Of a stretch of DNA of 64,000 nt, positions 1 to 64,000 are shown in pieces. This DNA comes from Bacteroidales bacterium (GTDB taxonomy: Bacteria; Bacteroidota; Bacteroidia; Bacteroidales; 4484-276). The translations under genes were made by a program, and so were the position numbers. How positions within the stretch are numbered: position 1 is the stretch's first letter; every line of letters starts with the position of its first letter. The notes beneath the pieces are model-generated. The model did no database searches, had not been told where the DNA came from, and saw nothing but the letters and a program-made list of their open reading frames with translations. The stretch is from NCBI GenBank assembly GCA_014860585.1, contig JACZJL010000171.1, positions 1-64,000 of the forward strand. Reading direction: 5' to 3'.

Positions 1-1592
1 CGCGAAAGGCTATCGGAGGAATAAAGATGTTCGCTTACCATCGTTTGAACGGCGCCCGCATTATTGATGATGAAATTTCCCCATGAGCCATCAGCTCCGG
101 CAATTTGGATCCCCATGTCAGGCGTAAAAAGATAAGCAATAATCCTGCACGAAGTTGATGCAGCATCTGCCGGAATCAACCAATTGTAAAGGCCATCGTT
201 TTCGGTTCCTGCTACAATAACATCAAAATTATGTCCTCCATCAGTTGAGTATAGCAAATCAACCGAACTGCCTGGTGCATAACCCGAAAGCCATGTGATT
301 TCGGCATAATTTCCTGCGCTGTAGACTTCTCCATTGCCATTGTCGTTGTATCGTGGATCTCCAAACGGACAAGTTAACTGAATAGCCGACCCTTTTTGTC
401 CGCCTGATGATACCCGTGTAATCATGTCAATATCCCAACGGCTTACCCAAACCAAATGATCGGGTGGATCATGGGTATAATGCGTAATGGCCATGTCGGT
501 GCTTCCGTTATAGCCTACTCCCGCAGTAGAATGTCCCGGAATGCTTACCAGTAAAGGTTTTCCGGCATCAATATCATCTGTAAGTCTTGTCCATAATAAG
601 GTGTATCTGTTGACACAATCAAAATTGTATCCCCGTTGGCTGTTTGCAACATGATTCATCCCGTTGTCAATGTTGTATGATTGAGTACTTCCGGTAAGTG
701 TATCTGTTGACATAGCAAGTGCCAGGTCATACTGAAGGTTACATACGTTGTAATCGGTTTCATCTTCGACATCATCATATCTTTGAAAATGCCAACTTAC
801 AAAACCTGAATATTTTGATGAAACAAACAACGACCTGTAATCATACCAGGCAAAAATCATAGCAGCAGCAGTGGGACTGCAACCGTAACTCCAGTCATAA
901 TAAGGCATACATTCGTGGTAGTCTATATATTTGTCGCAATCGGTTAAGGCCACAAAGCCGTTTTGGTATGAATTCCAAAGTTCTTTAAAATCACCTGTTT
1001 CGCAAAAAAGTCCGGTTTTGGCCTTTTTTTTCAATAATTCTGTTTCACTGATAATTCCACCGGTTGGCGATGTGCAGACATACTTTTTTTGGCCGTTGGC
1101 GCTCCGCTCATGCCAGGTATTAAAATGGTTAAGGTAAAAAATCCTTCCCTGTTCTACTTTTTCATTTCCGAAAGCCTGATCACTTAAAGTGTTCAATTTT
1201 CCGGCCAGGGCAAACTCAGCCGATAAACACTGCGAATACTCCAGCAGCACCGGCATGTTGCTCCGGGCTGAAATCAATATCCGACCAAAATTGTCGCCGC
1301 CCCATTGGTTGGTTTGATCTCCATTTGTTCTGAAATATTCGATTTGATTAAACAATTCATCTTTTTGTGGAAATGGTTTCCCAATGGAATAGTTAAACCT
1401 CCAGGCTACTATCTCATCGTCAAAACCATAGTAAGGAATGGGTTCGGCGGGATACACTTCGCCCCACAAGGCCTGCGCATTGCGGTCGGCAATTTCTTTG
1501 ATGGTTTTAAAAGGGATGAGCTCGTAGGCTTGAGCCGCTATCCACATTGGCATTGCGATCATGATGATCAGCGAGAGAAGTTTTGTTTTCAT
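1..1592 (-). CDS. Secreted C39-like cysteine peptidase, 3' end cut by window edge
   Basis: This frame is open from an ATG at 1592 leftward off the window edge, so the C-terminus is missing. Residues 1-21 form a signal peptide ending in AAQA. Around residue 230 the motif YDWSYGCSPTAAAMI resembles the nucleophile region of C39-like/papain-fold peptidases, with C238 as the likely nucleophile; a His cluster (THYTHDPPDH) follows about 90 residues later. After the peptidase comes an Ig-like stretch (YAEITWLSGY, SVDLLYSTDGG, YNWLIP) that looks like the Kre9/KNH-type beta-sandwich found in surface proteins. A T9SS signal may lie beyond the window. The upstream gene on the same strand ends 24 bp away, so the two may be cotranscribed. 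The secreted-peptidase call is fairly secure; the substrate is unknown. Confidence 0.8.
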   Translation of the reverse strand, partial: MKTKLLSLIIMIAMPMWIAAQAYELIPFKTIKEIADRNAQALWGEVYPAEPIPYYGFDDEIVAWRFNYSIGKPFPQKDELFNQIEYFRTNGDQTNQWGGDNFGRILISARSNMPVLLEYSQCLSAEFALAGKLNTLSDQAFGNEKVEQGRIFYLNHFNTWHERSANGQKKYVCTSPTGGIISETELLKKKAKTGLFCETGDFKELWNSYQNGFVALTDCDKYIDYHECMPYYDWSYGCSPTAAAMIFAWYDYRSLFVSSKYSGFVSWHFQRYDDVEDETDYNVCNLQYDLALAMSTDTLTGSTQSYNIDNGMNHVANSQRGYNFDCVNRYTLLWTRLTDDIDAGKPLLVSIPGHSTAGVGYNGSTDMAITHYTHDPPDHLVWVSRWDIDMITRVSSGGQKGSAIQLTCPFGDPRYNDNGNGEVYSAGNYAEITWLSGYAPGSSVDLLYSTDGGHNFDVIVAGTENDGLYNWLIPADAASTSCRIIAYLFTPDMGIQIAGADGSWGNFIINNAGAVQTMVSEHLYSSDSLS

Positions 1593-1616
1593 TGTAAAGC
1601 TCCTTTTATTAATTAA

Positions 1617-1853
1617 TTATAGGCTGAATAGAATTAAATACGCGACAGTTGCTGCGGTACAAAGCCAACTCAAAAAGGCGAACATCAGATTGGTGCGCCG
1701 GCTCAGTTCACCCATCCAGTTGCTTAAGACCAATATCAGCAGTAAAATGATCACTCCGGCAATCCAGGAGAAGTTTGCCTGGAATATGGCTGCAAGGATG
1801 AAAATGATCAGCAGTCCGGAAATACAAGAGCCGTCGGTGAGTGGATTTTGCAT
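1617..1853 (-). CDS. Small three-helix membrane protein, function unknown
   Basis: A 78-residue ORF with about three hydrophobic segments (residues 10-27, 30-46 and 57-76) separated by a short basic loop (ELSRRTN). I do not recognise the family. It lies 24 bp upstream of the secreted peptidase on the same strand, which suggests one transcript. A -7-like box TAGTTTTG occupies 1858-1865 on the minus strand, only 5 bp before the ATG, so the message would be leaderless or nearly so if this box is used. It is supported by its hydrophobic pattern and gene order only. Confidence 0.5.
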   Translation of the reverse strand: MQNPLTDGSCISGLLIIFILAAIFQANFSWIAGVIILLLILVLSNWMGELSRRTNLMFAFLSWLCTAATVAYLILFSL

Positions 1854-1932
1854 GCGACAAAACTACTTTGCCGCAGGGCAAATGGCTTGGACGATTGCGA
1901 TTATTGTTGGGAAAATTGCGACAAAAGCGCTT

Positions 1933-1994
1933 TTAAACCTGATTTTCCGGGTTGGTGTCGCTTTTCTCCAGGTATTCGTTTGGCGTCATTCCGG
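1933..1994 (-). pseudogene. Detached C-terminal fragment of an AraC-type regulator
   Basis: Read on the minus strand this stretch encodes SGMTPNEYLEKSDTNPENQV then a stop. It matches the end of the intact AraC regulator downstream (FGLTPNEYLDQNNKPMKR). At nucleotide level 21 consecutive bases are identical (1968-1988 and 2836-2856). Nothing upstream of the fragment encodes the rest of an HTH domain; instead it abuts a 101-bp repeat at 1997. It is best read as a remnant left by a duplication or deletion involving the AraC gene end. Confidence 0.65.
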
Positions 1995-1996
1995 AT

Positions 1997-2097
1997 ACTA
2001 TCGCTGCTAGAATCCGAAAGCATCGCTCTCAGCGATCCCATCGTTAAAAGCAATAATCTGGAATTTGCAATACTATCACTCCAAGTGATGCCATCGC
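1997..2097. repeat. 101-bp repeat, copy 1, with two dyads
   Basis: This segment aligns without gaps to 2713-2813 with 74 of 101 positions identical by hand count. It holds two 15-bp dyads with 3-bp centres: ATCGCT-CTC-AGCGAT at 2022-2036 and ATCACT-CCA-AGTGAT at 2075-2089, 53 bp apart. The two copies flank the toxin-antitoxin pair. Confidence 0.8.
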
Positions 2098-2138
2098 ATT
2101 CTAAAAATGTTGCTTATTTTTGCTAAAAATTATTTGCC

Positions 2139-2387
2139 ATGATCAATATAACTGAAAATAGTTTTTTTAAAGACCCAACCAAAGCTATTGAGCGACTCTT
2201 AAAAGAGCATCAAATGATAAAAGTGGTTTCAGATAATAGATCTTTTATCGTGATGGACGAAGATGAGTATAACAATATTTACGAAACTTTGTACCTCAAC
2301 AGCATTAAGGGCTATCCTGAGTCCGTAATTGAAGCATCGCAGGAGGATATCAAAGACGCCACTGCTTTAAAAGATATAGACTGGTGA
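2139..2387 (+). CDS. yefM: YefM/Phd-family antitoxin
   Basis: An 82-residue protein with the layout of YefM/Phd antitoxins: an N-terminal DNA-binding part and a segment FIVMDEDEYNNIYETLYL typical of the family, followed by an acidic C-terminal tail (EDIKDATALKDIDW) that would wrap the toxin. It overlaps the downstream toxin gene by 4 bp (GTGA), implying translational coupling. In this family the antitoxin, alone and with its toxin, represses its own promoter. The pair sits between two diverged 101-bp repeats, suggesting that it arrived or was rearranged as a unit. Confidence 0.85.
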   Translation: MINITENSFFKDPTKAIERLLKEHQMIKVVSDNRSFIVMDEDEYNNIYETLYLNSIKGYPESVIEASQEDIKDATALKDIDW

Positions 2388-2647
2388 ATTACAATGTTGT
2401 ATTTTCAAGGCTGGCTGCAAAGGATGCGAAAAAAATTGCACAGGCAGGACTGAAAGACAAAACAATTTTCCTGTTGGAAATTTTGCAGGAAAATCCCTTC
2501 AAAACGCCTCCACCCTTTGAAAAATTGGTTGGAAATCTTTCCGGCTTTTACTCCCGTCGCATAAACATCCGTCATCGTTTGGTTTACGAAGTATTTGAAG
2601 ATATAAAAACTGTCAGGGTGCTACGCATGTGGACACATTATGATTAG
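2384..2647 (+). CDS. yoeB: YoeB-family mRNA interferase toxin
   Basis: An 87-residue RelE-superfamily toxin of the Txe/YoeB branch, which cleaves mRNA in the ribosomal A site. The catalytic residues known from E. coli YoeB fall at matching places: E46 (PPPFEKLVG), R65 (NIRHRLVY) and H85 next to Y86 near the C-terminus (MWTHYD). The start is GTG at 2384, inside the last codons of the antitoxin gene (GTGA overlap). Length is that of active family members, so the toxin appears intact. Confidence 0.9.
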   Translation: MNYNVVFSRLAAKDAKKIAQAGLKDKTIFLLEILQENPFKTPPPFEKLVGNLSGFYSRRINIRHRLVYEVFEDIKTVRVLRMWTHYD

Positions 2648-2712
2648 TAACCTGCCCAATTTCGCCTAAAATTTTTCAATGTGGTGGACATTTAAACAAT
2701 AGTTTACCGAAC

Positions 2713-2813
2713 ACTATCACTGCCAGATTCCGATAGTATCACTTGGAGTGATCCTATCTGTAAAAGCAACAATCAGGATTTAGCTATAGCATCACCTGGA
2801 GTGTTACTATCGC
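2713..2813. repeat. 101-bp repeat, copy 2, overlapping the AraC stop codon
   Basis: Second copy of the repeat at 1997-2097. Dyads ATCACT-TGG-AGTGAT at 2738-2752 and an imperfect ATCACC-TGG-AGTGTT at 2791-2805 occupy the same relative places as in copy 1. Its right end supplies the last codons and the TAG stop (2807-2809) of the AraC gene. In the first dyad, both arms changed together between copies (ATCGCT/AGCGAT to ATCACT/AGTGAT). Confidence 0.8.
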
Positions 2814-4183
2814 TTCATGGGTTTGTTGTTCTGGTCCAGGTATTCGTTTGGCGTCAATCCGAAATGTCGTTTGAAAAGTTTGGAGAAATATCCCGGATCG
2901 GAAAAACCGAACTCATAAGCTGTTTCTGAAATATTGCCTTTGCGCGATTTGAGGAAATCGGTGGCAAGATTGAGTTTTATCAGGTAAATAAAGTTGGTGG
3001 GGGTGGTTTGCAATTCCTCCTGTGTCACGCGCTGAAGTTTGCGGATGGTTACGCCAATCTCATGGGCGAGTTTTTCCGAATGGATATTTTCTGAATAATT
3101 ATTGGTGATAAAATCTGCAGCTTTTTTCAGCAGGATCTCGTTTGCAGACAATCCTTGTTTGCTGTCTGCTTCCTGCTTTTCGATCAAAATGATCTTTGGT
3201 TCTGGAATTTCCTGCCTCGTGGGTAATCGTCGGATTTTTCTCAACCTGAAGATGAGTGATGCAATGATGATCAATGTCAAAACCAGAGCTGTTATGTAAA
3301 AAGTTAACCACCGCCGCATTTCAGTACCGGAAATTTTATCCAGCCAGCCAGGCGCCCCTGCAAGTTGCACTTCAAGCCAGGTTTCAGGGTAACCAAAGTC
3401 GCTGATGCCAATCCAGTTGAACGCCCAGTAACGCTTCGATTTTTCATCATAAGTAAGGGCATCGTCGAGTGGATAGTCGATATCGTTGCAGCCAATATCC
3501 AATCTCATTTTCATTCCTGTAAAAGGTTTAAGCCCAACAGCAGCAAAAGGGATGGCCACTTCAACCTGATAGCCTTTATCTTCAGAAGAATCGCTCAAAG
3601 AGCCTTTGTAAATTGCAGCATACTCGAAATAGATGTTTTGTCCTGTAGCTTTTGGGGTAACAATCGTATCCTTCTCCATCAGTTCACGGTCGCCCCGGAA
3701 AACAAGACTGTTCCCAGCGACATCTATCACAAACTGGTAATCATTAATATCCATCTTTGCATCGCTGTCAGCTTTGGCATCGAGATAAATCTCAACGCCG
3801 TCATTCATGTGGATATATGGGATTTTCCCAACAGGCTCAATCTGAGCAAACAAATGCCGGTCGTCAACCTTGAAAGCAAAATAGAGGTTCGTCAGGTTCC
3901 AACAAATCATTACTTCAACAACGTTTTTTGAAAGAGGCGGCCAAACCTTATCATAATCATAGTGTGTATCAAAAAAGGCCATCATTTGACGCCCCGGTGC
4001 ATTTTGCAGATGGCTGAGGGTGTCTGAAAAAGCTGTATTGTAAGATTTATCCCAATCTTCAAATTGTCCGTCAATTGATATGACCGAGCGCGTAAAGGGA
4101 ATTGGAATACCTTGTCCTGCAGCAAATGCATGAGTGACAAGTAAAATGACCATAAGAAGACTGAAACGATTGATTCCTGACAT
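2807..4183 (-). CDS. Membrane-anchored AraC-family regulator with CBM9-like sensor domain
   Basis: 458 residues. An N-terminal signal or anchor segment (1-24) is followed by a domain of about 240 residues beginning ISIDGQFEDWDK and containing ICWNLTNLYFAFKVDD and DGVEIYLDAK, the pattern of carbohydrate-binding module 9-like proteins. A single transmembrane helix (about 291-313) with basic flank follows, then an AraC HTH domain (350-450). The arrangement implies a one-component transmembrane regulator: an outside ligand-binding domain and a cytoplasmic DNA-binding domain. It is transcribed divergently from icmF, which it may regulate. A -7-like TATCTTTG lies 44 bp upstream of the ATG. Its last codons lie in a 101-bp repeat. 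Confidence 0.88.
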   Translation of the reverse strand: MSGINRFSLLMVILLVTHAFAAGQGIPIPFTRSVISIDGQFEDWDKSYNTAFSDTLSHLQNAPGRQMMAFFDTHYDYDKVWPPLSKNVVEVMICWNLTNLYFAFKVDDRHLFAQIEPVGKIPYIHMNDGVEIYLDAKADSDAKMDINDYQFVIDVAGNSLVFRGDRELMEKDTIVTPKATGQNIYFEYAAIYKGSLSDSSEDKGYQVEVAIPFAAVGLKPFTGMKMRLDIGCNDIDYPLDDALTYDEKSKRYWAFNWIGISDFGYPETWLEVQLAGAPGWLDKISGTEMRRWLTFYITALVLTLIIIASLIFRLRKIRRLPTRQEIPEPKIILIEKQEADSKQGLSANEILLKKAADFITNNYSENIHSEKLAHEIGVTIRKLQRVTQEELQTTPTNFIYLIKLNLATDFLKSRKGNISETAYEFGFSDPGYFSKLFKRHFGLTPNEYLDQNNKPMKR

Positions 4184-4226
4184 GCTGATCTTTTCATCCG
4201 GGTGTGCCGGTTCACTTTTTTGAGGT

Positions 4227-4234
4227 CAAAGATA
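4227..4234 (-). promoter_or_regulatory. -7 element for the AraC gene
   Basis: TATCTTTG on the minus strand fits the Bacteroidetes -7 consensus TAnnTTTG and would give a leader of about 35 nt before the ATG at 4183. No TTTG at the right distance (about 19-21 bp) was seen, so only half of the promoter is supported. Confidence 0.4.
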
Positions 4235-4364
4235 AAATTATTCCATCAAATCTTAAGTCTTTGCAAATACGAAAGGACAAACAGTTCTTAGTTTTCGGTT
4301 ATAGCAGCGTTTGGTTTGAAAGGCTAAAAATTTGCCCTCCTGTCCACTTCAAATCAATATTCAG

Positions 4365-4372
4365 TATATTTG
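4365..4372 (+). promoter_or_regulatory. -7 element for icmF
   Basis: TATATTTG matches TAnnTTTG. It overlaps the upstream in-frame TTG codon at 4370, which argues for translation from the ATG at 4406 with a leader of about 27 nt. No convincing -33 element is seen. No clear B12-riboswitch sequence was recognised between 4184 and 4405. Confidence 0.45.
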
Positions 4373-4405
4373 CCGTTGAATTTTAATGAGCTAAAATTTT
4401 GTTTC

Positions 4406-7400
4406 ATGCAACAACAAAAGATTTACAAGCCAAAGCATAAGGTGAGGATCGTTACGGCGGCTTCACTTTTTGATGGACACGATGCAGCCATCAACATCAT
4501 GCGCAGGATCATCCAGGCCAGTGGCGCCGAGGTCATTCACCTGGGGCACGACCGCTCGGTGCAGGAAATTGTGGATTGCGCTATCCAGGAGGACTCGCAG
4601 GCCATTGCCATCACCTCTTACCAGGGTGGTCATATTGAGTTTTTCAAATACATGTATGACCTCCTGCACGAAAAAGGCGCCGGGCACATTCAGATTTTCG
4701 GTGGCGGCGGAGGGGTCATCCTCCCTGAAGAGGTTAAGGAGTTGCATGAATATGGCATCAATCGTATCTATTCACCTGATGACGGGAGGACAATGGGCTT
4801 GCAGGGTATGATCAATGATTTGATGGAAAAATCCGACCATCCCACCGGAAAAGATGTTCATCCTGATCTCGAGAGAGTGAAGTCAAAAGATGTGGTGCAC
4901 ATTGCGCAGGTGATTTCGGCCATCGAGAATTTTCCGGAGAGAGTGCAGGAATTCATGGATCAGGTGAAAAGCAGTTGCGAAAGCTACACAATTCCTGTCC
5001 TTGGAATTACCGGAACCGGAGGAAGCGGCAAATCGTCGTTGGTGGATGAGATGATCCGCCGTTTTCTCGAAGAATTTACCGACAAAACTATTGGGATTAT
5101 TTCTGTAGATCCTTCCAAACGCAAGACCGGAGGTGCGCTTTTAGGAGATCGCATCAGGATGAATTCCATCAACAGTCCGCGGGTATTCATGCGTTCGCTG
5201 GCTACACGCCAGGCCAACCTCTCGCTTTCGCGCTATGTGAAAGATGCTGTGTGTTTGCTGAAGATTGCCGGCTTCGACCTGATTATCCTCGAAACCTCCG
5301 GCATAGGCCAGAGCGACACCGAGATCATTGACCACAGCGACGTTTCGATGTATGTGATGACACCGGAATACGGCGCTGCAACACAGCTCGAGAAGATTGA
5401 CATGCTCGACTTCGCCGATATCATTGCCCTGAACAAGTTCGACAAACGCGGCGCCCTCGACGCCCTGCGCGATGTGAAAAAGCAATACCAGCGCAACCAC
5501 CGGCTTTTTGACCAATCACCCGAGCAAATGCCGGTTTACGGTTCTGTAGCTTCGCAGTTCAACGACCCGGGAACCAACCAGCTATACCAGGCATTGATGA
5601 ACAAGATCGTCGAGAAGACTGGCGCTCCGCTGAAATCCAAAATTGTGCTTTCCGAAGGAATGTCAGAGAAAATCTACATCATCCCGCCACACAGGGTCAG
5701 GTATTTGTCCGAAATTTCCGAAACAGTCAGAAGCTACAATAAATGGGTGTCGCAGCAAAGCAGCGTTGCCCAGAAACTCTTCAGCCTCCGGGAGTCAATC
5801 CAAATGGCCAAAGAACAGGAAAGTACAGAACTTGCAGGCCAATTACAGGAGATGTATGATAAAATGTTGCTCAAGCTTGATCCGAAAAACAAAAAAGTGA
5901 TCGAAGAATGGGCGACTAAAAAGCAGTCATTCAAGGAGGAGATGTTTGTTTACAAGGTTCGTGGTCACGAGATTTGTGTTGAGACCACAACAGAATCACT
6001 TTCTCACCTGAAAATCCCAAAGATTTCTTTGCCGAAATATACCGCCTGGGGCGACATCCTGAAATGGAACCTCAGCGAAAATGTGCCGGGTGAATTTCCT
6101 TACGCTGCCGGGGTTTTCCCTTTCAAGCGGGAGAACGAAGACCCCACCCGCATGTTTGCCGGCGAAGGTGGACCGGAACGCACCAACAAGCGTTTCCATT
6201 ATGTTTCTTACGGAATGCCTGCCAAAAGGCTTTCAACAGCATTTGATTCAGTAACGCTTTATGGGAACGACCCCGCCCGCCGTCCCGATATTTACGGGAA
6301 AATTGGCAACTCCGGCGTTTCCATCTGCTGCCTCGATGATGCCAAAAAGCTTTATTCCGGCTTCAACCTTGCCGACTCCAAAACATCAGTTTCCATGACC
6401 ATCAACGGCCCGGCGCCATCGCTTGTGGGCTATTTTATGAACGCCGCCATTGACCAGCAATGCGAAATTTACATCAAAAATAATGGCCTTGAGGAAGAGG
6501 TTGAAAAAAAGATATCTGATTTTTACAAGAAAAAAGGAACCATCCGGCCATCTTACCAGGGACAACTTCCGAAGGGAAATGATGGTCTTGGACTGATGCT
6601 GCTTGGCATAACCGGAGATAAAGTCTTGCCGACAGAGGTGTATGAGAAAATTAAAAAGGATACCATCTCCAAAGTCCGCGGTACGGTACAGGCCGACATC
6701 CTGAAAGAAGACCAGGCGCAGAATACCTGCATTTTCTCCACCGATTTCTCCATCAAAGTAATGGGCGATGTGCAGGAATATTTTATCAAAAACAAAGTCC
6801 AGAACTTCTACTCTGTTTCCATATCAGGTTATCATATTGCCGAAGCAGGCGCCAACCCCATTTCACAGCTTGCCTTCACCCTGGCCAATGGTTTCACTTA
6901 CGTGGAATATTACGTCAGCCGCGGGATGGACATCAACAAGTTTGCTCCTAACCTTTCCTTCTTTTTCTCCAATGGCATTGATCCGGAGTATTCAGTGATG
7001 GGACGCGTGGCCCGCCTGATCTGGTCCAAAGCGATGAAACTGAAGTATGGCGCCGACGACCGTTCACAAAAACTGAAATACCATATCCAGACTTCAGGCC
7101 GTTCGTTGCACGCGCAGGAGATTGATTTTAACGATATCCGCACTACCCTGCAGGCGCTTTATGCTATATACGACAATTGTAATTCACTTCACACCAACGC
7201 TTACGACGAAGCCATCACCACTCCCACCGAAGAATCGGTTCGCCGCGCCATTGCCATCCAGATGATCATCAACCACGAGTTGGGGCTGGCCAAAAACCAG
7301 AACCCGCTGCAAGGATCGTTCATCATCGAAGAGCTGACTGAACTGGTTGAAGAGGCCGTCTTGTCAGAGTTTGATCGGATTACTGAACGCGGCGGCGTGC

Positions 7401-7777
7401 TCGGCGCCATGGAAACCATGTACCAGCGCAACAAGATCCAGGAGGAGTCGCTGCACTATGAATACATGAAGCACACCGGCAAGCTTCCGATTATGGGAGT
7501 AAATACATTTCTGTCATCCAAAGGCTCGCCCACCATCATCCCGGGCGAAGTGATCCGTGCAACTCCGGAAGAAAAAGAGTACCAGATCGCCATGCTTGAG
7601 CAGTTGCATAAAACATACGGAAAGGAAGTTGCTGAGCACCTGGAAAAAATGAAACTCGACGCCGTTCACAACAAAAACATCTTCGAAAGCCTGATGGAAG
7701 TGGCGAAATACGCCTCGCTCGGCCAGATTACCGATGCGCTGTTTAAAGTGGGCGGGCAGTACCGGAGAAATATGTGA
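4406..7777 (+). CDS. icmF: Fused B12-dependent isobutyryl-CoA mutase (IcmF)
   Basis: A 1123-residue protein joining three modules in IcmF order. Residues 10-140 form the cobalamin-binding domain, with FDGHDAA (H25 as the probable cobalt ligand). About 195-430 is a MeaB-like G-protein chaperone with the P-loop GTGGSGKSS (203-211) and NKFD for guanine recognition. The rest is the acyl-CoA mutase barrel. Characterised IcmF enzymes interconvert isobutyryl-CoA and n-butyryl-CoA with adenosylcobalamin; some act on isovaleryl-CoA/pivalyl-CoA. Length is slightly above the usual 1090-1100. The ATG at 4406 is preferred over an upstream TTG. Location opposite a branched-chain acyl-CoA cluster and before butyrate kinase suits isobutyrate/butyrate interconversion. 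Confidence 0.92.
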
Positions 7778-7791
7778 TTTGAGCTTTTTTT

Positions 7792-7799
7792 TACTTTTG
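7792..7799 (+). promoter_or_regulatory. -7 element for butyrate kinase
   Basis: TACTTTTG lies 41 bp upstream of the butyrate kinase ATG and fits TAnnTTTG. A TTTG at 7778-7781 is too close to be a normal -33 element. It could give buk expression independent of icmF. Confidence 0.4.
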
Positions 7800-7840
7800 A
7801 CAATTCAAAATTTTGAAATGATTTTTAAACTTGAGCCTAT

Positions 7841-8920
7841 ATGCTGACAAAAAAGATTTTAGTGATTTATCCACAGGTCAACGATACAAAGATTGCGATT
7901 TTTCAGAACACGAGCTGGGTTTTCTTCAAAACCATAAAATTCAGCAGGGATGACCAGGAACGAAAATGTATGTCAATTCTTGAACAGGAGATTCCCCGTA
8001 CAGAGCAAATTTTGAAGGAGCTGAAAGAGAATGATATCGAGTTGAGTGAAATTTCAATTATAATGGGTCGTGGCGGTTTGGTAAAACCCATCAGGTCGGG
8101 TACATACGAAATCAACGAAGCCCTGAAGGATGACCTTAAGAAGTGTCATCACATGCATGAAACCAATCTCGGTGGTTTGATTGCCGACCGCATTGCAAAA
8201 ATGATCCCCGGCGCCAGGGCTTTAATGGCCGATCCGGTGGCTGTGGATGAGCTGGACGACCTTGCCAGGGTAGCCGGCCATCCGATGTTCCAGCGCAGGT
8301 CCATCTTCCACGCACTCAATCATAAGTTCGCAGGAAGAAGCTATGCCAAATCCATTAACAGGAATTATGAAGATCTGAACCTGGTAATTGCTCATGTCGG
8401 CGAAGGGGGCATTTCCATCGGCGCCCATAAAAAAGGCCGCGTTGTGGATGTTAACCAGGCTTATGACGGGGATGGACCTTTTTCGATGTCGCGCTCCGGG
8501 GAATTGCCCTATGGCGATCTGATCGAAATCTGCTACAGTAATAAATACGAAAAAAATGAACTCCGCCGGATGCTGATAGAGAATGGCGGCCTAAAAGCAC
8601 ACCTTGGCACCAATAATGTCAACCTGGTTGAAAGCATGATTAAAGAAGGCGACTATAAATCCGAATTGGTTTTCAGGGCAATGGCTTACCAGGTCGCAAA
8701 AGCTATTGGCGCCATGTTCGTGGTGATTGATGAAGAAGTTGATGCGATAATTTTATCAGGAAATATTTTCCAATCCAAGCTGTTTACCGACGAGGTTAAA
8801 AAACGCATTATCAAGCTTGGCCACGTGGTCATCTCTCCTTTTGTTTCGGATATGGATGCCCTTGCTGACAATGCCATGATGATCCTTAAAGAAGAAGTAC
8901 AAGTGTTACATTACGAATAA
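7841..8920 (+). CDS. buk: Butyrate kinase
   Basis: A 359-residue member of the acetate/butyrate kinase (ASKHA) family, which transfers phosphate between butyryl phosphate and ADP, normally making ATP and butyrate. Family motifs visible are MGRGGLVKPI near the N-terminus, MADPVAVDEL, RRSIFHALNHK, and the nucleotide-site stretches AHVGEGGISIGAHKKG and DGDGPFSMSRSGELP. The length is normal for butyrate kinases. It follows icmF by 63 bp on the same strand. No phosphotransbutyrylase is in the window, so that partner must be elsewhere. Branched-chain acids (isobutyrate, isovalerate) are plausible alternative substrates, as known for some members. Confidence 0.93.
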   Translation: MLTKKILVIYPQVNDTKIAIFQNTSWVFFKTIKFSRDDQERKCMSILEQEIPRTEQILKELKENDIELSEISIIMGRGGLVKPIRSGTYEINEALKDDLKKCHHMHETNLGGLIADRIAKMIPGARALMADPVAVDELDDLARVAGHPMFQRRSIFHALNHKFAGRSYAKSINRNYEDLNLVIAHVGEGGISIGAHKKGRVVDVNQAYDGDGPFSMSRSGELPYGDLIEICYSNKYEKNELRRMLIENGGLKAHLGTNNVNLVESMIKEGDYKSELVFRAMAYQVAKAIGAMFVVIDEEVDAIILSGNIFQSKLFTDEVKKRIIKLGHVVISPFVSDMDALADNAMMILKEEVQVLHYE

Positions 8921-8930
8921 ATCGAACAAT

Positions 8931-9551
8931 ATGGCACATTGGTTAGAAGAAGCGGAACGGGACGAAATCAGGAAAAAACAGAAAACGTCCAAAGAAAGCG
9001 CTAAAATTCAGGACAAGATTTTTAATATTGAGCAGAATTATATATCCAATAAGGAGAAATACGAGCAGTTTATCGAAATGGTAAACGATCTGTGCGAGCG
9101 GGCCAATTCGCTACCTGCCGAGAAGCGTGAACCCTGGAAAATAATCGAATTCAAGGCTAAGGAATCAAAGTTAAACAATCACCTTTATCATGCCTCTACT
9201 AGTGAGGGATTTGATAAGACAGTCGCAGTAAAATCCTTCCCTTTTATTAAAAACCAGCATTACAAGCATGTGCACAGCATCTTTTTCAGTGTTTCTAAAG
9301 AATTGGGGATGATCGAAATTGAGGTGAAGGATGATTACCTGGCCAAATCGCGGATGAGATCAGATGACAGCAAAGATACTGCTTTGCTGGTTGATGACGG
9401 ACTAAAACGCGTTGACATCGTTTTCAAATACGAAATGGATAAACTGGACAAAGACCTGGCCTTCAAAATCCTCGATTTCCTGGTGTTCAAATCAGACTTC
9501 AAAGCATTGCCTTTTGGCGAGGAACATTTTAAGTATGATAAATACAGGTAG
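8931..9551 (+). CDS. Unknown cytoplasmic protein after butyrate kinase
   Basis: 206 residues, no signal peptide or membrane segment. The first 70 residues are highly charged and probably helical or coiled-coil (many E, K and Q). The remainder is mixed alpha/beta, with the segment SIFFSVSKELGMIEIEVKDD. I do not recognise a family. It starts 10 bp after buk, so the two are almost certainly cotranscribed. It ends before a two-way terminator hairpin at 9595-9657. Confidence 0.75.
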   Translation: MAHWLEEAERDEIRKKQKTSKESAKIQDKIFNIEQNYISNKEKYEQFIEMVNDLCERANSLPAEKREPWKIIEFKAKESKLNNHLYHASTSEGFDKTVAVKSFPFIKNQHYKHVHSIFFSVSKELGMIEIEVKDDYLAKSRMRSDDSKDTALLVDDGLKRVDIVFKYEMDKLDKDLAFKILDFLVFKSDFKALPFGEEHFKYDKYR

Positions 9552-9594
9552 ATTTCTAAAAATATACCTGCAATTAATCCCTTGACTATAAAAC

Positions 9595-9657
9595 AAAAAG
9601 CAGTCAGCAATAAAGAGAATCTTGATTTAATAGTCTCTATTGCCCACTGCTTTTTGT
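9595..9657. terminator. Bidirectional terminator between convergent genes
   Basis: Arms CAAAAAGCAGT (9595-9605) and ACTGCTTTTTG (9647-9657) pair perfectly, and inner arms GCAAT/ATTGC and AGAG/CTCT extend the stem. The A- and T-runs at the stem ends give a U-tract on both strands. It separates the + strand buk operon from the convergent - strand lyase-like gene. Confidence 0.8.
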
Positions 9658-9679
9658 TGACAGCAAACTGCCTTTTTTT

Positions 9680-10690
9680 TTACTTTCTTCCCGACAACTC
9701 CTTAGGTATTCTTCCTGACTTGATGGATTCAGACCTCAGCCGTCGCCCGACAATCCGCTCCAGTACGTTTCCGATTTGCAGCACCTTGTCAATGTCCAAT
9801 CCTGTTTTAATTCCCATTTCATCCATCATCACCACCATGTCTTCGGTGGATACAAGGCCTGCCAGTGACGGGTCTTTGTAATAATAATCACCGGTGCCGG
9901 CAACAGGCACACCATCCACAAAGTTAGCAGGCTGACCACCAAGACCACCTAACGACGCTTCGTAGTTGGTCATTCCGGCCTGAAGTGCTGCCAGTACGTT
10001 GGCCAAGCCCCAGCCGCGTGTAGTGTGGAAATGTGCGATTTGTTTGTGTGGATTGTCCACCGAGTCGAGCAACATCGAGAAATACTGATACACACGGTCA
10101 GGGGACGCAGAGCCATCGTGATCGGCATGTTCAACATCTGTGGCGCCGATATCGAACCAGCGTTTGGTAAATTCGATGGCTTTTTTCATTTCGGTTGGAC
10201 CTTCAATCGGGCAACCCCAGATCGTGCTGACCGTACCATTAACTTTCAGGCCGGCATCCACTGCTTTCTTCACCCACTCTTCGCTCATCTTCCAGTACTC
10301 TGCAAGATTTAGACCCGAGTTTTTCTTTTGATGCGACTCGCTGGTTGACACCATCAGCAAAATACGATCAGGCCCCCAGCCTTCCTGTTTTGAAATAATC
10401 GCGCGCTCCACAGCCCGTTCACGAATGGTAATGGCGGTGAGCATCACGTCATTAATCAGGTGTTTTACTACTTTGCTTTTCCTGATCAGTTTGAAAAGTT
10501 CGTCAGCATCCCTGAATTGAGGCATACCTTTCGGATTGCCGAGGTTGGTGACTTCGAGGTGCTTGAAACCCGCAAGGATCAATTGTTCCAGCATCCAAAG
10601 CTTTGCTTCGGTGGGGATAAATTTTTCCTCATGCTGGAAACCATCTCTAACTGTAATGTCGCCAATAACGACTTTTTTTGGATAATTCAT
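9680..10690 (-). CDS. HMG-CoA lyase-like TIM-barrel protein lacking the catalytic Cys
   Basis: 336 residues of the HMGL/pyruvate carboxyltransferase family. Present are the N-terminal metal/substrate motif RDGFQHEE (R15, D16, Q19) and the metal-binding HxH (H220, H222, in AHFHTTRGWG). The signature loop reads GGLGGQPAN, so the cysteine of the HMG-CoA lyase signature GGLGGCP is glutamine (Q253). The loop after it is longer than in HMG-CoA lyase and the following Asn ligand is not obvious. It sits 58 bp downstream of acetoacetyl-CoA synthetase in a leucine-degradation cluster, where an HMG-CoA lyase is expected. Either it is that enzyme with altered chemistry or a related aldolase; the family call is firm, the reaction is not. 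Confidence 0.8.
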   Translation of the reverse strand: MNYPKKVVIGDITVRDGFQHEEKFIPTEAKLWMLEQLILAGFKHLEVTNLGNPKGMPQFRDADELFKLIRKSKVVKHLINDVMLTAITIRERAVERAIISKQEGWGPDRILLMVSTSESHQKKNSGLNLAEYWKMSEEWVKKAVDAGLKVNGTVSTIWGCPIEGPTEMKKAIEFTKRWFDIGATDVEHADHDGSASPDRVYQYFSMLLDSVDNPHKQIAHFHTTRGWGLANVLAALQAGMTNYEASLGGLGGQPANFVDGVPVAGTGDYYYKDPSLAGLVSTEDMVVMMDEMGIKTGLDIDKVLQIGNVLERIVGRRLRSESIKSGRIPKELSGRK

Positions 10691-10748
10691 AGGATTTATG
10701 TTTTTATTAGTAACTATTTCTTTATGTAAAATACAGCTATTTAATTCG

Positions 10749-12689
<1,941 letters not shown>

Positions 12690-12701
12690 AGTAACCTAGT
12701 T

Positions 12702-13136
12702 TTATGAATTGAATTGGGTATTTAATCCTTCTTTTTGAAATAAAACATTTAAGAAGTCATCATGGGTAAGAAACACGTCAACTCTATTTTTTGCTGAGAG
12801 ACACGATGCAAGTTGCAGTGCATCCAAAGTTCTCAAGGTTGTTAATCCATACTTAGAAAATAGATTTTGCGCCATTTCTATAAGACCTGTGTCAGTTTTA
12901 ATCCAACTGAATTGCATTTTATCACTCTCGAAACATTTTATCACTTCTTTGGCAATTTGCTCGTCTAAATTCTTCATGCGTACTTTTTTCCAAACGGCTG
13001 AAACGAATTCAACTTTGGCTATTTCTGATAAAAATATTTCAGAAACATTTTCAGAGATCAACCGAGAAAGCTTTTCACTTTCAACTTCATAATGGTAAAG
13101 TTTTACAAGGGTTGAAGTATCGAGGAAAGCTACCAT
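12702..13136 (-). CDS. vapC: VapC-like PIN-domain ribonuclease toxin
   Basis: 144 residues of the PIN fold. Acidic metal-binding residues are in place: D6 (FLDTST), E43 (KVEFVSA), D105 (RTLDALQLA) and D126 (LTHDDF). PIN toxins of VapBC pairs cleave specific RNAs. The ATG at 13136 overlaps the end of the upstream antitoxin gene by 7 bp. It ends 12 bp before aacS on the same strand, so the pair sits inside the catabolic gene run. All catalytic acids are present, so it is probably active. Confidence 0.85.
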   Translation of the reverse strand: MVAFLDTSTLVKLYHYEVESEKLSRLISENVSEIFLSEIAKVEFVSAVWKKVRMKNLDEQIAKEVIKCFESDKMQFSWIKTDTGLIEMAQNLFSKYGLTTLRTLDALQLASCLSAKNRVDVFLTHDDFLNVLFQKEGLNTQFNS

Positions 13137-13360
13137 CGGTCAGTTCTCCTTTCATCAATCACCAATTCGCTCAAGGATCCTTTACAATTCTTAGTTAACT
13201 CAAGAGACCTTTGAAAGGAAAACTTGCGTTCGGGGTGTCTTTTTGTTTGATATTCATCATAAAACACCACCAAAACCTTCATTGGCTCGGTAAACTTAAC
13301 ATTGTCCGGAACCTCAATAAATCCGTTGCGATAAACTGTTTCAATCGTTAATGGTTTCAT
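13130..13360 (-). CDS. vapB: AF2212-like/VapB-type antitoxin
   Basis: 76 residues beginning with a short strand-rich N-terminus (IETVYRNGFIEVPDNVKF, then MKVLVVFYDE) of the kind seen in AF2212-like and SpoVT/AbrB-like antitoxins, followed by a charged C-terminal tail for toxin binding (SELVIDERRTDRW). It overlaps vapC by 7 bp. Such antitoxins bind the toxin and their own operator. The family assignment is moderate, but the linkage to a PIN toxin makes the role likely. Confidence 0.75.
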   Translation of the reverse strand: MKPLTIETVYRNGFIEVPDNVKFTEPMKVLVVFYDEYQTKRHPERKFSFQRSLELTKNCKGSLSELVIDERRTDRW

Positions 13361-13413
13361 GTTCGATGATAATTAGTTTAAAAAAATCTATTTAATTAAA
13401 TAACGCTGTTAAA

Positions 13414-13457
13414 TTCCAATAATTGGAAACCACTGATAGGGTTTGAAACCCTGTCAG
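13414..13457. repeat. Two adjacent dyads upstream of vapB
   Basis: TTCCAATAATTGGAA (13414-13428) is a perfect odd palindrome, and 13433-13457 folds as CTGATAGGGTTT / AAACCCTGTCAG with one G-T wobble and a single-base loop. The second resembles short GGGTTT/AAACCC interspersed elements common in Bacteroidetes genomes. It may end the upstream CDGSH transcript (minus strand) or act in vapBC regulation. Confidence 0.6.
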
Positions 13458-13465
13458 GGTGATTT

Positions 13466-13660
13466 TTATTCTTTCCAGCCAACGGTTCGGTGCGAGCCAT
13501 CACAGTAAGGCTTATTCCTGGAATGGCCACAACGGCAAAGGAAAGTAGGATCTGTGACGCTCAACTCTTTGCCATTTGCATCAAGCAGTTTGAATTTTCC
13601 TTTCACCATGTAAGACCCGTTTGGGGAAAGCTTTACTTCAACATTACTTTTGTCTTCCAT
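13466..13660 (-). CDS. CDGSH iron-sulfur protein
   Basis: 64 residues with one CDGSH-type motif, CRCGHSRNKPYCDGSH. The three cysteines C42, C44 and C53 and H57 are the expected ligands of a [2Fe-2S] cluster. Small soluble proteins of this family are redox or cluster-transfer proteins. It lies 24 bp downstream of the aminotransferase gene's 3' side region on the same strand order (aminotransferase is upstream), so it may be cotranscribed with the cluster. The cluster-binding prediction is secure; the partner is unknown. Confidence 0.9.
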   Translation of the reverse strand: MEDKSNVEVKLSPNGSYMVKGKFKLLDANGKELSVTDPTFLCRCGHSRNKPYCDGSHRTVGWKE

Positions 13661-13684
13661 CGTTCAATTTTTTAAAAGATTATT

Positions 13685-14989
13685 TTAAAGTGATAAAAAC
13701 CAATTATTTATGAGGTTTACTGACTTAATTATTTTTCCACAATGCTCTTGCAGGAATTTTTCGGAAATGGGTTTATCCGCCGGATACTCCATTGCAGCTT
13801 TCATTACTGCTCTTCCATCGAAGTCAACGTAGGCAATCCTCACCGTAAGTTCATCGGGTTGACGGCCAAAATCCTTTCCCGAAAGCATCGCTACTCCGGT
13901 AGCTTTCAGAATAGCATCACACATCTCAACCGAGGTATAAATGTCGTTTTTGATAAGTTTCTCGCGGTAATATTCAAAATTAGGAAAAAGGTAAAAACCC
14001 CCTTCCGGTTCGGGAAGTGTGATGTTGTTTTTTTTGAGCAAATGTGCCAGGTGTCTGCCAAGGGCGCCTAAAATTTTGCGGGCATAAACAAGATAATGCT
14101 CTATCTCCGGCCCCATCTGAAAAGCTGTGATGGCGGCATATTGGATGGGCGCCGAGGTGGCGGTGTAGGTTTCGCTGGCTACCGAACTCATTGCGTTGAG
14201 CAGCCACCGCAGCGATGTTGGGAAGGTGAACGTTCCGAGCCTCCAGCCGCCTGCGCCGCACCACTTGCTCAATCCGCTGCTGATGATTGTGCCTTCCGGG
14301 TAAAACCTTGAAATTGAAACATGTTGACCGCGATGATGCAGCAATCCGTAAATCTCGTCGGAAATCAGGATAACTTTGTGTTTACGGGCAACGTGTGCAA
14401 TTTCCCTGAGCTCTGCAAGGGTATAAGTTGCACCGGTAGGGTTGTTTGGATAATTAAGAATGACAACTCTCGGACGGTCGGGGTCGGCACGACAAATAAT
14501 CTCCAGTTTCTCGGGAGTGAGCATCCATTTGTCTTTTTCAAGCGTAGGGACCCACGAAACGGGTCTTCCGATGATTTGTGCCTGTGGCGAATAAGAAACC
14601 CAGCTTGGTGTTGGAATCACGAGATCGCCATAGTAAACCAGTTGCAGCAGAAAGATCAGCTCTTTTGACCCCGGTCCAATAATCACATCATCAGCCGTAC
14701 ATTCCAAACCATGAGCTTTCCAGTTAAATTTAGCGATCGTTTCGCGAAGCGGGTAAAGTCCCTGAACAGGCAAATAGTCTTTTTGAAAAGCGTTATCCTG
14801 CAAAGATTTAACAACCGAATCCGGCACCGGAAAAGGGGATTGACCCAATCCCAGTTTGAAAACCTCTTTCCCTTCGCTGATCAGTTGCCGGCTCAGTTCA
14901 TTAATCGCCAGAGTAGCTGACGTTTTCAAACCCCTGACGTTCAGGTTTAAACTTGTTGGTAAGATACCGTTGTTATTGCTCTTTGACAT
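13685..14989 (-). CDS. Class I/II PLP-dependent aminotransferase
   Basis: 434 residues, fold type I. Motifs: LNYPNNPTG (PLP-phosphate and ring contacts), SDEIYG (D211 pairs with the pyridine nitrogen), SSGLSKW (K242, Schiff-base lysine) followed by GGWRLG, and a C-terminal RIAYVDFDG containing the probable substrate-carboxylate Arg. The family includes aspartate, alanine and aromatic/branched-chain enzymes; sequence alone does not fix the amino acid. The 15-bp spacing behind the acyl-CoA dehydrogenase gene, within a leucine-degradation cluster, suggests a role in the first transamination step, but class I enzymes are not the classical BCATs (class IV). Confidence 0.88.
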   Translation of the reverse strand: MSKSNNNGILPTSLNLNVRGLKTSATLAINELSRQLISEGKEVFKLGLGQSPFPVPDSVVKSLQDNAFQKDYLPVQGLYPLRETIAKFNWKAHGLECTADDVIIGPGSKELIFLLQLVYYGDLVIPTPSWVSYSPQAQIIGRPVSWVPTLEKDKWMLTPEKLEIICRADPDRPRVVILNYPNNPTGATYTLAELREIAHVARKHKVILISDEIYGLLHHRGQHVSISRFYPEGTIISSGLSKWCGAGGWRLGTFTFPTSLRWLLNAMSSVASETYTATSAPIQYAAITAFQMGPEIEHYLVYARKILGALGRHLAHLLKKNNITLPEPEGGFYLFPNFEYYREKLIKNDIYTSVEMCDAILKATGVAMLSGKDFGRQPDELTVRIAYVDFDGRAVMKAAMEYPADKPISEKFLQEHCGKIIKSVNLINNWFLSL

Positions 14990-15004
14990 GAAAGTTATTT
15001 TTAG

Positions 15005-16153
15005 CTACAATCCCAGGTGTCGCGAAATGACCAAACGCTGGATTTCTGAAGTTCCCTCACCGATTTGCAACAGTCGCTGATCACGGTAGATCCTTTCGAC
15101 ATCGTAATCCTTCATCAGGCCGTAACCACCGTGGATTTGAACGGCTTCGTCAGCCACTTCTTTCGCAATTTCGGAGCAGTAAAGTTTGGCCATTGCAGCT
15201 TCTTTTCCGAAAGGCTTGTTATTGTCCTTGAGCCAGCAGGTGCGATAAAGGAACCATCGGGCATGTTCGGTTTTCATGGCCATGTCGGCCAGTTTGAAAG
15301 CATTGATTTGAAATTTGGAGATTGCTTTTCCAAACTGTTTTCTTTCCTGGGCATATTGCATGGCCAGTTCGAAAGCGCCTTGTGCAGCTCCAAGCCCCAA
15401 TGCAGCAATAGAAAGCCTTCCATTGTCGAGAGTTGAGAGCATGATCTTTGAGCCCTCTCCTACTTTTCCGAGCAGATTTTCCTTAGGTACGCGGCAATCG
15501 TCGAAAAACAACTGGGCGGTGTCCGAAGCGCGCCACATCATCTTTCCATGCATTGGTGTGCGGGTGAACCCGGGAGTTCCTTTTTCGACAATAATGGTAG
15601 AGTATTCTTTTTTCCCATCCTCGAACACTTTGGTAACGGCCTGAACGGCAGAGCCAACAGAAATATCTGCTGAACCATTGGTAATAAATATTTTTGAACC
15701 GTTGATTACCCAATCATCACCATCCAACACAGCAGTAGTTTTTGTTCCGCGTGAATCGGAGCCGGCATCGGGCTCGGTAAGACCAAAACCCCATAGCGCT
15801 TCACCTGTGCACAATTGCGGAAGGTATTTCATTTTCTGTTCTTCGGTGCCATAGTAATAAAGTGGCCCTATCCCAAGTGAATTATGTGCTGCAAGGGTAG
15901 CGCCCTGGCTGCCGTCAACCCGCGCTATTTCTTCAACGGCAATGATGTAGGACAACGTATCCAGCCCTTGTCCGCCGTACTTTTCGGGCAAATACATACC
16001 AAACAGGCCGAGGTCGCCCATTTTTTTGGTTAGATCAACCGAAAACTGGGCTTTCTCGTCCAGCTCTTTTGCCACCGGCCTGATCTCGCGCTCTGCAAAA
16101 TCATGCACGGTTTCGCGGATCATCTTGTGTTCGTCTGATAATTCAAAATTCAT
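15005..16153 (-). CDS. Acyl-CoA dehydrogenase, short/branched-chain type
   Basis: 382 residues with the standard family layout: helical N-domain, FGLTEPDAGSDSRG and WVINGSKIFITNG (FAD and substrate loops), and the C-terminal RLLQIGEGTSEIQR. E366 in GEGTSE is at the short-chain/2-methyl-branched-chain position for the catalytic base; isovaleryl-CoA dehydrogenases usually lack it there and use a Glu on another helix. So although the neighbourhood calls for isovaleryl-CoA oxidation, the sequence looks more like butyryl- or 2-methylbutyryl-CoA dehydrogenase. It would pass electrons to ETF. It is 30 bp downstream of the biotin protein gene. Confidence 0.9.
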   Translation of the reverse strand: MNFELSDEHKMIRETVHDFAEREIRPVAKELDEKAQFSVDLTKKMGDLGLFGMYLPEKYGGQGLDTLSYIIAVEEIARVDGSQGATLAAHNSLGIGPLYYYGTEEQKMKYLPQLCTGEALWGFGLTEPDAGSDSRGTKTTAVLDGDDWVINGSKIFITNGSADISVGSAVQAVTKVFEDGKKEYSTIIVEKGTPGFTRTPMHGKMMWRASDTAQLFFDDCRVPKENLLGKVGEGSKIMLSTLDNGRLSIAALGLGAAQGAFELAMQYAQERKQFGKAISKFQINAFKLADMAMKTEHARWFLYRTCWLKDNNKPFGKEAAMAKLYCSEIAKEVADEAVQIHGGYGLMKDYDVERIYRDQRLLQIGEGTSEIQRLVISRHLGL

Positions 16154-16183
16154 TTTCCCTAATTTTTTGTTTAAAACTGAAAA

Positions 16184-18355
16184 CTATTCCATTTCAACCA
16201 ATGTGGTGGAGGAGTCAACCATATCGTGAACTGCTACCAGCACTTTTTTGACTTTGGCATCTTTTTTAGCAACGATGTTGTTTTCCATTTTCATGGCTTC
16301 AACCACTACAACAATATCCCCTTTAGCAATCATGTCGCCTTCTTTAACATTGATTTTGAATACCCTGCCAGGCAACGGTGAAAACAATTTATTTCCGGCG
16401 CCTGCAACGTTATCATCTTCGCTGGCAATTTCCAGTTTTGAATCCAGCAGGTCGTTGCGAACCATCAGGAAATCCTGCTTGTTGATGGTAACTTTAGCCA
16501 TCCCGTGCTCGCCTCCCGAAATTGAGGCTGCGTAGGTTTCATTGCCGATTTTGAAGTCCACTTCCGTTTTGTCAAGTTGCAACAATTTGGTTGTAGCCTC
16601 AAATCCATTGACTCCGAAACGATAATCGCCATTGAAAGCTTTATTGACTGTTACCGGGTAATTCTTGTTGTCATAGTTAATGCTGACCGTTTTCATCGCT
16701 CTCCAGTAACCAATTGTTGACCAGATGTTGTTTTTCTCCTGTTTTTCTGTCTGCTCTGTAATGGATTGATCGTTTAAGCTGAAAAGCAGGTAGGCAATCA
16801 TGGCAACAGGGTAATCCACCTGGTCTTTGCTATAGGAGGTTCTGTTGATACTTGGTTTTTCGTTCACGGCAATGGTTGTTTTTGTTGATGCTTTGGATTT
16901 TGCTTTTTCAATTTCATCCTCAAACCTTTTTTTGGCAAGGCCGGATTTGTAGTCCCGGTATTGGGTTTCGTGCATGGCAAACTCAAAAAGCTCCTCGTCA
17001 TTTTCGCCAAATTCCCATCCGTTTTCGATCATTTCCCTGCGGTATTTATCCAGCACGTCCGGATATAAATCCTGTGGAACGCCGGTGTAGAACTCCCGTT
17101 TCTGTTGCCTGGCCATCTCGATGATTTCGGGCGCCAGGGGGCCGGGCAATTTTCCAGCCCGCCCGAGAATCATAGCCCAGGTATTGTCGTCCATCATCGA
17201 ATACCGTTCCTCGCCTTTGGTCAATTGAACAATATTGAGCAACGCCACATTTTTTACATACTGGCTGAATGGCGTGACCAAAGGCGGGTAACCCAGCATT
17301 GGCCATACATAAGCTACCTCGTCAAAAAGCTTAACGAGCAGTTCATCTTCGGTGAGTTCGGATTGCCCTTCAGCTTTCAGCGACATGTTGATCCCCTGGT
17401 GAACGCCTTTCAGGTCGGCCATCAAACTACCCATCATCCCGCCGGGGAGGCCTGACTGAACAAGCAATGAAGATAAGTACCTGTTTTTTGGGTCAATGAA
17501 AAACCCCAGGAAATCATCCATAAAACTTTGTGTCAGCGCCCTGGCTTCCATGTAGGCTTTCATGTTAATTTCGGGTACATCAAAGCCGGCGTCCTGCAGC
17601 ATGGCCTGGATGGTAATCACATCCGGATGTACCATTCCCCATGACAGGGGTTCCATGGCAACATCCACATAATCGGCGCCGGCTCTGGCTACTTCAAGCA
17701 TGGAAGCCGTTGAAAACCCCGGACCTGAATGTCCGTGGTACTGTACAACAATGTGAGGGTATTTTCCTTTAATGGATTTGACAAGTTTTCCCAATTCTGC
17801 CGGACGACCGATACCCGCCATGTCCTTCAGACATATTTCATCTGCGCCGAACTCAACCGCCTTATCCACTACACCCATGTAATATTCAGCTGTATGTAAA
17901 GCTGAGTGGGTAATCGAAAGGGCTGCCTGCGAAATCATACCGGCTTCCCTGGCATATTTGATCGAAAGCTCGAGGTTGCGGGGATCGTTGAGACCACAAA
18001 ATGATCTTGCAATGTCGGTGCCCTGCGCCTTCTTCACTTTGTACATCAACCTTCGCACGTCGGCCGGAACGGGAAACATCCGAATCCCGTTTAGTGCCCG
18101 TTCAAGCATGTGAGTTTGTATTCCGGCTTCGTTGAAGGGTTTGGTCCATTCGCGAACTGCAGTGTTTGGATTTTCACCGTAGAGCAGATTCACCTGTTCA
18201 AAGGCGCCGCCGTTGGTCTCGATCCGGGAAAAACAACCCATGTCAATCAATACCGGAGCTATCTTTTTTAGCTGGTCAACCCGTGGAACATATTTTCCAG
18301 AGGATTGCCACATATCGCGGTAAACGAGGCTGAATTTTATTTTTCGTCTGGCCAT
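16184..18355 (-). CDS. Biotin-carrying carboxyltransferase (5S/oxaloacetate-decarboxylase-alpha-like)
   Basis: 723 residues from the ATG at 18355, preferred over an upstream non-ATG start that would run into the hydratase gene. The N-terminal TIM barrel keeps the metal site of the transcarboxylase 5S/PycB/OadA family: D14 (YRDMWQSSG), K177 (ICLKDMAG, carbamylated Lys in relatives), and H207/H209 (YHGHSG). The Asp-Thr-Thr part of the usual DTTLRD is changed. A linker leads to a C-terminal biotinyl domain with EAMKM, K689 being the biotin site. In relatives the barrel exchanges CO2 between biotin and a keto acid. It lies between the hydratase (19 bp) and dehydrogenase genes, with no biotin carboxylase nearby. 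Confidence 0.85.
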   Translation of the reverse strand: MARRKIKFSLVYRDMWQSSGKYVPRVDQLKKIAPVLIDMGCFSRIETNGGAFEQVNLLYGENPNTAVREWTKPFNEAGIQTHMLERALNGIRMFPVPADVRRLMYKVKKAQGTDIARSFCGLNDPRNLELSIKYAREAGMISQAALSITHSALHTAEYYMGVVDKAVEFGADEICLKDMAGIGRPAELGKLVKSIKGKYPHIVVQYHGHSGPGFSTASMLEVARAGADYVDVAMEPLSWGMVHPDVITIQAMLQDAGFDVPEINMKAYMEARALTQSFMDDFLGFFIDPKNRYLSSLLVQSGLPGGMMGSLMADLKGVHQGINMSLKAEGQSELTEDELLVKLFDEVAYVWPMLGYPPLVTPFSQYVKNVALLNIVQLTKGEERYSMMDDNTWAMILGRAGKLPGPLAPEIIEMARQQKREFYTGVPQDLYPDVLDKYRREMIENGWEFGENDEELFEFAMHETQYRDYKSGLAKKRFEDEIEKAKSKASTKTTIAVNEKPSINRTSYSKDQVDYPVAMIAYLLFSLNDQSITEQTEKQEKNNIWSTIGYWRAMKTVSINYDNKNYPVTVNKAFNGDYRFGVNGFEATTKLLQLDKTEVDFKIGNETYAASISGGEHGMAKVTINKQDFLMVRNDLLDSKLEIASEDDNVAGAGNKLFSPLPGRVFKINVKEGDMIAKGDIVVVVEAMKMENNIVAKKDAKVKKVLVAVHDMVDSSTTLVEME

Positions 18356-18374
18356 AGTTGCTATTTTAGTAATA

Positions 18375-19169
18375 TTAAATCGTTTGCGTCCAGTTGGGAG
18401 GACGTTTTTCGAGAAATGAAGCCATCCCTTCCTGCCCTTCTGTTGAAGCACGAAGTGAGGCAATCAGTCGGGCTGAGTAATCAATGGATTCGTCAAAAGT
18501 GAGTTTGTTATATAAATCGAAAATCAATTGTTTGCAGGCTTTCATGGCTTCAGGTCCGCTGGTCAGCAATTGCTTTATTGTTGAGGTAACCTGCTCTTCA
18601 ATTTCTTCGGCGGGAAGTGATTTATTAACCAAACGCTGCCATTCGGCTTCTTTTCCGGTAAATCTTCTACCGGAAATCATCAGGTCTCTGGCAGCAAACT
18701 CGCCAATTCGTTTCACAACATAAGGAGAAATGGTTGCCGGAGCAATTCCGAGTTTCACTTCGGCAAATGCAAATTTGGTGTCGTCGGTGCAAAACACGTA
18801 GTCGCAGGCAGCGAGTAGTCCGTTGGCGCCACCAATGGCAGCACCCTGAACCACAGCTATTGTAGGCTTTTGGCAGGTGTAAATCACGTTGAAACATCTG
18901 GCCAGTTTCAGGCTGTCCTGGTAATTTTCTTCAAAACCAAAACCGGCAATTCCTTTCATGTAATTCAGGTCGGCGCCGGCGCAAAAGGATTTGCCACGTC
19001 CCCTGAGCACCACAACACGGACATTTTCATCATCATTCAACGCCTCAAAGCACTCGATGATCTCAAGGATCATTTCAGCATTCATGGCGTTGTGCTTGTC
19101 GGGCCGGTTCATCCATACCGTTCCAACCGAATTAACCAGTTCAAATTCAATGTTGTCAAATGATTTCAT
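18375..19169 (-). CDS. liuC: Methylglutaconyl-CoA hydratase-like enoyl-CoA hydratase
   Basis: 264 residues of the crotonase fold from the ATG at 19169 (a GTG lies just before it). Oxyanion-hole segments CAGADLNYM and GAAIGGANG are present, and FAEVKLGIAPATISPYV is characteristic of LiuC/AUH-type hydratases that hydrate 3-methylglutaconyl-CoA to HMG-CoA. Glu in FAEVKLG is the probable catalytic residue. It sits 37 bp after the carboxylase beta gene, as expected for consecutive pathway steps. Confidence 0.88.
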   Translation of the reverse strand: MKSFDNIEFELVNSVGTVWMNRPDKHNAMNAEMILEIIECFEALNDDENVRVVVLRGRGKSFCAGADLNYMKGIAGFGFEENYQDSLKLARCFNVIYTCQKPTIAVVQGAAIGGANGLLAACDYVFCTDDTKFAFAEVKLGIAPATISPYVVKRIGEFAARDLMISGRRFTGKEAEWQRLVNKSLPAEEIEEQVTSTIKQLLTSGPEAMKACKQLIFDLYNKLTFDESIDYSARLIASLRASTEGQEGMASFLEKRPPNWTQTI

Positions 19170-19209
19170 CACATTTTTTTTTGAAAATTTCTATCAAAGT
19201 CCGTTCCTG

Positions 19210-20817
19210 TTACATCCTGAAAACGCCAAATTTCTGATCGGCAAATCTCTTGTTCAACGACATTGAAATACCCATTGCTATCACTTTACGCGTATCAACA
19301 GGGTCAATAATTCCGTCATCCCACATGCGGGCGGTGCTGAAATAAGCTGAGCCTTCATGGTCGTATTTGTCAATAATGCTTTTGCGCAGCGCATCAATTT
19401 CTTCCTGTGGCATCTCCTTGCCTTTGGCAGCGTATTGTTCCTGTTTAACGGTGACCAATACACCGGCAGCCTGCATTCCGCCCATAACCGAAATTTTGGC
19501 ATTCGGCCACATAAACAGTAATTTTGGATTGTAAGCCCTGCCGGCCATCCCATAATTTCCGGCGCCAAAAGAACCACCGAAAATGACCGTGAACTTGGGA
19601 ACATTGGCATTGGCCACTGCATGAACCAATTTGGCGCCGTCCTTGGCTATCCCTTTTCGCTCAAACTCTTTACCTACAATAAACCCAGTGATATTCTGAA
19701 GGAAAAGCAATGGGATTTTCCTTGAAGTACACAATTCGATGAAATGGGTTCCTTTTAGCGCAGATTCTGAGAAAAGAATTCCGTTGTTGGCCAGAATCCC
19801 CACAGGAAAACCCATGATTTTTGCAAAGCCCGTGATCAGCGTTTTACCGTATTTTTCCTTGAACTCGTGGAACTTACTGCCATCCACGATACGCATGATC
19901 ACTTCTTTGGGATCAACCATCTTTTTCAGGTCAACCGGAGCGATGCCATACAATTCTTCAGGATCATAGAGAGGCTCCTCAATGGGAGACATGTCGAGAA
20001 CCTGGCGGGGGTTCTTGTCAAGATTTTCGAAAATATTTCGACAAATCTGAATGGCGTGAATATCGTTTTCGGCCATGTGGTCGGCAACACCGGAGATGGA
20101 GGTATGCACCTCAGCGCCGCCCAATTCTTCGGGTGTCACCACTTCGCCGGTAGCAGCTTTCACGAGTGGAGGGCCGCCAAGGAAAATGGTTCCCTGCTTT
20201 TTAACAATGATGGTTTCGTCGCTCATGGCCGGAACATACGCCCCGCCTGCTGTGCATGAACCCATCACGATGGCAATCTGGGGAATGCCCATTGCTGATA
20301 GCTGTGCCTGGTTATAAAAAAACCTGCCGAAATGGTCTCTGTCAGCGAAAACATTGGATTGTTCAGGGAGAAACACCCCGCCGGAATCCACCATGTAAAC
20401 GCACGGCAGGTGGTTTTCCATAGCAATTTCCTGTGCCCGCAAATGCTTTTTGATGGTTTCTTTAATGTAGGTTCCGCCTTTCACCGTGGCATCGTTGGCA
20501 ATGATGATGGCTTCCCTGCCATGTATGACTCCTATTCCGGTGACGATTCCTGCCGAAGGATGCTCATTGTCCATGATGTTCAGAGCGGCCAGCGGCGACA
20601 ATTCAAGGAACGGCGTATTTGGATCAATCAGCTTGTCAATCCTTTCGCGGGCCAACAATTTACCTCGCTCCTTGTGCCTTTGCACTGCTTTATCGGCTTC
20701 CCGGTTAATGGTTGCATCGCTAACCCGCTTAAATTCTGATAAAAGTTTTGTAAACTCTTCTTTATTCTTCCTGAACTCCTCGGAATTCACATCAATTTTC
20801 GATTCTAATATAAACAC
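19210..20817 (-). CDS. mccB: Methylcrotonyl-CoA carboxylase beta-type carboxyltransferase
   Basis: 535 residues of the acyl-CoA carboxyltransferase family, matching the 3-methylcrotonyl-CoA carboxylase beta subunit over its length. Visible are the tandem crotonase-like halves, with [23 protein letters not shown] and the C-terminal [15 protein letters not shown], which form the oxyanion holes for biotin and acyl-CoA. It would carboxylate 3-methylcrotonyl-CoA to 3-methylglutaconyl-CoA. The start is GTG at 20817, agreeing with the N-terminus of relatives (ESKID then SEEF). The partner alpha subunit (biotin carboxylase) is not in the cluster; the only biotin domain nearby is on the 5S-like protein. 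Confidence 0.9.
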
Positions 20818-20852
20818 GGTGAAATGGTTTAGTTTGAGTACTATAATTTAGT

Positions 20853-21215
20853 TCAATTGCTGTAAAGCTTCGAATTGTCCACAAAAATAAGGTATTCTTT
20901 GATTTTTCCGTCTTTCATTTTAAATGTATTTGCAAACCAGCACGGATAAGTTGAACCATCGTGCCGGGTATAGGTTACCTGGCCATTCATGGCATAACCG
21001 CCCGGAATTTCCCAGGCTTCGATCTGGTCGTGACGGGTTCCTCTGATGCTCTGAAAAAACCCATCAAGGAACGGAATAATGTTTGCTTTTCCTATCACTT
21101 CCGGGTTGTTTGAAAATCTGAATACGGCATCTTCGGTCATAAAATCTGCGAGCCCTTTTGCATCGCTGTTATCTACTGCTTTAAATACTGATTGAATGAA
21201 CTGTTTGTATTGCAT
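20853..21215 (-). CDS. NTF2/SnoaL-like small protein
   Basis: About 120 residues from the ATG at 21215. The pattern (helix-rich start, FMTEDAVFRF, GKANIIPFLDGFF, GGYAMNGQVTYTRHDG, WFANTFKMKDGKI) is that of nuclear-transport-factor-2-like cone folds, a family that includes isomerases, hydrolases and ligand binders. No catalytic residues can be assigned. It starts a few bases after the DUF1028 gene stop and ends 35 bp before mccB, so it may be at the head of the same transcript. Confidence 0.75.
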   Translation of the reverse strand: MQYKQFIQSVFKAVDNSDAKGLADFMTEDAVFRFSNNPEVIGKANIIPFLDGFFQSIRGTRHDQIEAWEIPGGYAMNGQVTYTRHDGSTYPCWFANTFKMKDGKIKEYLIFVDNSKLYSN

Positions 21216-21223
21216 AAAATGAA

Positions 21224-22243
21224 TCAATTTTTAATGATGTTAAATTTTCCGAAATCTAAAATTTTTTGATTTTCGGAGACCTTGTAATGGTAAGTCCCCG
21301 ACGAATATTTAACAGTATTTAAGATAATTGGTTCACCTCTCCAAATCAATTCATCCATGACCTGGCCTGTGGTTGAATAGATATTAACAACAACTGGATC
21401 AAGACTTTCAGCCCTTTTTATTGTGATCGTAATCTGGCTTGCGGCAGGGTTGGGATAAAAGGTTGCCTTGTTGGGTTGTACATATGGTTCATCATTTAAC
21501 TTAGTCCAAACCAGCCATTCATCAAACAATTCCTGTAACACATCAATTGGTTCCACACCATAAGGCGTTGATGGCACAACCAGGTGACACCAGAAGTCTC
21601 CCGGCAAATCCCCGGGTTTAGCCACACTGATGAAAGCTGATAGCGATGATGTTCCCTCGTTCATACAGCGTGTATCAGCTCCCGGGACTTTAGCCCCTTG
21701 TAATGCAGCCATTAATTTCTCGGGTAAAGTCCCCTCCGTATTCAGAAACCCGGATTCAATGCTATCCAGAATCTGCTGACCGAGGAGAATATTCCCCTGT
21801 ATGGCATAGTTCGGCCCGACGATGTGATTTTTGTAGTTGAGGCAATTTGTTCCGGTAAAAGCAGCACTTCTCGGACTACCATTTTCATCTACATCTACAA
21901 TCCCATACTGCCTGATTTGTGGATTATTCTGGACATCGTTGGCCACGAGCCAGGCAATGATTTCTTCAGGCGACATTCCTTCTACCATCCGGTTGTGGGC
22001 ATTTTGCTGATTCGTGGCATTCCAGTAAGATTGGGTATGGATGGAACCTCTTCCCGGGATAACATCGCTGATGATCAAGACCCCGCCGGGAATGGCAGAT
22101 TCGTCGATGCACGATGCACCGGCGCCTCCTATTTCACCTGTGACGGTGTCGACAGCAACAATCGAAAAAGTGTCCTGAGACTTGGCTGCAAAAAGAAACA
22201 TGCAAAAAGAAATCAGAATTAACAATCGCATTTTTAAATTCAT
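21224..22243 (-). CDS. DUF1028 (Ntn-hydrolase-like) protein with T9SS sorting domain
   Basis: 339 residues from the ATG at 22243. A signal peptide ending near AAKSQ is followed directly by DTFSIVAVDTVTGEIGGAGASC, the typical start of DUF1028 proteins, which are thought to adopt an Ntn-hydrolase fold. About residues 250-339 form a T9SS type A sorting domain (FYPNPAASQITITI, IYSTTGQVMDEL, SSGTYHYKVS), so it should be exported to the cell surface or medium. Its substrate is not known. It is the first gene of the run that leads into mccB. Confidence 0.85.
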   Translation of the reverse strand: MNLKMRLLILISFCMFLFAAKSQDTFSIVAVDTVTGEIGGAGASCIDESAIPGGVLIISDVIPGRGSIHTQSYWNATNQQNAHNRMVEGMSPEEIIAWLVANDVQNNPQIRQYGIVDVDENGSPRSAAFTGTNCLNYKNHIVGPNYAIQGNILLGQQILDSIESGFLNTEGTLPEKLMAALQGAKVPGADTRCMNEGTSSLSAFISVAKPGDLPGDFWCHLVVPSTPYGVEPIDVLQELFDEWLVWTKLNDEPYVQPNKATFYPNPAASQITITIKRAESLDPVVVNIYSTTGQVMDELIWRGEPIILNTVKYSSGTYHYKVSENQKILDFGKFNIIKN

Positions 22244-22371
22244 AGTGATAGGATTATTTTTGGTAAAAATAAACAGTAAGTTCACTCAAAAAGCATCTTG
22301 AGGATCTTTTTAACAAAATTTAATCGGGAAAGAAGAATTGGAAGCCAACCTATGAAAGCAGTTTGAAAGTT

Positions 22372-22429
22372 TACAAAAAAGAAAATTGCACATGCTTGCC
22401 ATTGAACTATCAATGGATTATTGCATGTG
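22372..22429 (-). terminator. Nested hairpin with U-tract after the DUF4301 gene
   Basis: Outer arms CACATGC/GCATGTG (22389-22395, 22423-22429) and inner arms CCATTG/CAATGG (22399-22404, 22411-22416) fold into one stem with an internal loop. On the minus strand it is followed by a U-rich run (22372-22388), and it lies 36 bp beyond the DUF4301 stop. Confidence 0.7.
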
Positions 22430-22464
22430 GTTGAATCAATACATCAACAAACAGGTGGCAATTT

Positions 22465-24018
22465 TCAAAAGAACAGGTGTTGTTCCCTGAGCAGGTCATT
22501 TACCGTTTTTACCGGGTTAAAGGTAATGATCGGGACTTCCACAAAAACGGTGATCCATTTAGCCATTGCACCGTTCCATAAGCCTGGCAGCTCCTGGGCT
22601 TTCAGGTCACGGCCATCTTTAGATTTGATGGAGATAAAACCGGTTGAAGGATCAACATAGTTTCGAAGATCAAACGGATTGCCTTTGTAGTCTCTGACAG
22701 CACACACCAGGTCAACAGGGTTGAAATGCGTGGCCTCAGATGCAATCTTCACCTGTTTCGGATCCTTGATGTTGACCTGCGACGACTCAACAACCTGTAG
22801 TGAAACTTCGCCATTTTCATGCTTAACCCAGAAAGGTCCACCACCCGGTTCACCCTCATTTTTTACCATACCACACACCCGTATCGGGCGATTCAGCCGA
22901 TCAAAAAGATAGTCGCATTTTTCAGCAACACTCATCCTGTCGAAATGCTCATTAAGTTCAATCATCAATTCTTTTACAGCAAAGGCAATGATTTCGTTCA
23001 GTTCGACAGCGTTCACCTTCTTTGTTTCAAGGATTCTGAGCCAGGCATGTGTTTTTTCCTGTAAAGTCATCAAAAGCCCTCCAATTACCCTTTTATACAG
23101 GTAAGTGGGTTCCTTAAGACGATCAGGAACAACGTTATCAATGTTTTTAATGAAAATAATATCCCCCTTCAGATCATTCAGATTTTCGATTAAAGCGCCA
23201 TGTCCCCCGGGACGGAAGAGCAATTTACCATCGCTTTCGCGGAAAGGGTTGTTTTCCAGGTCAACAGCTATCGTATCAGTTGAGGGCTTTTGCTCCGAAA
23301 AAGTAATGTTGTACCGCACATTGTAGGATGATTCATAACCCGATTGTCTCCGCTCGATAAACCCCAGAAATTTTTCCCGGTGTTCGGGTGATACGGTAAA
23401 ATGTATCTTCACATTTCCATTTTCATTGCGTGCGTAATGTGCTCCCTCAACAAGATGTTCGCCAATGGCCATCCGTGAAAATCCATCGTATTGGTGAAAC
23501 ATCAGCAAACCCTTTGGCAGATCGGCATAACCAAGTCCTTTCTCTGTCAGCAGATAGGTCACTATCACATCATATCTCTTTTCTTCCATCAGGTTCGAAA
23601 ATTGCAGTCCGTCTTTTTCCAGTGCAGCTTTTAAATCCCGGATAAATGCAAATTTTTTGAGATGTGTAAGGAAGAAATATACCGAGTTAAAGCTTCTATC
23701 TGCCTCGAGACGGGCAATTGCCGCTTCACTCCCATCATACCACTCGAGGAACTCAAAAAGGTGCTTGAACATCCGGCTGGCCGCTCCTGAAGCGGGAACG
23801 AACTTGAGAATATCACGTTGTGGTGAGTTTGCAATAAAATGGTCTTTATACTCATCCAGTGATGGCTCGTTAAAAACATGAATACCGCGTCCTTTGCTTG
23901 CCGCAGCAACAAGGTTGATAAATGGAAATCCGTTGATAAAGTTTTCGATCTGCTTTTCGATCTGTTTAACGGTCATTCCCCTTTGCCTGATTTGTTCTGT
24001 ATCTTTTTGTGTGAGCAT
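22465..24018 (-). CDS. DUF4301 protein
   Basis: 517 residues, matching the full-length DUF4301 proteins of Bacteroidetes. The segment KFVPASGAASRMFKHL near residue 75 resembles the nucleotide-binding G-rich loop of nucleotidyltransferases, and FRPGGHGALIENLNDLKGD and IFIKNIDNVVPD look like further active-site stretches of that fold. Cytoplasmic, no signal peptide. Its biochemical role is not established. A -7-like TAGTTTTG at 24053-24060 on the minus strand would give a leader of roughly 30 nt. Confidence 0.88.
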   Translation of the reverse strand: MLTQKDTEQIRQRGMTVKQIEKQIENFINGFPFINLVAAASKGRGIHVFNEPSLDEYKDHFIANSPQRDILKFVPASGAASRMFKHLFEFLEWYDGSEAAIARLEADRSFNSVYFFLTHLKKFAFIRDLKAALEKDGLQFSNLMEEKRYDVIVTYLLTEKGLGYADLPKGLLMFHQYDGFSRMAIGEHLVEGAHYARNENGNVKIHFTVSPEHREKFLGFIERRQSGYESSYNVRYNITFSEQKPSTDTIAVDLENNPFRESDGKLLFRPGGHGALIENLNDLKGDIIFIKNIDNVVPDRLKEPTYLYKRVIGGLLMTLQEKTHAWLRILETKKVNAVELNEIIAFAVKELMIELNEHFDRMSVAEKCDYLFDRLNRPIRVCGMVKNEGEPGGGPFWVKHENGEVSLQVVESSQVNIKDPKQVKIASEATHFNPVDLVCAVRDYKGNPFDLRNYVDPSTGFISIKSKDGRDLKAQELPGLWNGAMAKWITVFVEVPIITFNPVKTVNDLLREQHLFF

Positions 24019-24105
24019 GATTGAATGTCTTGATGTTTGAAAATTGCCATTGCAAAACTAAACGATTTTTTTTGGTAAAAAGTAATGTACTTAAAAATTA
24101 AATTT

Positions 24106-24113
24106 TACTTTTG
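24106..24113 (+). promoter_or_regulatory. -7 element for tRNA-Leu
   Basis: TACTTTTG fits TAnnTTTG exactly and lies 14 bp before the mature 5' end of the tRNA, so the primary transcript would carry a short leader for RNase P. No TTTG at the usual distance. Confidence 0.6.
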
Positions 24114-24127
24114 CAGCCCAAAAATGA

Positions 24128-24211
24128 GCCCAGGTGGTGGAATTGGTAGACACACCAGCTTGAGGGGCTGGCGCCTTCACGGGTGTGCAAGTTCGAATCT
24201 TGTCCTGGGCA
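24128..24211 (+). tRNA. tRNA-Leu (anticodon GAG)
   Basis: An 84-nt class II tRNA. Acceptor arms GCCCAGG and CCTGGGC pair, with A73 as discriminator. The anticodon stem CCAGC/GCUGG encloses the loop UUGAGGG, giving anticodon GAG that reads CUC and CUU leucine codons. The T-arm carries GTTCGAATC. A short variable arm (GCCTTCACGGGT region) fits a leucine tRNA. CCA is not encoded. It stands alone, upstream of a terminator. Confidence 0.95.
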
Positions 24212-24219
24212 CTTATAGA

Positions 24220-24248
24220 GCCTCGCAGATGATGCGGGGCTTTTTTTT
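24220..24248 (+). terminator. Rho-independent terminator of tRNA-Leu
   Basis: GCCTCGCA (24220-24227) pairs with TGCGGGGC (24233-24240), one G-U pair, 5-nt loop, followed by eight T (24241-24248). The next 130 bp to the DUF5063 gene contains only loosely repeated TTGCC-rich sequence. Confidence 0.9.
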
Positions 24249-24379
24249 CAAAATTCACCCATTAGTTGCTAACCCGCCCTAACTGATCGCATTTTCGTTA
24301 TCACCTATTAGTGCCTTTTGCCTGCTTACTTTTGCCAATTGCCTTTTGTCTGTTGACTATTGCCAGCAAAGTTTTCTTT

Positions 24380-24934
24380 CTAATCCTCAAAACCCTCATT
24401 CATGGCCCTTGTGTTTTCATTGCTGAAAAGCTGATAATGCAATACCTTCAATGCATTAACAACCCTGAAGCCCCAATGCGCTTTAAACAGTTGCCTGATT
24501 TCCCAAACAGCAGCAACTTTTGCATCCCGCATCGGCTTTTGATAAAGAATCACGAAATCTTTCATGTCCTGGTAAAGATCAGAAAGGTTATCAGAAAGAC
24601 TTCCTTTGACCAAATCATTGTGCGGATTGTCATTCTCCACAAACCAATATTCATCATTGTTTCCAAACTTCTCACGCAATTCGTTGAATACAATCTGCCA
24701 CTGTTCCTCAGTAACAAACTTCTCATTCATTTCATATTCTTCTTCCGGAAGTTCGGGCAATACCGACCCGCGAACATAGAGCAGCGGTAATGCTTTATGG
24801 AGATAATCCCTGACTTCATCAAGGGTATATTTATGAATATCCTCAATGAAAACACAATATTTGTGTGCCACCGCCAGAAACTCAAGCACAAACGGGGAGT
24901 AAACCGGTTCCTGTAAAACTTCTTCCTTTTCCAT
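24380..24934 (-). CDS. DUF5063 protein
   Basis: 184 residues, acidic and mostly helical, with no signal or membrane segment. The stretch EFLAVAHKYCVFIED near the N-terminus and ALPLLYVRGSVLPELPEEE match DUF5063 proteins of Bacteroidetes. No catalytic motif can be seen. In many relatives this gene neighbours a 3'-5' exonuclease gene, but none is present here. Function unknown. Confidence 0.8.
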   Translation of the reverse strand: MEKEEVLQEPVYSPFVLEFLAVAHKYCVFIEDIHKYTLDEVRDYLHKALPLLYVRGSVLPELPEEEYEMNEKFVTEEQWQIVFNELREKFGNNDEYWFVENDNPHNDLVKGSLSDNLSDLYQDMKDFVILYQKPMRDAKVAAVWEIRQLFKAHWGFRVVNALKVLHYQLFSNENTRAMNEGFED

Positions 24935-24977
24935 ATTTCTTAGTCTGATTTCTATTGATTCAAATTTGCAAAGCAGA

Positions 24978-25403
24978 TTACTTATGTGTTAATGATTCTT
25001 CTATTATTTCTTTCAGAACATTCAAATCTATTTCCTCCAACTTTCTGATGTAGAGACAACCCACACCGGTCTTATGCTTTCCTAATTTATGAAGCTTTGA
25101 ATCATGTTCTTTGATATTCATGGTAAGATATAAAGACAAATTTGCTTTTCGGGGAGAGAAACCGATAATGAGCCAATCAACTTCTCTACCAGTGGCTGGG
25201 CTTTTGTATCTCTTATTTCCGAAACCGATGATTGAACTGCCCCACATTTTTGGCTTTTCTCCAGTTGCTTTTTTCATCATTTCCAAAATTGCAAAGCTAT
25301 CTTTGCGTTTTTGTTCATCCACCAAAGTATTTATAAAATCCTCAACGTTTGCAGAGGTTTCCTTTGTTTTAATATCAGCCAGTTTTGATTTTTTTTCAGC
25401 CAT
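24978..25403 (-). CDS. DUF1801 (YdhG-like) protein
   Basis: 141 residues. The pattern AILEMMKKATGEKPKMWGSS, IIGFGNKRYKS, WLIIGFSPRKANLSLYL and KTGVGCLYI is that of DUF1801 proteins, small cytoplasmic proteins of unknown function with a compact alpha/beta fold. The lysine-rich N-terminal 20 residues precede the domain. It is followed after 43 bp by the DUF5063 gene on the same strand. Confidence 0.88.
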   Translation of the reverse strand: MAEKKSKLADIKTKETSANVEDFINTLVDEQKRKDSFAILEMMKKATGEKPKMWGSSIIGFGNKRYKSPATGREVDWLIIGFSPRKANLSLYLTMNIKEHDSKLHKLGKHKTGVGCLYIRKLEEIDLNVLKEIIEESLTHK

Positions 25404-25445
25404 TTTTTATCAATTTTAATTTGATTTGCATAACTTGCATGAGCT

Positions 25446-25487
25446 GGAGTGTTCAAACAATTTGTTTAAATGTTAGTTGGACACTCC
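25446..25487. repeat. Inverted repeat between SUI1 and DUF1801 genes
   Basis: GGAGTGT (25446-25452) and ACACTCC (25481-25487) pair, and flanking GAGC / GCTC bases extend the stem. Loop of 28 nt. There is no strong U-tract on either strand, so a terminator role is uncertain. Confidence 0.5.
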
Positions 25488-25610
25488 GCTCATCGCAACA
25501 ATTGTTTTATCTCTATGTCTCAAAAAGTGATCAGCAAATTTTCTCCTGTGACTTAGTAATGTAAATGTACAATGACGCTTAACTCAACATTCCAACTTCA
25601 TTGAGCACTT

Positions 25611-25955
25611 TTAACCTCCTGCCATTTTCGCCTTGTAACCCTCTTTAGTCAGGATTTCCATTACTTTATTTCTGACTTCACCCTGAATAATTATTTCTCC
25701 ATCTTTGGCTGAACCTCCAACGCCACATTTGGTTTTTAATAACTTGGCGAGATCATTCAAATCATCCTCATTTCCGGCAAAACCGGTAATCAGTGTAACA
25801 ACTTTTCCTTTTCGCTGCTTCCGGTCGAGCCACACCCGAAGGTTTTGACTATGAGGGGGCAAGGTTTCTACCTGGTCATCTGCTTCATTTTGCCTGATCA
25901 AATCCGGATTGGTGGAATACACAAGATCTCCGGCGAGTTTTTTGCTTTTTGACAT
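25611..25955 (-). CDS. yciH: SUI1/YciH-family translation factor
   Basis: 114 residues from the ATG at 25955. The C-terminal SUI1/eIF1-like fold is clear: RKGKVVTLITGF (first strands), then LAKLLKTKCGVGGSAKDGEIIIQG and a final KVMEILTKEGYKAK helix-strand. Bacterial YciH binds the 30S subunit and affects initiation fidelity. The upstream in-frame TTG (25970) lies inside a -7 box, which supports the chosen start. Confidence 0.9.
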   Translation of the reverse strand: MSKSKKLAGDLVYSTNPDLIRQNEADDQVETLPPHSQNLRVWLDRKQRKGKVVTLITGFAGNEDDLNDLAKLLKTKCGVGGSAKDGEIIIQGEVRNKVMEILTKEGYKAKMAGG

Positions 25956-25967
25956 GTTATTTTCTTG

Positions 25968-25999
25968 CAAAAGTAAGTAAGTTTAAACTGCTGAAACAA
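25968..25999 (-). promoter_or_regulatory. Promoter for the SUI1/YciH gene
   Basis: On the minus strand TTG (25997-25999) is followed after 21 bp by TACTTTTG (25968-25975). The predicted start of transcription is only a few bases before the ATG at 25955, giving a very short leader. Confidence 0.55.
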
Positions 26000-26011
26000 T
26001 TTGAATGGCGC

Positions 26012-26611
26012 TTAAAATTTAATAGTGCTGACCTGAACTGCCCGCCTCACATCAAAATCAAGCATGGCGTTGATCAGCATAAAATTACGAAACTTGCGTA
26101 AATCATTTATTGTGATTTCCCTGGAAGTGACATGATGATTATCCAGTAGCCGCTGCCGGCAAGTGCCTGGAAGCAAAGGATGATCCGGAGTAACCCAGAT
26201 ACTACCGTCATAAAGTAGAATATTGCTGTAAGAAGTGTCGGTAACAAGGCCATTTTTCACAATCAGAATATCATCACAAGCTCCTTTATGTGAAAGAAGC
26301 TGGTTCAGTTTACTGCGGTTGGCAAATTTAAAGGAATAATCCACTTCATCATCTTTGACAATTTTAAGGGTGTTAATCCGGCGGGGAAAGTATTTCTCAA
26401 ATTCGATCTTTTCAATAGCCTCACTAAAAATTACCCGGCATTTGTATGTTCCTTTTTCAATCCAGTCAGGAATGGCGACCAAGTCTGTTAAAACAGGGGT
26501 TTCCGATAAAGGGAAAAATTCCTTCACCGTCCGTTCCATCCGCTGTTGGTGGTATTCCAGGTGTTGCAATACACGGTTTTCAACCCTGATTGTTTCGAGA
26601 AATTGGCACAT
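26012..26611 (-). CDS. pabC: Aminotransferase class IV (aminodeoxychorismate lyase-like)
   Basis: 199 residues of fold-type IV PLP enzymes. Features: QFLETIRVENRVLQHLEYHQQRM at the N-terminus, KCRVIFS holding the probable PLP lysine (K57 region), KNGLVTDTSYSNILLY and DHPLLPGTCRQRLLD in the cofactor-binding part. It is shorter than canonical PabC (about 270). The gene overlaps the end of pabB by 32 nt, and pabA is divergent, so production of p-aminobenzoate from aminodeoxychorismate is the likely role. DHFR for folate lies elsewhere in the window. Confidence 0.85.
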   Translation of the reverse strand: MCQFLETIRVENRVLQHLEYHQQRMERTVKEFFPLSETPVLTDLVAIPDWIEKGTYKCRVIFSEAIEKIEFEKYFPRRINTLKIVKDDEVDYSFKFANRSKLNQLLSHKGACDDILIVKNGLVTDTSYSNILLYDGSIWVTPDHPLLPGTCRQRLLDNHHVTSREITINDLRKFRNFMLINAMLDFDVRRAVQVSTIKF

Positions 26612-27569
26612 AAATTTTCTGAATTAATTCTTCGTACTCTTTTTCAACAACGCTCATCGATGTGATTCCTCCGCCGCTTTTAAACCAAAGTTGACCATTT
26701 TCATTTTCGATAAAACGGATCATAACAGCACTGTCAAGGTTCTCACCATCAAACACACCGAAAATTCCTGTATAAAATCCACGTTGGTAGTTCTCCACAT
26801 TCCTGATAATCTCTACTGTTTTTTTCTTTGGCGCCCCCGTTATGCTGCCGGCAGGTAATATTTTAAGCAGGATTTCGCCCAATTGAGTTTTATAATTCTT
26901 CGGAAGAGTTCCACAAATCCTTGAGCTTAGCTGGTACAAATCACCTTTATGGGTCTGTAAAAGGTCTAAGTATCGGAATTTCTCGACAAAAACATCCTCC
27001 GAAATCATCGCCAGGTCGTTGCGGATCAAATCAACGATCGTGTTGTGCTCTGCTGTTTCTTTCACATCACCGAGCAATATCTCATCTGCAAAAGGGATTG
27101 AAGCGTCAATTGTTCCTTTCATCGGACAGGAAGATATCACCCCATCCTTAATTTCAACAAAGGTTTCCGGAGAAAACACGACAAAATGATGATCAAGGAG
27201 AAGTTTGTATTTTGCGTTGCTTAAAAGAAAAATATCCCTCAGGTTCAGTGATGTCTCAAGCAAACTTCTGAATGTAAGATTAATCAGGTAAGTGTTACCT
27301 TTTCTAATCTCTTTCTGCACAGCATCAAAAGCAGAGCAATAAATGGCAAATTCAGGTGGAAAGAAATTAAAATAGAAATCCTTTTCAAATACCGGATAAG
27401 TTCCTTTTAAGGGATAGGCAGGAGTCTGGAAGCAAATCCCTTCAGGCAATTCATCTAAAGGAAATACTTCCGGCATTTGCAAATCATAGTCGGTGATAAA
27501 TAAAAAAGGAGTGCCGGTTGTGGCCAGTTTATTTACTTTTGAAACGAAATTAATAAGCGATTTTCCCAC
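26580..27569 (-). CDS. pabB: Aminodeoxychorismate synthase component I
   Basis: 329 residues of the chorismate-binding family, which aminates chorismate with ammonia from PabA. Motifs: SCPMKGTID (the PIKGT region of PabB), VDLIRNDLAMIS, and LPAGSITGAPKKKTVEII near the active site, with a C-terminal GGGITSMS. It lacks the N-terminal domain of full-length TrpE/PabB (about 450), as usual in Bacteroidetes. The only start compatible with the N-terminus is GTG at 27569, 2 bp from the pabA ATG. A -7-like TACTTTTG on the minus strand (27634-27641) is inside pabA. Confidence 0.88.
   Translation of the reverse strand: MGKSLINFVSKVNKLATTGTPFLFITDYDLQMPEVFPLDELPEGICFQTPAYPLKGTYPVFEKDFYFNFFPPEFAIYCSAFDAVQKEIRKGNTYLINLTFRSLLETSLNLRDIFLLSNAKYKLLLDHHFVVFSPETFVEIKDGVISSCPMKGTIDASIPFADEILLGDVKETAEHNTIVDLIRNDLAMISEDVFVEKFRYLDLLQTHKGDLYQLSSRICGTLPKNYKTQLGEILLKILPAGSITGAPKKKTVEIIRNVENYQRGFYTGIFGVFDGENLDSAVMIRFIENENGQLWFKSGGGITSMSVVEKEYEELIQKIYVPISRNNQG
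27534..27541 (+). promoter_or_regulatory. -7 element for pabA, inside pabB
   Basis: TACTTTTG matches TAnnTTTG and lies 30 bp before the pabA ATG. A TTG at 27518-27520 is 13 bp upstream, closer than usual. It overlaps codons of pabB. Confidence 0.5.
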
Positions 27570-27571
27570 TG

Positions 27572-28141
27572 ATGAAACTATTGCTGGTTGACAATTACGA
27601 CTCCTTCACCTACAACCTGGTGAATATTCTGCGCAAAAGTAAACATCTCAGCATTGATGTGCAGCAAAGCAGGGATGTTCGGCTGGAAAAAGTAAAAGAT
27701 TTTGATAAAGTCCTGTTTTCTCCCGGGCCAGACGTACCTCATGAATTTGACATCATGGCACAGATTCTTGCAGCCTACCAAAACAAAAAAAGTATTCTCG
27801 GAATTTGTCTGGGTTTTCAGGCCATCGGGCTGTATTATGGAGCAAAGTTGACAAACCTGAATACGGTACATCATGGGATCAGTGTCAGCATTTCACCCTG
27901 TGTACCTGTGGACAAATTATTTAAAGGGATCGAATCACCATTCAGCGCGGGATTGTATCACTCCTGGGGAATTACAGAGGAAGCATTCCCAGCAGCAGTA
28001 AGGATCACAGCCAAATCAACCGATGGACGCATCATGGCATTAACGCACAGGGATTTTGATGTAAGAGGGGTACAGTTTCATCCCGAATCTGTAATGACAC
28101 CTGAAGGCAGTAAGCTGCTCAGGAATTGGATCGATTTGTAA
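27572..28141 (+). CDS. pabA: Aminodeoxychorismate/anthranilate synthase glutamine amidotransferase
   Basis: 189 residues of class I glutamine amidotransferases. Catalytic triad: C79 (LGICLGFQAIG), H170 and E172 (VQFHPES). NYDSFTYNL near the N-terminus is typical of PabA/TrpG. It supplies ammonia to PabB. No trp genes are nearby, and the divergent neighbours are pabB and pabC, so the PABA role is preferred. It ends before a strong terminator at 28174-28202. Confidence 0.92.
   Translation: MKLLLVDNYDSFTYNLVNILRKSKHLSIDVQQSRDVRLEKVKDFDKVLFSPGPDVPHEFDIMAQILAAYQNKKSILGICLGFQAIGLYYGAKLTNLNTVHHGISVSISPCVPVDKLFKGIESPFSAGLYHSWGITEEAFPAAVRITAKSTDGRIMALTHRDFDVRGVQFHPESVMTPEGSKLLRNWIDL
27634..27641 (-). 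promoter_or_regulatory. -7 element for pabB, inside pabA
   Basis: TACTTTTG on the minus strand, 65 bp before the pabB GTG. A TTTG lies 25 bp further upstream, a longer spacer than normal. Confidence 0.4.
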
Positions 28142-28173
28142 ACCTGCCTGTTTCCAAAACCCAAAATAAAAAA

Positions 28174-28202
28174 ATCAGTCCCGCTAGTTTAGCAGGACTG
28201 AT
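28174..28202. terminator. Terminator after pabA
   Basis: ATCAGTCC-C-GCT and AGC-A-GGACTGAT pair with one internal mismatch around loop AGTTT. A run of A (28167-28174) precedes and CGTTTT follows, so it could act on both strands. Confidence 0.75.
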
Positions 28203-28460
28203 CGTTTTGAATGTTATGACTTAATTGTTATCCGGTGCTTTTTCGCTGTTCTACAGGCTAGCAGGCGTTGCGATTTTTATTCCGATATCAGGAATTCGTA
28301 CAATCCTTTCTTGTACCAATTACTCACCGCAAGTGTTACAGGTATGCTTTGAACCCTTCACCCATGACAAACAATGAAAAGCGCCGGCAGGAAATTCCAC
28401 ATATAAACGTGCAGACTGTTGATGTTTCCATTTGAAGCCTGCACGTTTAACGGATGATTT
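28203..28460. other. Intergenic region with long inverted repeat
   Basis: No gene is seen between the pabA terminator and the small exported protein. AAACGTGCAG (28405-28414) and CTGCACGTTT (28439-28448) form a 10-bp stem with a 24-nt loop just after the 3' end of the minus-strand gene, probably a 3' hairpin. The rest shows no clear signal. Confidence 0.5.
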
Positions 28461-28697
28461 CTATTCGGCCAGTTTTCTACGCATACTGTAAACCTTCCTG
28501 CCGCCATAAGCTGCGCCAAGAGCAATTAAAAGTACAATCCCCTCGCCAACAGGTGCAGAACCACCAGGAACGGTTGGGTCAGTCATTCCATGCCTGGGAG
28601 GTGGCGGTGCTTGCGTTTGGGCAATACTGACAGTAGCTATGCAAAAGAATGCCAGTACCAGAAAAATGCCGATGATGTTATTTTTTATTCTTTTCAT
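28461..28697 (-). CDS. Small exported protein with C-terminal membrane anchor
   Basis: 78 residues in three parts: a signal peptide (about 1-26, ending SIAQ), a short Pro-rich linker (QAPPPPRHGMTDPT), and PGGSAPVGEG followed by a hydrophobic segment (IVLLIALGAAYGG) and a basic tail (RKVYSMRRK). The PxGxG-helix-Arg/Lys plan is that of a C-terminal sorting or anchoring signal. I have the impression that similar small proteins recur near T9SS genes in Bacteroidetes, but the family has no known role. It lies at the 3' end of the cohesin-containing gene block. Confidence 0.75.
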   Translation of the reverse strand: MKRIKNNIIGIFLVLAFFCIATVSIAQTQAPPPPRHGMTDPTVPGGSAPVGEGIVLLIALGAAYGGRKVYSMRRKLAE

Positions 28698-28763
28698 ATT
28701 ACGATAAAGTTTATTGTTTCAATTTCAATCCTGTACAAAACATCAGGACAGTTGAAAACAGTG

Positions 28764-30968
28764 TTAACGAATCAGTAATTTGTGCGACTCAATACCCTCT
28801 GTGGTTCTAACTTTTACAATATAAACCACATTATGTCCGGGAACGGTAATCGTGGCATCTGTTGCATGAACAGGTGTACGTGTAACCAGTTGCCCGAGTG
28901 TATTGATCACCTCAACATCTAAAATCTCACTGCTTCCTAAATGCTGTATGATGATTTGGTTTTGCAAAGCATAAACCTTTGTAAGTTTTTGATCAATCAC
29001 CGGCACTGATGTAGCTCCATTGAAATGCAGGAAGAACCTGTTTCTGATCTCTCCCGGTTCAGCAATTTGTGCTACATACTGTGAAGTGGTTCTCAGATTT
29101 GTAAATTTATTGGCCAGGCGGTCTTCCAGTGTAATGACGGCAGCCGGGTCAAAATTTTCAATCAGTTGAACATCGAATGTATAATTTCCGGCAAAACCGG
29201 CGTCAACACCTAACGCAATTTCATAGGTATCGGTTTGGTTGAGCACCGGAAGTCCCTGAATTACAAAATCACCACCCTCAAGCTCACTATAAAATGCGAG
29301 TCTGGAGCTGATTTTATATTTTTCAGCATCGGTTCTGTCCATTCCCACTTCAGCTCCTTCCATAAAAGCTACAAGGATTTCGTTGTAATCTTCCTGAGGT
29401 CCTGTAACACTTAACCAAATTCTGTCACGGTCTTCCTGCTCTTTATAGAAGTATGAATCATCTGTTACGCGCATATCATTCTCAAAAGCAATTGGTATAA
29501 CAGCATTTTGATTGAACGGAGTTGATTTCACCTGTAAAATAAATCCTTGTGAAGGTGCAATAATACCTGTTGGTGCATTAGGATTGGTACCACCAACTCC
29601 TGGAGCAACTCCAACGCCGCCGGCCAGAGAATAAGTAGCGTAGTCATCACGATCGCCCTGATAATCTGCGGCTTCGTCCCAGAAATATAAACCAAACACT
29701 TCCGGATGCGCATTTAAGAAAGCATCACCATCCAGTGCTGCAGGATAAGGATTTCCGACAAAGTTAAAACCTCTCTGGTTCCAGAATGGTGAAACAGGGC
29801 CCGGTGTGTAGGTAGCTTCAAAAGGCACAGTACCAACATTCAACTCACCAACAAATTCCTTGGTGTAATCGGCATCGCTGTATGCCACTGCATAGCCTTG
29901 ACCCGGAGCCAATACTCCAACCGGAGCATTGTAATTCAGATTTATCCATTCACGTGTGGTTTCCACCCACTCGTAAAAATCGGCAAATGCCGGGTATGGT
30001 GGTGCAGGCCAAACCTGGAACAAGGAATATGGCGCCATCTCAACAGGTGAAGATACATAGTGGTATTTTCCCTGTGAAAGGAAACGCTCAACTGTTGCAG
30101 GAACATTGGCATTGTTGTGAATCAGGTAACCTGTACCGGAAGCATCTGATTTAATTCGCAATGAACCAGATGATTTGATATAAAGGTTATTAATTACAAC
30201 TTTGGTAGCTGTGGCAATTTCAGCAGCAACACCAACCAGTGCATTGTTAGCTGCTCCTGGAAGCTGATGGTAAGCCGGGTGAGTATTTGCAACAGTATTG
30301 TTCCAGTTAGCTGCAGTAGCCCAATCAGTTCCAACACCAATGTAATATCCTGCCAGTTCAAAAAGAGGGTCTACAGCATTAGTCAATGTTCTGGAGTTAA
30401 TGACACTTGAATTTGCATTTAACCTGTAGTAAAGACCACCATCTTCATAATATGGACATTCGATTACATAAACCTGATCTGCTACAAATTCCAAGTTCAG
30501 TGGAACATCTGCAAAATTATTCAGAACAGTACTATTATCTGCAATGCTTAGTCGAAGACGGAAAGTACCAATTCTCTTCCAGGTGTTATCATCAAACAAA
30601 GTAGTCTCTTCATCAAGTCCAAGTGGATCAGTGACCCACTGCAGAAGCGTTTGATTTGAAGTAAAATTCGTTGAAATAGGAATTATTCTGCTACCCGATA
30701 AATCAGAAGTGCCATTAACATAAGTCAAAAAGCCATTCCTGATTCCTCCTCCGTTCAACATTGCAGTATTAAAACTGAGTTGCCATTGAATCGCCTCAAT
30801 TGCAAAAGGTTCAACGGGATCAGATGTGTTTCTCAAACGCACATCAAATGTGAATTCTGTTTCATTTACTTGAACCACGTTGGTTAACTCCATTTCATAA
30901 GACTTTTGGGCAAATGACTGGAGACCCATGATAAGCAAAAGAAATAAGATAGTTATAATCTGTTTCAT
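28764..30968 (-). CDS. Secreted protein with cohesin-like N-terminus and T9SS-like C-terminus
   Basis: 734 residues, signal peptide 1-20. The first part (about 22-180) looks like a cohesin-type beta-sandwich: VVQVNETEFTFDVRLRN, IQWQLSFNTAMLNGG, and a rigid strand pattern. The middle (220-560) is a beta-rich domain seen in many Bacteroidetes surface proteins, with YHYVSSPVEM, GFNFVGNPYPAALDGD and PSQGFILQVKS. The last 75 residues (QLVTRTP, VVYIVKVRTTEG, SHKLLIR) resemble a T9SS type A sorting domain but lack the usual FPNP box. No catalytic residues seen. It starts 19 bp after the two-cohesin gene. Confidence 0.78.
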   Translation of the reverse strand: MKQIITILFLLLIMGLQSFAQKSYEMELTNVVQVNETEFTFDVRLRNTSDPVEPFAIEAIQWQLSFNTAMLNGGGIRNGFLTYVNGTSDLSGSRIIPISTNFTSNQTLLQWVTDPLGLDEETTLFDDNTWKRIGTFRLRLSIADNSTVLNNFADVPLNLEFVADQVYVIECPYYEDGGLYYRLNANSSVINSRTLTNAVDPLFELAGYYIGVGTDWATAANWNNTVANTHPAYHQLPGAANNALVGVAAEIATATKVVINNLYIKSSGSLRIKSDASGTGYLIHNNANVPATVERFLSQGKYHYVSSPVEMAPYSLFQVWPAPPYPAFADFYEWVETTREWINLNYNAPVGVLAPGQGYAVAYSDADYTKEFVGELNVGTVPFEATYTPGPVSPFWNQRGFNFVGNPYPAALDGDAFLNAHPEVFGLYFWDEAADYQGDRDDYATYSLAGGVGVAPGVGGTNPNAPTGIIAPSQGFILQVKSTPFNQNAVIPIAFENDMRVTDDSYFYKEQEDRDRIWLSVTGPQEDYNEILVAFMEGAEVGMDRTDAEKYKISSRLAFYSELEGGDFVIQGLPVLNQTDTYEIALGVDAGFAGNYTFDVQLIENFDPAAVITLEDRLANKFTNLRTTSQYVAQIAEPGEIRNRFFLHFNGATSVPVIDQKLTKVYALQNQIIIQHLGSSEILDVEVINTLGQLVTRTPVHATDATITVPGHNVVYIVKVRTTEGIESHKLLIR

Positions 30969-30987
30969 ATCAAAAAATTTTAAATGA

Positions 30988-32466
30988 TTACGGTGTTACT
31001 CTTATTACAAAATTCAGCAAACCAGTTTGAACCAGTGTACGATCAAGAACATTTACAGTACCATCAGCATTTGTGTCTTCAATCAGATACCCTTTTTCAA
31101 GAGCTAAAAGGGCTGATTGTACCAAAGAACGATCTGCAACATTGATAAATCCATCCTGATTTACATCGCCGGCAAAGATAGCAAAATTTCCATCAAGCAA
31201 ATCTTTTTGATTATTTCCGTAAGCTTTGGATAAGGCATCAGTGAAATCATAGGTTATAGAGCCGCCAAACAGCACTGCTGTGGCACTGACTGTTTCGAGA
31301 TGATTACGACTTTTTATGGTGATATAATACTGATCACTGAACATGGATGGAACCAATGCAAGTGCCGTCCCGTCAGTATTTAGTTCAATATCAGATTGCG
31401 ACCACACGATCGTACCGTAGTTGGAAGCATCGTGTAACTCCACCGTAATTAAATCGGCAACTGTTCCGGAATATTTATCAAACGGGCTCACGCCATCATG
31501 ATCCTGGGCTTTACGCATCAGACCTCCGCCAATGTACAACCCCTCAAGGAACACTTTAAGGTTCACTTCAGTCACGGAATTCACAAAACCATCAACCAAG
31601 CCCACGGGTACCGGGGTTGCATTGATATAATGAAGCGATGTTTCCGGAGTGAAATTAACTTCAGCAAGGCCGGTCAGAAAATCGAAATGGATCGTAATCA
31701 AATCGCCATCAAGGATAGAAAGTGCGGAGGCACTTGTCTTGATAAATGTCAATGTTCCAGCAAGCTGGTCAACACTGACAACCCATCCTGAAAACTGATT
31801 GGCTGTGTAACCTGTGTAAGTAAGCTTTTGGTTATTGAAGCTGATGCTGAGTTCAATTGAACCCACGGCAGCAGCAGACAAGCCATCGGCGACCACCGGT
31901 ACATCAACCGGATCCGGAATGACCAGGTAACCTCCCGGCGGATCAGGCAATGGAATGGAATCGGCCCCGGTTGTGAAAACTTCTGAGATGGTGAGCGTAC
32001 CGACCGGAGACAAATCCGGTGAAACACTACCATCTACATAATCACCCGGCACTACTAAAGAGGTTCCATTAGGTGTTGTAATTTCACAAAAGTCAGTTAA
32101 AAACTCAAGGTCGGTAGTGAAGCCACCAAGGTAATCAAACTCCAGTTCAAGGAATGTACCGTTGATGTTTACCCCGCTGACACTTGTCCACACTAAAGCA
32201 AGCACTGAACTTCCGCCATAATTAGGGTTAATGGCGATATTTGACCCATTAAATGCAACTTCAAGAGGGCCGGAATAGGTCAAAACATCTCCATCATAAT
32301 CAATGCGAATAGTAACAGCGCCCACATTATTCAAACCGATCAAATCCAGATTTACGGTAACCGGACCAGGTCCGGAAACAACGTCTTCAAGAGATACAAT
32401 CGGTTGGGACATTAAAGGAATGGCAAACATGATTGCCATGAATATCTGTATTATTTTCTTCATCAT
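30988..32466 (-). CDS. Secreted protein with two cohesin-like domains and a dockerin
   Basis: 492 residues with a signal peptide (1-20). Residues 22-148 and 155-295 are cohesin-like: each starts with a PV-N-DL strand, contains an IRIDYD or LSISFNNQKLTYTG hairpin and ends in a FDYL/FDFL strand. A spacer domain (300-425) follows. The C-terminus (431-487) is a type I dockerin-like pair of Ca-binding loops, DVNQDGFINVAD (D434-D445) and DTNADGTVNVLD (D464-D475), each followed by a helix. It lacks a T9SS sorting domain, so it would remain periplasmic or be held by a cohesin partner. A protein with both partners of the interaction can in principle chain with itself or with neighbours. Confidence 0.82.
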   Translation of the reverse strand: MMKKIIQIFMAIMFAIPLMSQPIVSLEDVVSGPGPVTVNLDLIGLNNVGAVTIRIDYDGDVLTYSGPLEVAFNGSNIAINPNYGGSSVLALVWTSVSGVNINGTFLELEFDYLGGFTTDLEFLTDFCEITTPNGTSLVVPGDYVDGSVSPDLSPVGTLTISEVFTTGADSIPLPDPPGGYLVIPDPVDVPVVADGLSAAAVGSIELSISFNNQKLTYTGYTANQFSGWVVSVDQLAGTLTFIKTSASALSILDGDLITIHFDFLTGLAEVNFTPETSLHYINATPVPVGLVDGFVNSVTEVNLKVFLEGLYIGGGLMRKAQDHDGVSPFDKYSGTVADLITVELHDASNYGTIVWSQSDIELNTDGTALALVPSMFSDQYYITIKSRNHLETVSATAVLFGGSITYDFTDALSKAYGNNQKDLLDGNFAIFAGDVNQDGFINVADRSLVQSALLALEKGYLIEDTNADGTVNVLDRTLVQTGLLNFVIRVTP

Positions 32467-32522
32467 ATTGTTATGTTTTTACGTTTACTAATCTTGTTTC
32501 ATACATATCATCTTGTTGTTGG

Positions 32523-33557
32523 TTATTTTATCAACACCTTAATCGTCTCAACAGTTCGGTTCTCACTGATCATTTGCAAAAAATAAATTCCGGTATCCAG
32601 GCTTCCAGTACTTATCATTCCAGTGCTATGCAAGGGATGCTCTGAATAAACAACTTCTCCAACAAGATTCACCAGTTGCAAGTCAAAACCTGGTTCCGGT
32701 AAATTTACATCAAAATTCAACACCTCTTCGCAAGGATTTGGAAAAACCCTGATCGCATTTGTATTCAGTGATCCGTTGTTTACAACTGTCAGGGGAGAAA
32801 CTGTGAGTGTAACAGAATTGCTGTTCACTGCGCAATCCTCATAACTTACATTGCATCGGAAAGTATAATTGTTGAATGCCAGTGGAACCTCTTCAATAGT
32901 CAATTCGTGTGTGTTTACTCCAGTGTAATTAGCAGTGTTCTGGAGATCAATCCATACACCATTCGCATAATGTTGCCATTGAAAATCAGGTCCGCCGTAA
33001 AGCATATTTATTACAAACTGCGCCTGTTCACCTTCGGTTACGGTTACCGAAACCGGTTGTTCCGAAATCTGAAGTACAGAAACCAGCAGGCCATTCTGAT
33101 AAACAACATTCGCGATTACAGAACCTGATGAGTTGGCTACTTCGCATTGATCAGTAAAAACAAGCGATGCATTGCCTTCATAATAATCCAACTTAAGGTC
33201 GAATAATTTGCCTTCAGCTATATTCAATGCCGAAAGGCTCGACCATGTAATGGCAATTCTTGATGTTTGATCAATAAAGTTGGATAAAGGTGCTCCTCCC
33301 AGCTGAACATGAGGATTTTCTATTGAAACGAATTCCACAAGTAATGTATCGATAGAAATGAAAAATGTAAAAGCAGCAACATCATTAAAATTGGATACAT
33401 TCACAGGCAACAGGACACTACTGTTTTCACAACGGGGTTGGGCGCCGATGGAGACAGTGTGCTGGCCAAAAACTGACCAACAACCGAACATCAGCAGCAG
33501 ACCCAGTATAAAAACCGGATGGCCATTTACCTGTATGTGAAATCCTTTTCTCATCAA
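32523..33557 (-). CDS. T9SS protein with cohesin-like and Ig-like domains
   Basis: 344 residues. A signal segment (about 15-31) precedes a cohesin-like domain (33-160: TVSIGAQPRCENSSVLLPVNVSN, AFTFFISIDTLLVEFVSI, FDLKLDYYEG). Next is an Ig-like domain (163-253) with a Cys pair (FRCNVSYEDCA). Residues 268-344 form a clear T9SS type A sorting domain (VFPNPCEEVLNFDVN, LVNLVGEVVYSE, LDTGIYFLQM). It should be displayed on the surface. It lies 56 bp upstream of the two-cohesin gene on the same strand and is separated from the giant gene by a terminator hairpin. Confidence 0.82.
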   Translation of the reverse strand: MMRKGFHIQVNGHPVFILGLLLMFGCWSVFGQHTVSIGAQPRCENSSVLLPVNVSNFNDVAAFTFFISIDTLLVEFVSIENPHVQLGGAPLSNFIDQTSRIAITWSSLSALNIAEGKLFDLKLDYYEGNASLVFTDQCEVANSSGSVIANVVYQNGLLVSVLQISEQPVSVTVTEGEQAQFVINMLYGGPDFQWQHYANGVWIDLQNTANYTGVNTHELTIEEVPLAFNNYTFRCNVSYEDCAVNSNSVTLTVSPLTVVNNGSLNTNAIRVFPNPCEEVLNFDVNLPEPGFDLQLVNLVGEVVYSEHPLHSTGMISTGSLDTGIYFLQMISENRTVETIKVLIK

Positions 33558-33598
33558 TTATTTGTGATTTAAACCAAAAACAAAAGTTCAAATAGAAT

Positions 33599-33625
33599 AA
33601 GGTGTGCCGTAATCCGGCACACCTT
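33599..33625 (-). terminator. Hairpin after the 1731-residue protein gene
   Basis: AAGGTGTGCCG (33599-33609) and CGGCACACCTT (33615-33625) form an 11-bp perfect stem with a 5-nt loop, 14 bp past the stop codon at 33639. The following minus-strand sequence is only moderately U-rich. It suggests that the giant gene is largely monocistronic. Confidence 0.75.
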
Positions 33626-33638
33626 AATTATATTTGTC

Positions 33639-36600
33639 TTATCTGATCAAGATCATGCTGTTGTTGGATGAGTAGTCGTTACTTTCACCCTTAACTTCCA
33701 GCTTGTAGTAGTAAACGCCTGGGCCGTTGAGGTCGCTGCTTTGTACAGTTACCTTGTGTGTGCCTGCGCTTTGGTATTCGGTGACAAGTGTCTTCACAAC
33801 CTGACCCATCTTGTTGTAGATCACCACACTTACTGCTCCGGATTCGGGCAGGTCATAAGTAATGGTAGTTGCATCCCTGAATGGGTTGGGGTTGTTAGTT
33901 ACTGCAAATGTATTGATTACAGGAGCTTCAGTGCTGAGGCTGCTGGCCTTTAGGTTAACACCTTCAACAACCTGTGCACTCCTGTCAGCCAGTTCGGTGA
34001 AGCCGGTGAGTTCGAACAGACGGGCATCTGCAGAAATATCACCAATTACACGAACGGTAATCATAGCAATTGCATCTCCTTCGTTGAAGTTGATCCCTTC
34101 AAGTGCTGACCATGCGATATTGACAATGCCCTGTTCGTGATTGAAATAAGCATTGTCTTCACCATAGTTGGTTGCTATCACCTCGATCAGGTCGTTGCGA
34201 TAGGTCATACCGATACTAATAGCGCCAAGGTCTGCAAAATGATCAACAACGATCGGGATGGTTACTTCCTCACCCTTGCTTACCGCAGTTACACCTTCGT
34301 AAATGAGATCCAGTTTTGGTTCAGCTTTGAAACCGCCATACACCGGAACATATGAACTGTTGATATCACTAACAGCATCATAGTAGATGTTCAGATAGCG
34401 GTAACCCAAATCAGGATAGTTTGCCAAAGCATCCAGATCATTGAAATAATAATGCTGTCCGGCAAATGAAGAAGCTATATATGAATACATATTAAGTTTA
34501 TCGAGAGCAGTCGGGATTTGAACACCAAAAGTAGTGTTAGTGTTGAAATCGTCCTCATCCACGAAAATACCGGCCACCTCAAAGTTGGGTTTGTCGTTCG
34601 GATAAACCTGGATCAGGCCAATTGCACGGCGCTTTGCAAGCAATGCATCGAGACCTGTTAAGGTTCCATTGTAATTGGCATCGGCTACATTTTCGTTGTA
34701 TGGAGCGTAAGGATAATCAATGTGTGCCAGTCCGGGGAATCCGCTGATGTCGTTGCCAATGACCATGTGTTCAACCAACATTGCATCCGTAGCATTAACT
34801 CCATCCCAGTTGTTGTAAGTCCAGTTATTGGTCAAAAATCCATCTGAATAAATTCCACCACCATTATTCCATTCTTCATAATACCCACCATCCCAAACAA
34901 GTACTCTGTAATCAGCATTAGGATCAAGGTTATAATCGAAAGCAAAGGCTGCTTCATAATACTCATCGGTAAGCAGGGGATGTAGGTCTTCACCATAATA
35001 CTCCTCTACCTTTTTCACCTCTACGGCACCATAATAAGGATCATCAGATTCTAAATCAAAGTCCGCACCAACCAGCGAAACGTAGAAGAAATCAGGAACA
35101 TTCAATCCATAGTAATTAGTCATAAACGGCGAAGGCATCGGTGTTTCACCGGCATTGTAGTATTTCACCTGGCCTACGAGGAGGTTGGGGAGAATTTCAA
35201 TTGTGATTGTATAAGTATCGGAGCACAAACCATTGTCAACAGTTACGCTCAATTCAACTTCATCGTAAGGCAGCGGATCGTCCCAGATAAAGGTGAGGCT
35301 GACAATTTGTGCTGACGGATCGCTGATTGATACTGCCATAGGATCAACAGCACTCCAGGAATAGGTTGGGAAACCAGGCTCACTAAGATTAGGTGCAGCC
35401 ACCGAATAGGTTTCAACAGCTCCGCTGAACACACTGGTAACGCCGCCAATTCCTTCAACTATTGTGTAGAAGGTAATTGTAACTTCATCAACGTCTTCAC
35501 AGATGCCATTGGTTTCTGTCCAATAGAATGTATAAACACCACCAACATCCACTGTGACTTTTGTTTTGGGATCAGTGTCATCTTCGAAAACAACATTACC
35601 GGGAGCGGGTGTTTTAGTTGTCCATTTCCCTGTACTTCCAACTACAGAATATGTTGCATCCAGATTGTATTCAAGGATATTGAAGCATACATAATCATCT
35701 AAACCTGCATCAGCATTTGGATCGTCGAGGAAAGTGATCACTACCGATACATCAGAAAGACATCCCTCAGTTGATTCAACTGTGCCGGTAAATGTGTAAG
35801 TCCCCGGAGGATAATCACCATTAATCATGAGATATTCCGGATATTGTAAACCATCATAGAGGAAATAATCTGATCCGGTTTTCTCCAGGAAGAAGATTGG
35901 TTCATCACCATTGATGATATCCCACATCGCCAATTCCCATCCTTGAGCATTATTTACACCATCAACCCCTTTTGCAAGCCACCATGCCCAATAAGCTGGG
36001 TCGGTAACTTCTTCGATAAAGAATGGATTGGGGTAATTTGGTTCAAGGTCAACAGCAACAGTCAATGAAGCAACACCTATATAATAATAATCAACATTGT
36101 CATTAATACATGCGGTGTAACCATTGGCTAAATCGCCATCAATTGGCATAGGATCGCTCAGGTCATCATATTCGGAATAGAACAATTCGATTGCTGAAAC
36201 AACTGGCTCGGGATGAACTATAATTGAAAAATTATAATCCTCCAGAGATGTTGAATGACATCCTTTATCATCATATAAATCAAGGATGCTGAACAAATAG
36301 GTGCCGGTTGGGAAATTAATCAAATCATAGGTCCACGTACCTGAAACACCTGACATTATATCTGTCTGTGTTCCGAAAGGTGAAGGCCCTTCAATTTGCC
36401 ATTCAACAGTCCAGGGAGCCGTACCTATAACGCCTTCAATCGAAATAGTAACTTCATCATCATAGCAAAATTCAATGACAGGGTTACCCGTAACCGGTTC
36501 GTCATTCACCTCCACCAGAGCTGTTGGTTCAGGATTTATCGTAATAGTAAAGGTGTAACTGTCCAGTGAGGTTTGTGAGGCTGCACACATGTTATTATCC

Positions 36601-38834
36601 ACAAGGCTGGTTACTGTGAAAGTATACAGACCAACGGGGAAATCCAAAAGGTTGTAAGTAAAGGTTTCGGAGACACCGGTCATATAATCGTTTTGGGTCG
36701 GAAAACCAGAAGGTCCTTCAATCTGCCATCCTAACGTCCAGTCGGGTTCACCAACTACACCGGCTACATAAATATCAATAACTTCATTGTAACAGAATTC
36801 GAAGTCTTGTCCGGATGCAGAAGTTCCGTTTACTTCGATTTCAGCGGTAGGTTCGGGGTGAACAATCAGACTCATCCAGTAATCGGCCAAAGTTGTAGCG
36901 GATGTTACACAATTATTTCCATCTGTTATAGAGGTAATTGTCAGGCTATAGGTTCCAACGCCCAGCGGGAACATATCCGCCTCGAAATATTCTATATCAC
37001 CATCACCATCCACAGAGCCTGTACCATAGAAAGGATAGCCAACTCCGCCACCAATTTTATCAATAGTGAAAGTGAAATCCCAGTTAGGTGCACCAACTGT
37101 GCCTTCGTAGCTGAGCTCTATTGTTTCATCATAGCAAAATTCAAATGATTGTCCAAAAGCCAAGGCTCCGTTAACAAAGAAGTCCATTTCCGGTTCCGGA
37201 TGAATGGTCAGAAATGCCAGCCAGGGATCAAGGGTGGTTGGAGAGCAACCGTTATTATCAACCAATGAATTAAGGGTTATGGTATAGGTTCCTACGGCAA
37301 AAGTACCTGGCCCAAAAATAACATCACCAAGGTCACCCGTAAAGGTGCCAGTGACAGGAGTTACCCCATCGTCATACTGATATTCCAGTGTAAACGGAGG
37401 CTCTCCGGCCCAAACATGCGATAGTGTAACATCAAATACATAATCGTAGCAATATTCAAATGAAGACCCGGTTTCGGCAAGAACACCATCAAATGAGAAA
37501 CCAATAGCAGGCTCAGGATTTACAATAACTTGAAATGAATCGCCTGCGTAAGCATATTCTGTACCTTCAAGATAGGCAAAATTGGTTACCTCAACATTAT
37601 AAGTCCCTGGTTGCACATCATCAATCTCAAATCTCCAGGTATCAGTAGCCACATGGCCCTGCAAAGTAGTCTGAACACCAGTGTTGGGGTTAGTAGGGTT
37701 TAGGTCATTTGCAAGCATTGCAGAGAGATAGAGTGTGCTGTATTCGGCAGACAATGTATAGCTTCCAGCAGGATTGTTATTGTAGAAAATATCAACCACT
37801 GTACCAGCATTAAGAGGCACATCAACTTCAATAACAGCATCATTTTTTACCCGACTATCCACGTTGTAAATAGTAGGATAACCAATTTCATATTCGAAGG
37901 AGTAAGGAACATTCCAGCATGTTTCAAAATCTGTTATGTCAACAACAGTAGCATCAGCGAATGTTAGTGTGTATGTTCCAACTTCAAAATCCGTGTAGCA
38001 AACATCAAAATCAACATATCCAAGGACAGTGATCGTAAAAGGGATGGTAACAGGATTATCAATTCCTGCAAAAGTAAATTCAAAACTATCTGTCAACCCT
38101 TCTTTTGTGATAAGGTTGGGTGGTGCTATTGAAAGTAAGTCATAGAGAAAGATTTCAGTTGCCCCACCAATATCTGTCGGAGCACTGTTGAGAAGGTTCG
38201 TTGTTCCGCCATCAAGAGAAACTTTAATAAGTTCAGCACCTGCAGGAAATCCGCCGGGGATATCCATTCTCAGATCAGCCACCACCGGTCCGATAACCGG
38301 ATCGTTAAAAATGCTGTAATTAACATTGTCTGGAATATCATAAGTCACATCAAAAGGTAAGATAACTGGGGTTTTGGTGACTGATTCGATTTCGTAATCA
38401 GTAATGGTGATATTAGGATCACGTACTTCGAATAAGGCAACAACAGAAATCGCAGTACCGTTAGCACCCATAACCAGATCAATAAAGTCATTGGTTGATT
38501 GGTGAATGAAAAGAGGATCTCCCGGGGGAATTGGTGGTCCAAAATATGGATTGGAATAATCCCACAATGTTACCTGGTGACTCGTGATCTGACTGGGAAT
38601 TACTGTTCTCAGTCTCATCAACTGACCTGCAGCAAGTGTTAAAGTTGAATTTTCAACAGGTCCCTGAATGGTTGTAACTGTTGTTCCGGAACCACGGTCA
38701 AAAACTTCTACACGCCCATGACACTCAATTGTCAGTCTGAGCTGTGTTTGGGCAAAAGCCGAACTCAGCCCTACAAGCAGCATTACCATCAGCAACGCCA
38801 CTTTTTTGAAATGATTTTCGTAAAATCTGCTCAT
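33639..38834 (-). CDS. Giant T9SS surface protein with tandem repeats, dockerin-like and cohesin-like domains
   Basis: 1731 residues, signal peptide 1-29. Four tandem repeats of about 110 residues (near 439-548, 548-658, 660-768, 769-877) share an HPEP/NPEP start, an F-E-(Y/F)-CY motif and a closing NN(G/M/N)C or KGC, so each has a likely disulfide. PKD/SprB-like segments follow (1040-1215). About 1335-1410 holds two dockerin-like loops (NNWDGVNATDAMLVEHMVIG and DANYNGTLTGLDALLAKRRA). A cohesin-like domain (1505-1632) and a T9SS type A sorting domain (1648-1731: NNPNPFRDATTITYDL, IYNKMGQVVKTL) end the chain. No enzyme domain is seen. It is probably an adhesive or scaffolding surface protein. 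Confidence 0.85.
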   Translation of the reverse strand: MSRFYENHFKKVALLMVMLLVGLSSAFAQTQLRLTIECHGRVEVFDRGSGTTVTTIQGPVENSTLTLAAGQLMRLRTVIPSQITSHQVTLWDYSNPYFGPPIPPGDPLFIHQSTNDFIDLVMGANGTAISVVALFEVRDPNITITDYEIESVTKTPVILPFDVTYDIPDNVNYSIFNDPVIGPVVADLRMDIPGGFPAGAELIKVSLDGGTTNLLNSAPTDIGGATEIFLYDLLSIAPPNLITKEGLTDSFEFTFAGIDNPVTIPFTITVLGYVDFDVCYTDFEVGTYTLTFADATVVDITDFETCWNVPYSFEYEIGYPTIYNVDSRVKNDAVIEVDVPLNAGTVVDIFYNNNPAGSYTLSAEYSTLYLSAMLANDLNPTNPNTGVQTTLQGHVATDTWRFEIDDVQPGTYNVEVTNFAYLEGTEYAYAGDSFQVIVNPEPAIGFSFDGVLAETGSSFEYCYDYVFDVTLSHVWAGEPPFTLEYQYDDGVTPVTGTFTGDLGDVIFGPGTFAVGTYTITLNSLVDNNGCSPTTLDPWLAFLTIHPEPEMDFFVNGALAFGQSFEFCYDETIELSYEGTVGAPNWDFTFTIDKIGGGVGYPFYGTGSVDGDGDIEYFEADMFPLGVGTYSLTITSITDGNNCVTSATTLADYWMSLIVHPEPTAEIEVNGTSASGQDFEFCYNEVIDIYVAGVVGEPDWTLGWQIEGPSGFPTQNDYMTGVSETFTYNLLDFPVGLYTFTVTSLVDNNMCAASQTSLDSYTFTITINPEPTALVEVNDEPVTGNPVIEFCYDDEVTISIEGVIGTAPWTVEWQIEGPSPFGTQTDIMSGVSGTWTYDLINFPTGTYLFSILDLYDDKGCHSTSLEDYNFSIIVHPEPVVSAIELFYSEYDDLSDPMPIDGDLANGYTACINDNVDYYYIGVASLTVAVDLEPNYPNPFFIEEVTDPAYWAWWLAKGVDGVNNAQGWELAMWDIINGDEPIFFLEKTGSDYFLYDGLQYPEYLMINGDYPPGTYTFTGTVESTEGCLSDVSVVITFLDDPNADAGLDDYVCFNILEYNLDATYSVVGSTGKWTTKTPAPGNVVFEDDTDPKTKVTVDVGGVYTFYWTETNGICEDVDEVTITFYTIVEGIGGVTSVFSGAVETYSVAAPNLSEPGFPTYSWSAVDPMAVSISDPSAQIVSLTFIWDDPLPYDEVELSVTVDNGLCSDTYTITIEILPNLLVGQVKYYNAGETPMPSPFMTNYYGLNVPDFFYVSLVGADFDLESDDPYYGAVEVKKVEEYYGEDLHPLLTDEYYEAAFAFDYNLDPNADYRVLVWDGGYYEEWNNGGGIYSDGFLTNNWTYNNWDGVNATDAMLVEHMVIGNDISGFPGLAHIDYPYAPYNENVADANYNGTLTGLDALLAKRRAIGLIQVYPNDKPNFEVAGIFVDEDDFNTNTTFGVQIPTALDKLNMYSYIASSFAGQHYYFNDLDALANYPDLGYRYLNIYYDAVSDINSSYVPVYGGFKAEPKLDLIYEGVTAVSKGEEVTIPIVVDHFADLGAISIGMTYRNDLIEVIATNYGEDNAYFNHEQGIVNIAWSALEGINFNEGDAIAMITVRVIGDISADARLFELTGFTELADRSAQVVEGVNLKASSLSTEAPVINTFAVTNNPNPFRDATTITYDLPESGAVSVVIYNKMGQVVKTLVTEYQSAGTHKVTVQSSDLNGPGVYYYKLEVKGESNDYSSNNSMILIR

Positions 38835-38903
38835 AATCGTAAATTTTTAAGTTAGTAATTAAATAAATAAATTGAATTGTTTGCTCAATTGTTTGGAAAA
38901 CTG

Positions 38904-39293
38904 TTAATGAATTGAAATTTGAGATGTTTTAAAATCTATGTGGGTTAAATGGTGATTTAACAGAATCTCCCGGCCAATGGCAGGATTATCCAGCCGGCTG
39001 TGAGTGAGAGGCAATTCCTTGCGTTGTGTTGAAGCAATGGGCAAGTTGCAAATGGCATCAGCAGGAAACAGGTTCCCTGCTGCAAAAATCGGCAGTGTTG
39101 CCGCATGGCGCAAGCGCAAAGAATTACGCATTGGAGAGAGGGATGTTGACGTACCGGCGGCCGACAAACCACTGAATAATACCAGCGAATCGTTCATGAC
39201 GCCTGAAAAGTGATGACTTTTGCTGAAAGCGGCATGGCCAGACAGCAAGGTCAAAGCAGTGACAATCAATAAGTAGGTGTAAATACTGATCAT
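38904..39293 (-). CDS. Possible small exported protein
   Basis: 129 codons with an N-terminal hydrophobic stretch like a signal peptide (YLLIVTALTLLSGHAAFSK). The rest is low in structure and not recognised. It is included because a near-perfect promoter (TTTG-N19-TACTTTTG) lies just upstream, giving a leader of about 15-20 nt before its ATG. The alternative is that the transcript simply continues to the giant gene at 38834 as a long leader and that this ORF is chance. Confidence 0.35.
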   Translation of the reverse strand: MISIYTYLLIVTALTLLSGHAAFSKSHHFSGVMNDSLVLFSGLSAAGTSTSLSPMRNSLRLRHAATLPIFAAGNLFPADAICNLPIASTQRKELPLTHSRLDNPAIGREILLNHHLTHIDFKTSQISIH

Positions 39294-39316
39294 TTATTAG
39301 GTAAAATTTGTCAAAG

Positions 39317-39347
39317 CAAAAGTAAATAAAATTTGAAGCGAAGCAAA
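39317..39347 (-). promoter_or_regulatory. Strong Bacteroidetes promoter upstream of the giant surface-protein gene
   Basis: On the minus strand TTTG (39344-39347), a 19-bp spacer, and TACTTTTG (39317-39324) match the Bacteroidetes consensus in both elements and in spacing. It faces the 129-codon ORF and the giant gene beginning at 38834. Confidence 0.7.
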
Positions 39348-39747
39348 TCTAAATTGTTAAAAACCTGTTAAATTGATAATTTTTAACAAAAAAAATATTT
39401 GTTCTATTAAGCCAAAAACAGCAATTGATCAAAATTCGTGTTGTCAAATTTACACCAATCCGTTGGTTTTGTTGGACAATTTCGTTTAATTTAACGTAAT
39501 TTAACGGGATCGATCCTGCCGGTTAAGCAGTCATTCATGACAAAAAGCAGGCTAACTTGTTGTTTTGCAGCCAGGTTCAGGGATGCTTGACGAATCACGG
39601 CAAAAAAAAGGAAATTGACGGGTTGGGTCATGAAGATCGGACTTTTATTACTTGAAGGTGAGAAATTAGAAAAGAACCAGGTCATTTTCTACCGGTGGTG
39701 GTAAATCTTATGAGTAAATTCAGCAGATTGGAACTCCTGAGGTTACT
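39348..39747. other. AT-rich intergenic region
   Basis: No convincing gene. The sequence is AT-rich with short repeated TTTAA/TTAAC words, for example two close copies of ATTTAACG near 39489-39510. A second -7-like box, TAAATTTG on the minus strand at 39445-39452, has no good -33 partner. A 64-codon minus ORF at 39491-39685 has no signal or family features. Confidence 0.4.
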
Positions 39748-40584
39748 TTACAACGACAACCCCATTCCCAAACCGAAACGGAATAACAAAGTGATTATGA
39801 TAGCAAGCAGGATGGGAATCTTTTTTAGCCTGAAACTGTCGCGGTGGCGGGTGAACTGAATGGACTGGAGTTTCTCCATCCGGAAAAATACCGAGATTAC
39901 GATGATTACCAAGCTCAACAACACAAGGGTATCGATGTATTCAAATTTGGCCTGGTAAGGTATCTTGAGGATAAAAATGAGGATGTTTCCGATAACGAAC
40001 GGAATAATCAATTGAGCATAAAAGAAAGGCTCGACCTGCGACATGCTCGCTCTTCGCAGGTAGATATTCAAGGAGATCAGGATGTTTTTGGCTGAAAACT
40101 GGCCGATCACAAACAGCATGATCAGGCCAAAGATACCGATGATTACCCTGAACACCATGGGGATATTCATGTAATTGAAAAAAGCGCCGGGCATGTAGTT
40201 GATAAAAGCCCCAAATACGATGTCACCAAAAAAGAGGGTGTAGGCAATCAGGTAAGCCCACAGCAGGAAAAGTTTGCCATGGCCGGAGCCTTTCCTCACG
40301 TTCTGGTACATCACCTGGAACAACACGCCGAAAAGCAAAGCGAGCAGTACACCTATAAAGAAAATGAGTACAACCGGTTCGAGGGTCCAGGTAAAATCTT
40401 TACGGTCGAGATCAAATCCGTAATGGTACAACGTTCCGTTAAGTCCATAGAAAACCTTGGCCATGACCATCGAAGTAAAATTGATCACCGTAATCACAAA
40501 AATATAGGCCAGCATGAAGTAGGCCGTTGAATTGATGGTGATAATCAGGTTTTTGTTTGGTGTAAGTTGTGAAGATTCAGACAT
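39748..40584 (-). CDS. Multi-pass inner-membrane protein, function unknown
   Basis: 278 residues from the ATG at 40584, with about seven hydrophobic helices (starting near TAYFMLAYIFVITVI, VVLIFFIGVLLALLFG, LFLLWAYLIAYTLFF, VFRVIIGIFGLIMLF, YAQLIIPFVIGNILIFI, LVLLSLVIIVISVFF, and a last one at ILLAIIITLLFRFG). I do not recognise the family. Charged loops are short. The upstream TTG at 40620 falls inside a -7 box, so the later ATG is used. It is divergent from the GSIII gene. Confidence 0.75.
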   Translation of the reverse strand: MSESSQLTPNKNLIITINSTAYFMLAYIFVITVINFTSMVMAKVFYGLNGTLYHYGFDLDRKDFTWTLEPVVLIFFIGVLLALLFGVLFQVMYQNVRKGSGHGKLFLLWAYLIAYTLFFGDIVFGAFINYMPGAFFNYMNIPMVFRVIIGIFGLIMLFVIGQFSAKNILISLNIYLRRASMSQVEPFFYAQLIIPFVIGNILIFILKIPYQAKFEYIDTLVLLSLVIIVISVFFRMEKLQSIQFTRHRDSFRLKKIPILLAIIITLLFRFGLGMGLSL

Positions 40585-40617
40585 TGGGTATTGGGTTTTT
40601 AATGAAAAATCTGAGGA

Positions 40618-40649
40618 CAAATGTAGGAGATATTTTTTAAACCCCTCAA
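40618..40649 (-). promoter_or_regulatory. Promoter for the membrane-protein gene
   Basis: Minus-strand TTG (40647-40649), 21-bp spacer and TACATTTG (40618-40625) fit the Bacteroidetes consensus, placing the start about 25-30 nt before the ATG at 40584. Confidence 0.55.
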
Positions 40650-40720
40650 TTTGGACATTTATTTATTTTCGCCACCGATTTAATCATTTGGATTTTCATT
40701 AAAAATACACCTATTATAAT

Positions 40721-42895
40721 ATGTTAAGATTTTCAGCACTTGAGAAGGTTTCGGAACGGAAACCGATAAAAACAGAGATTCCCCGCGGGAAGATCTCCGA
40801 TTATTTTGGCGAACTGACTTTCAACGATGCAGCGATGCGGGAGTACCTGACATCGGAGGCTTACAGGAAAGTAAGAAATGCCATCGAAAAAGGGGAAAAA
40901 ATTGACCGTCGTGTAGCCGACCAGGTAGCAGCCTCGATGAAAGCCTGGGCCATTGGTAAAGGGGCAACCCACTACACCCACTGGTTTCATCCTTTGAGTG
41001 GCGCTACGGCCGAAAAGCATGATGCCTTCATCAACCCGGTGGACGGCGGCAAAGCGATGGAAAATTTCAGGGGCAACGAGTTGATTCAACAGGAACCGGA
41101 TGCTTCGAGTTTCCCGAGCGGTGGCATCCGAAATACATTTGAGGCACGCGGCTATACAGCCTGGGACCCAACCTCGCCTGCCTTTATCCTCGACAATACC
41201 CTTTGCATCCCCACCATCTTTGTTTCCTACACCGGTGAATCGCTGGACTATAAAACACCGTTGCTGAAAACACTGGCTGTGCTGGATGGCGCTGCTACCG
41301 AAGTTTGTCATTATTTCGACAAAGATGTGAAACGTGTAGTAGCCACATTGGGATGGGAACAGGAGTATTTCCTGGTGGATTCGGCGCTTTTTAATGCCCG
41401 TCCCGACATGATCCTTACCGGAAGGACGGTGTTTGGCCATTCGTCTGCCAAAGATCAGCAACTCTCCGATCACTATTTTGGCACCATTCCGTCGAGGGTG
41501 ATGGAGTTCATGAAAGACTTTGAATATGAATCACACCGTCTCGGGATTCCTGTCAAGACAAGACATAACGAAGTGGCGCCCGGCCAGTTCGAATGCGCCC
41601 CGGTATATGAAGAGGTGAACCTTGCCGTTGATCACAACCAACTGCTGATGCACCTGCTGAAAAGGGTTGGAAGCAAGCATAATTTCAACGTCCTGCTGCA
41701 CGAAAAGCCCTATGCAAGAGTCAACGGATCGGGTAAGCACAACAACTGGTCGTTGCAGACCGACACCGGGATCAACCTATTGTCGCCGGGCAGCGACAGC
41801 CGGTCGAACCTCAGGTTTCTCACTTTTCTGGTTAATATTCTGAAGGCGTTGCACGAACATTCCGATCTTATCCGTTCAGCCATTGCCACTGCCAGCAACG
41901 ATCACCGGCTTGGCGCCCATGAAGCACCGCCGGCTATCATTTCAGCCTTCATCGGCACGCAGCTCACCGAAGCCCTCAACCAGCTTGAATTGCAAGGTAA
42001 AGTAAACAAAGGAGGCAGCCAGGGCTTGAACCTGAACATCCCAAAAATCCCTGAGATTCTTCTTGATAATACCGACCGTAACCGTACCTCGCCTTTCGCA
42101 TTTACCGGCAATAAATTCGAGTTCCGGGCAGTGGGATCATCCACCATCTGCTCAAAAGCCATGACCCCGCTTAACCTGATCCTTGCAAACCAGTTAAAAA
42201 AATTCAAAAAGGATGTTGACCATCTGATCGGACAAAAAATCCGCAAAGAAGACGCCATCCTCAGGGTGCTCAGGGATTACATCGCTACAGCCAAAAACAT
42301 TCTTTTTGAGGGAAACTCATACAGCGAAGAATGGGCAGAAGAAGCTGCCCGCAGAGGACTGTCGAACATCACTGCCACTCCTCAGGCGCTGATCAAAGCG
42401 TTCAACGATAAAACAGTCGGTCTTTATGAAGAGGAGGGTGTCCTGAACAGGCGCGAACTTCATGCCCGCCATGTGATCAAAATGGAAAAGTATGTCAAGC
42501 AGATCCAGATCGAATCGCGGGTAATCGGCGACCTGGCTACAAACCACATCATTCCGGTAGCGATTGATTACCAGAACGTCCTCATCAAAAATGTACGTGG
42601 TTTACAGGAGGTTCTTGACAACAAAACCTTTGTAAAACTCTCGAAAAATCAATTGCAGGCACTTAAAGACATTTCGCTTCATATCGCTGAGATCAAAGAA
42701 AACGTTTTCAAAATGATTGAAGAACGCAAGATTGCAAACAAGATCGAAGACGCTCAGGAACAGGCGATTTATTACAATGAAAAGATTTTCCCGTTCTTTG
42801 CGATCATCCGTTACCATGTGGATAAACTCGAACTGCTTGTAGATGACAAACTATGGCCATTGCCAAAATACCGGGAGCTATTGTTTTTAAAATAA
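40721..42895 (+). CDS. glnN: Glutamine synthetase type III
   Basis: 724 residues, the size of GSIII (about 700-730), much larger than GSI. It makes glutamine from glutamate, ammonia and ATP. Recognisable are the N-terminal GSIII region (THWFHPLSGATAEKHDAF), GWEQEYFLVD (metal-binding Glu), RHNEVAPGQFECAP, HEKPYARVNGSGKHNNWSL (the glutamate and ATP site) and NDHRLGAHEAPPAIIS. The GSIII-specific C-terminal extension is present. This form is typical of Bacteroidetes. It is divergent from the membrane protein gene. Confidence 0.96.
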   Translation: MLRFSALEKVSERKPIKTEIPRGKISDYFGELTFNDAAMREYLTSEAYRKVRNAIEKGEKIDRRVADQVAASMKAWAIGKGATHYTHWFHPLSGATAEKHDAFINPVDGGKAMENFRGNELIQQEPDASSFPSGGIRNTFEARGYTAWDPTSPAFILDNTLCIPTIFVSYTGESLDYKTPLLKTLAVLDGAATEVCHYFDKDVKRVVATLGWEQEYFLVDSALFNARPDMILTGRTVFGHSSAKDQQLSDHYFGTIPSRVMEFMKDFEYESHRLGIPVKTRHNEVAPGQFECAPVYEEVNLAVDHNQLLMHLLKRVGSKHNFNVLLHEKPYARVNGSGKHNNWSLQTDTGINLLSPGSDSRSNLRFLTFLVNILKALHEHSDLIRSAIATASNDHRLGAHEAPPAIISAFIGTQLTEALNQLELQGKVNKGGSQGLNLNIPKIPEILLDNTDRNRTSPFAFTGNKFEFRAVGSSTICSKAMTPLNLILANQLKKFKKDVDHLIGQKIRKEDAILRVLRDYIATAKNILFEGNSYSEEWAEEAARRGLSNITATPQALIKAFNDKTVGLYEEEGVLNRRELHARHVIKMEKYVKQIQIESRVIGDLATNHIIPVAIDYQNVLIKNVRGLQEVLDNKTFVKLSKNQLQALKDISLHIAEIKENVFKMIEERKIANKIEDAQEQAIYYNEKIFPFFAIIRYHVDKLELLVDDKLWPLPKYRELLFLK

Positions 42896-43010
42896 TAAAA
42901 GAGATCGAAGGAGCTCAGAGCATCCTGAAGAGAAATTAAATATTGAGTGTTGAATGTAATCAATTCAATAGTTTAGTTCGTATTGATTTTTTGATTTAAT
43001 ACAGGTTAAA

Positions 43011-44183
43011 ATGAAGAAAAAAGTCGCTGCTTTCATTTTGATGATGCTGCTTCCGGGTATAGTTACCTTTGGGCAGGTTAATGTAATTCATGTGAATAAC
43101 CCCGCATCGATGCCTGTCGGAAGCGGCTTTTACTACACTTTGCCCCTCACGGTGCTGCAGGTTGATGTGGTGCTGAGAGTTGAAAAACAGGCGAAAGGTC
43201 CGATGGTGAATTATGCTGAACGCTACCTCGGGATTACCGATGCCATTCAGTCTGACAATACCTTGTTCGAAATCAGCCGGGTAATCATCACACCCACGGC
43301 AAAACCCGATCCTGAGGAAGTTTACTATGTCGAAATGGGTCAACGTGATTCAAAAGACCCGCGAATGCTGCTTTTCGAAGTCAATGAATCAGGTTATTTG
43401 GTTTCAGCGAATAATATCGATGCGCAAAACCGCAAATTACCAAAGAGTGGCCGACAGATCATGATTGATGGAACCGAATTTACTTCGGGTGATGACAGTG
43501 ATTTTATGTACTCAGGAAAGGTCAACATTTCCACAGATACTATTGTTCGAAGGGTAGCCGTGGATACAACGATTGTTGAACAATTAAGTTTTCGCAGCCG
43601 GGCACTGGACAAACCCGATCAGGATTTTGCCGTCGAAATCATGGCTAAAATTGAAGAGGTCAGGGAGTCGCGTTACAAATTGTTAACCGGTTTCCAGGAA
43701 ACAGCCTATGAAACAGGCACCCTTCAGTTTATGGATGAGCAACTTCAAAAATTGGAAGAAGAGTACATTGCATTATTTCGTGGAAAGTCGTTTACTTATT
43801 TCGAAAACCACACTTTTTACTTCACCCCTCCAAAAAAACAGGAAAAAACCACGGCGCCGCTTTTCATGTTCTCAGCCAACTCAGGGATCAGCCCGGCAAA
43901 AGGTGGTATTGGCGAAACGGTTGAGTTGACCCTTGAACCTGCAGGAACAGGTCAAATGATTGATGGTTTTGCAGGCAAAAAAGGCCAGGATGCATCACAG
44001 AATGGAATTGCTTACCGGGTTCCGGGACAAGCTTTTGCCAGTTTGAAAATTGGCAAAGAAGAAATTCACACGGAACAATTAACAGTGACCCAGTTGGGAA
44101 CTGTCCGCCGTTTACCTTTCAATAAGTTCAAAGTTGAATTTTCGCCGGAAACCGGAGGGATAATGATGCTTATGCTGGAGTAG
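43011..44183 (+). CDS. DUF4831 exported protein
   Basis: 390 residues with a signal peptide (1-21, ending VTFGQ). The N-terminal segment FYYTLPLTVLQVDVVLRVEKQ and YAERYLGITDAI match DUF4831 proteins of Bacteroidetes. The C-terminal part (about 265-385) looks like a beta-domain containing GIAYRVPGQAFASL. No sorting domain or lipobox is seen, so periplasmic location is likely. Function unknown. Confidence 0.88.
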   Translation: MKKKVAAFILMMLLPGIVTFGQVNVIHVNNPASMPVGSGFYYTLPLTVLQVDVVLRVEKQAKGPMVNYAERYLGITDAIQSDNTLFEISRVIITPTAKPDPEEVYYVEMGQRDSKDPRMLLFEVNESGYLVSANNIDAQNRKLPKSGRQIMIDGTEFTSGDDSDFMYSGKVNISTDTIVRRVAVDTTIVEQLSFRSRALDKPDQDFAVEIMAKIEEVRESRYKLLTGFQETAYETGTLQFMDEQLQKLEEEYIALFRGKSFTYFENHTFYFTPPKKQEKTTAPLFMFSANSGISPAKGGIGETVELTLEPAGTGQMIDGFAGKKGQDASQNGIAYRVPGQAFASLKIGKEEIHTEQLTVTQLGTVRRLPFNKFKVEFSPETGGIMMLMLE

Positions 44184-44510
44184 TTGGGGATTGGGGAGAT
44201 GCTTGCCAGGCACTGACGCAGGAAGTGGCGGGGAGTAATGGGGTATTGGGTGATGATTGACCACCTCTGAAAAAGAAGGGGGCAGGGAGTGTTGAACGCT
44301 GGATTGTTGGACGTTGTGCGTTGGACTTTGGGGCGATGGGGCGTTGGGATGATGGGGCGATATTTACCATGAGTTTCGATTCAGCCAAAAGGTTGTAAAA
44401 CGGAAGTTATCTGCATCCCCCTTAGTGCCGGCAGGAAAACCCACAATAATTGATTTTCAACATGCTGGGTTAAAAATAGACTTTTATGACGGCCTCTTCG
44501 CAAAATCAAA
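44184..44510. other. Intergenic region with G-rich tract (possible G-quadruplex)
   Basis: No gene. The + strand is strongly G-rich, with GGGAGTAATGGGG-type words. At 44330-44357 four G-runs (GGGG-CGAT-GGGG-CGTT-GGG-ATGAT-GGGG) satisfy the canonical quadruplex pattern. A short similar GGAGTAATGGGG word recurs after the acyl-CoA dehydrogenase gene near 46250. The last 130 bp look ordinary. Confidence 0.55.
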
Positions 44511-44945
44511 CTAAAATTCGATCGTATAACCGTAAGTCTGACCGCCGGATTTTGGAGGTGGAGTTGGTGATTTTTCAGCAGGTTTTGGTTTGGTTACATA
44601 ATCAATCTGAATCGGGGCGGCTTCCGGCAACTTGAAATTGATCCTGGTTTTCATCGAGGCAGTAACTCTGAGGCCGCGGTTTTTGGCTTTTTCGTACTTC
44701 AGCAGCCAGACAACCCGCATGGCCTCTTCATCGCAGCCATAACCGATTCCATGGGTCACCTCAACATCAAGCACCCTGCCCAAGCCATCCACCCGGTAAC
44801 GCACATGAACAGCCCCCTCTATCTTATTCTCCAAAGCCTCTTTCGGATATCGCAGGTTTTTACGGACAAATTCCTGGAAAGCTGCCTTACCACCCGGGTA
44901 TTTTGGCAGGTTAATAAACTTTTTATCTTTCTTATTTTCACTCAT
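44511..44945 (-). CDS. TonB C-terminal domain protein without membrane anchor
   Basis: 144 residues from the ATG at 44945. The core (FINLPKYPGGKAAFQEFVRK, YPKEALENKIEGAVHVRYRVD, GLGRVLDVEV, GYGCDEEAMRVVWLLKYEKA) is the TonB C-terminal fold of Bacteroidetes energy-transducer proteins. There is no N-terminal hydrophobic segment, and the C-terminus is a Pro-rich tail. So it cannot transduce energy in the usual way and is probably a cytoplasmic or accessory derivative. A first possible start (44978) lies within a -7 box. Confidence 0.82.
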   Translation of the reverse strand: MSENKKDKKFINLPKYPGGKAAFQEFVRKNLRYPKEALENKIEGAVHVRYRVDGLGRVLDVEVTHGIGYGCDEEAMRVVWLLKYEKAKNRGLRVTASMKTRINFKLPEAAPIQIDYVTKPKPAEKSPTPPPKSGGQTYGYTIEF

Positions 44946-44971
44946 AGCGTGATTTTCAAACCGATTTTCAG

Positions 44972-44979
44972 CAAACATA
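44972..44979 (-). promoter_or_regulatory. -7 element for the TonB-domain gene
   Basis: TATGTTTG on the minus strand fits TAnnTTTG and places transcription start some 20 nt before the ATG at 44945. No good -33 element. Confidence 0.45.
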
Positions 44980-45001
44980 AGTTAATTTCTGTAACTAAAA
45001 A

Positions 45002-45032
45002 TTGAGCCTGCTCAACTTTTTAATTATTTTTG
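45002..45032 (+). promoter_or_regulatory. Promoter for the second acyl-CoA dehydrogenase
   Basis: TTG (45002-45004), 20-bp spacer and TATTTTTG (45025-45032) agree with the Bacteroidetes consensus; the leader would be about 50-55 nt. Confidence 0.55.
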
Positions 45033-45093
45033 CTCACCTTTTGTTTTGAATGCTTCGACTGTAACCAAATTTTAATCACCAAATAACAAAACA

Positions 45094-46239
45094 ATGATCG
45101 ACTTTTCTTTAACTCCCGAACAGCACGGCATCATTGAGAAATACCGTGACTTCACCAACCGGTGGATTATTCCGAACAGACTAAAGTACGACGAGCTGGC
45201 CGAATTTCCCTGGGAAATCGTCAAGGCTGCTTACAAAGAAGGTATTATGAATGGCCCGATGCCTAAAATATATGGCGGACACGATCACTCGCTGCTTGAT
45301 GGGGCACTGGCCTCCGAAGAGTTAGGCGCCGGCTGCATTGGAATCGGCATTTGCATTGATGCCAATACCCTGGCGCTCACCCCTCTCTATGTTGCCGCTT
45401 CAGATGCACTAAAGAAAAAATATTTTGGCCTGATCAACGAGGTGCAGGGTGTTGCCGCCTATTGCCTCACCGAACCCAATGCAGGCTCAGACGTGCAGGG
45501 AATCAAAACAACCGCCATAAAAAAGGGAGATAAATACATCATCAACGGGCACAAGCGCTATATCACGAATGCCGAAGCTTCAACGTTTCTGACAGTGTTT
45601 GCGATTACTGATCCGGAGAAAGGATCAAGAAGCCTGACAGCATTCCTGGTTCCTTCTGATAGCCCGGGCATTGAAATGAAGCCCAGATTAAAGAAAATGG
45701 GGCAAAAGGCCAGCGTTCAAAACGAAATTCTATTCACCGATGTGGAGGTTCCTGCTGAAAACATGATTGGCGAAGAAGGCCATGGTTTTATCATTGCCAT
45801 GAAAACATTCGACCGCACACGCACAGGTGTCGGTGCGCTAAGTGTGGGCAATGCCCGCCATGCCTACGAAACAGCAAAAAACTGGACCAAAAACCGCCGT
45901 CAGTTCGGGGCCCCCATCTCATCCAATCAGGCAATTGCTTTTATGCTGGCTGACATGGCGACGAAGGTGGAAACCGCCAGAATCCTGGTTTGGTATGCTG
46001 CATGGGCTTATGACCACGACAAGAAAAAACTCAACAAGCTTTCAGCGATGTCGAAACTTTATGCTTCAGATATAGGCATGGAAGTTACCACGGATGCGGT
46101 ACAGGCCATGGGTGGTGAGGGCTATACCTGGGATTTTGGCGTGGAAAAAATGATGCGTGACGCCAAACTCTGCCAGATTTATGAAGGAACCAATCAAATC
46201 CAAAGGCTGGTGATATCGAAGAGTATTTTGAAGGAGTAG
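45094..46239 (+). CDS. Acyl-CoA dehydrogenase, second copy
   Basis: 381 residues. Family motifs are YCLTEPNAGSDVQG, YIINGHKRYITN, RRQFGAPISSNQAIAF and the C-terminal CQIYEGTNQIQRLV, where E364 is the catalytic base position of short- and medium-chain enzymes. The overall pattern is closer to medium-chain/butyryl-CoA dehydrogenases than to the first copy at 15005-16153. It is alone, with its own promoter, not part of the leucine cluster. FAD is the cofactor and ETF the likely acceptor. The substrate cannot be fixed from sequence. Confidence 0.92.
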   Translation: MIDFSLTPEQHGIIEKYRDFTNRWIIPNRLKYDELAEFPWEIVKAAYKEGIMNGPMPKIYGGHDHSLLDGALASEELGAGCIGIGICIDANTLALTPLYVAASDALKKKYFGLINEVQGVAAYCLTEPNAGSDVQGIKTTAIKKGDKYIINGHKRYITNAEASTFLTVFAITDPEKGSRSLTAFLVPSDSPGIEMKPRLKKMGQKASVQNEILFTDVEVPAENMIGEEGHGFIIAMKTFDRTRTGVGALSVGNARHAYETAKNWTKNRRQFGAPISSNQAIAFMLADMATKVETARILVWYAAWAYDHDKKKLNKLSAMSKLYASDIGMEVTTDAVQAMGGEGYTWDFGVEKMMRDAKLCQIYEGTNQIQRLVISKSILKE

Positions 46240-46732
46240 GAAGGGGGATGGAGTAATGGGGTAATGCTTGCCCGACTTTGAAGAATGAAAAGGCGGGCTT
46301 GTCCGACTCCGACGAAGGAGGAGGCGGAGTGTCTTGTCCTGAACTAAGTTTACACAAAAACTAAACAAAAATCAGGACGAGTCAGATTGCGAACTGCCAT
46401 AGCCAAAACCTGTCAGTCAAGCACGTGGGCACAACCATCCGGTTCATCGAATTGATTGCTGCACTAGACTCGATTTTGAACCACATAGGTGCATAGGAAT
46501 CATAGTTTCTATTTTAATTCAGTTCCTTAATGAAGGGGTTTTTCTATGTTCTGCTATGTGTTTATGGAGTTCATTTTAAATTACTTTAGTTCAAATACAA
46601 AAAACCATCCTTGTTTTTTGTGAAACTTCATAAAAAGACATGGATACTTCACCTGACGGCTTGGACCAAGTGTGAGGTTCAAACCTGAGAGTGTTTAGAT
46701 TTTCCCAATCAAATGTTAATTAAAGATTTTTC
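46240..46732. other. Gene-free region with degenerate repeats
   Basis: No gene is seen. GTCCTGA/TCAGGAC (7-bp arms near 46336-46379) bracket an A/T-rich loop. A more extended imperfect inverted repeat with CACATAG (46482-46488) and CTATGTG (46554-46560) arms follows, of the CACATAG-type intergenic repeats common in Bacteroidetes. The first 100 bp are G-rich. No transposase ORF is readable. Confidence 0.5.
46482..46560. repeat. CACATAG-type inverted repeat
   Basis: CACATAGGTGCATAGGAA-like left side mirrors GTTCTGCTATGTG-like right side, with the terminal arms CACATAG and CTATGTG exact. Loop contains AT-rich sequence. Confidence 0.5.
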
Positions 46733-47236
46733 ATGATTTCAATCATTGTTGCTGTAGCTGAAAACATGGCAATTGGAAAAGACAACCAATTGCTGTGGCA
46801 TATTTCGGAGGATTTGAAAAGATTTAAAATACTAACCTCCGGACATACGGTTGTCATGGGAAGGAACACCTGGCTATCACTACCAAAGCGCCCCCTACCC
46901 CATCGGATTAACATCGTCATTACGGATAATCCAACCGAGTGTTTTGAAGGGTGTTTGATGGTGAACTCCATCGAAGCAGCCATCGCCAAATGCCCCAAAG
47001 ATGAAGAGTCCTTTGTGATGGGTGGCGCCTCCATTTACCGCCAGTTTATGCCACTTGCCGACAGGCTCTACGTTACACGGGTTGATCAACCATTTGAAGG
47101 AGACACTTTTTTCCCTGAAATAAAACCTGAAGATTGGAAAATTTTGGAACAATCAACATGGTTTGATATACCCGACGGGAGCTTCAGGTACCGGTTCGAA
47201 AATTATTCGCGAATCGAATCAAAAGAAAATCGCTAA
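46733..47236 (+). CDS. folA: Dihydrofolate reductase
   Basis: 167 residues, normal for DHFR, which reduces dihydrofolate to tetrahydrofolate with NADPH. Typical motifs: VAVAENMAIGKDNQLLWHIS (substrate loop), EDLKRFK (binding of the pteridine and p-aminobenzoate), TVVMGRNTWLSLP (NADPH site) and EESFVMGGASIYRQFM, with RLYVTRVD later. Asp/Glu equivalent of the catalytic acid is in SEDLKRF. Related to folate supply through the pab genes in the window, but not linked to them. Confidence 0.95.
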   Translation: MISIIVAVAENMAIGKDNQLLWHISEDLKRFKILTSGHTVVMGRNTWLSLPKRPLPHRINIVITDNPTECFEGCLMVNSIEAAIAKCPKDEESFVMGGASIYRQFMPLADRLYVTRVDQPFEGDTFFPEIKPEDWKILEQSTWFDIPDGSFRYRFENYSRIESKENR

Positions 47237-47277
47237 TTGTTATTGGTTATTGAAGTGGAACCTGGTTTTGAAAATGT

Positions 47278-50200
47278 TTATAGTTTGATGAACCTCCGGT
47301 AGATTACGCCATCCAGAGATTCAATTTTCACGAAATAGATCCCTTTTTCCAAGCTGATCAGAGGAATCTGAATTTTTTGTCCCTCCACCTCCAGATTTCT
47401 GATTACTTTACCATCTGCAGAAAGTAACCGGAGTAAAAATTTTCCATCTTCAAACGGACAATCAATCATGATGTGATCCTTAGCCGGATTTGGGTAAATC
47501 TTTATTAAGTTTGTATGGCTTTCAGGATCAGAAGTTGACAGCCCATTCATAAAACCTTTGATACGCGACATTCCTTTTGGGTAAAAAGTACCCTCAGCAT
47601 TTGGAAATAATGAATCGTACAATGCAATAAGGGACTCTTCATTGTTATTCAACGAATTGTAAAACCTAAAGTTTACGGGTTCACCTTCCTCTGCCCCGTC
47701 CTTTCCCACGGTCATTTCATCATCCCCAAAAACAGTCAGCAGCAAATTTTCAGATTCCTGTTCATCGACCTGAACCGCGCCAACACATTGCCCAAACTGA
47801 TCAAATGCCCCGATAAAACCAGGTCCAGGTGTATTTAATGCTTGGCTGTCCAGGCTAAACAAATGAAATTCTCCGGTTGGTTTGAACCTCCAGGGTATTT
47901 CCGGATCCATCGCCAATATTTTCTGGCCGGAAAAAAAGAATCCTTCATACGCGGGAAAGCTAATTGTCAATGGATTCAGAAAATATCCCTGGTAACCAAA
48001 GCCAGGGTTCAGTATGGTTAATGTGTAGATTCCTCCCATCGGCCAAAAGATTTTCCCTTCGCTTAAATCAAAAAGATACAACAGGTCCTGAAGAGGATTA
48101 TCGAAAAGATCCGTGATAGCAGCATTCCGGTTACTCAGGTAGGGGATAATATGGTATCCTGATGAGAATGATACCGAGTTACTTTCGGGCAAGTCACCAC
48201 AAAAAGACAGTTGGTCGTCGGCCAGCATTTTAATTTTGTAGCCTGACAGGCTGTTCCAGTTACCAAGTGTGTTGGAGTTGATCGGAGGCGGGGCGTACAT
48301 ACCGTTCATGTTCTGGATCACCACAAGATTATCGGCAATATCTGTAAGAAGCAACTCCACATCTGGTTCGTCTGGAATTAAAAAACCCGAAATAACTGAC
48401 CAGCCTTCAGGCAGGAAAATGGTTTGAACGCTGCAAATCACTTCAATTTCTTCTGATTCCGTTGTCAGATTTGCTACATCAGTGGCCCTGGCTTTAATCG
48501 TGTTCATCCCCGGGTTGAGTGAGATCGTTGACGACCAGTTACCCATCCCTTCAGCGATAAGCCAATCACCATTATTTACTGATATTTCGACCACAAAAAG
48601 ATCGTTATCCGGATCGGAGGCAACTCCTGAGGTTAAAAGCGCGCAATCACAAATTTTTTCCTGGTGATATGGATAAAGAATTTCAATGGTCGGATAGCGA
48701 CGGATGGTAAGGTTCAGCGTATCGGTTACCATCATGTTCAATGGAGGCAAACCAGTAACAAAAAAGATGAGATTTACACTTCCATTTGCAATATCCAACT
48801 GGCCGGGGAAATAGGTCGGATTAAAAGTGGTTTCATCAACCAAAGTGCCATCCCCGTCTGACATCCATAGTAGTGAAGTAAAATTTAGAGCGGCAGCGCC
48901 GGCAACAGCAAAGTTTTCACCTTCTGTCAAAGTTGCATTTTCACCGGCATCTGCAAAAGGTGGAGGAGGCATGGGCATTTGCTTTGCATAAGTTTTTATG
49001 CAAAGGTCATAGTTCAATCCTGTTCCATGACCTGCCTGGTACCAGGCTGCAGGCCAAATTTCGGGGTTGGGGGCTACCCAGTATTTCCCGGTTTCAATTT
49101 GCGGCATTGAGTAGGTAGGGATCGTATCCTCAATGGGAATTGGCCATTTGTTGTCAGCATTTTTTGAATCATATTTAATCTGAACGTAAAATGATTTGCC
49201 TTCAGGGATGCAAATGGTGGAATCCAGATCGAAGGTATAATATCCGGGTAAATCGCAAATCACTTCATCCATTGAAAAGAGCAGTCCGGATAGTTGATCG
49301 TTAAATTCTTCATAGATGTTAATTCCGACACCTGAACCGGCATAAAGCACAAAAGTCCCGACTTTGGTAATTTCTGTCAATCCCTCTGCACCTTCGAATT
49401 TCACCAGTCCGTATCCGGTTTCGTTTCCAAAACCTACTCCCCAGTAGCCTCCAATTTCATCGTACTGATAAAGGTACACATCCGGTTCGTGCTCCATCAC
49501 ATCAGGCCAGTAGCCGTTATATTGCAAGAATTGAGCATCAAAAAAAGAAACATAGTAATAGCCGGCCTCCCCCCAGTTGGGGCCATAAGTGTTTCTCACG
49601 ATCCATGCGCCTGTTCCGCCGGCCGTTTGCAGGGTATCGTTCCACCCTACGATCACCCCGGCATGATTGACTGCATGTGTTCCGCCATAGAAATAAGTAT
49701 TCGTTACTGTGTTAAAGTAAGTGGCGTTGTAGTACATCAACGTCCAGACCGGGCCAAATTCCAATAGGGTTTGCTTTGTGAAATCCCTGTCAAGAGGCGG
49801 AGTATAGCGCGATTGATTGATATAATAAAGCGGCGTGAGGTCATCCGGGCAGTTATCAGGGCCTGTGGTTCCACCCGGGAAGGGGTCCTGACTTTCAGCA
49901 TAAGGTCCTGAGCGTCGGGCAAAATAGGAGGTGGCCATCCAGTGGTTACCATTCGTACTGCGTTCGGGTAAGTATTTATGGCAGTATTTCAGGTTGTTAT
50001 CCGAAAGATCGTAAGTACCCATGCCCAGCATCAGCCAGCGGGATTCCACCGCACCCATCACCGAATAGGCCCAGCACCCGCCGGAAGATTGCGTCTTCAC
50101 CGATGTGAGCCAGGGTGTCTGTCGCATGTCATACACCAATGGCAAATCGCGCGATGGTTGAGTTTTGATATTAATCCATGGGTGATGTGCCGGTTTGACG

Positions 50201-50352
50201 GGAGGTAAAAGCACCCCGTTTCGCTGCATTTCCTCCAACTCTTCATCAGCGATTTTGTAATCTACATCCACAGGTGCTTTTTCAGGCCTAGGTTGACCTG
50301 AAAGAAATAGGTTGAGAAAAAACAGTACGGAAACAAGGATATATTTTTTCAT
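47278..50352 (-). CDS. T9SS-exported papain-family (C1) cysteine protease
   Basis: 1024 residues with a signal peptide (1-20). The papain catalytic residues are visible: Q in VKTQSSGGCWAYS, C93 nucleophile, H230 (THAVNHAGVIVGW) and N254 (IVRNTYGPNWGEAGYY). Then comes a lectin-like beta-domain (270-460), Ig-type segments (470-660) and other beta-rich parts. The last 80 residues are a T9SS type A sorting domain (IYPNPAKDHIMIDC, LLSADGKVIRNLE, LEKGIYFVKI). It should degrade protein at the cell surface. The start ATG overlaps the stop of the FG-GAP gene (ATGA), so the two are translationally coupled. Confidence 0.9.
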   Translation of the reverse strand: MKKYILVSVLFFLNLFLSGQPRPEKAPVDVDYKIADEELEEMQRNGVLLPPVKPAHHPWINIKTQPSRDLPLVYDMRQTPWLTSVKTQSSGGCWAYSVMGAVESRWLMLGMGTYDLSDNNLKYCHKYLPERSTNGNHWMATSYFARRSGPYAESQDPFPGGTTGPDNCPDDLTPLYYINQSRYTPPLDRDFTKQTLLEFGPVWTLMYYNATYFNTVTNTYFYGGTHAVNHAGVIVGWNDTLQTAGGTGAWIVRNTYGPNWGEAGYYYVSFFDAQFLQYNGYWPDVMEHEPDVYLYQYDEIGGYWGVGFGNETGYGLVKFEGAEGLTEITKVGTFVLYAGSGVGINIYEEFNDQLSGLLFSMDEVICDLPGYYTFDLDSTICIPEGKSFYVQIKYDSKNADNKWPIPIEDTIPTYSMPQIETGKYWVAPNPEIWPAAWYQAGHGTGLNYDLCIKTYAKQMPMPPPPFADAGENATLTEGENFAVAGAAALNFTSLLWMSDGDGTLVDETTFNPTYFPGQLDIANGSVNLIFFVTGLPPLNMMVTDTLNLTIRRYPTIEILYPYHQEKICDCALLTSGVASDPDNDLFVVEISVNNGDWLIAEGMGNWSSTISLNPGMNTIKARATDVANLTTESEEIEVICSVQTIFLPEGWSVISGFLIPDEPDVELLLTDIADNLVVIQNMNGMYAPPPINSNTLGNWNSLSGYKIKMLADDQLSFCGDLPESNSVSFSSGYHIIPYLSNRNAAITDLFDNPLQDLLYLFDLSEGKIFWPMGGIYTLTILNPGFGYQGYFLNPLTISFPAYEGFFFSGQKILAMDPEIPWRFKPTGEFHLFSLDSQALNTPGPGFIGAFDQFGQCVGAVQVDEQESENLLLTVFGDDEMTVGKDGAEEGEPVNFRFYNSLNNNEESLIALYDSLFPNAEGTFYPKGMSRIKGFMNGLSTSDPESHTNLIKIYPNPAKDHIMIDCPFEDGKFLLRLLSADGKVIRNLEVEGQKIQIPLISLEKGIYFVKIESLDGVIYRRFIKL

Positions 50353-52682
50353 AGCTTAACGAATTTGAGAACCTGCTGAAAAACCTGATTCGCATTTTTA
50401 TCAAACTGGATTTGAAGAAAGTAAATGCCTGCAGGTATAGTACTTGCATCAATAGTAGGGGCTTTATCGGATGAATGCTGAAGGCTTGATATTGCCCTTC
50501 CGGTCAAATCAAATATGGTCAGCCTGATCGGTTGCAGTGTAAAACCGGGCTTTTCCACCATCTCAACCATAAAAGTTTCAGTTACCGGATTCGGGAAAAT
50601 CCTGATGTCAAACCCTGCAGTTTCCGGTTTCAAAATGCCAGCCGGTGGCGGTAAAGTTCCCTGGAAAAAAGATAAGCCACCGGAATAATTTCCAACAATC
50701 ATGTCAAGATAATCATCAGAATTCAAATTTGCAACAGCAACCGTACTTCGCAACCCTTCATCAATCCAGAGGTAGTTCTTCATCACCAGATCAAACTGGC
50801 CATCAAGATTGTTGTCAATCCCGGTGTAGTAATGGATCTCGCCAAACTCTGATCCGGCAAAGAGGCGGGTGTTTCCGTCCTTATCCCTGAAGAAGTGAGG
50901 AATGCAATGACCGTAAATGGAAAGATCCGGGTTACGGACATCCACTCTGCCAAGGCTGTCGGTTATAAAAGTAAAAACCGGATTTTCAGCCGTTCCGGTA
51001 TTTTGAAAAAAAGTTATGGTTCCGTTACGCTTTCCAACAACCAAATCGGGCAAGCCATTACCCGTCAGATCAAAAAGTTGGGGAGCACTGTAGGAGTCAA
51101 CATAAATGGATTGGTAATTTTCCTCTGCAAGGACAAAATCAGCAGGCTGTCCGGAAGAGGCAATGTTTTCGAAAAAAAGGAGGTTACCCCAGGCATTGCC
51201 GACCAGCAGGTCTTCATCGCCATCACCATCAAGGTCAGCTATTGCGGGAACCAACGCAAAGGGGGACTCTCCTTTTGGAAAATAGCCGGGTAAGTTGGCA
51301 AAATTTTTATCGATCAGTTTAAATTTGGGTGATCCGGCAGTGCCAACATTTTGCAGTAAGGCCAATTGACCCCGGTACAGGCAATTCAGATTCAGACCGG
51401 CGCCGTAAAAACAGCTATCGAGGTAACCAAAATTTCCAACCAAAATATCCGCCAACCCATCCCTGTTGTAATCAAAGAAAACAGGTGCAGCGCCAGCTCC
51501 GAAATCAAGCATTTCATCCTGAAGAAAACACTTAGTCCGCAACCGGAACTCCGGTGCATTGGTTTGGCTTACATTTTCATAATACCAAATATTATCAAGG
51601 TTTTCGGATTTTATCAAACTGGGATCGAATACCGAAGCGATAAGATCCTTTTTGCCATTGTTGTTTACATCTATGAAAGCCATCAACGGGAATGACATCA
51701 GGTCAACGGGCACATCATAAGCCGGCCAGTTGAATGTATATACTCCAATTAAAGCCTCATCGGGAGTTCCCCAGTTGGTAAGCAAAGCAGGCGCCGAAAA
51801 GTCCACATCGCCTAGCAGAAGGTCATCCAGTCCGTCACCGTTTTCATCAAAAACCAGAAAGGTTGATCCGGTATGCCGGAACTCATTTCTTTGCAACCCG
51901 CTGCCAGAAATTATGGCCTGCATGTCTTTTCCTTTTACCTCCCGCCGAAATGCAAAACACGTATCAAGATACAACTGGTTGGATTCATCACTTTCGGCAA
52001 ATCGTCCCCAGCAATTTTCTGTCTTGCGGTAAATCAATGAATCAGGCACTCCGAAGTGTTCCATGGATTCGTTGGTGTGCAGCTCAACAAAAGAACCCAG
52101 TCCCCAGAAAGTTAAAATATCCAGGTCGCCGTCGTCATCAATATCAACAATTGCAGGGTAATCCACATAGGTGGTCAGGATATTCACATAACCTGATCCC
52201 TGAAAGGAAGTGAGATAAGGCGATACAACAAGTTCAAACTGGTCTGTTGCTTCCGGGCCATTGTTCCTGTAAACCTTAATGCCGGCAAACCCTTTTGAAT
52301 AGGTAAAGATGTCATTCAGACCGTCCATGTTATAATCGGTAAAAATTACCCAATCGTCAAAATGAGGTAAATTTCCGCTTAGTCCCGGGTTGAACTGATA
52401 GCTGATTTGGCCGGCAACTCCGAGGTTCTTGTAGGTTAAAATGCGATTGCCATATCTATCGAAAACCACAAGGTCATTGATTCCGTCATAGTCAAGATCG
52501 GCTTCTCCAAACTGAACTGCATACAAACCTCCATTCCAGGCATTTGGGATAATATTCCCTTGCTCGTCGAATACCTGGGTCAAAAAACTCTTTTCAAAAC
52601 CAAACGGAAGAGTGAATTGAGAAAATAGGTTATGAACAATCGAAAACGAGCAAATAAAAAGGAGTAACAGTTTGGTTTTCAT
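50349..52682 (-). CDS. T9SS-exported FG-GAP/VCBS repeat protein
   Basis: 777 residues with a signal peptide (1-21). Many FG-GAP/VCBS-type beta-propeller repeats with Ca-binding DxDxDG loops are visible (DLDYDGINDLVVFD, DYNMDGLNDIFTYS, DIDDDGDLDILTFW, DENGDGLDDLLLGD, DLDGDGDEDLLVGN), at least seven. The C-terminus is a T9SS type A sorting domain (IFPNPVTETFMVEM, IFDLTGRAISSL, IPAGIYFLQI). No catalytic motif. Probably a surface beta-propeller of unknown ligand. It is cotranscribed with the cysteine protease through a stop/start overlap. The promoter overlaps that of the divergent neighbour. Confidence 0.88.
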   Translation of the reverse strand: MKTKLLLLFICSFSIVHNLFSQFTLPFGFEKSFLTQVFDEQGNIIPNAWNGGLYAVQFGEADLDYDGINDLVVFDRYGNRILTYKNLGVAGQISYQFNPGLSGNLPHFDDWVIFTDYNMDGLNDIFTYSKGFAGIKVYRNNGPEATDQFELVVSPYLTSFQGSGYVNILTTYVDYPAIVDIDDDGDLDILTFWGLGSFVELHTNESMEHFGVPDSLIYRKTENCWGRFAESDESNQLYLDTCFAFRREVKGKDMQAIISGSGLQRNEFRHTGSTFLVFDENGDGLDDLLLGDVDFSAPALLTNWGTPDEALIGVYTFNWPAYDVPVDLMSFPLMAFIDVNNNGKKDLIASVFDPSLIKSENLDNIWYYENVSQTNAPEFRLRTKCFLQDEMLDFGAGAAPVFFDYNRDGLADILVGNFGYLDSCFYGAGLNLNCLYRGQLALLQNVGTAGSPKFKLIDKNFANLPGYFPKGESPFALVPAIADLDGDGDEDLLVGNAWGNLLFFENIASSGQPADFVLAEENYQSIYVDSYSAPQLFDLTGNGLPDLVVGKRNGTITFFQNTGTAENPVFTFITDSLGRVDVRNPDLSIYGHCIPHFFRDKDGNTRLFAGSEFGEIHYYTGIDNNLDGQFDLVMKNYLWIDEGLRSTVAVANLNSDDYLDMIVGNYSGGLSFFQGTLPPPAGILKPETAGFDIRIFPNPVTETFMVEMVEKPGFTLQPIRLTIFDLTGRAISSLQHSSDKAPTIDASTIPAGIYFLQIQFDKNANQVFQQVLKFVKL

Positions 52683-52724
52683 CCGCTATAGGATTAAGAA
52701 GTAATTCAAATGGTTTAAAAGCGT

Positions 52725-52742
52725 TACTTTTGAGCAAATTTA
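52725..52742. promoter_or_regulatory. Overlapping divergent -7 elements
   Basis: TACTTTTG (52725-52732, + strand, for the gene at 52760) and TAAATTTG on the minus strand (52735-52742, for the gene ending its start at 52682) are 2 bp apart. The + element also overlaps the TTG codon at 52730, supporting the later ATG. Neither has a convincing -33 box. Confidence 0.5.
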
Positions 52743-52759
52743 CACGAAAAATCATTACC

Positions 52760-54181
52760 ATGATATTTTTAAAAAATACGGTATTGACAAGCATATCCAT
52801 TAGAAATCTGCTTTTATTGCTGATTTTTTGCACCGGTTCCCTGTTTGCCCGGCAATTTGACCCGCAAACGGGATATATACCAGTGGATCAGCGCAATGGC
52901 AAGTTTGTGAAGGACTCCACCTACTTTTACAACTGGGATGTCCTGTCACTTGGCTGGGCTAATGTAGAGCGCTACAAAGTGACCGAGCGTGACCAGTTTG
53001 GCAATTACATCAGGGCTTTAACCACTGCTTTTGACCAGGAAAGTGCGACCTGGGTCAACCAGAAACGCCGGGAAAATAATTACTACGACAGTATCAATCC
53101 CCACTATATTCTTGGTTTTATCTGGGATTCAAAAGCTGAAAACTGGAAGATGTCGGATTCCATTTATTACAATACACAACGAAACCCTGTCATCTCCTGG
53201 TATAAAATTTGGGATGCCAATAAGTTCAGGTTTTCTCAGGGGAGAAGGGTTTTCTATCAATACACCGAAAATAACCTGCCGTTCCAATACGATACTGACA
53301 ATTTTGATACGTTGAGCGGAAGCTGGAAGAAATACCAGCAGGTTCATTTTACCCACAACGAAAATGATCTTTTACACCAACAACTCCTGAAACTCTGGAA
53401 AGATAACTTTTTTTGGGAAGACAGCCTTCGGACAACCTACATGTACAACAATGAAAACCATGTTGGTGAGGTATTACAGGAATCATGGACTGATGAAGGT
53501 GCGTGGGAAAATACCCGAAAGACCATTCAGTTTTACACTGGTTTTGGAAGTCCGGAAGAAGTCATTCAGCTGAAATGGAACGGTCAAACCCAGGGTTGGG
53601 ACAGCCTTTCCTACAGCTATTACACTTACGACGGGCAGGAGAGACCGGAGACCATCATACAGCAAAAATGGGACGACTATGTCAATGGATGGCTAAACCA
53701 TTCAAAAACAATGAACTTCTATGATGAATCTGGAAACAGGGTTTCAATCCTGCAACAATACTGGGATGCGTTTGGCAACTTTTGGGTCAATCTTTCCAAT
53801 AGCGCCTACAGCTTTGATGAGGATGGAAACGCCATTGGATTCACCTATCAGTTTTGGGATGAAGATTCAGAACAATGGTTCAACATTTATAAAGATGAAA
53901 GCTGGTGGTCCTTTTTCGAACCGGCCTCGGTTCAGGATGCCAGCCTTCCGCAGATTTCGGTTTTTCCCATTCCGGCTTTACAGTTTATTCAGATTGACAT
54001 TCAGGAATTTTACACTGATTGTCAACTGACAATCTACAACAGCAATGGGATTCCTGTCATCAGACAATCGATTGTCAATCCTGATCAGAGGATTGATGTT
54101 TCAGCCTTACCGGCAGGAATGTACTTTGTAGAATTGGTTGTTGACGGACGCTTCGCCGTAAGAAAAGTGATGGTCAACTAA
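52760..54181 (+). CDS. T9SS-exported Trp-rich repeat protein, function unknown
   Basis: 473 residues from the ATG at 52760 (an upstream TTG lies in the -7 box). A signal peptide (to about LFARQ) is followed by a chain of similar units of about 35-45 residues with W...Y..D..G and QxYWD/QxKWD words (for example IQLKWNGQTQGWDSLSY and LQQYWDAFGNFWVNLS). Together these suggest a beta-rich, YD-like repeat. The end (VFPIPALQFIQIDI, IYNSNGIPVIRQ, LPAGMYFVELV) is a T9SS type A sorting domain. I cannot name a family or role. Confidence 0.82.
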   Translation: MIFLKNTVLTSISIRNLLLLLIFCTGSLFARQFDPQTGYIPVDQRNGKFVKDSTYFYNWDVLSLGWANVERYKVTERDQFGNYIRALTTAFDQESATWVNQKRRENNYYDSINPHYILGFIWDSKAENWKMSDSIYYNTQRNPVISWYKIWDANKFRFSQGRRVFYQYTENNLPFQYDTDNFDTLSGSWKKYQQVHFTHNENDLLHQQLLKLWKDNFFWEDSLRTTYMYNNENHVGEVLQESWTDEGAWENTRKTIQFYTGFGSPEEVIQLKWNGQTQGWDSLSYSYYTYDGQERPETIIQQKWDDYVNGWLNHSKTMNFYDESGNRVSILQQYWDAFGNFWVNLSNSAYSFDEDGNAIGFTYQFWDEDSEQWFNIYKDESWWSFFEPASVQDASLPQISVFPIPALQFIQIDIQEFYTDCQLTIYNSNGIPVIRQSIVNPDQRIDVSALPAGMYFVELVVDGRFAVRKVMVN

Positions 54182-54312
54182 CCAGCCGATCGATTTGAAA
54201 ACCGCGATATTCAGCATGTTCCAAAATGAATTTGAAATTCTGGTTGCTTTGATTTAAAGTTCAGGACATCATGCAGGATTTACTCATAAAAATATTTTCT
54301 ACCCATAATTTC

Positions 54313-54341
54313 TTGCCTCAATCAAATTTCGCTTATTTTTG
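54313..54341 (+). promoter_or_regulatory. Promoter for the SusC-SusD-PNGase operon
   Basis: TTG (54313-54315), 18-bp spacer and TATTTTTG (54334-54341) fit the Bacteroidetes promoter. Start of transcription would be about 30 nt before the SusC ATG. No sigma/anti-sigma gene lies next to it. Confidence 0.6.
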
Positions 54342-54379
54342 GATGATGAAAAAATAAGTCATCAGCCAATCCATAGCGT

Positions 54380-57300
54380 ATGAAAAAAATTCTATCCACT
54401 CTTTTTTTATGCCTGATTTTTGCGGGTGCAGGTTTTTCTCAACAACGAACAATTACAGGAATCGTCACATCAGAAGAGGACGGGTCGTCACTTCCGGGTG
54501 TTACGGTGTTGGTTAAAGGAACGCTTACGGGCACTGCTACTCGTATTGACGGCAAATTCACGCTACCGGGTGTTTCATCCGATGCGGTCCTTGTTTTCAG
54601 CTTTATTGGTTTTGAGAACGTGGAGGTGCCGGTTGGAGAAAACACTACATTTAACATCAAACTTCTCCCAAAGCTGGCCGAAATGGAGGAAGTGGTGGTT
54701 ACTGCATTGGGTATAACCCGGCAGAAACGTGAAATAGGCTATTCAACAGAACAAATCGGGGATGAAGTGTTGCTGGAATCCAAAGCGCCAAACGTGCTGA
54801 ATGCCATTGCCGGAAGGGCTGCCGGGGTTCAGATTTCTCAGCCTGACGGCGTTGAAGGCGGTTCCACCAGGATTGTAATCAGGGGAAACAACAACATTGG
54901 GGCCGACAACCAGCCACTGATTGTGGTGGACAATGTGCCGATGGAAAACGTTCCCGGTCTGACCAACATTGGTCGTGGGGTGGACTGGGGCAGTGCCATC
55001 AATGACCTGAACGTGTTCGACATCGAGACCATGACTGTAATGAAAGGAGGAGCAGCGTCGGCATTGTATGGCTCACGGGGCGCCAATGGAGTGGTCTTTA
55101 TTACTACTAAACGTGGTACAAAGCAAAAGGGGATCGGAGTGACTTACAATATGGATTACAGGATCACCCAACCCTACCGCTACAGGGAAGTCCAGAATAC
55201 ATATGGTCACGGCGGCCCAATTTCGTTTACTCAACCCACCTTCCCCATGTCAGGTGATACCCTGCTTTACCCCGGAATTTACGGCAACGAAAACCTGATC
55301 ATCAACCAGGATGGCGAAACATCAAGTACTTCGGCTGAATTTGGTTACTACGGTTCTTCGGTTTCATGGGGGCCAAAGATGGAAGGGCAAATGGTAAAAT
55401 GGTGGGATGGCCAAATGAGGCCTTACTCCCCACAACCCGACAACCTGAAGATCCCCTTCGAAAGTGGCTATACCATCACCCATAATATTGCAGCCACAGG
55501 CGGAGGAGACAAAGGAACCATGAGGGTTTCGATCACCCGCCAGGACAACAAGCCCATTGTGGATAACAGCAACTTCGACCGCACGACAATCAATCTTGGC
55601 GCAAACCTGAACATCAGCAGCAAACTCAGGACTGATCTTACGATCTCCTTTGTCAATTACAACCGTCTGAACAGCCCCATGCTCGGCGAAGACGGGAATT
55701 CATTCAGCAAGGGGCTGCTCTATTCATGGCCAAGGAGTTACCAGGGCATTGACAAGGAAAACTATATCAACCCTGACGGATCACAAAATCCACAGGAAGG
55801 ATATCCTTTTTATTATATCAACAAAACAATCTGGTGGGATTATTATAATAACAACACCACACTTGCCCGTGACAAATACACAGCTGCATTAACGCTGATC
55901 TATGACATCACCCCCTGGTTGCAGGCGCTGGGGCGCGTTGGCAGAGATTTCACCATCGAGCAGTTTGAAACCCGCAATAAACCCATCGATGCCATCGGCC
56001 TGATGAATGGGTATTACAGCAACAGCTTGTCAAGAAATATTGGCGACAATTACGATTTTACGCTCACTGCACAAAAAGAGAAATTCCTGGGAACGAAAAT
56101 GGATGTTACAATGACCGCCGGAGCGAGCCGGTGGAATAATGACTATTATTACATTGGCGGCCATTCAGGCACATGGTACTATCCCAACATGTACACCTTT
56201 TTTAATTTCACCGAAAACACCTATACCACAGATCCCAACAACAATACGATTGTTGAGCAGTTTGGAAATTCAGCCGGATCGATGATCCCCAATGAAGGAA
56301 TTATCCGGAAGAGGCATAATTCCGTTTATTCTTTTCTCAATCTGTCCTATGACAATTATCTCTTCCTCGAACTCACAGGGCGAAACGACTGGTCGTCAAC
56401 GCTCCCTCCGGAAAGTAACTCGTACTTTTACCCATCCGTTTCCCTGAGTTTTATTGCAACCGAAGTAGTTGATTTTCAATCGTCAATGCCTTGGTTCAAC
56501 TTTATGAAAATCAGGGGAGGGTTAGCTCAGACCGCAACAGATGCTGATCCGTATTTGCGGACTTTTTATTACAACACCTCCCTCTTCGGAGGTCAGCAAT
56601 CATCAGAATTTCCCTCTACCATCCCGCCACTCAACCTGAAGCCTCAGCGGGTAAATTCTTTTGAGGCCGGTATCAATCTCGGTTTCCTGGATAATGTGAT
56701 CGATGTTGATTTTACCTATTATTACCTGTACTCTTTCGATCAGATTATTCCCAATCTCCCTGTACCCAGTTCGTCCGGCGCTACAACAATTATGACCAAC
56801 GAAGGTGTGCTCACGAATGAAGGGTTTGAAATTATCCTCAATACTGTCCCGGTGAAAAATAAGGACTGGATAGTAAGAACAGGGATCAACCTGGCGCGGA
56901 ACCGCAATAAGGTGGTCAGCCTTGGCGGCGACGCCGATACTTATTTACTGGCCGACATCTGGGGGTTGAACGGCCCGGCGATGATCCTGAACGAGGGAGA
57001 TGAGTTCGGAACCATCAGCGGATACGATTATATTTATGATGACAACGGTAACCGGGTGGTAAATGACGAAGGCACCAAATACCTGATCACCGACACCCGT
57101 GTTCCGATTGGCAATGCATCGCCGGATTTCATCGCCGGATGGAATGCCTCTGCTGAGTTCAAAGGATTCCGGTTGACCGCGCTGATTGACACCAAATGGG
57201 GTGGCGATATTTATGCCGGTTCTTATGTGATTGGGCTGCAGACCGGGCAGAGTCCCGAAACACTTGTCGAACGCGAAGGGGGCGGACTGCCCTATACCGA

Positions 57301-57700
57301 TCCCGACGGGAATACAAGCAACATTGGAATCATCCTCGACGGTGTTCATGAAGATGGAACTCCCAACACTACAGTTGTTCACTACTATTACAAATACCTG
57401 CCCAATGCCGGTGGCTGGGGGAAATTCGTTTCCACACCCGGGATCATCGAAAATACCTGGGTGAAAATGAGAGAAATCTCACTTTCTTACACCATTCCCC
57501 AGAAGTTTTTAGGTAAAACGAAGGTGTTTCAAAACCTGACCTTATCGATAACTGGCCGGGATTTGTTTTACATCTACACTACCCTTCCAGATCAAATCAA
57601 CCCGGAAGGCATTATGGGATCGGGCAATGCGCAGGGCTTCGAATGGGCTTCATTCCCGGGAACCAGATCCTGGATTTTTGGATTAAGTGCTTCATTTTAA
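54380..57700 (+). CDS. SusC/RagA-type TonB-dependent outer-membrane transporter
   Basis: 1106 residues. Signal peptide 1-20; a carboxypeptidase-regulatory-like domain (about 23-100: ITGIVTSEEDGSSLPGVTVL, GKFTLPGV); a TonB box-like EVVVTALG; the plug (APNVLNAIAGRAAGVQI, DGVEGGSTRIVIRGNNN, PLIVVDNVPM, LYGSRGANGVVFI); and the long beta-barrel ending with an aromatic residue (SWIFGLSASF). SusC homologues import oligosaccharides or peptides across the outer membrane with their SusD lid. It is followed after 20 bp by the SusD gene. The ligand is not visible, but the third gene of the operon points to N-glycan or glycopeptide. Confidence 0.93.
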   Translation: MKKILSTLFLCLIFAGAGFSQQRTITGIVTSEEDGSSLPGVTVLVKGTLTGTATRIDGKFTLPGVSSDAVLVFSFIGFENVEVPVGENTTFNIKLLPKLAEMEEVVVTALGITRQKREIGYSTEQIGDEVLLESKAPNVLNAIAGRAAGVQISQPDGVEGGSTRIVIRGNNNIGADNQPLIVVDNVPMENVPGLTNIGRGVDWGSAINDLNVFDIETMTVMKGGAASALYGSRGANGVVFITTKRGTKQKGIGVTYNMDYRITQPYRYREVQNTYGHGGPISFTQPTFPMSGDTLLYPGIYGNENLIINQDGETSSTSAEFGYYGSSVSWGPKMEGQMVKWWDGQMRPYSPQPDNLKIPFESGYTITHNIAATGGGDKGTMRVSITRQDNKPIVDNSNFDRTTINLGANLNISSKLRTDLTISFVNYNRLNSPMLGEDGNSFSKGLLYSWPRSYQGIDKENYINPDGSQNPQEGYPFYYINKTIWWDYYNNNTTLARDKYTAALTLIYDITPWLQALGRVGRDFTIEQFETRNKPIDAIGLMNGYYSNSLSRNIGDNYDFTLTAQKEKFLGTKMDVTMTAGASRWNNDYYYIGGHSGTWYYPNMYTFFNFTENTYTTDPNNNTIVEQFGNSAGSMIPNEGIIRKRHNSVYSFLNLSYDNYLFLELTGRNDWSSTLPPESNSYFYPSVSLSFIATEVVDFQSSMPWFNFMKIRGGLAQTATDADPYLRTFYYNTSLFGGQQSSEFPSTIPPLNLKPQRVNSFEAGINLGFLDNVIDVDFTYYYLYSFDQIIPNLPVPSSSGATTIMTNEGVLTNEGFEIILNTVPVKNKDWIVRTGINLARNRNKVVSLGGDADTYLLADIWGLNGPAMILNEGDEFGTISGYDYIYDDNGNRVVNDEGTKYLITDTRVPIGNASPDFIAGWNASAEFKGFRLTALIDTKWGGDIYAGSYVIGLQTGQSPETLVEREGGGLPYTDPDGNTSNIGIILDGVHEDGTPNTTVVHYYYKYLPNAGGWGKFVSTPGIIENTWVKMREISLSYTIPQKFLGKTKVFQNLTLSITGRDLFYIYTTLPDQINPEGIMGSGNAQGFEWASFPGTRSWIFGLSASF

Positions 57701-57720
57701 CTATTTAACCAGATGATAAA

Positions 57721-59370
57721 ATGAAAAATATCAGATACATACTTCTTACTTCAATTTACATTATTCTTGCATTGTTCTCCTCCTGCACCAAAGATTTCGA
57801 TGAGATTAACACTAACCCACAAGGATTTACCACTGCCAGCGACGGGTCACTTTTCAACAGCGTGATTAAATCCTTGCAACCGGGGTGGAACGAACAGTTT
57901 TACATTTACAATGAGATACTCTACAAACAAACCGAAATGGCGGCGCTGACCAAGGAAGCCTGGGGGAATTTTACCATCGGCACAGAGGAAATATGGGGCA
58001 ATTACTACCTTACGCTACCCGAAATCAGGGATTTGGAAAAACGGTTGGAAGATTACCTTGTAGCCTATGATGATACGCTGGTGATAGCCAATGTCAACAA
58101 TATGAAAGCAATGCTTAAAATTGTTATTGCTCTGAAAACCTTCAAAGTGACTGATCTTTTTGGTGATATGCCATTTTCGGAAGCTGGTTATGGATTTCAG
58201 GATCTCGCATTGCTCTATCCCAAATACGATAAACAGCGGGATATTTACCTGCAACTGCTCGATGACCTGGAGTGGGCTGATGAACACATCGACGAAACAG
58301 TGCCCCAAAAGGAACCTTTCACCTCCTTCAAGGCATTTGACAAGTTGTTTAACGGCGATTTACTCCTTTGGAAAAAGCTGGCCAATTCGCTCAGATTACG
58401 TCATGCGCTGCGGATGTCAGAAAAAGAACCTGAGATTGCCGGTAATATCATTAAAGATGTGATTGAGAACAACAGGCCGATATTTTTCGGTTACGATTTT
58501 ATAACACCAGTTCTTGAAAGTGCCTGCTTATGGCCTTCGGCGATGGGTTTTAAGAACGAAAGCCTCAACTGGTCTTTCCGCGAGCACAACAACCTCAGGT
58601 TGGGAACAAACATCTGGCGATTGCTTTCCGCTCACGACAGCACCGACGGAAGCGGGATTTTTGACCCACGTGCGTTTATTTTCTTTGAAACCAATAACGC
58701 CAACAAATGGGTTGCGTACCCGCAACTGCCTGATATCAATACCCCTTCTTCAGGCGGCATCCCCTACGGTACCCATCGTGACCAGGTAGGCGCTTTTGAG
58801 ATCAAAGGAGAAACCAACATCTACTCACCGTTCAACTATTTTATTGTAAGAGACGAAGATTATATGCCCATTCCGATCATTACCGGTGCTGAAATTCATT
58901 ACATCAAATCTGAAATCTATTTCCGTGGAATCGGGGTTACTGAAGACAAAATGCAGGCAGAAATAGAATACCTCAACGGAATAAACTCCTCGGTTGAGTG
59001 GTGGATGAATGTGGCTGAAAACTCAAGATTGCCTTCATCAGGAATGACTTTCCCCGAGATGATCAGTATTCCTTCAAACCTGAGCTCATCCTCAGTTCAA
59101 TTCCGGTTTGGCTTTTGGAACGCGACTTCTGATGAAGAGAAGCTGAGATTCATCTATACCCAGAGATGCATCGATTCATTCAGACAGCCGGCTGAGTTGT
59201 ATGCACTTGCAAGACGGACAGGCATGACCCCCCGGCAAGGTGATCCAATCGCGCATTTCCGTTTACCCTATCCGCCTTCGGAAGCAGAAAATAACTCCGC
59301 AAACTGGATGCAGGCGATTGCCAACCAGGGTGGCGACACCCCGGAGTTTAAAATCTGGTGGATACCGTAA
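57721..59370 (+). CDS. SusD/RagB-family outer-membrane lipoprotein (SusD-like_2 type)
   Basis: 549 residues. The lipobox ALFSSC (C22) marks a lipoprotein. The following KDFDEINTNPQGFTTA is the hallmark of the SusD-like_2 subfamily. Further typical parts are LKTFKVTDLFGDMPFSEA, KDRDIYLQLLDDLEWADE-type TPR helices (YDKQRDIYLQLLDDL), LLWKKLANSLRLRHALRMS and the C-terminal TQRCIDSFRQPAELYA. It would sit as the ligand-capturing lid on the SusC barrel. It is 20 bp behind susC and 58 bp before the PNGase F-like gene. Confidence 0.93.
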   Translation: MKNIRYILLTSIYIILALFSSCTKDFDEINTNPQGFTTASDGSLFNSVIKSLQPGWNEQFYIYNEILYKQTEMAALTKEAWGNFTIGTEEIWGNYYLTLPEIRDLEKRLEDYLVAYDDTLVIANVNNMKAMLKIVIALKTFKVTDLFGDMPFSEAGYGFQDLALLYPKYDKQRDIYLQLLDDLEWADEHIDETVPQKEPFTSFKAFDKLFNGDLLLWKKLANSLRLRHALRMSEKEPEIAGNIIKDVIENNRPIFFGYDFITPVLESACLWPSAMGFKNESLNWSFREHNNLRLGTNIWRLLSAHDSTDGSGIFDPRAFIFFETNNANKWVAYPQLPDINTPSSGGIPYGTHRDQVGAFEIKGETNIYSPFNYFIVRDEDYMPIPIITGAEIHYIKSEIYFRGIGVTEDKMQAEIEYLNGINSSVEWWMNVAENSRLPSSGMTFPEMISIPSNLSSSSVQFRFGFWNATSDEEKLRFIYTQRCIDSFRQPAELYALARRTGMTPRQGDPIAHFRLPYPPSEAENNSANWMQAIANQGGDTPEFKIWWIP

Positions 59371-59428
59371 TTTTTTAACAAAGCAAATGAATTCATTCAA
59401 TCAGTATTAACCATTAATTTCAAATTCT

Positions 59429-61933
59429 ATGAAAAAGATTTACAATCAAATGCTCGCGCTGATGGTGACAATTTTCCTGTTGTCACCGGTTTTGGTCCAA
59501 TCACAATCCAATCAGTACCTCCACTTCGACAAAGTGGACGATTATGTGATCCTGCAAAATGCCTCCCAGTATTTCTCAGGTACTACCCAACTAACCATCA
59601 CCGGTTGGTTTTACTGCGATGCGCTTTCATACGGCCAGGGCTATATGGGATTCAGGGCAGGTTCCGGAACAGCGGAATTTTACCTGATCCAGCTGAACAA
59701 CGGTATGATGGAATGCAGGCTGTTAACCACCACCGGACTGCATGAGTATGTGGCGCCGGCAAACACAGTAATACCTCAGATTTGGCAACACATCGCCTGG
59801 GTTTTTGATGTGAATTCCATAAAACTCTATGTGAACGGGGCACTAAAAGGGAGTGCTGCTGCCTCGGGCGTTTTCCAGGGTGAAAACGTTCCTTTCGCCA
59901 TTGGCAAAAGTACATTAGGGGGTTTTAATTTTGTTTATGGTGGACGGGTTGACGAGGTTTCCGCCTGGAACAAGGCATTGTCTCAGACTGAAATTCAGGA
60001 TATGATGGACAATGAACTGACCGGCAACGAAGAAGGTTTACAACTTTATTACAAGTTTAACCAGGGTGAGCCGGGTGGAAACAATACTTCGATCACCCAC
60101 CTGATCAGTGAGATCGGCAGTGGAGAAAGAGATGCAGAACTGATGAACTTTGCACTGATTGGAGAAACATCCAACTTCAATGGTACCCTCAATCCCGGCT
60201 ACCAGGCCATTTCCTTTCCTCAAATTCCCAATCATCTTACCAGCGATCCCCCATTTGCCATCGAAGCCACTGCTACCTCCGGCCTTGAAGTATTTTTTGA
60301 AGTCCTCTCCGGACCAGCTACCATTGATGGCAATATTGTGACATTGACCGGCGAACCCGGCGAAGTCAGCATCAGGGCAACCCAACCGGGAAATTCAACG
60401 TTTGACCCGGCCATTCCGGTGATCAATAATTTTATGGTGCTTGACCCGGACACCTTTGTGCCCGAAATTGACCCAAGACATCCGCTTCCCGGAGATGTTT
60501 TCGTGTCCAACCTCTCCCAGATCAGACTCACTGCAAAAGCAACCATTGATTATCCTGAACTATTTTGGGTGCAAGGCGTTCAATTTGTGATTAACGGGCA
60601 GACCATCCAGGCCAATGATCCGCTGGGAACCGGATATTTCACCGGTTGGTGGACTCCTCCGGCCTACGGAAATTACACCATTTCGATCGTATCGTCGAAC
60701 AACTTTGGCGCCTCTGCCACCGAAACCGTGAATGTTAACATCACATCAAGCGCTTACAATATGGAGGTTGTAGCTTTCGAAGGTGTGTGGTTAAGTCCCA
60801 GCAATGTAACCCAGGTCGTTGAAGGCGAATTGCCCTCTTACCTGGGTGCTTTCAGCCAGGTCAACGCAACCCTCGAGGTGAGCTGCCCTCAGAATGGCTG
60901 CGGTGAATGGGACCGTGTGGCTCACGTTGAAGCCATGAGCCTTGATGGTGAATGGTTCGAAATCATCCGCTACATTACCCCTTACGGCGTGCCCTGTTCT
61001 CACCAGATTGATCTTACCGATTACATGTCGCTGCTTCAGGGAAAAGTTGCCTTCAGGCTTCATTGCGCCACACTTGATAATGGGTTCGTGTATAAACTAA
61101 AGCTTAATTACACGGAAGGACAGCCCGATTATCTGTACAGCAATGTATTCAACATTTGGCAGGACACCTACCAGTTCGGCGATTATGCCAACCTGCAGCC
61201 GGTGGAAGATCAGAATTTTCAGTTTCCTTCCAATGCATCGGCTGCACGCCTGAAACTGGTCTCGAGCGGTCATGGCTGGGGAGACCTGAACACGGGCAAT
61301 GCAGCAGAATTTTACAACGCTACCCATCACATTTGGGTAAATGGGGCACAAACTTTCACCCAACACAACTGGAGCACCTGTAACCCAAACCCTGACGGAT
61401 GTCAGCCACAAAACGGAACCTGGTACCACAACCGGGCCGGCTGGTGCCCCGGTTCCATCGCTCCCTGGTTCGACTATGACATGACCCCTTACATTTCAGG
61501 AGGAAATGCCACCTTGAAATATGTTTTCTACGAGCAATATGTTGATTTCTGTCACCCTAACCATCCTGACTGTGTGACCGGAGTGACCTGTGCCGACTGT
61601 AACGACGGGTTCAACCCTCACCTCATTGTTGCCTGCAACATGGTGGTTTTTTCAGACAATTACTTTGTTGGCATCGAAAAACAGGATTTGAACGCAGAAT
61701 TTACCATCAGGCCTAACCCAAGCAGCGGACTTGTGGAGGTATTTTCAACAAGGGCAAAATCAGGGCAAAATTCAGTTATTAAGGTAATGAACATGACCGG
61801 AACCACGGTGGAACAGTTTAACTGGAACGGAACTGCTGTCCAACTGGATCTGTCACATCATCCCAAAGGTGTTTATTTCCTTTTAATCCAAACCAACCAG
61901 AAAAATGAAGTAAAAAAACTGGTCATCCAGTAA
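59429..61933 (+). CDS. T9SS-exported LamG/PNGase F-like glycoamidase
   Basis: 834 residues. Signal peptide (1-25), LamG/concanavalin-like domain (28-210), Ig-like segment (about 255-440), a PNGase F-like pair of jelly-roll domains (445-745) and a T9SS sorting domain (758-834: IRPNPSSGLVEVF, KVMNMTGTTVEQF). The motif CPQNGCGEWDRVAHV matches the known enzyme's CPNKTCDEWDRYANV; D495 corresponds to the catalytic D60. SSGHGWG, AAEF (E627, equal to E206) and RAGWCPG are conserved too. The third acidic residue, E118, appears to be replaced (C546 by hand alignment). PNGase F hydrolyses the amide between Asn and N-glycans. Activity may be altered. Confidence 0.85.
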   Translation: MKKIYNQMLALMVTIFLLSPVLVQSQSNQYLHFDKVDDYVILQNASQYFSGTTQLTITGWFYCDALSYGQGYMGFRAGSGTAEFYLIQLNNGMMECRLLTTTGLHEYVAPANTVIPQIWQHIAWVFDVNSIKLYVNGALKGSAAASGVFQGENVPFAIGKSTLGGFNFVYGGRVDEVSAWNKALSQTEIQDMMDNELTGNEEGLQLYYKFNQGEPGGNNTSITHLISEIGSGERDAELMNFALIGETSNFNGTLNPGYQAISFPQIPNHLTSDPPFAIEATATSGLEVFFEVLSGPATIDGNIVTLTGEPGEVSIRATQPGNSTFDPAIPVINNFMVLDPDTFVPEIDPRHPLPGDVFVSNLSQIRLTAKATIDYPELFWVQGVQFVINGQTIQANDPLGTGYFTGWWTPPAYGNYTISIVSSNNFGASATETVNVNITSSAYNMEVVAFEGVWLSPSNVTQVVEGELPSYLGAFSQVNATLEVSCPQNGCGEWDRVAHVEAMSLDGEWFEIIRYITPYGVPCSHQIDLTDYMSLLQGKVAFRLHCATLDNGFVYKLKLNYTEGQPDYLYSNVFNIWQDTYQFGDYANLQPVEDQNFQFPSNASAARLKLVSSGHGWGDLNTGNAAEFYNATHHIWVNGAQTFTQHNWSTCNPNPDGCQPQNGTWYHNRAGWCPGSIAPWFDYDMTPYISGGNATLKYVFYEQYVDFCHPNHPDCVTGVTCADCNDGFNPHLIVACNMVVFSDNYFVGIEKQDLNAEFTIRPNPSSGLVEVFSTRAKSGQNSVIKVMNMTGTTVEQFNWNGTAVQLDLSHHPKGVYFLLIQTNQKNEVKKLVIQ

Positions 61934-61956
61934 AACACAAATTTGCCTATAAAATC

Positions 61957-61996
61957 AATCCGGCAGGTCATTCCTCATGCCTGCCGGATTTCTTTC
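61957..61996 (+). terminator. Terminator of the SusCD-PNGase operon
   Basis: AATCCGGCAGG (61957-61967) pairs with CCTGCCGGATT (61980-61990), an 11-bp perfect stem with a 12-nt loop, followed by TCTTTC. It is 23 bp after the stop codon. Confidence 0.85.
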
Positions 61997-62029
61997 AAAT
62001 TTTTGACTGTCAGAAAACACCCTGAATCT

Positions 62030-62082
62030 GATTTTCAACGATTTAATTACCCCGCCCTAAAGGGAGTAAATCGTTGAAAATC
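62030..62082. repeat. 16-bp perfect inverted repeat
   Basis: GATTTTCAACGATTTA (62030-62045) and TAAATCGTTGAAAATC (62067-62082) are exact reverse complements around a 21-nt loop containing CCGCCCTAAAGGG. GATTTTCAAC recurs once more at 62133, and a smaller CCCGA/TCGGG hairpin lies at 62101-62114. Confidence 0.8.
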
Positions 62083-62210
62083 ATTGCTCCCGGAATTTAT
62101 CCCGAGACTTCGGGAGGGTTGGGGCTAACAATGATTTTCAACATTTGGAGTTTTCTGGTAGTCACTAATTTGATCAAATCCTTAGTAAACCGGATTAACA
62201 CATTTTCAAC

Positions 62211-63329
62211 ATGCAAGCAAAAAAGATTTTCGTTTTATTACTGCTAACCATAACTACATTAATAATTTCCGCCCAGACCCGGCAAAATTTCCGGGTTCCC
62301 GATATTCCGGGCTACCTGACTTTGAAAGGTGACTTCCACATGCATACGCCATTCTCCGACGGAACGGTATGGCCTGCCGACCGGGTAAAAGAAGCCTGGC
62401 GAGACGGACTGGATGTGATCGCCATTACCGATCATGTGGAATATAATCCCAACAAAAAAGATGTCAGCACCGATTTGAACCGTCCTTACGAGATTGCCTT
62501 TCCTGTAGCTGAAAAATATGGAATCCTGCTGATTCGGGCAGCCGAAATCACCCGAAGTATGCCTCCAGGTCATTTTAACGCTTACTTTCTGACTGACGCC
62601 AACCTGCTCAGGCATGCTGATGTTGATTCTGCTTTCCAGGCTGCAGCCGATCAGGGTGCATATTTTATTTGGAACCACCCGGGTTGGAAAGCACAACAGC
62701 CCGATTCAACCCATTGGTTCCCCATCCACACCGAATTTCACCAAAAAGGCTGGCTGCATGGTATTGAAGTGTTTAACGAAAAGGAATTTTACCCGGTCGT
62801 ATTACGCTGGGCAACAGAGAAAAACCTGACCTGTTTTGCCAATTCCGATGTGCATGAACCCATTGATTTCCTTTATGATCCCTCTAAAAAAGAACGCAGG
62901 CCGATGACCCTTGTTTTTGCAAAAGACAGAACTACCGAAGCCGTCAAAGAAGCATTTTTTGAGCACAGAACCCTCGCTTTTTTCAATGATACCCTGGCTG
63001 GAAATGAAATATGGCTGAAAGCGCTGATCGGGCAGTGTATCGCCCTGCAAAAAAGCAGCATTAAGATCAATGAAAAGAATGAGGCCGTACTGATTCTCAA
63101 TAATCTCTCAGACATTCCTTTTCGACTAACAGGGATCAGCACCGATGATTTTTCACTCCCCGCCACAATTGAGCTTAATGCCAATTCCTCTACCCAGGTT
63201 AGCGTCAGGAATATAAAAAAAACAAATTTGGAAGGGAAGCAGTCACAGCTCGCTTTCACGGTGAAAAACGCATTATCAGGCGACGGAAATCCATTGACGA
63301 TTGGATTGAATTTGAAATTCCACGATTGA
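62211..63329 (+). CDS. Secreted PHP-domain phosphoesterase
   Basis: 372 residues with a signal peptide (1-22). PHP-type metal-binding motifs follow: DFHMHTPFSDG (H43, H45), AITDHVEYN, RAAEITRS, NHPGWK and ANSDVHEP. The C-terminal 80 residues form a beta-domain (NLSDIPFRLTGIS, VKNALSGDGN). The family includes histidinol phosphatases, DNA polymerase PHP parts and Sb-PDE-type organophosphate/phosphodiesterases; secretion and the motif set fit the last. Substrate unknown. It has its own unit, separated from the SusCD operon by a terminator and a repeat region. Confidence 0.85.
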   Translation: MQAKKIFVLLLLTITTLIISAQTRQNFRVPDIPGYLTLKGDFHMHTPFSDGTVWPADRVKEAWRDGLDVIAITDHVEYNPNKKDVSTDLNRPYEIAFPVAEKYGILLIRAAEITRSMPPGHFNAYFLTDANLLRHADVDSAFQAAADQGAYFIWNHPGWKAQQPDSTHWFPIHTEFHQKGWLHGIEVFNEKEFYPVVLRWATEKNLTCFANSDVHEPIDFLYDPSKKERRPMTLVFAKDRTTEAVKEAFFEHRTLAFFNDTLAGNEIWLKALIGQCIALQKSSIKINEKNEAVLILNNLSDIPFRLTGISTDDFSLPATIELNANSSTQVSVRNIKKTNLEGKQSQLAFTVKNALSGDGNPLTIGLNLKFHD

Positions 63330-63494
63330 TCTGCTGACAGGGGGCTATGCATTGCAAAATTGTCAGATTCACCTCCCTTCCATCGAACTTGTAATCTTTT
63401 TACCCTTATCTTCAGAAAAAACGATTGAGTTTGCAAAGCCAAACTGCGTTGCGTTCAACTTGGTTTTCAATAGTGGTGGCAAGGTCGTTTTTGT

Positions 63495-63502
63495 TAATTT
63501 TG
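63495..63502 (+). promoter_or_regulatory. -7 element before the response-regulator gene
   Basis: TAATTTTG fits TAnnTTTG and lies 75 bp before the ATG at 63577. No -33 partner was found. The intergenic region 63330-63576 holds nothing else I can name. Confidence 0.4.
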
Positions 63503-63576
63503 CCGGTGTTATTAAAAAAATAATTTGAAATCAATTTAAAGATTTTAAAAATACAAATTCTCTGAGGATCTATGCT

Positions 63577-64000
63577 ATGGCAAAAATACTGGTAATTGAC
63601 GACGAACGGAGCATCCGCAACACATTGCGTGATATTTTGGAATACGAAAACTACAAAGTGGATGATGCAGAGAATGGCATGGAAGGGCTTAAACTGGCCA
63701 ACAGCAAAAAGTATGACCTGATCCTGCTCGACATCAAGATGCCCGGGATGGATGGCATCGAAACACTGGAGCACATCATGAAGTTTTCGGATACGCCGGT
63801 AGTGATGATTTCGGGGCACGGGACGATTGAGACCGCTGTAGAGGCCATCAAGAAAGGCGCTTACGACTACATTGCCAAGCCACTCGACCTGAACCGGCTG
63901 CTGGTAACCATCCGCAACGCAGTTGACAAATCGAATCTGGTGAAGGAGACAAAAATCCTCAAGCAGGAAGTACCGCAAACCTGGGAGATGATCGGCCAGT
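63577..64000 (+). CDS. NtrC-type response regulator, N-terminal part (runs off window)
   Basis: 141 codons of an open frame to the window edge. A complete receiver domain is visible: acidic pair D8/D9 (VIDDE), phosphorylation site D52 (LLDIKMPGMDG), S79 (VMISGHG) and K101 (IAKPLD). The linker DKSNLVKETKILKQEVPQTWEMIGQ is typical of the start of an AAA+ sigma-54 activator, so the missing part is probably that domain and a Fis-type HTH. A sensor kinase is not in the window. Confidence 0.85.
   Translation, partial: MAKILVIDDERSIRNTLRDILEYENYKVDDAENGMEGLKLANSKKYDLILLDIKMPGMDGIETLEHIMKFSDTPVVMISGHGTIETAVEAIKKGAYDYIAKPLDLNRLLVTIRNAVDKSNLVKETKILKQEVPQTWEMIGQ

Follow-up and report, generated by a model that had tools for sequence, protein, structure and literature searches.

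A conserved four-gene cluster in a Bacteroidales genome probably encodes a non-enzymatic cohesin-dockerin surface assembly tied to type IX secretion

The window, the whole stretch of 64,000 nucleotides that was analysed, belongs to a 4.7-Mb Bacteroidales draft genome that is 96% complete. Four consecutive open reading frames occupy positions 28764-38834, all on the minus strand, and encode in the order of transcription proteins of 1731, 344, 492 and 734 amino acids (Table 1). The genes are separated by gaps of 81, 56 and 19 bases, and a signal peptide-like stretch is found at the N-terminus of all four proteins. They probably form one transcription unit. The hairpin between the giant gene and the 344-residue gene could reduce expression of the genes behind it or protect the transcript. 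The sorting tail of type IX secretion system (T9SS) cargo (TIGR04183) scores over the cut-off in the 1731-, 344- and 734-residue proteins and not in the 492-residue protein. The host genome encodes about 60 T9SS tails and the type IX translocon gene sprA (SprA profile match, 2584 bits). Pfam and NCBIfam-type domain searches of the four proteins detected no glycoside hydrolase, in agreement with the preliminary description, and domain searches detected no cellulose-binding module among them, the scaffoldin-like 492-residue protein included. The membrane protein encoded upstream was assigned to no Pfam or NCBIfam family; homologues with 35% identity are encoded inside the equivalent cohesin clusters of three other genomes. 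Other T9SS proteins are encoded nearby, at 47278-61933 (a papain-like peptidase with a lectin-like domain, an FG-GAP protein and a PNGase F-like protein), together with a SusC/SusD pair.

Table 1 Features of the gene block and its flanks, listed in the direction of transcription; positions are those of the window.
Feature	Position	Strand	Description
Multi-pass membrane protein, 290 aa, upstream	39748..40620	-	Possible cluster member
Giant protein, 1731 aa	33639..38834	-	Signal peptide, repeated Ig/PKD-like domains, C-terminal cassette (X-like module, dockerin-like, cohesin-like, T9SS tail)
Two-loop dockerin-like module of giant	34533..34838	-	Loop 1 degenerate, loop 2 canonical DANYNGTLTGLD
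Cohesin-like domain of giant	33930..34301	-	Cohesin HMM 4.2e-6
T9SS type A sorting tail of giant	33684..33890	-	TIGR04183 1.9e-7, over cut-off
12-bp hairpin with T-rich tail, between giant and 344-aa gene	33598..33626	-	Perfect hairpin; possible attenuator
344-aa protein	32523..33557	-	Signal peptide, cohesin, Ig-like domain, T9SS tail
Cohesin of 344-aa protein	33087..33479	-	Profile match; family profile matches solved cohesins 2vn5, 1g1k
492-aa scaffoldin-like protein	30988..32466	-	Signal peptide, two cohesins, X-dockerin, no T9SS tail
Cohesin 1 of 492-aa protein	32014..32412	-	Profile match; AlphaFold2 model resembles solved cohesins, TM 0.79
Cohesin 2 of 492-aa protein	31639..31920	-	Pfam Cohesin and profile match
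C-terminal X-dockerin of 492-aa protein, second ('HRNHL') type	30991..31572	-	Dockerin_1 over cut-off
734-aa protein with T9SS tail	28764..30968	-	TIGR04183 5.2e-6
14-bp terminator-like hairpin behind cluster	28173..28203	-	Strong; after last gene

The Coh-Coh-X-Doc architecture of the 492-residue protein is that of a non-catalytic scaffoldin with tandem cohesins, of which the orthologues have three. Pfam Cohesin matches it over two stretches at 1.3e-9 and Dockerin_1 at 3e-6, both over the cut-off, and Pfam and TIGR04183 searches detected no T9SS tail, which agrees with the two cohesins, two-loop dockerin and missing sorting signal of the preliminary description. The family profile matches solved cohesins and the ScaH dockerin. 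Two near-symmetric canonical calcium loops, DVNQDGFINVAD and DTNADGTVNVLD, make up the dockerin and are identical at 13 of 22 positions; in type I dockerins, near-symmetric loops permit two binding modes (cf. 2vn5/2vn6). The AlphaFold2 model of cohesin 1 has a pLDDT of ~80; among single domains of the PDB, scaffoldin cohesins match it best, with an rmsd of 2.1 Å. The dockerin region was modelled with low confidence.

The cassette at the C-terminus of the giant opens with a module that bears a weak resemblance to the X modules of cellulosomal X-dockerins. The dockerin that follows is divergent, with a sub-threshold Pfam score (0.021), and is matched at 1.6e-10 by a profile built from shorter relatives (A9), whose 20 members all match Pfam Dockerin_1 and which matches the solved dockerin 1ohz at 3.6e-7. 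The profile of the cohesin family matches the Clostridium perfringens NagJ cohesin at 0.004 and also the Archaeoglobus fulgidus cohesin, a Foldseek search with the domain returned cohesins, and the cohesin of a paralogue on contig C32 of the same genome passes Pfam Cohesin. The cohesin, dockerin-like loops and sorting domain first noticed in the giant are thus borne out. In the AlphaFold2 model of the cassette, the dockerin has low confidence and a contact with the cohesin cannot be read. Structure prediction of the domains, advised at the outset, therefore upheld cohesin 1 of the 492-residue protein and, by Foldseek, the cohesin of the giant, but neither dockerin region.

The cohesin of the 344-residue protein is not matched by the Pfam cohesin model; its family profile matches the solved cohesins 1g1k and 2vn5 at 5e-4, and a pooled cohesin profile gives 5.5e-6. 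The preliminary description placed cohesin-like domains in all four open reading frames, which holds for the 1731-, 344- and 492-residue proteins but not for the 734-residue protein. A cohesin was rejected in the latter, the N-terminal region of which has no cohesin profile match (2.5% probability in one comparison, nothing in another). Its orthologues in other genomes do have a cohesin (98.9% probability).

The named relatives of the window genes come from Bacteroidales metagenome-assembled genomes (MAGs). Comparison of gene order among fourteen named loci with the dockerin-cohesin-tail cassette shows that the four-gene order of the window, on one strand, is repeated in six further MAGs of Bacteroidales and partially at two additional loci. 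At the six matching loci the giant is followed by a ~348-residue Coh-Ig-tail protein, a 567-676-residue protein with three cohesins and an X-dockerin but no tail, and a 640-676-residue protein with a cohesin and a tail. In most matching genomes the tail-less protein consists of three cohesins, a CarboxypepD_reg-like X module and a dockerin, which is the order of clostridial scaffoldins. A cohesin gene lies directly after the cassette gene, on the same strand, in 25 of 34 cases and at 0 of 21 control loci with a T9SS tail (Fisher 2e-8); the 34 cassette genes come from nearly as many genomes, the flanks were 1.5 kb long, and the controls were drawn from the family of the window, not from the same genomes. 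The cassette, typically on T9SS-tailed giants, occurs in 101 of 392 genomes of the order, about a quarter, and both modules are present in nearly all listed matches. Pfam cohesins occur in 82 of the 101, but this co-occurrence was not counted as support, since the cassette brings a cohesin of its own. Two genomes (G098 and G193) each yielded more than 100 first-look cassette candidates, on open reading frames of up to 5600 residues. The host genome encodes two further cassette giants, on contigs C59 and C32, and the C59 giant is followed by a 1190-residue protein with four cohesins.

The 194-residue C-terminus of the 492-residue protein represents a second X-dockerin family. Relatives of this module occur in five more host proteins, on open reading frames of 650 to 3334 residues and all without a T9SS tail; the module is terminal in four of them, and a Fib_succ_major domain comes after it in the fifth. 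These proteins contain SprB, DUF11, DUF7507 or HYR repeats, a Fib_succ_major domain, or no known domain, and a domain search detected no enzyme domain on them. In one of them the SprB repeat, which is that of the gliding adhesin SprB, occurs 16 times. The search of the genome for other dockerin proteins that had been suggested with the preliminary description yielded these five and the two additional giants. The dockerin carriers found in the host by profile searches, which also supplied the cohesin inventory, accordingly comprise three giants, the 492-residue protein and the five repeat or no-known-domain proteins, none with an enzyme domain in a genome that, at 96% completeness, may hide a missed gene. 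Pfam detects only 2 of 14 members of the second family, most of which terminate in two canonical calcium loops. A profile of the dockerin part alone (A14) has 22 PDB matches, to dockerin chains or dockerin-bearing proteins, the best at 1.8e-4. Profile-profile comparison (hhalign) found no homology between the two dockerin types; both are nonetheless kept as dockerins because A14 matches dockerins in the PDB.

The second X-dockerin and the T9SS tail are mutually exclusive: among 34 such proteins sampled outside the host genome none had a detected tail, while all five positive controls did. A Sec signal peptide is visible in 24 of the 34, and a lipobox in none. In related genomes the module is carried by M14, S8, C1, C10 and C25 peptidases, GH57 and a GDSL lipase. 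Pfam cohesins occur in 42 of 53 genomes with this X-dockerin versus 67 of 339 others, as raw genome counts that ignore kinship. The 11 of 53 without a Pfam cohesin match count against the assembly proposed below, less heavily because the Pfam model misses divergent cohesins, as with the 344-residue protein. A cassette is found no more than 15 kb away from 15 of 110 copies of the module versus 2.8 expected, and some of these copies are cluster-type scaffold genes. At the scaffold position itself the other dockerin type is present in most relatives and the orthologue in genome G004 has that of the window; the plug of the adaptor has therefore been exchanged in evolution.

The modules and their order, the conservation of the cluster, the exclusion between X-dockerin and tail, and the clustering and co-occurrence with cohesins are consistent with a non-enzymatic cohesin-dockerin surface assembly, in which T9SS-anchored cohesins and a Coh-Coh-X-Doc adaptor hold tail-less dockerin proteins. 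We consider this reading of the block probable. The giant and the 344-residue cohesin-Ig protein would be exported by the type IX route, become fixed to the cell surface and present their cohesins there. The dockerin of the 492-residue protein is predicted to plug into one of these surface cohesins, presumably in a calcium-dependent manner, and its two cohesins would then offer sockets to further dockerins, so that the adaptor multiplies sockets. In the host the load would be repeat-rich or otherwise non-enzymatic tail-less proteins with the same kind of X-dockerin, and in related genomes often peptidases with it. With a non-enzymatic load, the host assembly is more suggestive of a matrix, sheath or adhesion function than of digestion. 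The degenerate first calcium loop of the giant and the low AlphaFold2 confidence for both dockerin regions count against the model. The preliminary description had also proposed a surface assembly other than a classic cellulosome, in which a surface cohesin could anchor the tail-less protein; this idea fits all the findings, namely the conserved gene order, the cohesin genes after cassette genes, the tail-less dockerin proteins elsewhere and sprA, but the 734-residue protein gave no cohesin match and the dockerins were not confidently modelled. A bolder extension, possible though doubtful, is that the unnamed X-dockerin replaces the T9SS tail: Sec-exported peptidases, glycosidases and giant repeat proteins with neither tail nor lipobox would be taken to the surface and held there by T9SS-tailed cohesins, perhaps already from the periplasm, and one tailed cohesin protein would export or display many cargoes.

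The union of dockerin and cohesin in one unit, seen in nearly all listed cassette matches from the 101 genomes, some with more than 100 candidates, could also mean that the giants polymerise or close on themselves, the two modules binding head to tail or within the chain and the downstream cohesin proteins serving as decoration or caps. This is unlikely: 25 of 34 cassette genes are followed at once by a cohesin gene of its own, which would be superfluous for a self-sufficient pair. The AlphaFold2 model of the cassette contains neither a confident dockerin nor a readable dockerin-cohesin contact. The X-dockerin might instead be an export ticket, by which tail-less proteins bind T9SS-tailed cohesin proteins in the periplasm and are carried along by the type IX translocon. 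The tail is missing from all 34 sampled proteins, their visible N-termini are Sec signal peptides without a lipobox, and among the carriers are peptidases of the gingipain, C10 and subtilase types, which usually have T9SS tails in Bacteroidota. However, such proteins could equally be periplasmic or take another route, and giants of 2000-3300 residues would be heavy passengers, which leaves this explanation rather unlikely.

It is improbable that the domains are generic β-sandwiches with relic EF-hand loops that act as spacers and bind nothing specifically. The proteins concerned are indeed rich in Ig, PKD and FN3-like domains, the N-terminal domain of the 734-residue protein is an example of one that cannot be recognised as a cohesin, and the first dockerin loop of the giant is degenerate, but the profile matches are specific to solved cohesins and dockerins, the calcium-loop residues are retained in both dockerin loops of the 492-residue protein, and the genes cluster and co-occur with cohesins. 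An ordinary cellulosome that recruits enzymes via dockerins encoded elsewhere in the genome is very improbable, despite the scaffoldin architecture of the 492-residue protein and the peptidases, GH57 and GDSL lipase that relatives put on the same X-dockerin: no dockerin enzyme was found in the host genome and no cellulose-binding module in the four proteins. A classic cellulosome, defined by plant-polysaccharide enzymes, was rejected for the host genome, in which no dockerin-bearing enzyme was found.

The surface assembly favoured here shares features with several known systems. Clostridial cellulosomes use the same anchoring logic, with SLH anchors. As in the clostridial cellulosome (CipA X-DocII with SdbA/OlpB type cohesins), an anchorless cohesin-cohesin-X-dockerin scaffoldin is accompanied by separate anchored cohesin proteins, and the cohesin fold and symmetric two-loop dockerin are shared, whereas here the anchor is a T9SS tail in a diderm host and neither catalytic subunits nor a cellulose-binding module were found. 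The cohesins of Archaeoglobus fulgidus (2xdh) and Clostridium perfringens NagJ (2ozn) likewise stand outside a cellulosome and are the nearest two in sequence to that of the giant, but the cohesins described here are encoded in a conserved T9SS cluster of several genes, one of them for an adaptor. Three of the four block proteins carry the tail of T9SS type A cargo (TIGR04183), unlike the 492-residue protein and the 34 sampled X-dockerin proteins, which have a dockerin in its place.

The closest report is the cellulosome-like complex of Ca. Stygibacter (Cloacimonadota), for which a T9SS-anchored scaffoldin with dockerin peptidases was proposed (PMC8542988). In both systems cohesin-bearing proteins have a type IX C-terminal domain that would attach them to their own surface, in Ca. 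Stygibacter one cohesin-rich scaffoldin, and the S8 and C25 peptidases and GH57 with dockerins there (PMC8542988) belong to the same classes as those on the second X-dockerin in related Bacteroidales. The scaffoldin of Ca. Stygibacter, from another phylum, is however a single protein of 3755 residues with carbohydrate-binding modules (CBMs) (PMC8542988), in contrast to the several short T9SS-tailed cohesin proteins found here. Further differences are the separate tail-less Coh-Coh-X-Doc adaptor, the giant that combines dockerin, cohesin and tail, and a genome in which no CBM and no dockerin enzyme were found. No prior description of the four-gene cluster, the dockerin-cohesin-tail cassette or the tail-less X-dockerin family was found in the open-licence literature. 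Dockerins and some cohesins have been reported in Bacteroidetes bins (PMC6071333), and a survey of cellulosome bacteria from 2024 makes no mention of Bacteroidota (PMC11557425). Bacteroidota are commonly called free of cohesins and dockerins, one study having found none, as in other genomes from this phylum (PMC5831590), yet roughly one in four genomes sampled from the order has the cassette. The second dockerin family, mostly missed by Pfam, occupies the position of the T9SS tail on secreted peptidases. If the dockerins bind, the type IX-dependent surface proteome would be larger than tail searches reveal, and the route and retention of tail-less surface proteins would become testable with a few recombinant domains.

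Two further cohesin genes of the host genome, at 1-2997 of locus L012 and 4743-5975 of locus L131 (contig C18), are not next to a cassette. The 411-residue protein encoded by one of them and the 1190-residue protein of C59 share an unnamed C-terminal domain (GWSxLSxxL...FPGC) in place of the T9SS tail.
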